Positions 1 through 64,000 of a stretch of 64,000 bases of DNA are shown here, piece after piece (positions within the stretch are counted from its first letter, which is position 1; each line of letters opens with the position of its first letter). The position numbers were made by a program, and so were the translations under genes. The notes under the pieces are model-generated. The model worked only from the letters and a program-made list of their open reading frames with translations. It was not told the DNA's origin and ran no database searches. Source of the DNA: Styela clava (taxonomy: Eukaryota; Chordata; Ascidiacea; Stolidobranchia; Styelidae); NCBI RefSeq assembly GCF_964204865.1, contig NC_135250.1, positions 7,812,001 to 7,876,000 on the forward strand. The letters are read 5' to 3'.

Positions 1-52
1 ACAATAACAAAATACACTTCGCCGGACGTGCCATTGCTTGTGGCATTTTATA
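1..52 (-). promoter_or_regulatory. Promoter for an array gene copy left of the window
   Basis: The same TATA-containing stretch that drives copies 1-4 is present at the very start of the window (TATA at 52-47, minus strand) with no exon 1 to its left inside the window. It implies that the array continues beyond the left edge. Confidence 0.45.
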
Positions 53-239
53 CTACTATATTTGTTTGCCGTTTAAAGTGATTTCCAGAATAAGTGTTAG
101 ATAAAATTAAAATAAAAAAAGCAGCTTTGCATCTCGTGAAACAGGATTGTTTTCGTGTACACCGTATCTGTGTGCGGGTCGCTGACGACGATTTCGCCAC
201 TCGTTTGCCTTGCTCATTACTGTATTAGCACGGTCCGCA

Positions 240-422
240 GCAATGAAGTCCAAACAGACTTCATAATGGCGCCAAGCAAAGTGATTAGTTCTTTTCTAAG
301 CGCCTCATAGTGTTGTGCTGGAAGCCTGCTCAGTAAATTGGTTTGCAGCTCAGGAATCGGTGGACACTTGGTTGTGTTATCATACGGACTTCAAACTGAG
401 GTTACATGGTTTAAAAAGATCG
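240..422 (+). other. Possible divergent leader exon with strong splice donor (unit 1)
   Basis: On the plus strand, facing away from the array-gene promoter, a stretch ends at 422 in GATCG followed by a consensus donor GTAAGT. It holds two very short ATG frames (at 242 and 265) and no long coding frame, so it would be a non-coding or leader exon. The donor is present in all five units (for example after 6283). No partner acceptor could be fixed. It could equally be chance. Confidence 0.25.
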
Positions 423-1334
423 GTAAGTTCTGAATTACGTCAGGTTTATTTGTGTTTGTTTTATGTTAATGCACTAATGTAGTATTGCGGTACAATACTT
501 TCATATGGAAGGGCTATTCGTACACTAATGAATTGTTGTGACCTAAGTGACAAAATTTCCGTCCTTCATTGGGACTGAGAATATTCTGCCAACCGTATTT
601 TCATGTAAAATTGACCTTCGCACTATTTATGCTTCCAAATAACAAAGCGTTCACACGATCCTCATTTGCTGCAAAGCTAGACAATGTATTTTACGCTACA
701 AGCATTTTTATTACTCAGTAAAATCACATATTTAAGCAAATTAAATGAGACGGTCAAAGAACAACACACCACCGTTGGCAGAAATATTCATGTACAGGAA
801 CGGCACTTCGATATCGAATAAGAAACACAGGGTGTAACAAAATGAAAATGATTAGGTGGTCTAATTATCGCGTTTTTAGACTTTAGTTTGGTTCTAATTT
901 CAATGTCCGAATCAAATTGGAATTATTTTGAGTTAAAACACGTCCAACTGTTAACTTAAGTCGGTTAAATTAACCCAATATGCTATGAGAGTGCAATGAT
1001 ATCTCAGTTTACAAACATCCATGTGCATGGTATCCACAGCCATAAATATAATGACAAATACACATATCACTGAACAAAATAAATTGAGTTTAGTCCCAGC
1101 GCAAAATGAATATAATCTGAGATAAGCAATTGACTTTTTGAAGATTCTTGTTAATAACAAATATTAAATCAATAACCTTGAACTTTGTTTCGGGTGTTTT
1201 TAATAAGATAGTTGTATATATGATGAAAGCGTGGTTTAATGTTAAAATGTTTTTGCCAATTTTTTTTGTCGATATATATATATATATATGTAGAAATATA
1301 TGAACTGGGATTTTGCCGTACACGTAAGAGACGG

Positions 1335-1360
1335 CCAAATTTCAAATGGAATGTGGAGAT
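1335..1360 (-). pseudogene. Relic of the sulfotransferase last exon inside each unit
   Basis: These 26 bp match 25642-25667, the last codons of the intact sulfotransferase (residues HIPFEI, then stop). In the full units the TGA stop reads TGG. The flanking bases to the left also match, since they are the gene's 3' flank, but to the right the unit continues into unrelated sequence. Equivalent relics lie near 7194, 13928 and 19797. Confidence 0.85.
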
Positions 1361-1700
1361 TCTAAATATTAATAGACATAAATTCCGCAAAAATAATACA
1401 CAAGAATTTACATATCGTCCTTATTATATATCAGCACATTTTAATTTGCTATATTTAAGAACCTAATTGTTGAAGCATTAATAAAATTGATAGCGTCTCA
1501 GCTAATGTAACACCCCTTTATCACAAACCAATTTAGCGAAAGCTTCGTTTCTAGAAGTTATATATGCGAGTTATATATGTCAAAAAATTAGTTGATGGAT
1601 AAATATATTCAAATAAAAAAAACTTGGTTAATATGTAAATGATATAAACTTTCCACCGCTAGTGCGCCCTGCTCAATGAAACGACAATACGCTTGTAAAC

Positions 1701-1886
1701 ATGGTCCAAAGAATCAACTCCTCATGCCGCAAGGTGTCTCGCGTAATTGCCCACATAAAAAATGTGAACTTTCTGGAAAGGCTGTCGTTCGACTATTGTT
1801 ATATTGGCTCGTCGAATTTTGCCTATTACAAGAAAGATACAGCTAATCTGAATCTTACAGTGAAGAAAGTATTTAGCCTGGTTTAA
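1701..1886 (+). CDS. Small conserved plus-strand frame, 61 codons (four copies)
   Basis: An ATG frame of 61 codons recurs at 7560-7745, 14293-14478 and 20163-20348 with only two amino-acid differences, both in unit 2. An AATAAA lies about 15 bp past the stop. The product would be basic with no signal peptide or known motif. Conservation says little, because the surrounding non-coding DNA is conserved to the same degree. I regard it as possible, not probable. Confidence 0.2.
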   Translation: MVQRINSSCRKVSRVIAHIKNVNFLERLSFDYCYIGSSNFAYYKKDTANLNLTVKKVFSLV

Positions 1887-4130
1887 TCAAATTGTCTAAT
1901 AAACCTGTAAAATTCTACGTCATGTTATTTGGTTTCAGTATTTGAATAATTTTTCTTCAAATCTTACTCTACTCAAAAAAAGGCATGAAGCAATTAGATA
2001 TTAATCGCGGCTGTTGGAATAGTTTACATGAAACTATTTGCCATTGAGTAACGCTTTATTAGTTTCGCAAGCTGGAAGCATGATCTTTTTGTCATTTTCA
2101 ATGTTTCCAAAATAAACTATACCCAACCTGAGTGGATTGCATGAACCAACGTAACAGACTATGGTATATATATACTTTTATTTACATTACATATATATTC
2201 ACTAAAATTCTTACACACAAACAAACACAAACACAATAAATGAACAAACTACCCCACCAATTTCTGATGTGTTAATATAAAACCTACAAATTGTTTGTTG
2301 CTGACTTAAAATACGTTGTTGAATAAAACAAAATAATTAAATATTTAAATTCAAATTGTAGCAAACAACAACAAATTGTAAACTACATCCATAATGCAAT
2401 CATAGTACGATATAATACATAAAGCAATTTCACATTTGCGAAATGGTTCAATAAAAACACTGCAATAAATGCAAGCAAATGAAGACTTAGTAGTATTACA
2501 ATCGTTCTTAGGAGCGATGGTGTTGTGGTTATGGCGTTGCACTGACTACGTTGGTATCGTATGGACATTCGACAGGCCACGTGAACGGGGGATCGCCAGG
2601 TAATCATACAACGTTCGGTGAGAATAACTTGCACCAATTTGAGGGATGAAAAACCCGCGTGTTGGTGTAACTCTTCGAAATTAGCCAAATTTGGAATAGA
2701 ACAATTGGCACTAATTAGGACAGTCCAAAAATAATTTGAAACCAAATCAAAGTAAAAGACTTTCAGAAAACAAAACTATTCTACTTTGAACTAAAGGGAT
2801 TGGTCTAACAATTGCAGAAAAGAAGCTGTTGTCAACAACATGAACAACATTACAGCAACACTACTGTCTGCGAGTTGTTTCTGTAAATAGTCAGATTTTC
2901 AGTATAAAAAATAAAAAAATCTCAAGGCTCAATTGGCCATACAGAAACATTTCACATCCAAGTAGGAACATTATCCAAACAAAGCATTTCCTTAACTAGT
3001 CAGGCTCGTCACAAGCCTCAAGGTGAAACCACCATGTCGTTGGAAACACTGTTGATTGAATGAATGTTATATGCTGGGTTTTGATATTTGAAAACAATTA
3101 TTAATGATGTTCTGTTGTTGCCTTAATTTTTGGTACAAAATAAATGAAAGATTGATGAATATCGCCTAAAAATTATGATAATTCATTCGGGAATTTTTGC
3201 GAAAATTGCTACAACACATTGTTTTTAACATACGCACCAATGTGAATCAATTGTTAAAATAAAGTACAATAATCGAATTTAAAAGATGACTGGACTTTTT
3301 ATAAATAAATTGACCATTATTAATTCTCAGATTGACGGTATTTCTTATGACCTAACTTTTGCTTTATCGGTGAGCTTGAACAACGGACTAGCCTTGGTTC
3401 GAGATCTTTAATACAAATGCGATACCAACATCTTATGCAAACGCACTAATCACTGAGTCATCGCGACCAAAGTTGCGACATTATTGACAGAGCATTCGGC
3501 TGCTTTCAAATTGGTAAACTTCGTAACATAGAATTATATATATATATGTGCCAAACAGGGTTAAGACTTTAAGGGTCTTTAGCTAGATGATAGATGCGTT
3601 TGCCACTACGTTAAAACAGAATTAGAATCATACCACTGTAAGTTGAGAGGTACATGTTGAGAGGTACATCCCCCAACAATTACTACTTATATGCATCTAG
3701 AATGAATACCCACCTAACCAGACCAGGTGTGGAGAATGGGCAAGCATTCGATTACCAGTGGGATAAATACAAAGTATAATCCTAATACTACCTATATAAA
3801 ATACTATCGACACAGAGTTTTAAGTTGAGCCGAGTTTATCTGTACAGGATTGGGTGCGCGATTTAGTTTGAATGGAAAATGAACATATTTTTCAATAATC
3901 AAATTCAACTAATTAACATGTATTGGAATTCCCTATAAAGATTTGTTTACATTATTAAATAATTTTACCAATTTCATTAAATTTACAATTACAACAATTT
4001 TAATTCTGGATGGCGCTTGGAATTGTGAATTCTGGTCAAGTATATGGGTTAAAATCAGCTTGCTTACAACTCTGTGCCCCTAAATAGTCACTCACGCTCG
4101 CACTCACTCAATTATAATTAAATTTTTCTG
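1887..4130. other. Unit interior with no supported gene
   Basis: About 2.2 kb, repeated in units 2-4. It contains a TA-rich tract near 2165, a 120-codon minus-strand open stretch (2383-2745) that begins with TTG and not ATG, a short TA run near 3537 and the 14-bp direct duplication at 3642-3669. I see no splice-consistent gene here. Confidence 0.5.
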
Positions 4131-5774
4131 TTAATGTTTGCGATGTAAACCCAAGCATCGCGCAAATGGGAATAACAAGCATTTCAGAAACTTGCTTGCT
4201 TTCTTCCCCTTTGCTTTCTGTTGAGGATGAACACGTCGGTGGTTACGTCTTGTGTTGATTGGCTCGTTCTCCATTTTCATGGGTTTCAGTTTTGCCTCCA
4301 TTGCTTCCTCTGTTCTTGCTCTCTCAAGGCTGTAAAGAATCATGTATATGTGTCAGTTGGAACTCTGAAACAGGACTTTACTTGATCGTAAATTGAACCA
4401 CTTGTGCGTATATATGACTAGCCACTTGGCCAAAAGAACTTACACGCTGCTCTAGTCAATTATTATGTCGTGACTCTATTAAGTGTTACCAGTACTGGCG
4501 TTTAAATTTACCCGTTAGTAAAAGCAGACGGGACATACGACTTTCTTATTATACATAACTCTTGATTCTACGTCGTTAAAAAACGTCGTTAATTAGAAAT
4601 AAATAAACACAAGTTAGTAATCACCATTCGTCAATGAGTTCGTCAACCATCACGTTGAGAATTTCCGCTACGTTGCTGCAATATTCATACGATAAAAATA
4701 TTTCTTCCGGATAATTCGGTATGGGTAGGGCGACTGCTTGTGGTTTAGGATCATGAACCGATTTTTGATCAGACAATCCAAGAATGTCGTCCTCCAGTTG
4801 CAGGCTTTCCAAAGATCCTTTTTAAACAAAATATGTTCAATATAGGGCACGAAACTTGAACTTCCCAACGGTTATTTCCATTCACAAACATTAACATTTT
4901 CGTTAAAATGTAGTTCCAGACGAGCCCTCAGCACCCTGGCTACAAATATGTAGGGCCGACCAGTCGGCTTTAATCTATAAATACGAGTATAGTTCATCCC
5001 TTTTTTTTGTTCCTATACTACGACTCAATATTGTTTCACATTTCACTCTGCTTACTCAAACTTACTTAAATTCGGATAGCTGCGTGTTTCCATTATCGGA
5101 ACAATTGCCTGATCTTGCGTCATCACGATAGGTTCGCTAACCATTTTCTCCATAATTTTCTGATATTCGACATGCTTCGTTTCGAACAAACCTGGGAATT
5201 TATAACTAGTTTTTTAACATCTATATTTTAAAATTCCATTACATATTTTAAAAATATATACTTACTCAAGATGCAAGGTGAACTTTGAGTGCTCAGCCAG
5301 CATTCCTGCTTCGGTTTTTGAATGATTGATGGATTGAGATAGTACTCGCTTCTCCACTTTTTGGTTGTCGTTAGTGGTGAGATCTATGTATATTAAATAA
5401 AATTGTACCATGGACATTTTAAATAGTAGTGATACAAATATCATGCCCAAAATGAAGCGAAAATTCAGAAAGATGATATGTATTAGTAGATTCGGTGCAC
5501 TAATAGAGAAGAGGTTTGTTAACGTTTACGCTATCTTAACTTCACCCTAAATGACTCTTTTCTACAAAAAAGTAGTCAGCTGATGTACAAGATTAATGAT
5601 AGGTTCATAATCTTTTGTGAGAAAGTCTCCTATAGTTTTTTGTAGAAAAAAAAATCGACACAGTTATCGCATACCGCAGGCATGTGCATACTGGCATTTA
5701 AATTTCAATTATTTGCTTACCATCATATCCCCAGAAGCTTTCATAATATTCATTCTCGACTGCATAATTGTCAT
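4131..5774 (-). CDS. Array gene copy 1, five exons, unknown protein (229 aa)
   Basis: I do not recognise this protein. Exons on the minus strand are 5774-5721, 5383-5266, 5191-5066, 4817-4625 and 4329-4131. All have AG/GT borders, and their phases (0, 1, 1, 2) join into one frame from an ATG to a TAA. The N-terminal part is Met-rich. The middle (exons 3-4) is acidic, with stretches such as EYQKIMEKMV and LQLEDDILGL, and ends with a helix-like AEILNVMVDELIDE. Exon 5 is strongly basic (RRNHRRVHPQQKAKGKK) and closes with a short Cys and hydrophobic segment followed by LGLHRKH. There is no signal peptide or clear membrane span. The exon 4 acceptor has a poor pyrimidine tract and is the weakest junction. 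The same structure is repeated in units 3 and 4. A TATA box lies about 135 bp upstream of the ATG. Confidence 0.6.
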
Positions 5775-5854
5775 CTAGTTGTTCACGCGGTGAAAACTGT
5801 GCAATTGATATTTTCTCAAAATATAAATCAATTTTAATAAAATTGTTACATTTA

Positions 5855-5913
5855 TGACGTCACAATAACAAAATACACTTCGCCGGACGTGCCATTGCTT
5901 GTGGCATTTTATA
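5855..5913 (-). promoter_or_regulatory. Promoter of array gene copy 1: TATA box and CRE-like palindrome
   Basis: Read on the minus strand, TATAAA lies at 5913-5908, so initiation is expected near 5880. The perfect palindrome TGACGTCA (a CREB/ATF-type site) lies at 5862-5855, just inside the expected leader. The ATG follows at 5774, with only one minimal upstream ATG-stop in between. The same TATA box occurs at 47-52, 11721-11726, 18502-18507 and 24372-24377. The CRE palindrome is kept at the joints of units 1/2, 2/3 and 3/4 and lost at unit 4/5. Confidence 0.5.
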
Positions 5914-8900
5914 CTACTATATTTGTTTGCCGTTTAAAGTGATTTCCAGAATAAGTGTTAGATAAAATTAAAATAAAAAAAGCAGCTTTCCATCTCATGA
6001 AACAGGATTGTTTTCGTGTACACCGTATCTGTGTGCGGGTCGCTGACGACGATTTCGCCACTCGTTTGCCTTGCTCATAACTGTATTAGCACGGTCCGCA
6101 GCAATGAAGTCCAAACAGACTTCATAACGGCGCCAAGCAAAGTGATTAGTTCTTTTCTAAGTGCCTCATAGTGTTGTGCTGGAAGCCTGCTCAGTAAATT
6201 GGTTTGCAGCTCAGGAATCGGTGGACACTTGGTTGTGTTATCATACGGACTTCAAACTGAGGTTACATGGTTTAAAAAGATCGGTAAGTTCTGAATTACG
6301 TCAGGTTTATTTGTGTTTGTTTTATGTTAATGCACTAATGTAGTATTGCGGTACAATACTTTCATATGGAAGGGCTATTCGTACACTAATGAATTGTTGT
6401 GACATAAGTGACAGAATTTCCGTCCTTCATTGGGACTGAGAATATTCTGCCAACCGTATTTTCATGTAATATTGACCTTCGCACTATTTATGCTTCCAAA
6501 TAACAAAGCGTTCACACGATCCTCATTTGCTGCAAAGCTAGACAATGTATTTTACGCTACAAGCATTTTTATTACTCAGTAAAATCACATATTTAAGCAA
6601 ATTAAATGAGACGGTCAAAGAACAACACACCACAGTTGGCAGAAATATTCATGTACAGGAACGGCACTTCGATATCGAATAAGAAACACAGGGTGTAACA
6701 AAATGAAAATGATTAGGTGGTCTAATTATCGCGTTTTTAGACTTTAGTTTGGTTCTAATTTCAATGTCCGAATCAAATTGGAATTATTTTGAGTTAAAAC
6801 ACGTCCAACTGTTAACTTAAGTTGGTTAAATTAACCCAATATGCTATGAGAGTACAATGATATCTCAGTTTACAAACATCCATGTGCATGGTATCGACAG
6901 CCATAAATATAATGACAAATACACATATATATCACTGAACAAAATAATTTGAATTTAGTCCCAGCGCAAAATGAATATAATCTGAGATAAGCAATTGACT
7001 TTTTGAAGATTCTTGTTAATAACAAATATTAAATCAATAACCTTGAACTTTGTTTCGGATGTTTTTAATAAGATAGTTGTATATATGATGAAAGCGTGGT
7101 TTAATGTTAAAATGTTTTTGCTAATTTTTTTTGTCGATATATATATATGTAGAAATATATGAACTGGGATTTTGCCGTACACGTAAGAGACGGCCAAATT
7201 TCAAATGGAATGTGGAGATTCTAAATATTAATAGACATAAATTCCGCAAAAATAATACACAAGAATTTACATATCGTCCTTATTATATATCAGCACATAT
7301 TAATTTGCTATATTTAAGAACCTAATTGTTGAAGCATTAATAAAATTGATAGCGTCTCAGCTAATTTAACACCCCTTTATCACAAACCAATTTAGCGAAA
7401 GCTTCGTTTCTAGAAGTTATATATGCGAGTTATATAAGTCAAAAAATTAGTTGATGGATAAATATATTCAAATAAAAAAAACTTGGTTAATATGTAAATG
7501 ATATAAACTTTCCACGGCTAGTGCGCCCTGCTCAATGAAACGACAATACGCTTGTAAACATGGTCCAAAGAATCAACTCCTCATGCCGCAAGGTGTCTCG
7601 CGTAATTGCCCACATAAAAAATGTGAACTTCCTGGAAAGGCTGTCGTTCGACTATTGTTATATTGGCTCGTCGAATTTTGCCTATTACAAAAAAAATACA
7701 GCTAATCTGAATCTTACAGTGAATAAAGTATTTAGCCTGGTTTAATCAAATTGTCTAATAAACCTGTAAAATTCTACGTCTTGTTATTTGGTTTCAGTAT
7801 TTGAATAATTTTTCTTCAAATCTTACTCTACTCAAAAAAAGGCATGAAGCAATTAGATATTAATCGCGGCTGTTGGAATAGTTTACATGAAACTATTTGC
7901 CATTGAGTAACGCTTTATTAGTTTTCGCAAGCGGGAAGCATGATCTTTTTGTCATTTTCAATGTTTCCAAAATAAACTATACCCAACCTGAGTGGATTGC
8001 ATGAACCAACGTAACAGACTATGGTATATATATACTTTTATTTACATTACATATATATTCACTAAAATTCTTACACACAAACAAACACAAACACAATAAA
8101 TGAACAAACTACCCCACCAATTTCTGATGTGTTAATATAAAACCTACAAATTGTTTGTTGCTGACTTAAAATACGTTGTTGAATAAAACAAAATAATTAA
8201 ATATTTAAATTCAAATTGTAGCAAACAACAACAAATTGTAAACTACATCCATAATGCAATCATAGTACGATATAATACATAAAGCAATTTCACATTTGCG
8301 AAATGGTTCAATAAAAACACTGCAATAAATGCAAGCAAATGAAGTCTTAGTAGTATTACAATCGTTCTTAGGAGCGATGGTGTTGTGGTTATGGCGTTGC
8401 ACTGACTACGTTGGTATCGTATGGACATTCGACAGGCCACGTGAACGGGGGATCGCCAGGTAATCATACAACGTTCGGTGAGAATAACTTGCACCAATTT
8501 GAGGGATGAAAAACCCGCGTGTTGGTTTAACTCTTCGAAATTAGCCAAATTTGGAATAGAACAATTGGCACTAATTAGGACAGTCCAAAAATAATTTGAA
8601 ACCAAATCAAAGTAAAAGACTTTCAGAAAACAAAACTATTCTACTTTGAACTAAAGGGATTGGTCTAACAATTGCAGAAAAGAAGCTGTTGTCAACAACA
8701 TGAACAACATTACAGCCACACTACTGTCTGCGAGTTGTTTCTGTAAATAGTCAGATTTTCAGTATAAAAAATAAAAAAATCTCAAGGCTCAATTGGCCAT
8801 ACAGAAATATTTCACATCCAAGTAGGAACATTATCCAAACAAAGCATTTCCTTAACTAGTCAGGCTCGTCACAAGCCTCAAGGTGAAACCACCATGTCGT

Positions 8901-11674
8901 TGGAAACACTGTTGATTGAATGAATGTTATATGCTGGGTTTTGATATTTGAAAACAATTATTAATGATGTTCTGTTGTTGCCTTAATTTTTGGTACAAAA
9001 TAAATGAAAGATTGATGAATATCGCCTAAAAATTATGATAATTCATTCGGGAATTTTTGCGAAAATTGCTACAACACATTGTTTTTAACATACGCACCAA
9101 TGTGAATCAATTGTTAAAATAAAGTACAATAATCGAATTTAAAAGATGACTGGACTTTTATAAATAAATTAACCATTAATAATTCTCAGATTGACGGTAT
9201 TTCTTATGACCTAACTTTTGCTTTATCGGTGAGCTTGAACAACGGACTAGCCTTGGTTCGAGATCTTTAATACAAATGCGATACCAACATCTTATGCAAA
9301 CGCACTAATCACTGAGTCATCGCGACCAAAGTTGCGACATTATTGACAGAGCATTCGGCTGCTTTCAAATTGGTAAACTTCGTAACATAGAACTATATAT
9401 ATATATGTGCCAAACAGGGTTAAGACTTTAAGGGTCTTTAGCTAGATGATAGATGCGTTTGCCACTACGTTAAAACAGAATTAGAATCATACCACTGTAA
9501 GTTGAGAGGTACATCCCCCAACAATTACTACTTATATGCATCTAGAATGAATACCCACCTAACCAGACCAGGTGTGGAGAATGGGCAAGCATTCGATTAC
9601 CAGTGGGATAAATACAAAGTTTAATCCTAATACTACCTATATAAAATACTATCGACACAGAGTTGTAAGTTGAGCCGAGTTTATCTGTACAGGATTGGGT
9701 GCGCGATTTAGTTTGAATGGAAAATGAACATATTTTTCAATTATCAAATTCAACTAATTAACATGTATTGGAATTCCCTATAAAGATTTGTTTACATTAT
9801 TAAATAATTTTACCAATCTCATTAAATTTACAATTACAACAATTTTAATTCTGGATGGCGCTTGGAATTGTGAATTCTGGTCAAGTATATGGGTTGAAAT
9901 CAGCTTGCTTACAACTCTGTGCCCCTAAATAGTCACTCACGCTCGCACTCACTCAATTATAATTAAATTTTTCTGTTAATGTTTGCGATGTAAACCCAAG
10001 CATCGCGCAAATGGGAATAACAAGCATTTCAGAAACTTGCTTGCTTTCTTCCCCTTTGCTTTCTGTTGAGGATGAACACGTCGGTGGTTACGTCTTGTGT
10101 TGATTGGCTCGTTCTCCATTTTCATGGGTTTCAGTTTTGCCTCCATTGCTTCCTCTGTTCTTGCTCTCTCAAGGCTGTAAAGAATCATGTATATGTGTCA
10201 GTTGGAACTCTGAAACAGGACTTTACTTGATCGTAAATTGAACCACTTGTGCGTATATATGACTAGCCACTTGGCCAAAAGAACTTACACGCTGCTCTAG
10301 TCAATTATTATGTCGTGACTCTATTAAGTGTTACCAGTACTGGCGTTTAAATTTACCCGTTAGTAAAAGCAGACGGGACATACGACTTTCTTATTATACA
10401 TAACTCTTGATTCTACGTCGTTAAAAAACGTCGTTAATTAGAAATAAATAAACACAAGTTAGTAATCACCATTCGCCAATGAGTTCGTCAACCATCACGT
10501 TGAGAATTTCCGCTACGTTGCTGCAATATTCATACGATAAAAATATTTCTTCCGGATAATTCGGTATGGGTAGGGCGACTGCTTGTGGTTTAGGATCATG
10601 AACCGATTTTTGATCAGACAATCCAAGAATGTCGTCCTCCAGTTGCAGGCTTTCATAGGGCACGAAACTTGAACTTCCCAACGGTTATTTCCATTCACAA
10701 ACATTAACATTTTCGTTAAAATGTAGTTCCAGACGAGCCCTCAGCACCCTGGCTACAAATATGTAGGGCCGACCAGTCGGCTTTAATCTATAAATACGAG
10801 TATAGGTCATCCCTTTTTTTTGTTCCTATACTACGACTCAATATTGTTTCACATTTCACTCTGCTTACTCAAACTTACTTAAATTCGGATAGCTGCGTGT
10901 TTCCATTATCGGAACAATTGCCTGATCTTGCGTCATCACGATAGGTTCGCTAACCATTTTCTCCATAATTTTCTGATATTCGACATGCTTCGTTTCGAAC
11001 AAACCTGGGAATTTATAACTAATTTTTTAACATCTATATTTTAAAATTCCATTACATATTTTAAAAATATATACTTACTCAAGATGCAAGGTGAACTTTG
11101 AGTGCTCAGCCAGCATTCCTGCTTCGGTTTTTGAATGATTGATGGATTGAGATAGTACTCGCTTCTCCACTTTTTGGTTGTCGTTAGTGGTGAGATCTAT
11201 GTATATTAAATAAAATTGTACCATGGACATTTTGAATAGTAGTGATACAAATATCATGCCCAAAATGAAGCGAAAATTCAGAAAGATGATATGTATTAGT
11301 AGATTCGGTGCACTAATAGAGAAGAGGTTTGTTAACGTTTACGCTATCTTAACTTCACCCTAAATGACTCTTTTCTACAAAAAAGTAGTCAGCTGATGTA
11401 CAAGATTAATGATAGGTTCATAATCTTTTGTGAGAAAGTCTCCCATATTTTTTTGTAGAAAAAAAAAGCGACACAGTTATCGCATACCGCAGGCATGTGC
11501 ATACTGGCATTTAAATTTCAATTAATTGCTTACCATCATATCCCCAGAAGCTTTCATAATATTCATTCTCGACTGCATAATTGTCATCTAGTTGTTCACG
11601 CGGTGAAAACTGTGCAATTGATATTTTCTCAAAATATAAATCAATTTTAATACAATTGTTACGTTTATGACGTC
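5862..11674. repeat. Tandem array, unit 2 (5,813 bp)
   Basis: Same order of parts as unit 1. It is shorter by two visible deletions. One removes one copy of the 14-bp repeat that is doubled in the other full units (near 9500-9520). The other removes 32 bp at about 10652 and takes out the exon 4 acceptor of the unit's minus-strand gene. The TA microsatellite near 7140 is shorter than in units 1 and 4. Scattered single-base differences are mostly outside exons. Confidence 0.97.
9976..11587 (-). pseudogene. Array gene copy 2, exon 4 acceptor deleted
   Basis: Exons 1 (11587-11534), 2 (11196-11079), 3 (11004-10879) and 5 (10174-9976) match copy 1. A 32-bp deletion at about 10652 removes the AG acceptor of exon 4 and its first eight bases. 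The AG dinucleotides left nearby enter exon 4 in the wrong phase, so by my model this copy cannot make the full protein unless it skips or re-splices the exon. Skipping exon 4 (phase 1 in, phase 2 out) would also shift the frame. Exon 4 otherwise stays open, with one Asp to Gly change near its end. It may be a recent pseudogene or an alternatively spliced copy. Confidence 0.5.
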
Positions 11675-12405
11675 ACAAAAACAAAATACACTTCGCCGGA
11701 CGTGCCATTGCTTGTGGCATTTTATACTACTATATTTGTTTGCCGTTTAAAGTGATTTCCAGAATAAGTGTTAGATAAAATTAAAATAAAAAAAGCAGCT
11801 TTCCATCTCATGAAACAGGATTGTTTTCGTGTACACCGTATCTATGTGCGGGTCGCTGACGACGATTTCGCCACTCGTTTGCCTTGCTCATAACTGTATT
11901 AGCACGGTCCGCAGCAATGAAGTCCAAACAGACTTCATAATGGCGCCAAGCAAAGTGATTAGTTCTTTTCTAAGCGCCTCATAGTGTTGTGCTGGAAGCC
12001 TGCTCAGTAAATTGGTTTGCAGCTCAGGAATTGGTGGACACTTGGTTGTGTTATCATACGGACTTCAAACTGAGGTTACATGGTTTAAAAAGATCGGTAA
12101 GTTCTGAATTACGTCAGGTTTATTTGTGTTTGTTTTATGTTAATGCACTAATGTAGTATTGCGGTACAATACTTTCATATGGAAGGGCTATTCGTACACT
12201 AATGAATTGTTGTGACCTAAGTGACAGAATTTCCGTCCTTCATTGGGACTGAGAATATTTTGCCAACCGTATTTTCATGTAAAATTGACCTTCGCACTAT
12301 TTATGCTTCCAAATAACAAAGCGTTCACACGATCCTCATTTGCTGCAAAGCTAGACAATGTATTTTACGCTACAAGCATTTTTATTACTCAGTAAAATCA
12401 CATAT

Positions 12406-13329
12406 TTAACCCTCCCACAGCCGGTAAGCCCATATGGGCTTTTCAGCGCTATTAAGGCTAGCTCATGGTAACCTACTGTTACTATCGCTCTTAGCTGTTT
12501 ATTGACGTAATGCCCTGGTATGAGAGAAGCGATAGAACCTTCCAGCCGTGACGCAAAGTGCGAATCGTATAAATAGCGTGGATTTCAAAATTGCCTGTCA
12601 GACGTCTGAAAATGTCGACTCAGCTCAGACAGGAAATACTCCTTTATAACGACTTATTATTGTTTTAGCATGTATTTTCAGTCATACTAACTATCCCTGA
12701 CCATCCCTGGCGCTGTGTTGTTTTGATAAATATGATTTCGACTGCTCCATAGTTGGCAGAGGTATGGAGATTTTTTGTATGTAAAAAAAACGTAAAATTA
12801 ATGGTAATTTTACCGCGTAAATGTGCGTATGGGATTGTTTACGTCGTTCTACGCGCATTTCCGTCGAAAAAATTTAATTTTTTTGCATTGGGGGTGGTCT
12901 GTGCAGTAATAATAAGAGCTGTGACGTCATCAATATCGGTAATTTGACCTTGAACTTGACAATACTGTAAATACAATTGTGAATTTCAGAGTAATAACCA
13001 TTTATGCTATAATAGTCGTTTTGGTATTGTTATGTTAGGAAAAACTTGACGAAAACGTTGGAGAAAAAATTAATTAATTAGGAATTAATTATTAACCCTC
13101 TACTGTACACAGAATATTTCAAAGTTCAATTTTTTTTTAGAAATTTTTGAAATTTTTTTGCAAAAATTTTTTTTCGATGAGTGTGTTTTAAAGATATATT
13201 GCTGAATAGAACTCTAGCAGACGCTTTCAAAAAGCCATGAGTTAAGATTTAGGGCTTAATGGTTGACAAAAAAAATAAGTTTAAAAATACCCATAAAATG
13301 GTCAGGGATTTGAGCTGTCCGAAGGTTAA
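12406..13329. mobile_element. TTAA-flanked insertion, piggyBac-like non-autonomous element
   Basis: A 916-bp insertion (12410-13325) is bounded by the duplicated target TTAA (12406-12409 and 13326-13329). The empty site is present in units 1, 2, 4 and 5, so the boundaries are exact. Left end CCCTCCCACAGCC and the reverse of the right end CCTTCGGACAGCTC are weakly similar. TTAA duplication with C-rich ends is the hallmark of the piggyBac group. No transposase frame is present; the longest open stretch is about 64 codons. A 14-bp palindrome lies at 12427-12440. A second TTAACCCTC at 13092 in the same orientation hints at a composite of two related elements. Confidence 0.8.
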
Positions 13330-16300
13330 GCAAATTAAATGAGACGGTCAAAGAACAACACACCACAGTTGGCAGAAATATTCATGTACAGGAACGGCAC
13401 TTCGATATCGAATAAGAAACACAGGATGTAACAAAATGAAAATGATTAGGTGGTCTAATTATCGCGTTTTTAGACTTTAGTTTGGTTCTAATTTCAATGT
13501 CCGAATCAAATTGGAATTATTTTGAGTTAAAACACGTCCAACTGTTAACTTAAGTTGGTTAAATTAACCCAATATGCTATGAGAGTACAATGATATCTCA
13601 GTTTACAAACATCCACGTGCATGGTATCCACAGCCATAAATATAATGACAAATACACATATCACTGAACAAAATAAATTGAATTTAGTCCCAGCGCAAAA
13701 TGAATATAATCTGAGATAAGCAATTGACTTTTTGAAGATTCTTGTTAATAACAAATATTAAATCAATAACCTTGAACTTTGTTTCGGATGTTTTTAATAA
13801 GATAGTTAATTGTATATATGATGAAAGCGTGGTTTAATGTTAAAATGTTTTTGCTAATTTTTTTTGTCGATATATATATATGTAGAAATATATGAACTGG
13901 GATTTTGCCGTACACGTAAGAGACGGCCAAATTTCAAATGGAATGTGGAGATTCTAAATATTAATAGACATAAATTCCGCAAAAATAATACACAAGAATT
14001 TACATATCGTCCTTATTATATATCAGCACATTTTAATTTGCTATATTTAAGAACCTAATTGTTGAAGCATTAATAAAATTGATAGCGTCTCAGCTAATTT
14101 AACACCCCTTTATCACAAACCAATTTAGCGAAAGCTTCGTTTCTAGAAGTTATATATGCGAGTTATATATGTCAAAAAATTAGTTGATGGATAAATATAT
14201 TCAAATAAAAAAAACTTGGTTAATATGTAAATGATATAAACTTTCCACCGCTAGTGCGCCCTGCTCAATGAAACGACAATACGCTTGTAAACATGGTCCA
14301 AAGAATCAACTCCTCATGCCGCAAGGTGTCTCGCGTAATTGCCCACATAAAAAATGTGAACTTCCTGGAAAGGCTGTCGTTCGACTATTGTTATATTGGC
14401 TCGTCGAATTTTGCCTATTACAAGAAAGATACAGCTAATCTGAATCTTACAGTGAAGAAAGTATTTAGCCTGGTTTAATCAAATTGTCTAATAAACCTGT
14501 AAAATTCTACGTCTTGTTATTTGGTTTCAGTATTTGAATAATTTTTCTTCAAATCTTACTCTACTCAAAAAAAGGCATGAAGCAATTAGATATTAATCGC
14601 GGCTGTTGGAATAGTTTACATGAAACTATTTGCCATTGAGTAACGCTTTATTAGTTTTCGCAAGCTGGAAGCATGATCTTTTTGTCATTTTCAATGTTTC
14701 CAAAATAAACTATACCCAACCTGAGTGGATTGCATGAACCAACGTAACAGACTATGGTATATATATACTTTTATTTACATTACATATATATTCACTAAAA
14801 TTCTTACACACAAACAAACACAAACACAATAAATGAACAAACTACCCCACTAATTTCTGATGTGTTAATATAAAACCTACAAATTGTTTGTTGCTGACTT
14901 AAAATACGTTGTTGAATAAAACAAAATAATTAAATATTTAAATTCAAATTGTAGCAAACAACAACAAATTGTAAACTACATCCATAATGCAATCATAGTA
15001 CGATATAATACATAAAGCAATTTCACATTTGCGAAATGGTTCAATAAAAACACTGCAATAAATGCAAGCAAATGAAGACTTAGTAGTATTACAATCGTTC
15101 TTAGGAGCGATGGTGTTGTGGTTATGGCGTTGCACTGACTACGTTGGTATCGTATGGACATTCGACAGGCCACGTGAACGGGGGATCGCCAGGTAATCAT
15201 ACAACGTTCGGTGAGAATAACTTGCACCAATTTGAGGGATGAAAAACCCGCGTGTTGGTGTAACTCTTCGAAATTAGCCAAATTTGGAATAGAACAATTG
15301 GCACTAATTAGGACAGTCCAAAAATAATTTGAAACCAAATCAAAGTAAAAGACTTTCAGAAAACAAAACTATTCTACTTTGAACTAAAGGGATTGGTCTA
15401 ACAATTGCAGAAAAGAAGCTGTTGTCAACAACATGAACAACATTACAGCAACACTACTGTCTGCGAGTTGTTTCTGTAAATAGTCAGATTTTCAGTATAA
15501 AAATAAAAAAATCTCAAGGCTCAATTGGCCATACAGAAACATTTCACATCCAAGTAGGAACATTATCCAAACAAAGCATTTCCTTAACTAGTCAGGCTCG
15601 TCACAAGCCTCAAGGTGAAACCACCATGTCGTTGGAAACACTGTTGATTGAATGAATGTTATATGCTGGGTTTTGATATTTGAAAACAATTATTAATGAT
15701 GTTCTGTTGTTGCCTTAATTTTTGGTACAAAATAAATGAAAGATTGATGAATATCGCCTAAAAATTATGATAATTCATTCGGGAATTTTTGCGAAAATTG
15801 CTACAACACATTGTTTTTAACATACGCACCAATGTGAATCAATTGTTAAAATAAAGTACAATAATCGAATTTAAAAGATGACTGAACTTTTTATAAATAA
15901 ATTAACCATTAATAATTCTCAGATTGACGGTATTTCTTATGACCTAACTTTTGCTTTATCGGTGAGCTTGAACAACGGACTAGCCTTGGTTCGAGATCTT
16001 TAATACAAATGCGATACCAACATCTTATGCAAACGCACTAATCACTGAGTCATCGCGACCAAAGTTGCGACATTATTGACAGAGCATTCGGCTGCTTTCA
16101 AATTGGTAAACTTCGTAACATAGAACTATATATATATATATGTGCCAAACAGGGTTAAGACTTTAAGGGTCTTTAGCTAGATGATAGATGCGTTTGCCAC
16201 TATGTTAAAACAGAATTAGAATCATACCACTGTAAGTTGAGAGGTACATGTTGAGAGGTACATCCCCCAACAATTACTACTTATATGCATCTAGAATGAA

Positions 16301-16724
16301 TACCCACCTAACCAGACCAGGTGTGGAGAATGGGCAAGCATTCGATTACCAGTGGGATAAATACAAAGTATAATCCTAATACTACCTATATAAAATACTA
16401 TCGACACAGAGTTGTAAGTTGAGCCGAGTTTATCTGTACAGGATTGGGTGCGCGATTTAGTTTGAATGGAAAATGAACATATTTTTCAATTATCAAATTC
16501 AACTAATTAACATGTATTGGAATTCCCTATAAAGATTTGTTTACATTATTAAATCATTTTACCAATCTCATTAAATTTACAATTACAACAATTTTAATTC
16601 TGGATGGCGCTTGGAATTGTGAATTCTGGTCAAGTATATGGGTTAAAATCAGCTTGCTTACAACTCTGTGCCCCTAAATAGTCACTCACGCTCCCACTCA
16701 CTCAATTATAATTAAATTTTTCTG

Positions 16725-18368
16725 TTAATGTTTGCGATGTAAACCCAAGCATCGCGCAAATGGGAATAACAAGCATTTCAGAAACTTGCTTGCTTTCTTC
16801 CCCTTTGCTTTCTGTTGAGGATGAACACGTCGGTGGTTACGTCTTGTGTTGATTGGCTCGTTCTCCATTTTCATGGGTTTCAGTTTTGCCTCCATTGCTT
16901 CCTCTGTTCTTGCTCTCTCAAGGCTGTAAAGAATCATGTATATGTGTCAGTTGGAACTCTGAAACAGGACTTTACTTGATCGTAAATTGAACCACTTGTG
17001 CGTATATATGACTAGCCACTTGGCCAAAAGAACTTACACGCTGCTCTAGTCAATTATTATGTCGTGACTCTATTAAGTGTTACCAGTACTGGCGTTTAAA
17101 TTTACCCGTTAGTAAAAGCAGACGGGACATACGACTTTCTTATTATACATAACTCTTGATTCTACGTCGTTAAAAAACGTCGTTAATTAGAAATAAATAA
17201 ACACAAGTTAGTAATCACCATTCGTCAATGAGTTCGTCAACCATCACGTTGAGAATTTCCGCTACGTTGCTGCAATATTCATACGATAAAAATATTTCTT
17301 CCGGATAATTCGGTATGGGTAGGGCGACTGCTTGTGGTTTAGGATCATGAACCGATTTTTGATCAGACAATCCAAGAATGTCGTCCTCCAGTTGCAGGCT
17401 TTCCAAAGATCCTTTTTAAACAAAATATGTTCAATATAGGGCACGAAACTTGAACTTCCCAACGGTTATTTCCATTCACAAACATTAACATTTTCGTTAA
17501 AATGTAGTTCCAGACGAGCCCTCAGCACCCTGGCTACAAATATGTAGGGCCGACCAGTCGGCTTTAATCTATAAATACGAGTATAGGTCATCCCTTTTTT
17601 TTGTTCCTATACTACGACTCAATATTGTTTCACATTTCACTCTGCTTACTCAAACTTACTTAAATTCGGATAGCTGCGTGTTTCCATTATCGGAACAATT
17701 GCCTGATCTTGCGTCATCACGATAGGTTCGCTAACCATTTTCTCCATAATTTTCTGATATTCGACATGCTTCGTTTCGAACAAACCTGGGAATTTATAAC
17801 TAATTTTTTAACATCTATATTTTAAAATTCCATTACATATTTTAAAAATATATACTTACTCACGATGCAAGGTGAACTTTGAGTGCTCAGCCAGCATTCC
17901 TGCTTCGGTTTTTGAATGATTGATGGATTGAGATAGTACTCGCTTCTCCACTTTTTGGTTGTCGTTAGTGGTGAGATCTATGTATATTAAATAAAATTGT
18001 ACCATGGACATTTTAAATAGTAGTGATACAAATATCATGCCCAAAATGAAGCGAAAATTCAGAAAGATGATATGTATTAGTAGATTCGGTGCACTAATAG
18101 AGAAGAGGTTTGTTAACGATTACGCTATCTTAACTTCACCCTAAATGACTCTTTTCTACAAAAAAGTAGTCAGCTGATGTACAAGATTAATGATAGGTTC
18201 ATAATCTTTTGTGAGAAAGTCTCCCATAGTTTTTTGTAGAAAAAAAAATCGACACAGTTATCGCATACCGCAGGCATGTGCATACTGGCATTTAAATTTC
18301 AATTAATTGCTTACCATCATATCCCCAGAAGCTTTCATAATATTCATTCTCGACTGCATAATTGTCAT
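16725..18368 (-). CDS. Array gene copy 3, five exons, unknown protein
   Basis: Same structure as copy 1: exons 18368-18315, 17977-17860, 17785-17660, 17411-17219 and 16923-16725, with all splice sites kept. The one coding difference I noted is in exon 2 near its donor (Leu to Val in the joined frame, Leu to Arg in the other open frame of that exon). Exons 4 and 5 appear unchanged at the protein level. The promoter is in unit 4 (TATA at 18502-18507, reverse strand). Confidence 0.6.
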
Positions 18369-18455
18369 CTAGTTGTTCACGCGGTGAAAACTGTGCAATT
18401 GATATTTTCTCAAAATATAAATCAATTTTAATAAAATTGTTACATTTATGACGTC

Positions 18456-21400
18456 ACAATAACAAAATACACTTCGCCGGACGTGCCATTGCTTGTGGCA
18501 TTTTATACTACTATATTTGTTTGCCGTTTGAAGTGATTTCCAGAATAAGTGTTAGATAAAATTAAAATAAAGAAAGCAGCTTTCCATCTCATGAAACAGG
18601 ATTGTTTTCGTGTACACCGTATCTGTGTGCGGGTCGCTGACGACGATTTCGCCACTCGTTTGCCTTGCTCATAACTGTATTAGCACGGTCCGCAGCAATG
18701 AAGTCCAAACAGACTTCATAATGGCGCCAAGCAAAGTGATTAGTTCTTTTCTAAGCGCCTCATAGTGTTGTGCTGGAAGCCTGCTCAGAAAATTGGTTTG
18801 CAGCTCAGGAATCGGTGGACACTTGGTTGTGTTATCATACGGACTTCAAACTGAGGTTACATGGTTTAAAAAGATCGGTAAGTTCTGAATTACGTCAGGT
18901 TTATTTGTGTTTGTTTTATGTTAATGCACTAATGTAGTATTGCGGTACAATACTTTCATATGGAAGGGCTATTCGTACACTAATGAATTGTTGTGACATA
19001 AGTGACAGAATTTCCGTCCTTCGTTGGGACTGAGAATATTCTGCCAACCGTATTTTCATGTAAAATTGACCTTCGCACTATTTATGCTTCCAAATAACAA
19101 AGCGTTCACACGATCCTCATTTGCTGCAAAGCTAGACAATGTATTTTACGCTACAAGCATTTTTATTACTCAGTAAAATCACATATTTAAGCAAATTAAA
19201 TGAGACGGTCAAAGAACAACACACCACAGTTGGCAAAAATATTCATGTACAGGAACGGCACTTCGATATCGAATAAGAAACACAGGGTGTAACAAAATGA
19301 AAATGATTAGGTGGTCTAATTATCGCGTTTTTAGACTTTAGTTTGGTTCTAATTTCAATGTCCGAATCAAATTGGAATTATTTTGAGTTAAAACACGTCC
19401 AACTGTTAACTTAAGTTGGTTAAATTAACCCAATATGCTATGAGAGTACAATGATATCTCAGTTTACAAACATCCATGTGCATGGTATCCACAGCCATAA
19501 ATATAATGACAAATACACATATAACTGAACAAAATAAATTGAATTTAGTCCCAGCGCAAAATGAATATAATCTGAGATAAGCAATTGACTTTTTGAAGAT
19601 TCTTGTTAATAACAAATATTAAATCAATAACCTTGAACTTTGTTTCGGATGTTTTTAATAAGACAGTTGTATATATGATGAAAGCGTGGTTTAATGTTAA
19701 AATGTTTTTGCTAATTTTTTTTGTCGATATATATATATATATATATATATATGTAGAAATATATGAACTGGGATTTTGCCGTACACGTAAGAGACGGCCA
19801 AATTTCAAATGGAATGTGGAGATTCTAAATATTAATAGACATAAATTCCGCAAAAATAATACACAAGAATTTACATATCGTCCTTATTATATATCAGCAC
19901 ATTTTAATTTGCTATATTTAAGAACCTAATTGTTGAAGCATTAATAAAATTGATAGCGTCTCAGCTAATTTAACACCCCTTTATCACAAACCAATTTAGC
20001 GAAAGCTTCGTTTCTAGAAGTTATATATGCGAGTTATATATGTCAAAAAATTAGTTGATGGATAAATATATTCAAATAAAAAAAACTTGGTTAATATGTA
20101 AATGATATAAACTTTCCACCGCTAGTGCGCCCTTCTCAAGAAACGACAATACGCTTGTAAACATGGTCCAAAGAATCAACTCCTCATGCCGCAAGGTGTC
20201 TCGCGTAATTGCCCACATAAAAAATGTGAACTTCCTGGAAAGGCTGTCGTTCGACTATTGTTATATTGGCTCGTCGAATTTTGCCTATTACAAGAAAGAT
20301 ACAGCTAATCTGAATCTTACAGTGAAGAAAGTATTTAGCCTGGTTTAATCAAATTGTCTAATAAACCTGTAAAATTCTACGTCTTGTTATTTGGTTTCAG
20401 TATTTGAATAATTTTTCTTCAAATCTTACTCTACTCAAAAAAAGGCATGAAGCAATTAGATATTAATCGCGGCTGTTGGAATAGTTTACATGAAACTATT
20501 TGCCATTGAGTAACGCTTTATTAGTTTTCGCAAGCGGGAAGCATGATCTTTTTGTCATTTTCAATGTTTCCAAAATAAACTATACCCAACCTGAGTGGAT
20601 TGCATGAACCAACGTAATGAACTATGGTATATATATACTTTTATTTACATTACATATATATTCACTAAAATTCTTACACACAAACAAACACAAACACAAT
20701 AAATGAACAAACTACCCCACCAATTTCTGATGTGTTAATATAAAACCTACAAATTGTTTGTTGCTGACTTGAAATACGTTGTTGAATAAAACAAAATAAT
20801 TAAATATTTAAATTCAAATTGTAGCAAACAACAACAAATTGTAAACTACATCCATAATGCAATCATAGTACGATATAATACATAAAGCAATTTCACATTT
20901 GCGAAATGGTTCAATAAAAACACTGCAATAAATGCAAGCAAATGAAGACTTAGTAGTATTACAATCGTTCTTAGGAGCGATGGTGTTGTGGTTATGGCGT
21001 TGCACTGACTACGTTGGTATCGTATGGACATTCGACAGGCCACGTGAACGGGGGATCGCCAGGTAATCATACAACGTTCGGTGAGAATAACTTGCACCAA
21101 TTTGAGGGATGAAAAACCCGCGTGTTGGTGTAACTCTTCGAAATTAGCCAAATTTGGAATAGAACAATTGGCACTAATTAGGACAGTCCAAAAATAATTT
21201 GAAACCAAATCAAAGTAAAAGACTTTCAGAAAACAAAACTATTCTACTTTGAACTAAAGGGATTGGTCTAACAATTGCAGAAAAGAAGCTGTTGTCAACA
21301 ACATGAACAACATTACAGCAACACTACTGTCTGCGAGTTGTTTCTGTAAATAGTCAGATTTTCAGTATAAAAAATAAAAAAATCTCAAGGCTCAATTGGC

Positions 21401-24325
21401 CATACAGAAACATTTCACATCCAAGTAGGAACATTATCCAAACAAAGCATTTCCTTAACTAGTCAGGCTCGTCACAAGCCTCAAGGTGAAACCACCATGT
21501 CGTTGGAAACACTGTTGATTGAATGAATGTTATATGCTGGGTTTTGATATTTGAAAACAATTATTAATGATGTTCTGTTGTTGCCTTAATTTTTGGTACA
21601 AAATAAATGAAAGATTGATGAATATCGCCTAAAAATTATGATAATTCATTCGGGAATTTTTGCGAAAATTGCTACAACACATTGTTTTTAACATACGCAC
21701 CAATGTGAATCAATTGTTAAAATAAAGTACAATAATCGAATTTAAAAGATGACTGGACTTTTTATAAATAAATTAACCATTAATAATTCTCAGATTGACG
21801 GTATTTCTTATGACCTAACTTTTGCTTTATCGGTGAGCTTGAACAACGGACTAGCCTTGGTTCGAGATCTTTAATACAAATGCGATACCAACATCTTATG
21901 CAAACGCACTAATCACTGAGTCATCGCGACCAAAGTTGCGACATTATTGACAGAGCATTCGGCTGCTTTCAAATTGGTAAACTTCGTAACATAGAACTAT
22001 ATATATATATGTGCCAAACGGGGTTAAGACTTTAAGGGTCTTTAGCTAGATGATAGATGCGTTTGCCACTACGTTAAAACAGAATTAGAATCATACCACT
22101 GTAAGTTGAGAGGTACATGTTGAGAGGTACATCCCCCAACAATTACTACTTATATGCATCTAGAATGAATACCCACCTAACCAGACCAGGTGTGGAGAAT
22201 GGGCAAGCATTCAATTACCAGTGGGATAAATACAAAGTATAATCCTAATACTACCTATATAAAATACTATCGACACAGAGTTGTAAGTTGAGCCGAGTTT
22301 ATCTGTACAGGATTGGGTGCGCGATTTAGTTTGAATGGAAAATGAACATATTTTTAATAATCAAATTCAACTAATTAACATGTATTGGAATTCCCTATAA
22401 AGATTTGTTTACATTATTAAATAATTTTACCAATCTCATTAAATTTACAATTACAACAATTTTAATTCTGGATGGCGCTTGGAATTGTGAATTCTGGTCA
22501 AGTATATGGGTTAAAATCAGCTTGCTTACAACTCTGTGCCCCTAAATAGTCACTCACGCTCGCACTCACTCAATTATAATTAAATTTTTCTGTTAATGTT
22601 TGCGATGTAAACCCAAGCATCGCGCAAATGGGAATAACAAGCATTTCAGAAACTTGCTTGCTTTCTCCCCCTTAGCTTTCTGTTGAGGAGGAACACGTCG
22701 GTGGTTACGTCTTGTGTTGATTGGCTCGTTCTCCATTTTCATGGGTTTCAGTTTTGCCTCCATTGCTTCCTCTGTTCTTGCTCTCTCAAGGCTGTAAAGA
22801 ATCATGTATATGTGTCAGTTGGAACTCTGAAACAGGACTTTACTTGATCGTAAATTGAACCACTTGTGCGTATATATGACTAGCCACTTGGCCAAAAGAA
22901 CTTACACGCTGCTCTAGTCAATTATTATGTCGTGACTCTATTAAGTGTTACCAGTACTGGCGTTTAAATTTACCCGTTAGTAAAAGCAGACGGGACATAC
23001 GACTTTCTTATTATACATAACTCTTGATTCTACGTCGTTAAAAAACGTCGTTAATTAGAAATAAATAAACACAAGTTAGTAATCACCATTCGTCAATGAG
23101 TTCGTCAACCATCGCGTTGAGAATTTCCGCTACGTTGCTGCAATATTCATACGATAAAAATATTTCTTCCGGATAATTCGGTATGGGTAGGGCGACTGCT
23201 TGTGGTTTAGGATCATGAACCGATTTTTGATCAGACAATCCAAGAATGTCGTCCTCCAGTTGCAGGCTTTCCAAAGATCCTTTTTAAACAAAATATTTTC
23301 AATATAGGGCACGAAACTTGAACTTCCCAACGGTTATTTCCATTCACAAACATTAACATTTTCGTTAAAATGTAGTTCCAGACGAGCCCTCAGCACCCTG
23401 GCTACAAATATGCAGGGCCGACAGGTCGGCTTTAATCTATAAATACGAGTATAGGTCATCACATTTTTTTGTTCCTATACTACGACTCAATATTGTTTCA
23501 CATTTCACTCTGCTTACTCAAACTTACTTAAATTCGGATAGCTGCGTGTTTCCATTATCGGAACAATTGCCTGATCTTGCGTCATCACGATAGGTTCGCT
23601 AGCCATTTTCTCCATAATTTTCTGATATTCGACATGCTTCGTTTCGAACAAACCTGGGAATTTATAACTAATTTTTTAACATCTATATTTTAAAATTCCA
23701 TTACATATTTTAAAAATATATACTTACTCAAGATGCAAGGTGAACTTTGAGTGCTCAGCCAGCATTCCTGCTTCGGTTTTTGAATGATTGATGGATTGAG
23801 ATAGTACTCGCTTCTCCACTTTTTGGTTGTCGTTAGTGGTGAGATCTATGTAAATTAAAAAAAATTGTACCATGGACATTTTAAATAGTAGTGATACAAA
23901 TATCATGCCCAGAATGAAGCGAAAATTCAGAAAGATGATATGTATTAGTATATTCGGTGCACTAATAGCGAAGAGGTTTGTTAACGTTTACGCTATCTTA
24001 ACTTCACCCTAAATAACTCTTTTCTACAAAAAAGTAGTCAGCTGATGTACAAGATTAATGATAGGTTCATAATCTTTTGTGAGAAAGTCTCCCATATTCT
24101 TTTGTAGAAAAAAAAAAATCGACACAGTTATCGCATACCGCAGGCATGTGCATACTGGCATTTAAATTTCAATTAATTGCTTACCATCATATCCCCAGAA
24201 GCTTTCATAATATTCATTCTCGACTGCATAATTGTCATCTAGTTGTTCACGCGGTGAAAACTGTGCAATTGATATTTTCTCAAAATATAAATCAATTTTA
24301 ATGAAATTGTTACGTTTATGATCTC
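18456..24325. repeat. Tandem array, unit 4 (5,870 bp)
   Basis: Same order of parts as unit 1. The TA microsatellite (about 19727-19753) is the longest of the set, which by chance opens longer reading frames on both strands there. Coding differences from unit 1 include two changes in exon 5 of the unit gene (His to Pro and Lys to Glu in the basic stretch) and Val to Ala in exons 3 and 4. Confidence 0.97.
22593..24238 (-). CDS. Array gene copy 4, five exons, unknown protein
   Basis: Same structure as copy 1: exons 24238-24185, 23845-23728, 23653-23528, 23279-23087 and 22791-22593. Splice sites are intact. It carries more amino-acid changes than the other copies, including Val to Ala in exon 3 and in exon 4, and two changes in the basic exon 5. 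Its promoter lies in the truncated unit 5, where the CRE-like palindrome found at the other unit joints is lost. Confidence 0.58.
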
Positions 24326-25667
24326 ACAATAACAAAATACACTTCGCCAGACGTGCAATTGCTTGTGGCATTTTATACTACTATATTTGTTTGCCGTTTA
24401 AAGTGATTTCCAGAATAAGTGTTAGATAAAATTAAAATAAAAAAAGCAGCTTTCCATCTCATGAAACAGGATTGTTTTCGTGTACACCGTATCTGTGTGC
24501 GGGTCGCTGACGACGATTTTGCCACTCGTTTGCCTTGCTCATCACTGTATTAGCACGGACCGCAACAACGAAGTCCAAACAGACTTCATAATGGCGCCAA
24601 GCAAAGTGATTAGTTCTTTTCTAAGCGCCTCATAGTGTTGTGCTGGAAGCCTGCTTAGTAAATTGGTTTGCAGCTCAGAAATCGGTGGACACTTGGTTGT
24701 GTTATCATACGGACTTCAAACTGAGGTTACATGGTTTAAAAAGATCGGTAAGTTCTGAATTACGTCAGGTTTATTTGTGTTTGTTTTATGTCAATGCACT
24801 AATGTAGTATTGCGGTACAATACTTTCATATGGAAGGGCTATTCGTACACTAATGAATTGTTGTGACCTAAGTGACAGAATTTCCGTACTTCATTGGGAC
24901 TGAGAATATTCTGCCAACCGTATTTTCATGTAAAATTGACCTTCGCACTATTTATGCTTTCAAATAACAAAGCGTTCACACGGTCCTCATTTGCTGCAAA
25001 GCTAGACAATGTTTTTTACGCTCCAAGCATTTTTATTACTCAGTAAAATCACATATTTAAGCAAATTAAATGAGACGGTCAAAGAACAACACACCACAGT
25101 TGGCAGAAATATTCATGTACAGGAACGGCACTTCGATATCGAATAAGAAACACAGGGTGTAACAAAATTAAAATGATTAGGTGGTCTAATTATCGCGTTT
25201 TTAGACTTTAGTTTGGTTCTAATTTCAATGTCCGAATCAAATTGGAATTATTTTGAGTTAAAATACGTCCAACTGTTAACTTAAGTTGGTTAAATTAACC
25301 CAATATGCTATGAGAGTACAATGATATCTCAGTTTACAAACACAGTATCCACAGCCATAAATATAATGACAAATACACATATCACTGAACAAAATAAATT
25401 GAATTTAGTCCCAGCGCAAAATGAATATAATCTGAGATAAGCAATTGACCTTTTGAAGATTCTTGTAAATAACAAATACTAAATCAATAACCTTGAACGT
25501 TGTATCGGATGTTTTTAATAAGATAGTTGTATATATAATGAAAGCGTGGTTTGATGTTAAAATGTTTTTGCTAAATTTTTTGTTGATATGTATATATGTA
25601 AAATATATGATCCGGTATCTTGCCGTACACGTAAGAGACGGTCAAATTTCAAATGGAATGTGGAGAT
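24326..25667. repeat. Tandem array, unit 5, truncated at the sulfotransferase gene
   Basis: Matches the first 1,360 bp of unit 1 and then stops. The last shared bases are the eight ending at 25667; beyond that the sequence is the body of the sulfotransferase last exon, while in units 1-4 it continues into unrelated unit sequence. This partial unit is visibly more diverged than the full ones (for example a short deletion near 25340 and a changed TA tract), as expected for the edge of an array that is homogenised mainly in its interior. It supplies the promoter of gene copy 4. Confidence 0.93.
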
Positions 25668-28600
25668 CACTCCCTTTCATTCTTTCTTCGTACATTTCAT
25701 CGAATGCCTCATTTTGATTCAGCGTAAAATGATTTTTCCAGTCTCCAACCTGGCCTTTCCGCATGAATTTTCCCTGTTTCGGATCAATGAGATGCAGGTT
25801 GCTTGTGCTTTTGTTGTTTCGCATATTGTCCATCGTACAATGGTTAGCAATGATATCCATCTGTTGGTCAGTTAAATCCTTTCCTAGAAACTTTGAAATC
25901 TTTGCAACTTCGCCCCTCAAATCTTGTTTCAGCGTTTCATATGTTGTGAAATAAATATATTTCTCATTGCCTTGTTCTTCATATTTCTGAATTAATATAA
26001 TGATTGTTAGCAGTCTTAGAGTGATCGATTTGCTGAGAATTGTGATTAACATGGTTTAGCGAGCATGAGTGATTTATTTAGTATTTCAAATGAAAATCAG
26101 GCAGAGATGAGGAAGAAGATCTGACCTTTGGATTTACACATTAACGATCACAAAATTGAGTTTTTTTCTAAGGCAGCAATTTTCTGTCGTGTCAAGTGCG
26201 CCGTGAGTTTTTTATTTGGCACCGCACAAAGAAAAAGTTTGGGAACCGCTACACTTCAGAGACAAAAATGTGTATAACCAGCTAGTACCTTCCAGTATTG
26301 TAGCACGTGCGAAAACCAACTTCCATACGGAACATCACCGGTGCAGTATTTTTGAAAAAATTCCGCCCAAGTTCCTGGTGGGGTAACTGTGGGATTAATA
26401 CTGAGAAAATGGTGAAAGGAGACGCAAACATCCTTTGCATTTCGTGCAACATAAATCATTTTGCCTTTCCTCTTCTGCTGAAATTCCTTTGGTAGGAGGT
26501 CAAAGGGCACATGCGTCTTTATTATTCTGTACAGAATCAAACTCATTTTAACTCAAAGGTCTATGTTACCCTAAAAAGAACCTAGTGATTTATCGCCTAA
26601 TTTGTACTTTTATTGTGTTTGGTTGACTGAGACTTATTCCCTTCAAGCGAAAATAACGAATACGTATGTTTTTCGTTCAATTCAACAGTGCTTAAACCTC
26701 TATATGACAACAACATGTCCAGAAAATGAACTCGAGCATTTATACTAAAATTAACTTCTTGGATTTCTTGAGAATATATTCATAAAGTAAGATCACCAGA
26801 ATAGAGGTATCGAAATGACACTTTTATTAAAATTTGTTTGGGTAGTTGGTCGGTTAACAGAAAGCAAGTTTTCGTTCTAATGATGGGTGATTCGAGTCTA
26901 ACCTTTGCTTATCAGTAGGCCAATCTTCCAGACATTTACTTCCGGTTGGATAATTATAGGGGTCGACGTATTCGTAAAATGGTACTCGTAGATCAATGCG
27001 ACTTTTCTTTGACGTTATGGTGTCGGCATTATGACAAATTAACCACGTGATTTCTTGCATCCATGTTGTTCCTGAAAGCAATAATACCATGGTACTGAAA
27101 ATAAGAAAATATTTTTAGCAGCAATTCGCGTTAAAATTAGATGTGGTGCTATCCTCCTGCAGGTTCGTGTCCGCTTTTCTGTTTATGTTTAATTAAGCGT
27201 CTTAGAAAGGAAGATTGAACAGCAAATATATGTTGACATTCGGACAATAAGACCTATATATAAGTTTCGTCGCCCAAAATAACATTTGATGGACTCGCAA
27301 TTAGTTTTCTAAAATAAAAATTAACGCAAATTATGCAAACTTTTTTACTTTGACATTTGTTCACCTGCTTTTGGATACGTCGATACTATGATGTCATTCT
27401 CTCTGATTTCGAACTTGTAGAATTCTTTTGTGACCACTCCCCAATCTGGAAAGGGCATGGGAATCGTGACTCCGTTGTTACCGGTTATTATGTGATTTTC
27501 TTTTGGCCTCATCCTCTCCATTACGCCGATCATGCAGTAAAATTTATTGATTGGCAGCCATATTTTTGTTTCTGAATAATAGTCAGTTACCCGTTTACAC
27601 GTATTTGCAGCAAAAGGTATAATATTTTTGGTGACCGTACATTTGAACCCATATACATTTGAACCCATGCGTATATCCACGGGTTCAATCTATATGCGGG
27701 TGCTAAAACCCATGGGTTAGGGTTAGTATGGGTTTAACTATCCGTGAAACAAAAAAAAGTCCATAGGTGCAATAGCATACAGGTGCAATTGTCATGGGTT
27801 CAAATGTACGTGGGTTAAAATGTAATGGAACCAATATTTTTATACTGACAGGATACAGGATGGTCAAAAAAATTCAGTACTCTTTTTGAAAATTTAATTC
27901 CACAAGTTCACATAGTGTTTTTCCTCATAGTTGGAAATGTTTAAGCAACAGTATACGGGTCCGAAATTCGACCGCTATACTTTTTAAATGCTAGTCAGTG
28001 TGATAACAAGCCACAGCGACTTTACAAGTTCAAAGTTAAGCAAATACCAATTCATAGTGACTCTGCAAAAGTATATGTCGTTTTGTACATATACAAACCC
28101 ACGATGACTGTGCGAAGTTACGCCTGAAGTATACTTTTCATAGTTGATCAAATATTATCAGTTTCTAAAGCTAACACAGACTAAAGTACAAATTTGCCAT
28201 TCATATCCATCGATTTATAAAAATTGTTGACCTACCCAATGTGTTGAGTTATTGTTTCCTAACAGTGTACTGTGTTAATTACGTGAGTATAGGCGTAAAC
28301 GTATGCTGAACAACGACCCCCACATCGGATAAATAGGTAATGTCCGGAGAAATACCCAAATAGTTTACGACGGCCGCGTAGTACTATCCCGAATTGGGAA
28401 AATCTGTAAAATGTTTGATTTGATTTGAACTTCTGATTCTAGTGTTTGAAAATATTACACGAACAGTCAACGAAAATAATTATCTTCCGAGATATTTCAC
28501 TTTTAAATATATTTTTTTTAATTAAAAACTATTGCATTCATTCAATATTATTTTTGTATCCATACTTGAACACATTTTTTTTGTATCAGGGGAAAATCAA

Positions 28601-29366
28601 TATTTTTATCGCACTTTCAAGTGCATTTAATTGTGTGAGTTTTATCAAAATAAATATAAAATTTGGAGTAGTTGAAGAGCAAGTAGTTCGTCAAAGAATA
28701 TTATGATTTTTATTTTTCAAGTCGATAAAATCGCATTTTTGCAACGAACGCAGACTTGAAGGTTCCAAAAGTTGCTTTTTTTCACGTCATTCCGAGACAA
28801 TATGATATATAAATATTAAGGTTGCTGTTTAATTTTATAATTGTACAGATCTCGTATGCAGTGATTTTCCCACTCCCCCCCATGCGCTGAAATTTCAAAC
28901 ACCCCCACCAATTTTTTTTTAGTTGTGACACCTCACTTTGATTCATAACCTAAATAAAATTGTATTTGATATACATAAAGCGGCGTATATACCAGTACAG
29001 ATTATCAGTCAAATACATAGCATATATATATTTTAAGTTACAACACAGTTTTATCGCTTATATAGCAAAATATTTACCACCCCATAAATTTGGTTTGGCT
29101 GGTTTGAGCAATCTCACCAATCGTGAAATTGTAAATATATGAGATCTCGCGTTTTATCAACATTACCCAGACGGTACTGCCCGCTGGTAAAAATGGCTAT
29201 TCTTTCCAGCACAGTAGGTCTTTATAGCGCAGTTAATCACATAGAAACATATAGGCTACATACCTAGAGCAATCCGGTCTATCGACTTCATGGTCTTCAT
29301 TTTGTACCCTACATAAACAACGATACTAACAAGCAGTACCACAGTTGCAATTAATACAGAAAACAT
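25642..29366 (-). CDS. Cytosolic-type sulfotransferase with an N-terminal membrane anchor (353 aa)
   Basis: Transfers sulfate from PAPS to a hydroxyl or amine. Exons: 29366-29264, 27571-27365, 27071-26903, 26526-26289 and 25986-25642; phases 1, 1, 2, 0 join into 354 codons including the stop. Exons 2-5 are a complete SULT domain. The phosphosulfate loop is YPKAGTTW (canonical YPKSGTTW, split by the exon 2/3 junction), the catalytic His is in KTHVPF, the 3'-phosphate site is in YVARNAKDVCVS, and the last conserved block is RKGQVGDWKNHFT. The C terminus is HIPFEI. Exon 1 gives MFSVLIATVVLLVSIVVYVG followed by YKMKTMK, a membrane span with basic residues after it, predicting an anchor with the enzyme on the cytosolic side. 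If exon 1 is not used, ATGs in exon 2 (27533 or 27521) would give a soluble protein of usual SULT length. The substrate cannot be told. Confidence 0.88.
27637..27809. repeat. Short foldback (MITE-like) repeat in sulfotransferase intron 1
   Basis: A perfect 16-bp inverted repeat (GTACATTTGAACCCAT at 27637-27652 and its complement at 27794-27809) bounds 173 bp rich in repeated ACCCAT/GGGTT words. It sits 66 bp upstream of the exon 2 acceptor. No clear target duplication was found. Confidence 0.55.
27810..29263. other. Sulfotransferase intron 1, no further feature
   Basis: AT-rich intron sequence. A C-run and a T-run near 28876-28920 are the only notable composition. The open stretches at 28446-28706 and 28960-29142 are AT-rich chance frames. 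Confidence 0.5.
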
Positions 29367-29414
29367 TTTGTTGGTCGTCAAGAGCTAATGGCAAAGTTTG
29401 TCATGGCCAGTAGG

Positions 29415-29422
29415 CTTATATA
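29415..29422 (-). promoter_or_regulatory. TATA box of the sulfotransferase gene
   Basis: TATATAAG on the minus strand, about 49 bp upstream of the ATG at 29366. It predicts initiation near 29390 and a leader of about 25 bases, and it supports the membrane-anchor exon as the real first exon. Confidence 0.55.
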
Positions 29423-29586
29423 TCTTTTAAATTCTAGTGACTGAAATAGAAAAAAATGGATTATCATGGCGCTAACCAGTAGACAAATATTTGCACCCCT
29501 CGGCAGATACTAAACGCATCGACAACGCAAGGACGCAGAAACTGCTACGTTATTGGTTCAAATTTTTCACACGCATCTTTCAAACC

Positions 29587-29700
29587 AATGACGTTAAACA
29601 ACATGATAGGCAACTCTGACGTCACTCCATAAGACTACAGGCGAATGATTGTATTTCATGATACGCTCCAATGCACATATTTCTCGTCGCCTTTCGCGTC
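29587..29700 (+). repeat. Inverted-repeat partner, left copy
   Basis: Matches 33720-33823 on the opposite strand: shared blocks TTAAACAACATGAT and ACGCTCCAATGCACATA in the same order, with many substitutions between them. The two copies face each other across about 4 kb that holds two hAT-type sequences. They may be ends of one old element or two insertions of the same family. Confidence 0.55.
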
Positions 29701-29869
29701 CGTTTTCCGCTTGCTTTTGCTACTCGGCGTCTTTTTTACGTGTAGTACCTGCCTTTTTGCGCCTGTAACAAAACAAAATAATCTCTATATCTAAGAAGTT
29801 TTGCTCACTTGGAAAGCTGGAATGGCAGGCAAGCTGTAAAGAGCAATTCTTGGCATTCATAGACGTTTT

Positions 29870-30872
29870 TTTTTATCAGAGAAGAGTACAAACGCGATAG
29901 CGGGAAGATTTGTGTGGAACATTTTGCAGATAATGACAAAGTTCAAAGTTAGTAATTTTAATGTTTGCGCTTAATCATTGAAATTTCATTTAAAGAGGGT
30001 GTCCTACAAAACTGTGCTGTGATACAATTCCATAACACAAAGTTTGCACCTATCGAACTTGCTTTTGTAGGTGAATTTATTAGACATATTACATATTCAG
30101 TTAATCGTAGGTAACATTGCTGGTACATAATGCATCGTAGATAGGTTTGTTTAAATTTAGGAATTTAGCTCATAGCCCACTAATTAATATTATCTTATAT
30201 GCAGGAGGTTGCAGGGCTGAATTCAACTTGCAGCGACCGATCACCTGACGATGCTCATTTAGTTTGGCTCGAGCAAGTCTTCTTGAAATGCTTGTGTGGA
30301 TGGAAACTACCTATATTTTTTGCCTTCCTCCGATTTTAGACAAATTTATTCTGAGGGATTTTGCATATAATTCTCATTGATTGTTGGCTGTTTATAATAC
30401 CTATTGATTGTGAATTCTGATTATAACAAAGAGTTAAAATTTTTTTACCTAATTTACTGGCACCTTTTTCTTGTCAATACTCCAAGCTGAGGTAATAAAC
30501 AAGACAATACATTTATGTCATCTGAAGGCAAAATATGCACACTAATTATTAGTTTGGCACATTGAGTTAATACATCATGACAGAAAATACAAGTTAAAGA
30601 TATGTATGACCATCACATGGTAATTGGATTAAAAAAAATTAATAGGGGCTGTGGAGTATGAAAAGTTCAAGACAAAGAAAAGAACAAATGTTTATAGCTC
30701 ATGAACTCTCAATTTTGCCTCCATTGCTTTGTGAAGGCCAATATATTTCGAGTGGCTGAACTGGTTTATCTTTATGATAGCAACGATTTTGTATTTAATA
30801 TAGCGATATTTTTTAAATTTAATTGAAGTGATATTATTTCCCAAAGCAATGCTTGAATCGTCTAGAATAGAT
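29870..30872. other. Intergenic, nothing recognised
   Basis: About 1 kb of AT-rich DNA between the left inverted-repeat copy and the hAT relic. I see no coding frame with splice support and no repeat copy of other parts of the window. Confidence 0.4.
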
Positions 30873-31865
30873 CAGTGGTGTCAAACTCATGAGTTTTCGA
30901 GAGCCGCATTGCATTTTGGAAATTGTAAAAAGGGCCGCAAACAGTTTTTGATAATGTATACTTAAAAGATATTTTCAAGATAGTTTTAGTTTGCGACATG
31001 ACATATATTGTGATGCAACTAATTAGTTGGATTAAGTTTTATTATTTTTTCAATTTCAACTGCAATTACATATTAATATTTGCATTCCACTATTATTGCA
31101 ACATTTGCAAGTTAGCCTACTGTATTTGTTATAAAAAATCATAAAATTCTATGTACAACCATCAAAATCATTTTTGAACAAGCTTTAGATAAGGAAAGAA
31201 TAATACATACACTAAAAATAACTTAATCTAAATATATGACCCTAAAATTAACAAAAATACTACAGTATAAACTCAATGTTTTAATAATTACATTTGTCCT
31301 GACGTTTGGCTTCTTTTTTGTGTCACCAGCATACTAGGGCCGGGCTGAAATGAGTTTATAGTACCAACTCTAACTAACGAGGCCACATGATCATGGGTTA
31401 ATCTGGATCTTTGCGAATGTTTAAATAATTCCAGTAATGCAAAAAAGTTACTTTTATCATTTCATGTCTAGATCAGTGAAAAAACAAATGACAGATTTTT
31501 TCGACAAGACATTTCGCACCACATTGCGTGGCATAGGATTGCTTGAATTATTATTGATATTGATTTTTAGTAACTAAGTCGTTGTATAATTATATTAATA
31601 TACAAACACATGGAAATTTTCTGTTCGAAGTTGGTCTTCGAATTTGTCATATTGACTGCTGAGCTTATTGTGTTTTTTCATTGTATTGAGGGAAATATTA
31701 CAAATTAAACAATGTGCTTCAGAATTTTGTGAAAAGCAGAAATATTGCAACTCCCATTTTCTTCGAAAATGCCACCTTCTTCATGTACTTTGCGTTTAAT
31801 TTAATCACTCAAGTGTTTTATTCAAGTATTCTTTTGCTAGCTTGATGTGTATTCTTAATTGGGTC
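30873..31865 (-). mobile_element. Degraded hAT element with ZBED-like transposase relic
   Basis: The end at 30873 reads CAGTGGTGTCAAACTCAT and is followed by GGGCCGCA-type sequence, typical of hAT elements. On the minus strand around 31860-31600, broken frames spell KRKVHEEGGIFEE, then HCLICN and KHNKLSSQYDKFEDQLR. This resembles the BED-finger region and downstream helix of hAT transposases of the ZBED/FAM200 type. Stops and frameshifts interrupt it, and the other terminus, expected to the right, was not found. It is a dead copy. Confidence 0.6.
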
Positions 31866-32903
31866 AAAAAGTGGACAAAAAAAAATTGATATTCCAAAAC
31901 TACTTTCAGTAAATTGTTTTCTGTGTGAATAATCAATTTCACTTTAAAAGGTTTGAAAAATCTATTACATTTAGATAAAAAAAAACTTCCAAAATACTAT
32001 TACAATTATTGTTAATCGTTCGAGGGAAGTTGATGAACCAAATATAACACAGGTGCAGTGAGTTACCCGTAATTCTCATTTTTAAAAGCTGTTTTTAGGT
32101 ATGTCTGGCGTGTTTTGTGCCTTTTTACAAAAAAGACCGCTTATGCAATCTTACGCTTTGGAATTTTTAGCTATTTTCCTCAAGCCCTGCAGGATTTGGG
32201 GGCCATACACAACTCTACCGGAAGGTCAAATGTCTTTGCATGCCTCCATAGGTTGTTTTTCTATTGCAAACATTTATGTAGTACTCTAATTATATTTATT
32301 GGAATCACACTGTCACTGATATGTCGCCAGACTTCTGATATCTCCCCTTCTGCTATAGTTGTCCTGTGAATAAATAATAGGAAATTGAGATTAGACGAAT
32401 AGTTGAAAGTTTTGCTTTATGTCGGCTTAATTTCTTGATTGATATACTTACTATTTCTACTATTGCCTCTTGTGCTGCAGAAGTCTCACAATGCTTAGAC
32501 AGGTTTGTCCACAACTTTCACATCTGAAGAAAGAGAGGAGATTTATTAATTTTCGTTAAGAATAAATAAAGCAGTCTATATGATTTAGAATGGAAAAGCT
32601 AATACATCCAATATCTTATGTTTTATGTAAAAAATATTTTACTGAATTTGGTATATAAACCAACTAATAAAAGGGTTTAGTCAGAAAATTACAAGCATTC
32701 GTGGCTCCAAATACTTGAGAGATCAGACTATACAATATAGACCGGTATGAGTGAAATGTTAGGTGAACTTGTTAACACTTTGATTCAATACGCAAATAAA
32801 GTGAATACGCAATAGTATGTTACAATGAGCAGCAATCAACAGTGAGTATATATCCACACTGAATAAAAAAAAATCTAACTGGAGGTGCATGAACTATTTG
32901 AAA
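31866..32903. other. Intergenic, probably rest of the hAT relic
   Basis: AT-rich sequence with two overlapping open stretches (32101-32369) that show no motif. The missing right end of the preceding hAT relic may lie here in unrecognisable form. Confidence 0.35.
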
Positions 32904-33469
32904 CCATAAGGCAGGGGTCGGGAACCCATGGCTCGCGAGCCATATATGGCTCTTTTGGTGACGGCATATGGCTCCCAGAAAAATCTAATATTCTAAGACT
33001 AAGCTTACTATTGTTACGAGATCCCAAACTCTTTTATAGCCGAATTTGGCAGGAAATTCCCAATACGTTTCAAAACACGCGTCCAGCACATGTCTATGTT
33101 ATGTAAGATATTTACTAGAGAGGCATTGTGACAAACAAGGGGATTCTGGAACATATATTGTGACATCACAAAGCGATATAGTTTTAAAAACACTACGGAG
33201 ATGTCTAAACGAAAAAGGGTGATGAGTATCGTAGATTTCCACATTGGGCTGCAGGTGAGCAACCGTTCAAGGCCCGCAGCGCCTACATGCAGCATCAGAA
33301 ATCACATTAAATGTATATTGACATTGTATGTGTTGACTTACGAGTAAACATTTTAGGTCTGATTAATTGAAGAAATGTTATAGGCTATGGCTCGCACGGA
33401 AATGCAATTGAAAATATGTATATTTTATGGCTCTCTTGACCAAAAAGGTTCCCGACCCCTGCCATAAGG
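32904..33469. mobile_element. Non-autonomous hAT-like element with perfect 8-bp target duplication
   Basis: The element (32912-33461, 550 bp) starts CAGGGGTCGGGAACC and ends with the exact inverse GGTTCCCGACCCCTG. It is flanked by the 8-bp direct repeat CCATAAGG (32904-32911 and 33462-33469). Terminal CAG/CTG and an 8-bp duplication define hAT. The ends are followed inward by the ATGGCTC words typical of this class. No transposase frame remains. The exact target duplication points to a fairly recent insertion. Confidence 0.9.
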
Positions 33470-33719
33470 GGTAAGTAAATATGTAATTTCGGCAAATGGG
33501 CAAAGAACTGAATTAATAACTTCGTAGTATTTGACAAAGGCTGGCTTTCCCACATGTACTTAACAATGCGACGCCCGGGTGTGATATACAACAATAGTAT
33601 TTACCTTACCTTTTTCCGATTTTTTTTTTACCTTAACTTTCCAAAATATCATTATAATCGACAACAACTGTCAAAGCAGGCACGACCACCATTCGTGCTA
33701 CGCCTTGAAAGCAGCACAC

Positions 33720-33823
33720 ATCCGCTCGTTTTCGTCTCGTCAAGTATGTGCATTGGAGCGTGCTATCGAATACGATCTTCGGACAAAAATGCCGGAGTTG
33801 CGCATCATGTTGTTTAATGTCAT
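33720..33823 (-). repeat. Inverted-repeat partner, right copy
   Basis: Opposite-strand counterpart of 29587-29700. Outward of both copies the flanks keep some similarity (AACCAATGAC against AACAATGAC), so the shared region may run a few bases further. Confidence 0.55.
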
Positions 33824-34451
33824 TGTTCAAACTCACTCAATTGAAATCATTGTAGAAAAACTGTGATCAGTCAAGTGCATCCATCCTGTACATATTCGGA
33901 CAAGTAGTGGGCCGATGGATCGTTCTGGCATTTTTGACACGTAGTAGTGGTTGAGCACGGGCGATTTATCATTTGTCTGGATCGGTACGTTACGGCTGTA
34001 CGGTATGGGGCAGGCGCAGAGAGTGTTTCAGTAGTCTATATTCTACGAGACTATCCGTATCTCCCATTCTTTCATGAGTGATTGTATGGCTACCGGTACG
34101 GTCAGACGCAAAGCGACTATAACCGACTACCGGTATTTGGTAAGACGGTACCGGCATCGCGAGTGTCCAGACAACTGAGTAGTTAAGCAGCATTCTCCAA
34201 TTAAATTACCTTATACACGTAAAAACAAATTTTCCGAATTTTCGTATTCAATTCTATATTCTCTTATCAATATTATAAATATATTACTTCTTGTTGAACT
34301 TGTAGCATGGAGAATTTATTGAACATTTTCATATTGAATATTGCTCAAGAAAATCAGTAGTGAGTTTGAAACCCAGGGAACACATTTGTGCGCGTAGGAT
34401 TATGCCTGACAACGTTGGTCCCAAGCAGAAGCAAATTTTCTAAAAATGAAA
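33824..34451. other. Intergenic, nothing recognised
   Basis: Contains several GGTACCGGTA-like words near 34010-34150 but no gene or defined element. Confidence 0.4.
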
Positions 34452-34710
34452 ACGCGTGACAACGATGGGCCACGAGGCGGACCATCGTTGTCAACCTTTT
34501 TATTTTCTTTTTATTCAATTTTTTTTTTTTTTAATTTTTTTTTGTTTTATTTTTTTTTCGTTTTTATTTATTTATTTTTTTTTAATTTTAATTTTTTTTT
34601 CAATTTTTGTTTTAATTATTTTTATGTTTTTTTACAATTTTTTTATTTTCGGTTTTTTATTTTATTTTTAATTTTTATTTTCAATTTTACGCGTGACAAC
34701 GATGGGCCAC
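34452..34710. repeat. Exact 22-bp direct repeats around a T-rich tract
   Basis: The 22 bp at 34452-34473 recur exactly at 34689-34710. Between them lies about 190 bp made almost only of T with few A, C or G. Inside the left copy, GACAACGATGG (34458-34468) pairs with CCATCGTTGTC (34482-34492) as an 11-bp hairpin arm. The phenylalanine-rich open frames here are by-products of the T tract. Confidence 0.75.
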
Positions 34711-35353
34711 CATAGGAGGTCTGATATTTTATCCCCAAAAATTTCGCTGTATTGTTTTATTTGTGGGAATACAGTATTTAGTCCGAGTGGTGACTGGCTG
34801 TCCGTTTTGAGCCTGCAAATGTTTGGTACGAGAAAATTCGGAATCTTTTTGACGGTACTGTTGAAGCTTAACCTTTATTCTCCCGGGGCCCACTTCCGTT
34901 GAACAAAAAATTCTGTTGTCCATTAACTTTCTCATGCGTAGGAAAAACTACAAGAAAAAACAAAATTATCTATATATATACAAAAATCGACACTTCCATT
35001 TCCATAATTGATACAACAAGAGAGCCATGCTCAAATATATGGACACTTAGAATAAAACGAAATATATTATCATCACTTCACCGAAAACCATAGGGTACCC
35101 TACGCCTTCGGTACGGTATCCTGCACGAATCTGAACAGTGATACAGCCACATGGCTATGGTAACTGACTTACTAGTACTTGGGTACAAATAACGGTACAT
35201 GGACTGTCATAGCTCTTCCATGTCCTGTGGTAATGATCTATTTTTCTCCATCCAATTTCAACGCGAATTGAAATACCAAGTGATCCGAGTCACTTTTCCA
35301 TTTCGGTACCAGGCCAAAATAGGAAGAAAATATCGATTCCCCGATAATCATAT
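34711..35353. other. Intergenic, nothing recognised
   Basis: Short TA runs and repeated GGTAC words; no gene seen. Confidence 0.4.
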
Positions 35354-35470
35354 GCGGTACGGTAACTTACCAGTAGGCTACCTGATATTCGTTCGCGGAA
35401 CGGTTCTTCCTTGTCATATAGGGAACTCAATTCATTTCCTCTTATCGAATAAAAAAAAAAGATAGGCTAC
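35354..35470 (+). repeat. Dispersed repeat, copy A
   Basis: Shares with copy B (35527-35715) the order GGTACGGTA, GTAGGC, GATATTCG/CTATTCGATCG, GGAACGGTTCTTC, CATATA and CTCTTATC. No coding frame. The family is unknown to me. Confidence 0.55.
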
Positions 35471-35526
35471 AAAATTTATGTTGTTTAAATCAGAACTGTA
35501 ACGAAAAGATGAGAGCGTAATTCACA

Positions 35527-35715
35527 GTACGGTACCTTACCTGTACCTGTTGCTGTACTGTAGGCCTGCTATTCGATCGTGGAACGGTTCTTCTCTGGCA
35601 TATAAAATTTCAATTTAATTTGCTCTTATCAAAATTAACATATACGGTAGGCTAGATTTGCTGGAAAACCTACATTTGACATTACTGCAATAGTAAGATC
35701 GCGAAAGCAATAAGT
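35527..35715 (+). repeat. Dispersed repeat, copy B
   Basis: Second copy of the same repeat, extended at its right end by CATTACTGCAATAGTAAG, which is also found in copy C. Confidence 0.55.
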
Positions 35716-36194
35716 CAATTTCACTGTGGTACGGTAACTGAGCAGTACCGTAACTGCAGGCTCGATCACGCAACCGCTTGAAATAAGTTTGTAAACAGTG
35801 TTCCCATGAGTAAATTTTAAAACAGCGAAATTTTGAATGAAATATCAGATCTCATAGGAATAAATAAAAGTAATAGCCTTCTGGAAAAAAAAATCCAACT
35901 TTAACCACTGAAATTTTCGAAGCAATTGGTCCAGTATTCGAAGAGAAAAGCGATTTTATGAAGATAGTGACGAAGAAAAAAAAATAACAATGACATAATA
36001 TTGAAACGATCGTTATGTCCACTAAAGTGTCCAATAATTACAATTTAGTAGCTTAGTACAGTATTATCATTCATTGCAACTACAATCAAAGTTTAACTCA
36101 TTTATCAATAACTCTTAATATATTTGTGGCCTACCTGAAAAGGTTTCTGTGGCCCAGCAGTGGGACATGGATATATATTTATATCTTTTTTTCT
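35716..36194. other. Intergenic, nothing recognised
   Basis: AT-rich, between dispersed repeat copies B and C; no gene or element seen. Confidence 0.4.
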
Positions 36195-36308
36195 TTTGCG
36201 GCTTTACTATTGCAGTAATGCAAGTTTTGTTTTCTACCGAGGAAATGATTTGAGTTTTTTCTATGCCGAGGAAGAACCGTTCCGCGATAGAATATCAGGC
36301 CTACAGGC
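36195..36308 (-). repeat. Dispersed repeat, copy C (inverted)
   Basis: Read on the minus strand it gives GTAGGCCTGATATTC, CGGAACGGTTCTTCCTCGGCAT and then CATTACTGCAATAGTAAA, matching copy B. It lies in opposite orientation to A and B. Confidence 0.55.
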
Positions 36309-36732
36309 AGCGCCGGATCAACCATTAAACAATATAAGCACGTGCTCAGGGCACCAAGCAAAGAGGGGCACCACGGACATTTTAGAGCAGAATCATATAT
36401 AGTTTATCGGTGTTTATTAAAATATTAAGAGTTCACCAGACGACTCAAACTTCAAAATGTTCGCTTATGTTTCGTCTTCAAGTATCATATTAACCTTCTT
36501 TATAAAAAATGAACACTGAAACTTATTTATTGGACACGAAATGGGCCTATGAGTCGTTTTCTTAAATTGTTGATGTTTTTTCTTTCTAGTATTCTCCTTG
36601 TTGCTGCATTTTTGTTTTAAAAAAATTCTTTTCTCTTCAACAATTGGACCAATGAACTATTTATACTTTGTGGCGGTTCCACGATCGCATTTCAACGATC
36701 TAGTGGTCAGCGAAGTCGGAAGTTTTTTGATA

Positions 36733-37493
36733 ATGTAGACCAGGGTGGTCCAAACCCTGTCATGCTGTTACATTCCGTGCGCTCACAAAACAATTTTAGC
36801 GTATATTTGTATCTAATGGAGGAACGTTTTTTATTTTTTTTTTAACTATTCCAACTGGGGTTGGGATCCAGAGATTCAAACCCTTTTTCTAACGCTTTGT
36901 GCCTTTATTTTAGTAAAAACACTCTTCTGTTTTCAAGCGTCGGCCATGTGACGCAGAGCCGACTTAACGACGCGCAATCCAGTTTTTTTAGCTAGGTCCC
37001 GAAATACCAACTTAGACGGACTTGGTTGGTATTTGACAATGGCACTAAGCTTGCTCACGTTTTTAAATTACTCAATTTAACAATTCGTAATAAAATGAGT
37101 GTCGCAAGAAAGGTGACATAAGAAAAACACAGCGGAAACGTATTTCCTTGCCCATCACACAGTGTCTGGTTCGATTTCAAATAATATCTGTCAGGAAAGA
37201 ATATAATTTGAAGCGACATTAAACGCGAGATGCGCAAAATCCAACGGTAATTCTCCGGAATTAACTTTAAATAACTGAAGGCTTTATATATCTTTTTTAA
37301 AAGAACGCCACCCATGCAACATAATAATAGTCTGATTAGAACGGTAAACTCTCGTTGTTTATTGAATTGAAAGTAAGTAAATTCGCGATATTTCGATCAC
37401 TTTTGGGTTTTCTCCGACTTGCGGCCCGCGAGACCTCCTCAAAAGTTTTTGAGGCCCTTCAACCTAGCAACCTTGAACCACCCTGAGGAAGAC
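36733..37493. mobile_element. Decayed hAT-like element
   Basis: Begins at 36741 with CAGGGTGGTCCAAACC and ends at 37485 with CAACCTTGAACCACCCTG, the near-inverse (about 13 of 16 matching). GGCCCGCGAG near the right end is another typical hAT word. Flanking octamers ATGTAGAC and AGGAAGAC agree at six of eight positions and may be a worn target duplication. No transposase is seen. Confidence 0.6.
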
Positions 37494-37673
37494 TACTAGG
37501 TACCGGTCAAAATTTCAAACTACAGTTGTGACTTGTATCCTTTGGTGTTTCGATTCACCATGAGACTGGAGGCATGAACCTTTATTGTCACACTCCCTCA
37601 GGATTAGAGCTCAACCGATATATCGACTCGATATTGCGTGTTTGCCGATATATCGTATCGGCAGTAAACGGCC

Positions 37674-37695
37674 TATATATATATATATATATATT
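37674..37695. repeat. TA microsatellite
   Basis: A run of about ten TA dinucleotides, preceded by CGATATATCG-type palindromic words at 37615-37660. Confidence 0.8.
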
Positions 37696-37880
37696 ATATC
37701 GGCTATATATAACAGTTGAAACACCTAAAAAAGTTTTTTATTTACTGTTGGTTGTGATTATTTTTAATGGATAATACACTTATGTGGTTTATTGTTTTTA
37801 TAAATGTATTACACATGAGGGAGCACAAAAGTCTTCAGTGCTTAGTTAGGGCACCAAAGAGGCTTGATCCACCTCTGCCT

Positions 37881-40800
37881 ATACCAGCAGTTACGAGAAG
37901 CGATCCTCTCGGGCATAATCGACCAAATGAGGGTGAACATCATGACCTAAACGAAGGATAAAGTGAGATAATTCTTGTTATGTACTGTGCCCTTAAATAT
38001 ATGATTTAAAATCTCGCGCTCAAATGGGCAAATTGGTACAAGATCAATGCCGATCACCGTTGGTACAGCGAAAGACTGAGCTTACAACGATTGTACGTCA
38101 CGGAGATAATTTTGGACATCATTAATGATTGATTGCAGTTTAAATATGTGGTAAAAAAAGTAGTAGCCATAGGGAAAAGTCGAAGAACAAGAGCTACAAT
38201 TACTCGAAGAAATTAAAAGTTGCCAAATAAAAGGACAAATTTTGTTAAATTTATACTTCATTAAAACTTGTACGGCGCGTTCAAAAAGCACAAACATCAC
38301 AACTTAAAACTAATTCGATACGATTGGTCATATCAATATTTAATTATGCATTATATTCTTACACTTCATGAACCAAAGTTTCTTGAAATAGCCATGACGT
38401 GTATTTCAATGACGACATCCCATCTGAAATCGTTACGTAATGTGAACTTCATGCTTGAGCAGTATGTGACCTTGATTGTTAGAATGTGAGAGCAAAAAAG
38501 AGTGCTACTCAACTATATATATACATCATGCATGCAATACCTGTTCGTTTGAAAACCGCCTTCAAAATTAAATATACAATTTTGGAAGGTAAAAATATCC
38601 GTTTTCCGGCATTGTGGTAGCTTAGAAATAAGTTTATCTACTCTGATTTGGTCACGGTAAATCATTTCTCGCAGAACATGTTGTTAACATACGTACCCTT
38701 CAAGTTTTAACACGTGTAATACTTTTGGTTCCAATACTTCCATAACTCTTAATATAAAAATCTATCTGCTTGTATTCTAAAAATCTTATTCCGAACATTA
38801 GGTCAAGTTTATTAGCAAACAGTGTTACATCGTTTATTTCTAGACGGAATTATCGAGTCAATGTAGCATCAATATATATACGCTACAGTGGTTAACAGAC
38901 TTACATCGTCTCAACTACGTTATCCCTGTTCTGTTTATGTTGGATAGCTAACAACTATGCGGAGGCAGCGTGTCATAGAAAAGCACTTGAAAAAACTCTG
39001 TGAATAACGTAAACGCCTTTTATATGAAATTCTGAATATCACACAATCTAATATAGTTTACTCAAAAATTTTTATTTTGGCTGATTCAATGGATAATCGT
39101 GCCCTGGACCTAATATATCATGAATTAGAATGCTTAGAACGATATGAATCCAAAATCGCCGCTTTCAAGCGATCGTCGACTTACACCCAAAGAACCCAAT
39201 CAATTTCGAAAGATCGTGTCAAAACGTAATTAGAATTATTCATCCGCGGCGGTCAATATCTTTATTTTATCGATTTTTAGAAAACCAATAATGTGACTGC
39301 AAATAAAAATTGATTTCATTTGTTATTCCCTCAAGAGCAGTGAATATTGAAACGGGCGACAGGGAGAGCCTTCCATGGCTATTTTAAGCCAGTACAGCTT
39401 CTCGATCTCGCTATCTACAAAAATAAATATATTATAAAACAATTCTAGTTTTTGTTAGCGTTTCTTAGAACAATTCATTAATTTTCTATATACAATTCAC
39501 GTGATTTTATTAAAAAAATGACATTCGTTCAAAATATGAATAATAACTTCACAACAAGCAATATCTATGTATTCTTTTTCTCTTAGCGATTTTTATTACA
39601 AGAAAGATTTCGCCGCTTTTGTATTGTATTTATCTTTAATCACTGCTGTATTCTCTAATCCGGGAAATCTCATCCCAAAAGGGCAATGCCGTGCAGTATT
39701 TGTATTGGGCAGGACGTCTCTTGCGGTTTTTCTATCAATTTTAATTACGTCTTCCTTCTTAAAACTATCGTTATTTAAGACAATGTTCGATTTTGGATGT
39801 TATCCACCAGATGGGAAAGTGAACAGCATAGACAGAGATGAGAGACTCGTTGGTGTTCAAAGTTTGGCCTAATATTTTAGTTTGCTGATAAATCTCATTG
39901 CTGATAAAATTTTCAGATTTATGTCATTACGAAAACGATCATTCACCGTTGACGACTAATTTACAAGTTAGGTGAGTAGGTATGTAGGAGCGAAAAAAAT
40001 TAGGTTCAGAAACGTACAGCAGGTAAAGGCAAAATAATTTTAGTTGCCGGCTATTTTAATAGCCTGGTCTTGAACGCTGGGCAATTTTGTAAGAAGTTGT
40101 GTGATATATATCGGTTACAAAAACTCTATATACTCACCTCACCAATATACGTAGAAATATCCAGTAATTATCTAAAATTCCTAGACTATTTCAAATACTT
40201 ATTTGGTTGAGTGTTACTAGGTAAAAGCTGACGTTCGGTATCATCTCATAGTTGGAGTGGCATTACAGATGACAAGGCAATAAATTTTGAATTTTTTCAT
40301 ACTAGACTGCAAAGAACGATCAAAATTACAGTTGTTATTTTGGCGGTTGGTGAAATAAGCAAAAAACTTTTTGTCATTCCAAAATTTTGAGACACTTTGA
40401 AAGCATGACAAATTATTTTCAAATTATTTCATTTGTGGTTGTATTTGAACCTTACTATTTCTCAAAAAGATTTTGTTTTTCAAAAAGAAAGGAAACTAGC
40501 AATTACACATCTTTGCAAAAACTTTGTATTCACAACTTTTCAATAGGGCCTTGACTATACGAAATTTTTTTTGACTTTGACAGGAAATCGCTGTTGTGAT
40601 TTTTGTACTCTAGTGTTTTGGAACTGTCGCTTCTTGTAACGATTTTTTAATCTGTTTTATATTCGCGAAAAAAAGGATCATGATCGGGAAGTTAAGAATT
40701 TAGCCCCTAAATTTGAGCATTTAGCATTTCATATCACTTAAAATAATTCAATTTTCTTCGATGTTCTGTCAAGGCGATATTGTCAGTTCGGACTACGGAA

Positions 40801-41739
40801 CCTGTTTTTAAGAAAATAAGAATTTTTCATAGATTGTCCTCGAAAATGTGGTTCAAGCGTGATATATCACAAAACTGCTCCCTCGGGCCTCATTTTACAA
40901 TATATCAAGCTTGAAAATCTATAACCATGTCTTAGTTTTAGTCTTATCAATAATTAAACGGTACCAGAGCAAAATGCATCCAGCAGACGGGATAGGGAGA
41001 GCGCTATTAGACGCATGGGCTCCCTAATACTATTTTTCGCCTAATGGAAAACCAGCGGTCTCGACAAAAAAATCTCTTCTTTTTACTTAGCAGATAAAAT
41101 TCATTGCTTCATTGCATTTCGCGATCGATACACTAAGGTGTGACATATGGTTCATGGCAATCTGATATCACTTAGGATTTTCTTTACATTCGACTTTTAT
41201 AACTGATTACTTTTGTCAGTGGAAAGGTCGTCAAGAACAAAGGGATGCAGATTTTACGGGGGGGTTTATCGAGGGTGTGAGAACATGATTGCAAAGCGGC
41301 GCACCATAATTTGACGCTATGTTTATGTGATATTTTGTGGAAAAAGTTCATCCTTCTAAGTAACTTTTATCAAAACTAAATTATGAGTTCAAAAATGTTC
41401 TAGTCAGGTACGTTTATATATTCCAAACGAAGAAGTCTCTCGCTACTTTTAAAAAAGTTTAATTAGGTAATTATTCATAAGAACTTTGTACTTTATTGCT
41501 GCTATTGGATTCGTCTCCCGAAGTCAAGAACCATAGACAAAGTTTTAAACTCTTAGTATCTGCAGCCGGGGTTTATTTCTTGAAAGAGTCGGAATAGGGG
41601 AACGGGTTTGAAAGTAATTCCCAAAAGTCGAATTTTAAATATTTTTAATTGCTGTTTGATCTTAATTCAATATGTTTTAAATTCAGAGAATAGATAGTCG
41701 TTGATCCGCCATTCGAGGCACTATAACAAAACTACAAAA
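37881..41739. other. Intergenic, no supported gene
   Basis: About 3.9 kb. The longest ATG frame (39567-39872, 101 codons) has two hydrophobic stretches but no motif and no splice partners I could fix. The remainder is AT-rich with no repeat copy recognised. The promoter of the lectin gene must lie at the right end; no TATA box stands out there. Confidence 0.4.
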
Positions 41740-44700
41740 ATGATGAAAAATCGCGATACAACTTCAAATCCATATAGAGTACCAAGGCAGCCTACAGCAA
41801 GATGGATTAAAGTATCAATTGTTGGATTATTTCTAAGCAATGTAGCTTTGATCGGAGGAGTTGTGTTTTTGGGTAAGTTTTATGATTTGAAAACCAAACA
41901 CGAAGTCACTGATATGCATTGGTACTAGCAACAACGCAAAGGGATAACTAACTGTATTGTAAAGTCAATAATGCTGCGTTAAAATGAAAGAAATAAGAAG
42001 ACTATTCATAATATAATTGGCGATAATCAGGTTGGGAGAAACATAACAATGCTATTGTTCTCGTACCCTCCTAAAACGAGTGGATGTTCAATAACGTCAA
42101 TGTAAAATGTGTTGAAAATTTTGTTCGGTATTTTCCCATTGAATTTAAGAACAATAATTAGAAACGGGTATAAATTGCGAAGCCTTCCGCCTTCTTGTCT
42201 GGCGAAAGCAAGGTATTATGTTTAATTAGATTCCTATATTTTCTATGGATCATTCTATGCCATGTGTCTCGAAGTTGTATTTGTCAATCACTCTTCGAAG
42301 ATATGTAACACCGTTAGTTATAATTAACCGATAAATGACCCTATCAAATTAATAAATTATTGTGTATTATATCAGACGTATAATATAAGTCTATGATATC
42401 TATACCCATACCGACACAAAGCAATAATTTTGTTTCACTGAAATTTCCATCTACAAACGCAGTGCGCGACGATACATAATTAATGCATTTCGTTGCATTA
42501 TTTATAACTTCACGAAAACGAATTTCGCCTCCGCCGTTTCGAGTTTATATTGTTGTTATTACAGAGCCTGCCAAACACGGCCGTATATTATACAAGATTT
42601 TAAACTTCAATTTGACAATGATCAAACTTGAAACATGAGGTTTTATTACATTTGGCCCCATGGATTGAGCGAACGGCCAAATGTGTTGCATTTCAAAAAA
42701 ATTAGTTCAAAACCGAAAAGTGTATTTATTATTCCCAAAGCGTATGTCGCCAAGAAAAAAAATCGATATTCTAAGCTAGACAAAATTTTGCCAGTAAATA
42801 AACTAAATTACTTTTTATATTAAACGACAGAATAGAATAGAATATGTCTTTGTTCGCATTTTTTTGTTTTGAACGTGAAATCTTAAATTCTAGTGCTAAA
42901 GTTTGAGCCTGTCCCATTTAAAACACAAAAACTGGAGATGATATAATAGATGATTATGATCCTGTTACCCTGACATGGTCACAAAAAAATAGAACGAGGA
43001 ATTCGTTCCGGACACTGTCTGTTAACATTTGTCGGTAATGTAACGTTAATATTCATTATAATAACAAAAGCGCATTATTGTAATTATTCAGCAATTGACA
43101 ATGCTGCTAATTACATGCTGTCACGTTGCCTCCTTTTTGTTTTCGCTCGAACGAACGCCTTCAAAAATATTTTCCGATTTCACGGAGAATAAATACAATT
43201 AACAACACTCGATCGATTGATGGAGCCCGGGACTTTCGCTAATTGAAAATCTACGTCATCGCATTTTAGTCGTTATTCCATCGATTTGGAGCTTTTGTAT
43301 GGCCAAACAGTGACAGCCATCTATTCTGCATAAAGATTAAATCAGCATTTGTGGGATTACTGAAATAACGAAACTGATGAAAATTTAATAAAATACAAAT
43401 AAAAACGGATATTCGACGGTAATGTACAAAGAAAAAAGTGCTACCGTGAATTTTGAAAGGATTGTTCAATCGCAATTGAACTGAAATTCATAATTGAGTA
43501 GTGGTACTAACTAATTTTTTTTTCATAAAATCATCGTCAAAAACGACCAATCGCTTCTCCTCAGATCCACACATCGACGTATACAATAATTACAATATAC
43601 CAGCAAAGGTAATTTTAATCAAATTCAAAAAATAAACAGTCTATCGTTGATTATAAATTGTGAAAATGGATTATGCCTTTCACGAAAGGATTCGTTAAAA
43701 TTCATTTGATTTCAGTATTTTCAACGGAACAATGCACTCGAACTTGTCGCCAGAAGGGCGAAGCCCTACAGGAATCAGAAACGAAAGCAGCTCCCAACAC
43801 TGAAGCTATGTCGAAAGATGGAGCAGAAAGTCCTATAATACTCCAGGAGAGAAGCATCCGAGAAGTTATCAGTAGAGTTAATGATGTAGAGAAAATAGTA
43901 TCTGGAGTTAATTCGAGAATAGTCAAATTGGATGAATTTTGCAGGTTGGGATTCGTTTTTTTTTTCATTTCATTTTTTTTAAATTTTTCAAATGAAAAAA
44001 CCTTTCAAATTTGCTCGCGTCTTGTAAATTATATACTATATCTAGAATTTGTAACAGAGAAATGAAATTTCGATGAAAATCTCACTGATACTGTTTAGTA
44101 AATATCGTGGGTAAATAAAATTTCAGTGACATTTTGGAAAATGAATCGTGATGGCAAAACTGTAATGGACAATAAAAAATATGAACAATGAAAAAATTCT
44201 GATGTTCCAGTGTCAAACAAACCTTTTTTAGACGAAGTAAAGCAATGGACGCTACAAAAACAACCAATGTTGCTGTCGCTGCACCGGATAGTTTGACACC
44301 TCGACAGACAAGCGTACTAGAAATGATGACCAAGATGGATATCAAGATAAGCAGTAAGTCGTTGAATGAAATTAAGTGTTTTAGGTTTATTTAATTAATA
44401 GAATTCTATTCAGATTTTTAAGAGGAGATTTAATGCAAAATAGTGACTTTGATGTAGTAAGTGGCTAACTGCAACGAATACCACTTCCAGGGTCTGGGCT
44501 ACATGGCATATACTTACCTATTCCATTAAAGACAAGATTGCACTGATTTGTGGTGTTCCATATCATGCTCTATCGCTCAATGCGTAAATGGAATCAAACA
44601 AAAATTACACTTGACTTAAATTGCTCAGGGAGAGATTAGGATTTCAATCAATACGCTAAAATCAATATCTAATCATGGCAAGAGAGCAGCGTAATATATG

Positions 44701-46459
44701 AACACGAATCTGAACTAATCGAAGTAGACCCAACGCAGAAATCTGTCAAGTGATCTTTCAACTCAAATATCACTGCCCACTGCCTTTACAATTTGCAACT
44801 GTCCCGATATGGCTACACACAGCTCAACATCGAATTTGTCGCTTTGTGATTATAAAAAAAAAAATAGAAAAATTTGATGTGAAATATTGAGCCCAGTAAG
44901 AATCGAAGAAAAAAAATTGAAACAAAAAAGGGAATATCTCTTCCATCTTGAAGTATCAAAAATTTGAAATTGTCTGTTCGATTAGTTGTGGAAAATGCGA
45001 TTTTTCGCTGCAACATCTCTTATAACAATTTTATCCGAATGGCAATACTATACCACTTTTCTTGCTATTTTCAGATGTGGGGATACAGCTAAAAGAACAC
45101 ATTGCGAATTCAAGACAACGTAAGTTCATAAAATATCACTTAGTTAATATTATATATATATAGGTAGAGGATCAGAGTTACGGCTTTTATCTGTGTGGTT
45201 CGGTTTTGTGTTTGAAAATAAAAACGGTTTCAAAGCATGGTTATGTTTTGCAGTCTTACAGACTCTGCCGAAGGTGATGAACACTGACACATTAATCGAG
45301 TCATGTTTAGTTCCAGGCCTAGCTCTGAGCAGAATGCTCGTACAACATTGTGGATTCGTTAATCTTGCTCTGACAATGTGCTGCTACAGAACATCATAAA
45401 TTGAATCCCCAGTGGCCGAGTCGAGCTAAACTACTGATTACGGCATACACAGCGTGCATACTCGTGATTGAGTGTTCTATCAATAATGTTTTTGATTTTG
45501 GGACGCTAAGATGTCTCGTAATAATAGTGAACAACCCTTGTTTAACCGATAGACATATTTCTAATTCAATACTTGAATAATATGAAATAACATGATACTT
45601 GCTTATAGTTTGCAAAAAAGGTCATTATCGATATGGGATGTATTGTTTCTACGTCGGAGAAGCAAAATTGTCGCAAGAAAACGCAAAAGAATTTTGCTCA
45701 AATGACTATGGAGCTAAAGGAACTCTGGCAATGATCAAAGACAAGTTTGTACATGTGGGTATCTTTGTATTTATTGATTTATAGGCTGATAAAAAATCTA
45801 ATGACGTCAAATACAACAAAAGTATTTATTTGCGAACATTTTACAAATTATAGGAATATTCGTTGACGAAGAGCTATTAATTCGTGGCACGCGCTGACTA
45901 TATCCGTGAAATGAGACAGGGCATGATAGTAAATACAATCTTCTGATCCGCCACACAATGCGTTTTGTGGATTCGAAGATATATAATCTACAACCGTGCA
46001 TTTAACAACTAAAAACTTGAATCTTGTTGCCTTTAGGACTTTATATCTGGAAAGTTACCGAATCGACAACATTCCTATTGGATAGGAATAGAAAAGCAGG
46101 AGCAACGTTCATCCGACTTACGCACCTCCCACATCATTCGGGAATCCAAAATAGAAACCGTCGGATCTGATATGGTACCTTCACCACTGGCATCTTCGCC
46201 CGATGAAAACGCTCCATTTGGATCCAGTGCATCAGGATCATCGCCATTTGATTACATTGACGGAACGAAGGTTCAAAACAAAGTCTGGCAAATGTGGGGG
46301 TCGAGAGCTAATCGCCATAATACCGGAAATCGTGCGTGTGCTGCCCTGACATTTGACCTCAATGCAGGAAGTAATGGCGACTGGCGTTGGCAGGATTATG
46401 ACTGCGGTGCAGGATTGGGATATGTTTGCCAATACTACGTACTTAGTATTGGAATGTGA
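41740..46459 (+). CDS. Type II membrane C-type lectin-like protein, six exons (365 aa)
   Basis: Exons 41740-41872, 43716-43944, 44232-44353, 45075-45119, 45609-45754 and 46037-46459; phases 1, 2, 1, 1, 0 join into one frame. A cytoplasmic N terminus with basic residues (about 22 aa) leads into one membrane span (about residues 23-44), so the C-terminal domain is extracellular. Exons 2-4 encode a helical, probably coiled stalk. Exons 5-6 encode a C-type lectin domain with the extra N-terminal Cys pair (CKKGHYRYGMYC), EFC, YWIGI, FDYIDGT, RACAALTF, WRWQDYDC and GYVCQY. The calcium/sugar motif EPN or QPD is absent and WND is replaced by WQD, so classical mannose or galactose binding is doubtful. 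About 50 Ser/Pro-rich residues interrupt the domain between WIGI and the DGT loop. The role is probably surface recognition; the ligand is unknown. An alternative donor at 45748 is possible. Confidence 0.82.
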
Positions 46460-48450
46460 GAAAACTACTTTTGAAATAATATCTGCATTTATAAACACGG
46501 GCGCATTTTCTTGTCGTTATAAGGCAAGATACTTTCAATGCCCAAACTCGGTTCGAATAGGATGACATCGTTGTAGAGATATTATGTAACATCATATCCC
46601 TATTTATCCCTAGAAGTCTTAGTCACCTATTTTACTAGTTTTTCTTTTGTAGAAAATTGGAATTCAAATTTTGCCTTTCATACAAAGTTCTTCCATATAT
46701 ATGTATTGAGTGATAGAATTGATGCCCCCGATTAAAATATTTTTGAATCACCCAATACTGATCGGACCATAAAAGACAACGGCTGACAGGATTCCCCGGC
46801 ATTATTCAGTACCTGACTAATTTGGGAAACCTAGTTTTTGTAAATTTTCTTATTTATTTTATTCCCCAAGTGTTCCATTATTTTCGATTTAATGTATTCA
46901 GCCGTAGTAATACCGTAGTAATGCACAAAGAAATGTGCAAACCTAGCTTTAAACACCCAGTATTTACATACTTTTTTAATACCGAAAATGACTTAATTGT
47001 GGATTTTACCAGACACTTAATGTTTATGTCGCCGGGAGTATATATTAATTATTGGCGTTAACCATTAATATTTTCGGGAAACATTGATTTTATCAATTTC
47101 TGTTTCAAGTTTCCTTCTACCTTTAACTGTTATATTTTGCTACATTGCGTACTTATATCTGTCTACTTTTGACTGATTCACGATTCAGTATTGCAGAAAC
47201 TTGTACTCGTGATTAATCAAAACATTGCACACAGATTATGTTGGATACAGAAGCACACAACACGTCAGCTAAACATAGAACTCTAATGTGATATTTGACC
47301 CTAACCTTTGACACTAATCACCACTGCATGTTTGGTCATACATTATCAACACTATGATATTGATTCTTTAACTATGTTTCTTTTTTTATTCGTGATTTAC
47401 CAGAGAATAAACAAAAGTACCGTTGAACTACAAAAATTTTTAACAATTGATCTGAATCCACAAAAAATACTTCACGCAGGCCGTGAAACCGATCACATTA
47501 TCAATTAGTTTTAAGATGACCGTGTCTGATATCGAGAAAAGTACAATACTAAATTTAGGTGCGCAACTTTCTAATAACCTAAATAATTTTTTTCATTTTC
47601 TCTAGCAGAGAGTAGCCATGAATCTTACAGTCCATACGCAGTGATAATGTTATTTTCTTTTTTATAATTACTATTGTCAATGTACTATTAATAAATATTA
47701 TGATAGTGACTTTTACGCGTCTTTAGGTATAACTAGCTATAATAGGGTTGGGGGAGGCAATAGTAAAAAAATCAAATCTTCATTTATATACATCTGGATG
47801 GGGGATTATAGGTGATAAACGATCCTGCATAACTTAAATTTACGAGCAAAGTTGGTTTTATTTATAAACCGCGTTATATTCAATAAAATACAATTCGTTT
47901 GCCTTTTTCAATTTTTCAACCGGACTCGGCAGCCATGGTCCTCATCTGCAGAAACCAGAACATAATAATTCGAAAATTCGGTTGAAAACGTTCGGTTGTT
48001 GCGCTGTACTGGTACACAAGACGGGCGTCGTTACAGGGTAAACTCTTCTATCGACCAAGCGGTTGGTTTCACCGCATGTTTCGCGAATCACCCAAGAACT
48101 ACTATATTATTTATTTTATGGGGCGCAAATAACACGTGTTACGATAAACGACAAATTTATCAAGAGTCGGCCGACCGCCGCTGCAAATCACCAAATAATA
48201 ATGCCAATCAAGCCATTGGGTCTAAAATTGTAATATTGTAAGCACAATGTCATTCAATAACGTAATGGTAACAGAACTATCAGTAGTTCCATACTAATCT
48301 TTTTCTCAGAAATCAAACTTCGGTGTAAATCCCCATAACATACATTTCTCTTCTCCGTTATTTACTCAAAAAACGAAAAGAATCTTCAATGATAATGATG
48401 AAATATTTTATTTAACACTTTTATACTAGAACATAAACGCAAAATTCAAA
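46460..48450. other. Intergenic between the lectin gene and HAUS6
   Basis: About 2 kb, AT-rich. It must contain both 3' ends. The frames at 46822-47061, 47308-47508 and 47996-48241 have no motif. No repeat recognised. Confidence 0.4.
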
Positions 48451-48573
48451 AATCAATTGAATCACCATCAGGAAGTGGGGACCCAAAATTCTCAGCTGTA
48501 CTTAACGGTAAAGGAACTGTCTGGAGATCCTCTATCCATGATATTTGGACATTGTGTAATGTGTATAATTGGC
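48451..48573 (-). pseudogene. Duplicated scrap of the last HAUS6 exon
   Basis: Aligns with 48584-48760, the coding 3' end of HAUS6. The shared order on the plus strand is CAGGAAGTGGGGACCC, then CTCGGCTGTATTTAA against CTCAGCTGTACTTAA, GGAACTGTC, TGGAGATC and ATCCATGATATTTGGACATTG. It lies immediately downstream of the HAUS6 stop, in the likely 3' untranslated region. It carries only one of the 27-bp repeats and has lost 14 bases, so it does not hold the frame throughout. Confidence 0.8.
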
Positions 48574-48588
48574 ACACCAATGATAAAC

Positions 48589-51500
48589 TTAAAAATCAAT
48601 CAAGTTACCGATTGGAACATCAGGAAGTGGGGACCCAGGTGTCTCGGCTGTATTTAAGGAGTCAGGGGTCTCGGCTGTATTTAAAGAGTCAAGGGAACTG
48701 TCTGATATGTTGCATTCTGGAGATCGTATATCCATGATATTTGGACATTGTGTATAATTGATATCTTTGAGAATGCCAGGTGTAGCATACTGCATATGGG
48801 TTGGGAAATTTTGATCGAGTGGACGGCACGGTGTTCTTAGATTGTTAAGTAAGCGATCATCTAAGGCTGCAAAATTGTCTTCAGAAATATTTTCGCTTTC
48901 AGTGTTGGCAGGGGAGTCTTTTGTTTTTACCAATGAAGTTGAACTCGTTTGAACTTCGGAAACTGGATTCACTGTTTCTGTGTATACGGTATATGATTAA
49001 TGATTCTAATCTGACTTACTGATATATTTATGAAAGTGTATTTTCATATTTATCCCAGAGAAGAGGAAGTCGATAATGCGGCTTAATCATATGGCGAACT
49101 ACAGACTCTCATCCGATCACCAGCCCTTGGGCATGGGATTCGAACCAGTGCATGGTAATCAGGAACGATGGCAAGCATGTATCGAGCCAGGAAAAGTAAA
49201 TTTTGAATTCTCTAGAGCCGGGCTCCGAGTTTCATACTTTCAAATCAATGATGATAATGAATAAGGTCCAAATTCTCTCAGAAACTCATATGTATGTTTA
49301 CTCTGAGAGTCTATTAAAGGAGACATGCACACACCTTTATCCAAGTTTGATTTTCTATGAGTCAAATTTATCTCAACCCGAAGTCAGAGTCGATTACATA
49401 TTATACGAGTTCAAAAAGCAAAAAGTATAGCAGAGAAACACTCAATGTGCCTCTCTTTCTACTTTCAATTTCCAAAGTAAGAAAAATTCAATTAACAAGA
49501 CAAACCTGGAACCAGGGGTGAAAGTGAGTTGTAATTAAATATACCAGGTGGAGTTCTTCCTATCCTGTTTTGCGTTTCAAATACAGTCATATCTGTAAAA
49601 AGAAAGCTGTATTTACAAATTATCTTCCAGTTAAGAACTGGAAAATTGAAATCAATTGGCCTAGAATTCATTTTTTTTTCACAACGATATAGCATAGGTT
49701 AATTATGTGACCAACAGAGCAGCTTGACAAATATTTTACACCCATGATGAATGCTGTTCAAACTATTTTTGCAATAAAACAATACAAACCTAGTTGAGAT
49801 GATATATCAAGAAGTGTAGGGGTTAAGCCAGTTATGACAGGACTTGTATCAGATGGTTTATATCCAGGTTGTACAGACATTTCAAGCATCGTGTAATCCA
49901 CCACCTGGAATAAGAAAAAGAGTATTTTATAATGGCATGGAAAAAAATACATATTAATCTATTTCAGTTTTATTTTTTTGTGCGAATGGCGCTTCTTGCA
50001 AAGCGTCAGGAATGCACTTTCCTCTGGACCTCTAGTTACCCAGTGCGGGTTTGAAGGGTAAAGTCCTGTGGTACATGATTATGAGAGAGAGGATAGACAG
50101 CGGTGGTTCACATAACCGCTGGTCGATTACAAGTTCCTCCATCAAGTCCACACATAAGTACCGTAGTTAACTACTCCCTCAAATAAATAAATACAAAAAT
50201 CCTATCCTATACTTCTGTGATAAGCTAACTTTATCTGAAACTATTACACAAATTGATATAGTTAAACAATATAATTAAACCAATATAATTAAACATACTT
50301 GATTAACTAAATTGCGAACAGCCTCTGGTGTTCTTGAGGTAACTTTTTCTATCGTAGTATCGATCTTTTTGGCAACTGGAGTTGATGGAACTGAAGAAGG
50401 TTTTGTTCCTCCAATCAAATTCCTATTTGCAGGCCTCGGCAAACCTGAAAATATTAAAAACTAAATTAAAATGAGGCAGTAAGTGATGAACGGGATGACT
50501 AAAAATTTCAAATGGTCATTACACCTGTTTAATATTGATTTGTGTGCGTGTTGGCATAGCAGTTGAAAGCGGTAGACTAAACTGTGATGCAATTGCAGGT
50601 TAAACATCTCTAGTTTAAAACCCATGCCCACAACGTTTCCCAGGGAGAAATAAATTGAGTAGGCAATGCGAACCGAAAAGATTCTGGTCCTTTAAAAAAT
50701 AATAGATCATACTCATAGTATATCGTTAGATATGAGGGATGGCTTATACAGAGCCTTGTTCGAAGCAAAGAGCGTGAATAAGAATTGTATGAAAAAGGAA
50801 AAGAGATATTTATTTATGATAATATTCACAAACAAACATTCTCTTTATTAAAAACTGTAACCCTTTCCAGAAAGAAACTTATATGAAGTAGTTCAATTTA
50901 CTTTACGACATTTTCAATCCAATACGACTTATTATAGTTATAAAAGATTATAGAAGGCAAATACAACCTGATGATCTTCCAAAGTTTTGTTTCAGCATTC
51001 TTTTTCGCAAAAGGGATTCAACAGGCTTATCAGCTTTCCTGAAAAAGAAAAATAAAGTACTCAGTCTCAACCTTTTTAGACATATTCCTCCCATCACCCC
51101 ACTCTTTTTCTCAGACGATCCACCCAGATACTTCCACCGCTTGAATTGTTCATTTGTCCATAAATATGTTTACAATAATACTAAATAATATTAGTAAAAT
51201 AGACTGAATAGAGGGTAATAATTCTGTATTTCCTCCCAAAATATCGAAACTTTTTGCTGGAGGCAATATAGAAAGGACCACAAATAGGGAAAAAAATGGG
51301 AAACTAAATACATATAAAATTATATGTAAAGCTAAAATTAAAGTTTAATCCATTACTATATTACAAATAAGTTTTTAGAATGAAATAAGAAACAAACCTC
51401 GAGGTTTTAGGGGAAGTTGATAATGTAATTTCCAATGCTCCTTGTTTTAAAGAAGTATCACTTTTATTAATATCATCAATCTCTTCATGGGTCGAGGTGG

Positions 51501-54500
51501 AATCAATTGTGGATGGAACTTCTGTTGCTACTGAAGGCAAATCACCGGGCAAAACAAAGTTGTATAATTTTTCTGCAAAAATAAGACAAGATATAACAAA
51601 GTGCATAAATAGAGGATTTAGTTAAATATCAAAGATTTGTGTTTTTGATCAGAAATTTCACAATAAAGTATATTTGAATGATAAAAATTTGAAAAAGTTG
51701 CTGATCCAGTAAATGGCTTCAGACAAGGTGATTCACTAAACTAAACATTTTATATTATGTACTGTTCGTCAGTGTTGGATAAAAGTCTGTAAAGCCAGAA
51801 TTTCAGAGTCAAATTTAGCTAGTGATCAACAGAGTCTCAAATTAATCCCTACCCTAGATCAGGGGTTCTCAAACTTTTTGTGTTGCGGAGCCCTTGAAAA
51901 TGTTGACTATTATTCACGGAGCCCCAAAAGAAATGTTAAAATTGTTACTTTCCGATTAATATTCCTGAGTAAGTTAAAAGTACTTTACTTAATTTAAATG
52001 CTAAACCTTTTTTAATATGGTTAATGCAAGTCATAAACAAATCTAAATTTCAAAGATAAATTATATATACTCTTACTAAAGCTGTAAATTTGACACTTGA
52101 CAAACATATTAAACTAGGGGTCGAATCTTTTCCCTTTTGATATTTTCGGAAGGCCGTTAATAACGTGCCCGATTGCATTTTGTTACAATCACCGATAGTT
52201 TTTGTCAGTATGGCGTGTTATTAAACATCTTTACGCCGGTGTTTATCCTCCCTAAATCAAAAAATTTTTTCGGCATATACATGTAATGTTCCACAATGAC
52301 GACGATAATTGCTTTTTTATTCTCGTGGGAAATTATGAGTTCAATGTGAAAAACATGTTACCATATCGTTATCTCCAACGAAGTGCTAAAAATAATAATT
52401 AATAATGAGGAGGTAAATCCGCAACCCAAATTTCTTAATTGAAAAACGGCATTCTAAAATATTAAAAGTTAAAATAAAAGATCACACTATAAGTTTCGTT
52501 TTAGCAGACTCACGTCAGATTAAAAACGCTTTTATAGGCATTGTAAATCACAAAATTTGGTGTTATGTGTTACGACTCCAATTTATTTATAGTTGGCAGT
52601 TTATCACATATTTTATGTTATTTTAGAATAGTGTTCTTTCATTTTAGTAATCTCGAATGAAACGTGAGTAACTATGAGTACAATTGAATTATTACGACTA
52701 GACACTTCAAATGCTCGCATCGGACAAGCATTGAATATTTTACGCAACAGAAATCTCGTTATTCGTTTTTTATAATCGCAAATAATATTGCGCGGAAATT
52801 TCCGAATCAAATCCTCACCTCTTAAGAATCCTGGCTGCGCTCCAGCTTATAAATAATGTCATTTTTTAATTCCGCCTCTTTGCCATATTTCGAGGCTATA
52901 TTGTTGTCAAATTATATCAAAGCTGTTATTGCTTCTTTGAACAGTTACAAAATTAGCCAAGTCATTATTTTGAAAAGAAATCGAATAGCTCGCGGAGCCC
53001 CTGGGTTTCTTTTGCGGAGCCCTGGGGCTCCGTACGGAGCACTTTGAGAACCTATGCCCTAGATGAGTCATTGTACTTCCAAGTTTACATTTTTCATTTT
53101 CTGCTCAGTCAAGTTTAGAAAATCCAACTAGGATTTAATCAGTCTTGACAACATTTACATTAGCATCAACATGACATATTTGGAATTCCTGTTGCAAGGA
53201 ACATACAAATTTTCAGATTAGCTTTAAGATATAATCATAATTTATTTAATATTTAACACTTATGAAAAAAAGTTAAGGTTCAATAACAAATTTCTCAAGG
53301 GGTATGACTATGAATTTCACAAGGAAAAAAATATTTGGGAATATTCAAAATTGGTTATCTTTGATAATTATCGTTAATTCTTGATTTATCAGAGTATATT
53401 TTTCATCTGAAAATTTGTCAGCATTCTTAGCGTTTGACATCTCATGGTCAAACAGAAAAACTGTTACTTCCTACTGTGTGAAAAAGCATTTATCAAAACC
53501 TTTCTACATTAACTACATTACTACTAATTTTCTACATTATAAATTTGCTTTATACAAATTTATAATGGTTTGTTTAAAATTCTGTACAATATGGCCCAAC
53601 TTAGAAAACGAGAATATCGGTCAGAGACAGAAGACTTATCGATCGAAAGTTAGGGGATCCCCCAAAACAGCGCTCTTACTCCATAGTGACACCTTGTGTC
53701 CCATCACTAATTAATTAATAACTCTCTAATTATACGACATAATTCATCCAAAATCAATGGGCTTCTGGTACGACTTATGATGAATGCACATGAATCTGGA
53801 GCAGATTCAATCTCGCTTTCGTGAGATATCACGTGCATCAAACAGACAGACAGACAAATACCTATCAACATACTTACCGATTAAAATCGATAAGTAATAA
53901 TAAATATTCCATATTCTTAAATCCACATTTCCGAATACGTTCGAAATTGTAAATCGAAAATCTCTGAATATGAATAGCTCACCTTTTGGAATATCTTTAT
54001 TTTTAGGAAAAATTGAAGGTGTTGGCACTGCATGATCAGAAAACTGAAATGGAGGTGTGAGCGGTAGAATCCCAAGATCATCTGTATTATCATTACAATT
54101 ATCTTCTTCAATCTCACTGCTTTGAAACATTGGTTTAGGTAATCCAGCAATTGAAGATTCCTGGCGAGATCTTTCTCGATTTCTATGTAAATCATCTACT
54201 CTTGAAGTTAATTTTTTGATCTTTTTAGCAGTCTCAGGAGCATTTTCGTTCAATTTTTTCCTGAAAATCGAAATGCTTAAAAGTGATTTGGAAATTTTGC
54301 AACATTCATATAACAAATGTATTTGATTGATTTGGGTTCGAATCACAGAAAATATATATGAATTGAATATTCGTTAGACCTAACGGTGCTCGGTGCACAA
54401 CCTGAACATAGTATGTGTACCAGGTTAGGGTTCAGGTTATGCCTCAAACTGGTACACACACTTCCGTAGCGCCGACCCGAATACGTAGGCATCATTCACA

Positions 54501-57500
54501 GGTTACACATCAAGGACTTGAATCCCATGGCCAATATCTCACTCAGGGTGAATATATGGGGTAGGCACTAGGCCTAGGCAATATCGAACTGGAGTGATTT
54601 CGACTCTTTTCATTAAATAGTGGTTCTTCACATATCGTCAGATGTCAGCAGATGTTTATACAGAGCCTGGTTCAGAGTGAGTAGCACGTATAGAGTTGTA
54701 ACATCATAATTTTGAAAAACAAGATGTTTCATAGAAATAGTCTGGTCTATTGAGAGTAAGTACCGGTAAATCAAATTTAATATAAAATTTTAATTTGCAA
54801 TCAGCAATGGGCAAATAAAATAAACTACTCTTACCGAATTGTATTCAATGACTTGATATTTTCTTCACATATATGACTTTGTGCCTTGATGTAAGGAAGC
54901 TGGCCCTCGAAATTGGGAACACCAACTGCAAAACAATATATACGCTAAATGTTGAAGTTTGTGTAAGATTACAAACAAAATATGTCATTAGCAGTAGCAC
55001 GATTGTAACATGTTCAGAATATACTCACATCCACGATAACACTACCTACCAGGGCCATGGAAGTCTAAATTTGGCATGTTTTTAATGGGGAGGGACTGCA
55101 GTCGTATTTTCGAACTCCCAAGAGACGGAAGTGGAAATTCTGATTTCGATAGACTAGGATCTCTGGCGTACGCATTTCAGACTTTCGATGGTAATAAAAG
55201 AAGACAGGAATAAAAAAAAATACTCAAAGGAGCATTACGTTTACTATTCATTCTTAACAGTCTATAAAATGTTTTTAGTTTTTGCCATCAATACTTGATT
55301 TCCTTGGATTTTGGAGTCAAATTTTTACAGCCCATCCATCACCAAAGTCTAAGTCAGAATTTTTCTTAACCCAGATTTGAAAATCAAAGCAAACATTTTT
55401 TCAAAGCCAATGGTAAATTTTCCTAACTTGGCAACTGGTGAACAGATAGAGTGTAAAGATGTGGGGTAAGATTATGCACAGAAGGATTCATGATCTCCAA
55501 AATTGGTGAGATAATTTGCTATAATTCTGCTTCCAATTTATCAAATTGAACTATTGCAATCAATACACTGAATGGCTTGATTTGGTAAACAACAAGACAC
55601 ATTGGTATTCAGGAGACTTCAGAACTTGATTCATTTTAATCCCTTGAGGTGTAATAATAATATTAAATTTCAAAGACCTTCATGTAATTTTTCAATCAGT
55701 AAATGTAACGATAGATTGAAAAGTTTCATCAAGCCACAAAGATTTAATTGTCCAGCTTCATAGAGACTCGTTCCCACACTCTGGAAAAAAAATAACAATA
55801 TGAATATAATGCAAGATTTCGATAATCATGTAAAAATAATTCAATATTCCAGTATATAACATAGTGAATATATAGTGATAGATTCGAATTTAACACTGGA
55901 AGAAATGACTTGTTTTTTACACAATGTCTATCGTCTATTCATGTCTTTCGTTCCAGCAATTGTTTCAAAATTTCGAGTAGGGTGCAGTGATTATGCAACA
56001 AAACACATACGGTATATGAACTTGACATACAATTACCTTATAAACTTTGTTGGTACATTGCTGCAGCAATATTGCAGGCACTTTAGGAGCAAGTTCTGCC
56101 GCATTCAATCCTTTAGTGTCCCCATTCATATTTAATATTGATTGCACAATTTCTCTCTAAATATTAACACGAATATCAAACCGTATAAAAAAAACGAGAA
56201 ACTCTTTGTTATACTTTTTACAACCTGGAAAGGCATATTTAGTTAAAACAACCAAAAAAAAACATATAAAACACATTTAATTTGACTACAAATTAGAAAA
56301 TAGAAGTAAAAATATGGTTGTCAATAAAATGGAAAGATAGCTACCTCATCATGTGTATTCTCAACAGCCGTTAACAAATTCTTCCATAATTTTCTCACAG
56401 TTGCTTCAGAATTGTTAGTTCTTGAAAGTAAAAATTTTTCTGGTGTTTGAGGTACGGAATGACTTCTGGAGGGAGTTCCTTTCGCAGAAAGTCTGGAAAA
56501 ATTAAAAGATGAGACTTCAACACTGAGAAAATAAGTTCAAAACTGACGATTTTGAATGAGCAGAGAATCTAACAAAAGGAAATATGAGAAAACGGCGTAA
56601 TCAAACACCTATCCGCCAAACAAGGCTCTATACAACCAGCCACCAAAACGTAAGGAGCTACTTTATTTTCGAAGAACTGGAATCACTAAAACCATGGGTG
56701 AGGTGGTGGAATTTGAACCAGAGTTTATAAAATATAATGCCATCCCAGTTATGTCTAAAACTTAAATCATTAGGCCACTGCACATATCCTAAGGATGCAC
56801 CTGGACGACTGTGCTATCTTCTGCCGAATAATGAATACATCCGAAATATTGGGAAAATTACCTCTTATACGAGGTTATTTAACTAAAATGATCCAAGTTA
56901 TAATCAAATTTAAAAAGAAAAATCAACCTTTCTGCTGGTATATGCAATTTGCTAAGTAATTCTTTTTTCTTTTGCTCTAAATGTTTCTTCAATTTAACAT
57001 TATCTCTGTATTCATCAAGCATGGAACTGTAACCAGAAAAATATATGTTAGTAAATAATAGTTAATCAAATATCTTGTTGGGTTTGGTCACGATGTGCAT
57101 ATGATGACAAGTTGGAAATCTGAGGTTGCATTGCAATTCACTATTATGGAGAAAAAGTGGGCTGAACTTTTAAGAAAACAGAAAATGTGTTACATGGTTC
57201 ATTGGTTCTCAAACTTTCATGATTTTTCAAGACTCAACATTGTGGGAGACTTCTATAAAAATACATAGTTTTGCTTTTAATATGGTTACATCAGATATTT
57301 TATGTGCCATGTTTAAACTAATCTTTTTGAGTATATCATTTTCAGATAAGATGCTCAATCATTAATCCAATGTCATGTAAGAATTACCTTGCAAGTTTAT
57401 TTGCCTCCAAATCAGATTGTTTTGAAATTTGCATAGTGTGCATCATCTTTACACTTTCACTATGAGCAGCGTTTTTCAAAGCAATCACTCGAGCGAGATT

Positions 57501-60032
57501 CAATCCTTCAATTGTTTGTTTCATATCTGGAGGTAAAATTGTGCTTTCTTGCCCTTTTCCTATAAAATATAGGGATAATATTCAGAAGCCCCCAATACAG
57601 AGAAAACGTGATAACATAAACTTGTCCAGTGTTCTCTAGAGATGGGACGAGTCCGGCATTACAAAGATTCGATGAATCCGAGTAATAGGTCAAGACTCGA
57701 ATCCTCCGAGTCCGTGACGTCACAATATAGAAGCAGAAAAACACGTTTTTGGCCATGCTACAGCACCGTGCGCTCACAAACACGCGTCATAGCTCATATT
57801 TTTTGCATAATGGTTCCGCAGATAGCTGTTGAATCATTTTTAAAATATATTATTCCTCTTTTTTGGCGGCCATGATACAAACGTAAACGTGGGTCAATGT
57901 GCGCGTTGGCTGTGAACTGGATTTCCAGCCAACCACTTCGCGTCAATTCTGGGCGGCTATTCAGAAATTCTCACATGGCAATATGAAAAATGAAAAGCTT
58001 TTGACTACAATACTTTTCCATAGTTACAGATATTTCTAGCCGTAAATTTACTATGTCACGTGCGCAAATGGTAGAGAAATGCCACTCTTAGTCAATGCAA
58101 TGTTGTAAATCTGCTTGTAACTCAATTGTTCCTGTAAACGTTCTAAAACTCTCCATGCTTTCCATTGCTCCCTTTTTAGAGAAAAGATTACACGTAATAA
58201 ACTGCAAGTAATAAACTCTATTTAAAAGAGGAATTGATGAGATTTCCCATTGGGTTGATCCAAAGCATGTTTCATTTTTACGCGAATCAAAAACTCCAAA
58301 CTTTTACGCTAACACATAATTTTTGCAAACCACAGGTCCACATATATACCAAAAAGAATTGATAGTTTGAAGGCGACTGGCGCAACATCATTGTTATAAC
58401 ATAAGCGATCAATAGTTTTTACCTTGTGTTATATAATCTGGATATCTGTCGTCATCTTTATTAGAAGTGGCAAAAGTACAAATATAGGCATAAATTAGTA
58501 AAAACAGAATTGATTATAGACTTGGTAAAAAAATGCCTGGATTCGACTCGAATCAGAGTCCGGATCCGAATCCTGGCCCATCCCTAGTGCTCTGTGAACT
58601 GGAATTGGGTATTGGAATTAAATAGGTATTACTTATTAAATTTAGATAATACAGGTATGTAGTATTTACATTAGTTTTGTAGGTATATTATTTAGAAGAA
58701 CATACTTGGTCTAATCAAGAAATTAGAGCAAACAGTGTGAAATAAGTGTCATATCAAAATACCCGAGAAGCAGGACTATTACTGATTCCTTAGATTAACT
58801 TGTTACATACCCACAAAACATACCATTGACAGAACGATCAAGTCTCCTTGATTCCATGAAAAGGACGAAGTTGGAAAAATAAAATAAAATTTTATAAACT
58901 TCAGCACCGGTCGGGCTCATAAGTAACGTGTTGGTAACTCGTGGAAAATTGAACCTTGGGTGTTCCTGTAAATAAAGGATAAAATAGAAATAATGAATGA
59001 AAATGAAATTTTTTACAAAATTCCATGGAAATATGTAAGATATATAGGTGACATAAGACGATCAGCTTTATGAGTTTCAGTCACCTTGGAAATTGCACAA
59101 AAATAACAATAAAATTACTTATACATATGGATTTATAGTTATTTGGGCTTAAATAAAGTTAAGTCTGCACGACTAATAATTGCAGTGTATTATTTTTAAA
59201 CAACACCCCAGGGTGACTGAAAATCAAACTCATAACTCAAATTGCCTATCTCCAGATCTCATGGTACAAAAAGTCTTCAAACACGTTTTACCAACCTCCG
59301 ATAATCTTTTCCACCAGTTCAGACAAACTGTTCGAAATTGCTGACATGCTTTTTTATCTGATACAGGGTAACATAGTCTAAAACAAAAACTCTAAATATT
59401 ACAAAGTCTATAATGCATCGCAACGAAACAACAATACCATGATGATATACACCAGACATAGCAAAAAATACAAAAAATTTAGCAAAGATCTACCTGAAAA
59501 GTTCAGTTGACTTCGCTTTGTCAAGTTTTGTAAACAAAAAATGACAAATAATTTCAAATCCAGCTTTGTTAGGTTTATCAAACATTCCACAATGAAATGT
59601 CATTCTAAAAATAAAGTTTAGGTTCTATAATTTCAGGATATATATCTTCAATAATGCTGCATTATAATTACCGTACGAGACTCTAATTTCTGGTTTGCCG
59701 ATAGGCAGCATAGACTATCGATACCGTACTTTGCCATCACAAATTTATGAATTTGCAGTTACCAGGTTAATAAATTGTAAAATAGTTGTTGTATAACAAT
59801 ATAACTACCGTACTCAGACATTTCAGTGCTTTATTTTCAAATCCTAATTTCTAAATATGACTCCGAAAAGCGTATAAATAAATTGGAACACTCACTTGTA
59901 CTTTTCAGCCATTGAGGTGCAAGGAAATTTTAAAATAATCAGGTTTTGAAACCATAATTTCTGCTTTTCCCTTACCACACGAAGATTCAACGATTTTGAT
60001 TCTTTTTTCTGTCTTCCCTTGTGAAACGACAT
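48589..60032 (-). CDS. HAUS6: HAUS augmin-like complex subunit 6, 17 exons (about 821 aa)
   Basis: Augmin recruits gamma-tubulin to spindle microtubules for branching nucleation; HAUS6 carries the gamma-tubulin-recruiting end. Exons: 60032-59896, 59604-59494, 59377-59296, 58965-58824, 57559-57388, 57026-56928, 56492-56345, 56156-56037, 55780-55678, 54925-54835, 54260-53983, 51572-51398, 51038-50968, 50444-50300, 49904-49790, 49592-49506 and 48977-48589. Phases chain throughout (the exon 14 border may be off by one). The HAUS6 N-terminal domain is clear: GMFDKPNKAGFEIICHFLF, FRLCYPVSDKKACQQFR, WWKRLSE and LLMSPTGAEVYKILFYFSNF. A coiled-coil region follows (exons 5-10, with SLYEAGQLNLCGLMKL), then a disordered Ser/Pro/Thr-rich tail with repeated RTP and TP sites. 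Vertebrate HAUS6 is about 950 aa, so the tail is shorter here. The start is set at the Met beside the conserved domain; an upstream in-frame stretch to 60125 lacks similarity. Confidence 0.9.
48641..48694 (-). repeat. In-frame 27-bp tandem repeat in HAUS6
   Basis: Two adjacent 27-bp copies (48641-48667 and 48668-48694) encode SLNTAETPD and SLNTAETPG near the C terminus. The length keeps the frame. Confidence 0.9.
49075..49200 (-). repeat. tRNA-derived SINE-like copy in HAUS6 intron 16
   Basis: On the minus strand a B-box-like GGTTCGAATCC lies at about 49147-49137, with a TGGC...-type A-box-like word about 50 bp upstream. It does not fold as an intact tRNA. Confidence 0.45.
49975..50205 (+). 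repeat. SINE-like copy ending in an AAAT-rich tail
   Basis: A stretch of higher GC inside AT-rich intron 14, with GCGGGTTTGAAGGG as a possible B-box relic, ends at an AAATAAATAAATAC tail. The family is not recognised and differs from the other SINE-like copies here. Confidence 0.35.
50545..50790 (+). repeat. SINE-like copy (shared tail family)
   Basis: Head with TGGCATAGCAGTTGAAAGC (A-box-like), a worn B-box region and CCCATGCCC, then GAGTAGGCA and, near the end, TTATACAGAGCCTTGTTCG. The same order recurs at 54480-54720. Confidence 0.5.
51852..53064. mobile_element. hAT-like element in HAUS6 intron 11, perfect 8-bp target duplication
   Basis: The element (51860-53056, 1,197 bp) starts CAGGGGTTCTCAAACT and ends ACTTTGAGAACCTATG, imperfect inverses typical of hAT ends. 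It is flanked by the exact octamer CCCTAGAT (51852-51859 and 53057-53064). GGAGCCC words lie inside both ends. No transposase frame of useful length remains. Confidence 0.88.
54480..54720 (+). repeat. SINE-like copy (shared tail family)
   Basis: GTAGGCATCATTCACAGG, a B-box-like GACTTGAATCCCAT, GGGTAGGCAC and the tail TTTATACAGAGCCTGGTTC, in the same order as the copy at 50545-50790. It lies in HAUS6 intron 10. Confidence 0.5.
55100..55660. other. HAUS6 intron 9, nothing recognised
   Basis: AT-rich intron sequence without a repeat or frame of note. Confidence 0.4.
56585..56820 (-). repeat. tRNA-derived SINE-like copy (shared tail family, reversed)
   Basis: On the minus strand: GTGCAGTGGCCTAATGATT (A-box-like), GGTTCAAATTCCACC (a good B box) and the tail TGTATAGAGCCTTGTTTGG, matching the tails of the two forward copies. 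It lies in HAUS6 intron 6. Confidence 0.6.
57628..58593. mobile_element. hAT-like remnant in HAUS6 intron 4
   Basis: The left end AGAGATGGGACGAGTCCGG and the right end CGGATCCGAATCCTGGCCCATCCCT are related as inverted ends. The flanking octamers AGTGTTCT (57628-57635) and AGTGCTCT (58586-58593) agree at seven of eight positions. Repeated GATTCGA/GAATCC words lie inside both ends. No coding frame. The exact left border is uncertain by two bases. Confidence 0.55.
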
Positions 60033-60973
60033 TTCAGTACACGATTCTGCACAGTAACACCAAAATCCCAATGATATAAACAAAAACCCAGAGTCCCGAA
60101 AACCGAAATGAAAGTTAAAACTCAACAGCGCAACCAGACAACAGCATTCACTTCAGTGTTTTGAACTCGGGAACTGTACAAACGAAATGATTTTAAACGT
60201 TCCCGCTAGCGGTCCGTCAATACAGACCCTCTATAGTGGTGGTAGCATAAAAGTCATATTGGGGATGGCAAAATACGGTCGAAAGGTAGCAGATTGGGGA
60301 TGGCGAACGTTTGTTCGTATATTAAACAGTATATATTTACGATTAAACCTCTTATCACCTTTTGCGCAATGCCCAATCTAGCAATCAGTATAGTTTTTCG
60401 GGGCTTGATTTTTCTTAAAGCTTTCATGGCTTCATGAGTATGACTATCGTCGTAAATTTATTACATTCCACTCCTCACCTTATCTTTGCATGAGGTTGTA
60501 GGTATTGGTCATTATCAACGTAATTGTTGAACGTACAACAGCCCGAAAGTTTAATACTATCGTGTATTTCGTTTGTCAAGTTTGGCGCAAGTCTCATTTA
60601 ATTGGGCTTGTGTTTTTGTGTGCGTGCTGGTGGGCAGGCACGTGAGATACGGTACTTCTCATGTTTTAAACTTTTTTATAGGTTTTGCTTGCCCTCAAGA
60701 ATTCCTCATTTTTAATTTATGTTTGTTATGGAGTTTTCGAAATAAACTATCTATCTATATATCTTAACCACTCCACCTTCAATTAGAAAAAAAAAATTGA
60801 TGGGAACACGGCAACTTGGTTTTCTTCCATTTCCGTTTCTTTCCTCAGCTTTACGCTGTTATAGTGTTACCGATCCTTGTTGCTTGCTCACTTAGTTATA
60901 TTTTCGTGTTAGGTTGGGCAGTGTGCAGGTGCTTTGTGAACTGAAGAAGCGGTTCTCTGCCGCAAACTCGACG
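60033..60973. promoter_or_regulatory. Divergent HAUS6/SMARCD promoter region
   Basis: The two coding starts face away from each other across 941 bp. No TATA box stands out near either start, in keeping with housekeeping genes. The plus-strand frames in it (60187-60381 and 60573-60767) have no motif. I could not fix the initiation sites. Confidence 0.5.
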
Positions 60974-63401
60974 ATGAACCAACATGGAAGTGTTCGAAGC
61001 CCTTACCAACCTCAAGGTCCCTTCATGAGGTCGAGACCAGGCGGCTCTTCATCTCCTTACCCGGCACCTGGACATCAACATGCCAGTGGGCCCATGCGTG
61101 CTGAACATTTGAGGAAACGTCCTGGTGTTCATGCAGGAAGTCCAGCAAGCACACCTGGTGCTCCAGACAGGTGAATAATGTTTAGGTCATTTCAGACAGT
61201 CAGACATGATTTTGGTTGTCTGGCTGGTCATTTCAGACATGATTGGGTTGTCTGATGTGATTTTTTCTTTGGAATTTACTTATCGTATTTACAGTACGGT
61301 ACGGCACACTCTTCAAATTCCAAGAATGTCCTTCATTTGGTTCAATACAACAAACACTTTGCGTGTTTCACAAACGAGGGTCGTCTGGCACAACGGCAGA
61401 TGCGTCATATCGCGACATGCTTGTCTCGATAATAATCTAAATTAATTGCAGCCGTCATGTGACCAAAATTGCTGTTTTTTGTTCAAAACTCTCTTATGCC
61501 ATGGTAGAAAATTTTTACCTTCCGTAAATCTAATTATTTTTTCTCAAGGAATCCAATGATGACATTTTTAGATTGCGCTTTGTACTTTTTTGCGCAACTT
61601 CAATTTATTGTAGTTTTATCGGTCTTGAGGGATCATGTCCAGACATTCCCCCAAAGGAGGGGCGTCTAATCATCTGCAATATGGATTTCTCTGAAACGAG
61701 ACAATGTCGGTCGATCTGTATAGTGTGCCGTACTGATTTAACAATGTTCGTTTTATGTTTCAGATCTCGACAACCTCCTGTTGTGAAACGCCGACTTCTT
61801 TCAGACAAGATATTACCTGATGCTGTTCGAAAGTTAGTTCCTGATTCTCAGGTATTTCATGAAATACAGAAATATTAAAAGCCTTGTATTCATATCGATG
61901 AAATTCCTCTTTTATTACTTAATTGCTTTGATGAAAAATAATTTCTAATTCATTATTTCTCAAGTATATCAACATCAACATATTATTTCAATATTTTATC
62001 AAACTTTCAATTTTCAGGCATATATGGATCTTCTGGCTTTCGAACGCAAGCTTGACCAAACAATTACAAGAAAAAGACTCGATATTCAAGAAGCACTCAA
62101 ACGTCCAGTCAAAGTCAAAAGAAAATTGAGAGTTTTTATCTCAAATCAGTTCTATCCACCTAAAGAAGTGGATGGAAAAGATGATGCAGGAAAGGTATGA
62201 AATTGATTGCAATGATTGTATTGTGCTTCTTATAATTGTATAATTATCATTTTTTCATCTAGGCCTCATGGGAACTGAGAGTAGAGGGTAGGCTGTTAGA
62301 TGATCCACTTGCAAAGCAACATGAAGCTTCCAAACACAAGCGTAAATTCTCATCTTTTTTTAAAAGTCTCGTCATTGAGCTAGACAAAGATTTATATGGA
62401 CCAGATAATCATTTGGTAGAATGGCATCGCACTAATGCAACACAAGAAACAGATGGATTTCAGGTATAGGTTATCATTAGGTATATGAACAAATCATTAT
62501 ATCAAAAGTGAGGATGTGGTTGAGTGATTGATTCATTAGGCATAATTGAGATGGCATCGCATTTTCAAATATGTCCAAGAATTTTCATAACCACTCCAGA
62601 GTATCAAAATTTGTTAATATTTCAAAAGTTACTCAGACTGTCTTGAATTTAATGGTATAAAAATATATCAAAATTGAAAGATGGCAGATTTTGAAAATTG
62701 TGGTATTAACTAGTATCCCTGTCGAATTACATGCTTATAAAAGTGTAGTTTCGTTTTAATAAACCATGGTATGCACTGTTAATGATGTGTGCTGTCACTT
62801 ACAATATTGCTTTGTTATCAGGTCAAAAGGCCTGGGGATAAAAATGTTCGTTGTACAATGCTATTTATGCTCAACTACTTGCCACCACAATACAAATTAG
62901 ATGGAAGATTAGCTAGATTGCTTGGGATCCATACACAGACACGACCTGTTATAATTCAGGCTTTGTGGCAATATATCAAGTCTCATAAACTGCAGGTATT
63001 CTATGATTTTATTTACCATTTTTTATCAAGCTGATGGAGCAATATGGCCATTTCAGTGAATGACTTTGTATTACTTTTTTAAGACTTTAGTCCGCATTTC
63101 ATCATGAAATTTATCTGCCACAGGAGAATGTTTGAATTTAATGCTACTATATAGGATTAATTAGGACATCACAATTTCTAAATAATAATCTTTTTTATAT
63201 TTAATTTAGGATGAGCATGAGAGAGAATTCATCAATTGTGATGGATATCTTGGACCTATATTAGGAGAACGTCGTATTCGTTTTGCTGACATTCCACGGC
63301 TACTTGGACCGTTACTTCATCCACCAGACCCAATCGTTATTCATCATGTTATTAGTGTTGATCCAGCAGATGCAAAGAAACAGTCTTGCTATGATATTGA
63401 G
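60974..63401 (+). CDS. SMARCD: SMARCD/BAF60 subunit of SWI/SNF (BAF) chromatin remodeller, partial at right edge
   Basis: BAF60 links the SWI/SNF remodelling complex to transcription factors in the nucleus. Six exons are visible: 60974-61170, 61764-61851, 62018-62194, 62263-62463, 62822-62995 and 63210-63401. Phases 2, 0, 0, 0, 0 join into 343 codons. The disordered N terminus is rich in Pro, Gly and Ser ([17 protein letters not shown]). It is followed by [15 protein letters not shown], the conserved [16 protein letters not shown] helix, [12 protein letters not shown], the [10 protein letters not shown] strand and the SWIB domain across exons 5 and 6 (from about [18 protein letters not shown] to [18 protein letters not shown]). 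The last exon seen ends at a clean GT donor; about 150-170 C-terminal residues lie beyond the window. The start is the first ATG after an upstream stop-free leader. Whether it corresponds to vertebrate paralogue 1, 2 or 3 cannot be told; a single pre-duplication gene is likely. Confidence 0.95.
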
Positions 63402-64000
63402 GTAATTTTATGATAAACATTTTAATAAGTTTTATGCAATATATATTTTTGGATTATAGTTATCAAGTCTGTATTTATTCATAGAAAAAAGTACCAAAAA
63501 CTGTTTTACTGCGTATATTTCTTAACCCTTTTTTTCCGCTGTATACAATCGACTTTATGTACCATTTTATAATATGTAATGACCAGTTAACCAAACGTAC
63601 AAGGAACACCCCCAATATCTCTTTAAAAAGCTTATTTTCGCGTCTTCCTACTAAAACGCGCCCAAGTGACGTAGGCGAAACCGTTCGACCCTACGCGTGT
63701 AAGAAGAGAGAAATTTCAAAAATTTTTGAGAGAACGTTTCACACTCTTATCGCTTCGATGAACACGTGTTACAAAGAAACGAAATTCCAAGCGCTCTTCT
63801 GAAAGAGAGTTACGTCACCTTTGAAGAAAAACCGGACTCAGCTTCGCAAGCGAAGCGAAACGCGAAATAATCAATGATATGTGAGAGCATGTCCACAATA
63901 GTTGTCTGGAATCTTTGTTTGTTTATTATGTGCGCGAAATTGTTTCCCGCTCGTTCAAATGACTTATTTTTGAAGTAATGACAAATACTTTCGTGTATCT
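63402..64000. other. SMARCD intron 6, possibly with an unidentified repeat
   Basis: From about 63577 to 63960 the composition changes to a higher GC content with words such as GACGTAGGCG and AGCTTCGCAAGCGAAGC (a palindromic arm at 63840-63856), unlike the neighbouring introns. This suggests an inserted element, but no ends or target duplication could be set inside the window. Confidence 0.35.

Follow-up and report, generated by a model that had tools for sequence, protein, structure and literature searches.

A 64,000-nt window of the Styela clava genome (NCBI RefSeq assembly GCF_964204865.1, contig NC_135250.1, positions 7,812,001 to 7,876,000 of the forward strand) begins with a tandem array that is likely to carry a genuine spliced gene of no catalogued family and to have been shaped by one duplication, subsequent multiplication and homogenisation. 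Direct repeats run over positions 1-25667, and 1361-25667 comprises four head-to-tail units of 5.84-6.73 kb that differ pairwise by 0.55-1.43% when all four are aligned, in agreement with the tandem amplification described in an earlier note on this DNA (Table 1). The 4-unit alignment, from which a 916-bp insert of unit 2 was left out, contains 118 substituted and 93 gap columns among its 5886 columns. The left edge of the window cuts the array, because the sequence preceding unit 1 is a fifth 5' flank.

Table 1. Positions of the array units, gene copies and candidate promoter in the window.
Feature	Position	Strand	Details
Fifth 5' flank, from a further gene copy with exons left of the window	1..1360	-	98.7-98.8% identity with the copy 1-3 flanks
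Array unit 1 (gene between its 3' and 5' flanks)	1361..7219		
Array unit 2	7220..13952		Carries the TTAA-flanked insert
Array unit 3	13953..19823		
Array unit 4	19824..25667		Right end is the array's right end, within the last sulfotransferase exon
Gene copy 1, intact	4131..5774	-	229 codons; exons 5774-5721, 5383-5266, 5191-5066, 4817-4625, 4329-4131
Gene copy 2, damaged	9976..11587	-	32-bp deletion at 10654/10655
Gene copy 3, intact	16725..18368	-	One residue change against copy 1, L57V
Gene copy 4, intact, edge copy	22593..24238	-	V75A, V155A, H198P, K206E and a synonymous change relative to copy 1
Candidate core promoter of copy 1	5855..5913	-	TATAAAA 5913-5907 and TGACGTCA 5862-5855

In copies 1, 3 and 4, five minus-strand exons of 54, 118, 126, 193 and 199 nt join in phase into one frame of 690 nt, that is, 229 codons and a stop, and GT/AG borders are present at all four junctions in these three of the four copies, as had been proposed from the letters alone. 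The deletion in copy 2 takes out 24 bp of intron 3, including the acceptor AG, and 8 bp of exon 4. We scored these regions with a gene finder based on dynamic programming, which combined splice matrices with codon scores trained on 616 codons from neighbouring genes. It returned exactly the five-exon model for copies 1, 3 and 4, with scores of 30.7, 31.2 and 33.0, respectively, and wider regions of about 3.9 kb around the same copies yielded no further exon. For copy 2 it gave a shortened path via other sites with a score of 26.5, so that this copy may not simply be dead.

Dinucleotide shuffling of the copy 1 region, repeated 2000 times, gave a maximum score of 24.3 (16.8 in an earlier set of 200). 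As a further control, 132 tiles of 1900 bp were taken at 475-bp steps from both strands of 27801-60575. Two of them reached at least 30.7, both on a C-type lectin gene that is partly in the training set, and the next tiles scored 29.0 (53451-55350, minus strand) and 26.9, at places without an assigned gene that may or may not be genes. The latter tiles indicate that real sequence outscores shuffles, so the shuffles represent a mild control. The gene finder also recovered the sulfotransferase gene beside the array, another member of the training set, joining its four exons with a score of 61.6. When alternative codon scores were used, built from amino-acid frequencies in place of the window's genes and with the background still derived from the window, the choice of five exons was unchanged, with the start at the second ATG and a score of 32.4 (maximum of 500 shuffles, 24.6). 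Each exon of copy 1 has its highest codon score in the joined frame, out of three sense and three antisense frames; a second frame is open in exons 1 and 2 and scores nearly as well (4.0 versus 3.3 and 2.7 versus 1.3, joined versus second), and we rejected it as it runs into a stop when its sequence is read on into exon 3. Exon 5 as a whole has a codon score of -1.0. We consider it very unlikely that the exons are not a gene at all and instead represent open stretches strung together by chance within repeated non-coding DNA, or the remains of a transposon. Such a reading would fit the lack of a homologue or Pfam match, the neutral-like coding changes discussed below and the score of 29.0 at one tile without an assigned gene, but no shuffle out of 2000 and no tile off the lectin gene attained the score of copy 1, and a transposase domain was absent from the scanned frames of the unit.

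Several splice sites of the model are weak: the donor of intron 4 is GTGATT, and two acceptors score just 0.28 and 0.15. When intron 4 is left unspliced, the frame ends right behind exon 4. A rival reading is a four-exon gene, the protein of which would end at ..LIDEW and lack the basic tail, with 'exon 5' being 3' untranslated sequence. In favour of this reading, which we regard as unlikely, the in-frame stop lies right at the supposed donor, and the longest run without any difference in all four copies, 402 bp at 4229-4630 of copy 1, spans the last 6 bases of exon 4, the whole of intron 4 (zero differences across 295 bp) and half of exon 5. However, an absence of substitutions is likewise seen in 2.9% of all 295-bp stretches of the unit, and the model scores 30.7 with exon 5 versus 23.0 without it. 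In addition, the joined frame is the sole open one among the three sense frames of exon 5. Structure prediction, for which exons 4 and 5 were folded separately and without relatives, was unsure for exon 4 outside a helix spanning residues 43-63 of that exon (pLDDT 93-94 in the core blocks) and gave helices of moderate confidence for exon 5 at residues 2-13 (block pLDDT 74) and 46-51, with a mean pLDDT of 68.8. A single amphipathic helix may thus cross the exon 4/5 border at about residues 143-177, extending into exon 5, and this mildly favours the exon 4/5 splice.

The predicted product has a calculated mass of 26.6 kDa and a pI of 8.45. Its net charge is -12 over residues 101-180 and +12 over residues 181-229, values reached by 42 and 56 of 5000 shuffled proteins, respectively (about 1% each, for stretch lengths that were picked after the charges were seen), which bears out the acidic middle and basic C-terminal tail remarked on earlier. 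At the cut-off applied, none of the 19-residue windows had the hydrophobicity of a membrane span. In the tail, basic residues are clustered and two cysteines lie beside hydrophobic residues, and we would guess that such a tail directs the protein into the nucleus or onto a membrane face. A speculative and rather improbable description of the product is that of an adaptor, mostly unstructured, with a long amphipathic helix and a basic, cysteine-bearing tail for one of these destinations. We also compared the protein with the RII-binding amphipathic helix pattern of A-kinase anchoring proteins and rejected this candidate: the best window has 1 mismatch, and 1858 of 2000 shuffled proteins did equally well or better.

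Searches of Pfam-A and NCBIfam gave 0 families for the product at E up to 10, a setting at which the filters discard most weak matches, and the single match among PDB sequences (E = 0.65) is at chance level, consistent with the statement in the earlier note that the gene belongs to no recognised family. The remainder of the window (25668-64000) held no diverged relatives of the gene (best tblastn E 1.2), and the last 171 of the 229 residues, used as query, found no relatives in prokaryote and viral contigs. None of the literature matches listed described the five-exon gene, which is no proof of absence. In lacking matches in domain libraries and solved structures, the gene resembles lineage-restricted (orphan) genes (PMC7028367).

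The borders of the units point to how the array may have arisen. Its right end, 25667, falls within the last exon of the sulfotransferase gene, the stop codon of which ends at 25642. All 4 internal junctions are identical over the 60 and 40 bases that flank them and retain the 26-base end of this exon, with TGG in place of the stop codon. The identity of the junctions suggests a single duplication that was later multiplied. In the history we propose, the five-exon gene sits just downstream of the sulfotransferase gene on the same strand, and a segment reaching from within the last sulfotransferase exon to about 2.8 kb past the gene would have been duplicated once, joining the break in that exon to sequence downstream of the five-exon gene. 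The resulting unit would then have multiplied head to tail through unequal crossing-over or conversion. Head-to-tail copies, a shared junction and an intact frame in three of the four copies characterise the array as a tandem multicopy protein gene.

Differences between the copies are distributed unevenly. The 5' flanks of copies 1-3 and the fifth flank differ by 0.89-1.32% among themselves, and the flank of copy 4 differs from them by 2.91-3.20%. Copy 4 alone differs in 61 of the 118 substituted columns, and these concentrate near the array edge (no equally extreme case in 20000 permutations, p about 5e-5), with no edge crowding of the remaining 57 (permutation p = 0.17). This pattern would result from homogenisation by unequal exchange or conversion with the border unit escaping; the inner copies would have been homogenised while the edge copy beside the sulfotransferase gene drifted. 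Homogenised inner units next to a divergent edge unit are what concerted evolution would produce. Edge units tend to diverge in homogenised tandem arrays, and the Styela clava array is like rDNA-type arrays in that its edge unit is the most divergent. It further shares low internal divergence and one junction sequence with arrays under concerted evolution such as rDNA, but differs from them in that few units are in view and the unit is one protein gene (PMC10462631).

With respect to selection, the copies show seven coding differences. Six of these are nonsynonymous, of which copy 4 carries four and copies 2 (damaged) and 3 one each, and one is synonymous; with transitions weighted, the opportunity is 3.3 to 1, and the kinds of change therefore lend the protein reading no support. 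The proposal that the amplification reflects selection for dose or for variants thus found no backing, as the ratio is neutral-like. Equal rates of synonymous and nonsynonymous change over many units had been named in the earlier note as refuting its reading; 6:1 versus 3.3:1 comes close to this, with just four units compared. The position of the changes was analysed by three comparisons, with uncorrected p values and with a half boundary chosen after viewing the distribution of changes: in the 5' half (4818-7219), the more variable of the two, changes hit 2 of the 298 columns of exons 1-3 and 77 of 2104 outside exons (Fisher p = 0.003); in the 3' half, the counts are 5 of 392 for exons 4-5 and 34 of 3065 around them (p = 0.80); and within the gene span, 7 of 690 exon columns vary versus 20 of 954 intron columns (p = 0.11).

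These data bear on whether the array is a neutral segmental duplication that unequal exchange spread without any benefit and whose copies are drifting to loss. We see this as a real possibility, if not the expected one, and it is compatible with a functional gene. Damage in one of the four copies and the 6:1 ratio are in line with neutrality, but the entire frame is kept in the other three copies, and exons 1-3 are less variable than the adjoining sequence. The array might raise the dose of one protein, with each intact copy transcribed on its own; we put this forward tentatively. We are more doubtful about the combined proposal of an undescribed family in one animal lineage that is being amplified for dose, with nearly uniform intact inner copies (one residue differs between copies 1 and 3) and an edge copy diversifying at four residues.

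Each unit carries its own upstream flank, and each intact copy is therefore probably transcribed on its own. The earlier note spoke of a gene with its own promoter, for which the flanks offer a suggestion: copies 1-4 each have TATAAAA 139 bp before the ATG, with another at the matching position in the fifth flank, although the minus strand of the window contains this word 27 times. The CRE TGACGTCA is found near the putative start in copies 1-3, which accounts for 3 of its 7 occurrences in the window, and is altered in copy 4.

Tandem multicopy genes have been described in another ascidian. The Ciona robusta assembly paper includes Zic-r.b, Efna and Prdm1-r among such genes, and its authors state that the reason for the multiple copies is not known to them (PMC6836712). 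The Styela clava array is like these in that copies of a protein gene are repeated in tandem, and it belongs with the known ascidian tandem multicopy genes; in contrast to the named developmental genes of the Ciona set (transcription factors, ephrins; PMC6836712), its product is without a recognised family. If expressed, the gene would be a test case for why single genes persist as near-identical tandem copies, a question that the Ciona genome paper leaves open (PMC6836712). The gene has no known relatives, and its array shows a single duplication breakpoint and, at the edge, a copy that would have escaped homogenisation.

The units contain further sequences of interest. The alignment gap in unit 2 corresponds to the 916-bp insert at 12410..13325, which lies between TTAA copies (12406-12409 and 13326-13329) and has imperfect terminal inverted repeats as judged by eye; its appearance suggests a piggyBac-like non-autonomous element. 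A 130-codon open stretch at 2386-2775 on the minus strand recurs in the 3' flanks of units 2-4 and has no Pfam match. Its plus strand was considered as a tRNA-derived repeat, and this was dropped after ARAGORN and Rfam gave nothing. ARAGORN found no tRNA, and Rfam no known non-coding RNA, either in the whole window at gathering scores or in one unit at E up to 1. On the plus strand of the 3' flank, the gene finder reached 19.7, above the 200 gene-region shuffles (maximum 16.8); we rejected the product as a gene, its sole Pfam match having E = 0.37, below the Pfam cut-off. In the 5' flank, a 46-codon coding-like stretch at 6001-6138 (minus strand), with equivalents in the other units, is perhaps a gene remnant. 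It was rejected as an upstream coding exon: its codon score is 9.3, yet it has no Pfam match, is variable among the copies and is skipped by the gene finder.

Outside the array, the four exons of the upstream sulfotransferase gene occupy 25642-27668 on the minus strand, with the array breakpoint in the last of them. The enzyme is of the cytosolic type: Pfam PF00685 was detected in 3 of the 4 exon stretches scanned, and SULT1C2 and estrogen sulfotransferase are among the PDB relatives of the last exon. A C-type lectin gene (PF00059) lies at about 45000-46460 on the plus strand and has four exons according to the gene finder. A codon-biased stretch at 53981-54247 (minus strand), for which the gene finder gives a four-exon model scoring 29.0, is possibly a further unrecognised gene. 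At 60938-63383 on the plus strand, a SWIB-domain gene (PF02201) presumably encodes a SMARCD-type chromatin subunit. This gene content points to an animal genome. A T-rich low-complexity tract is located at 34497-34689.
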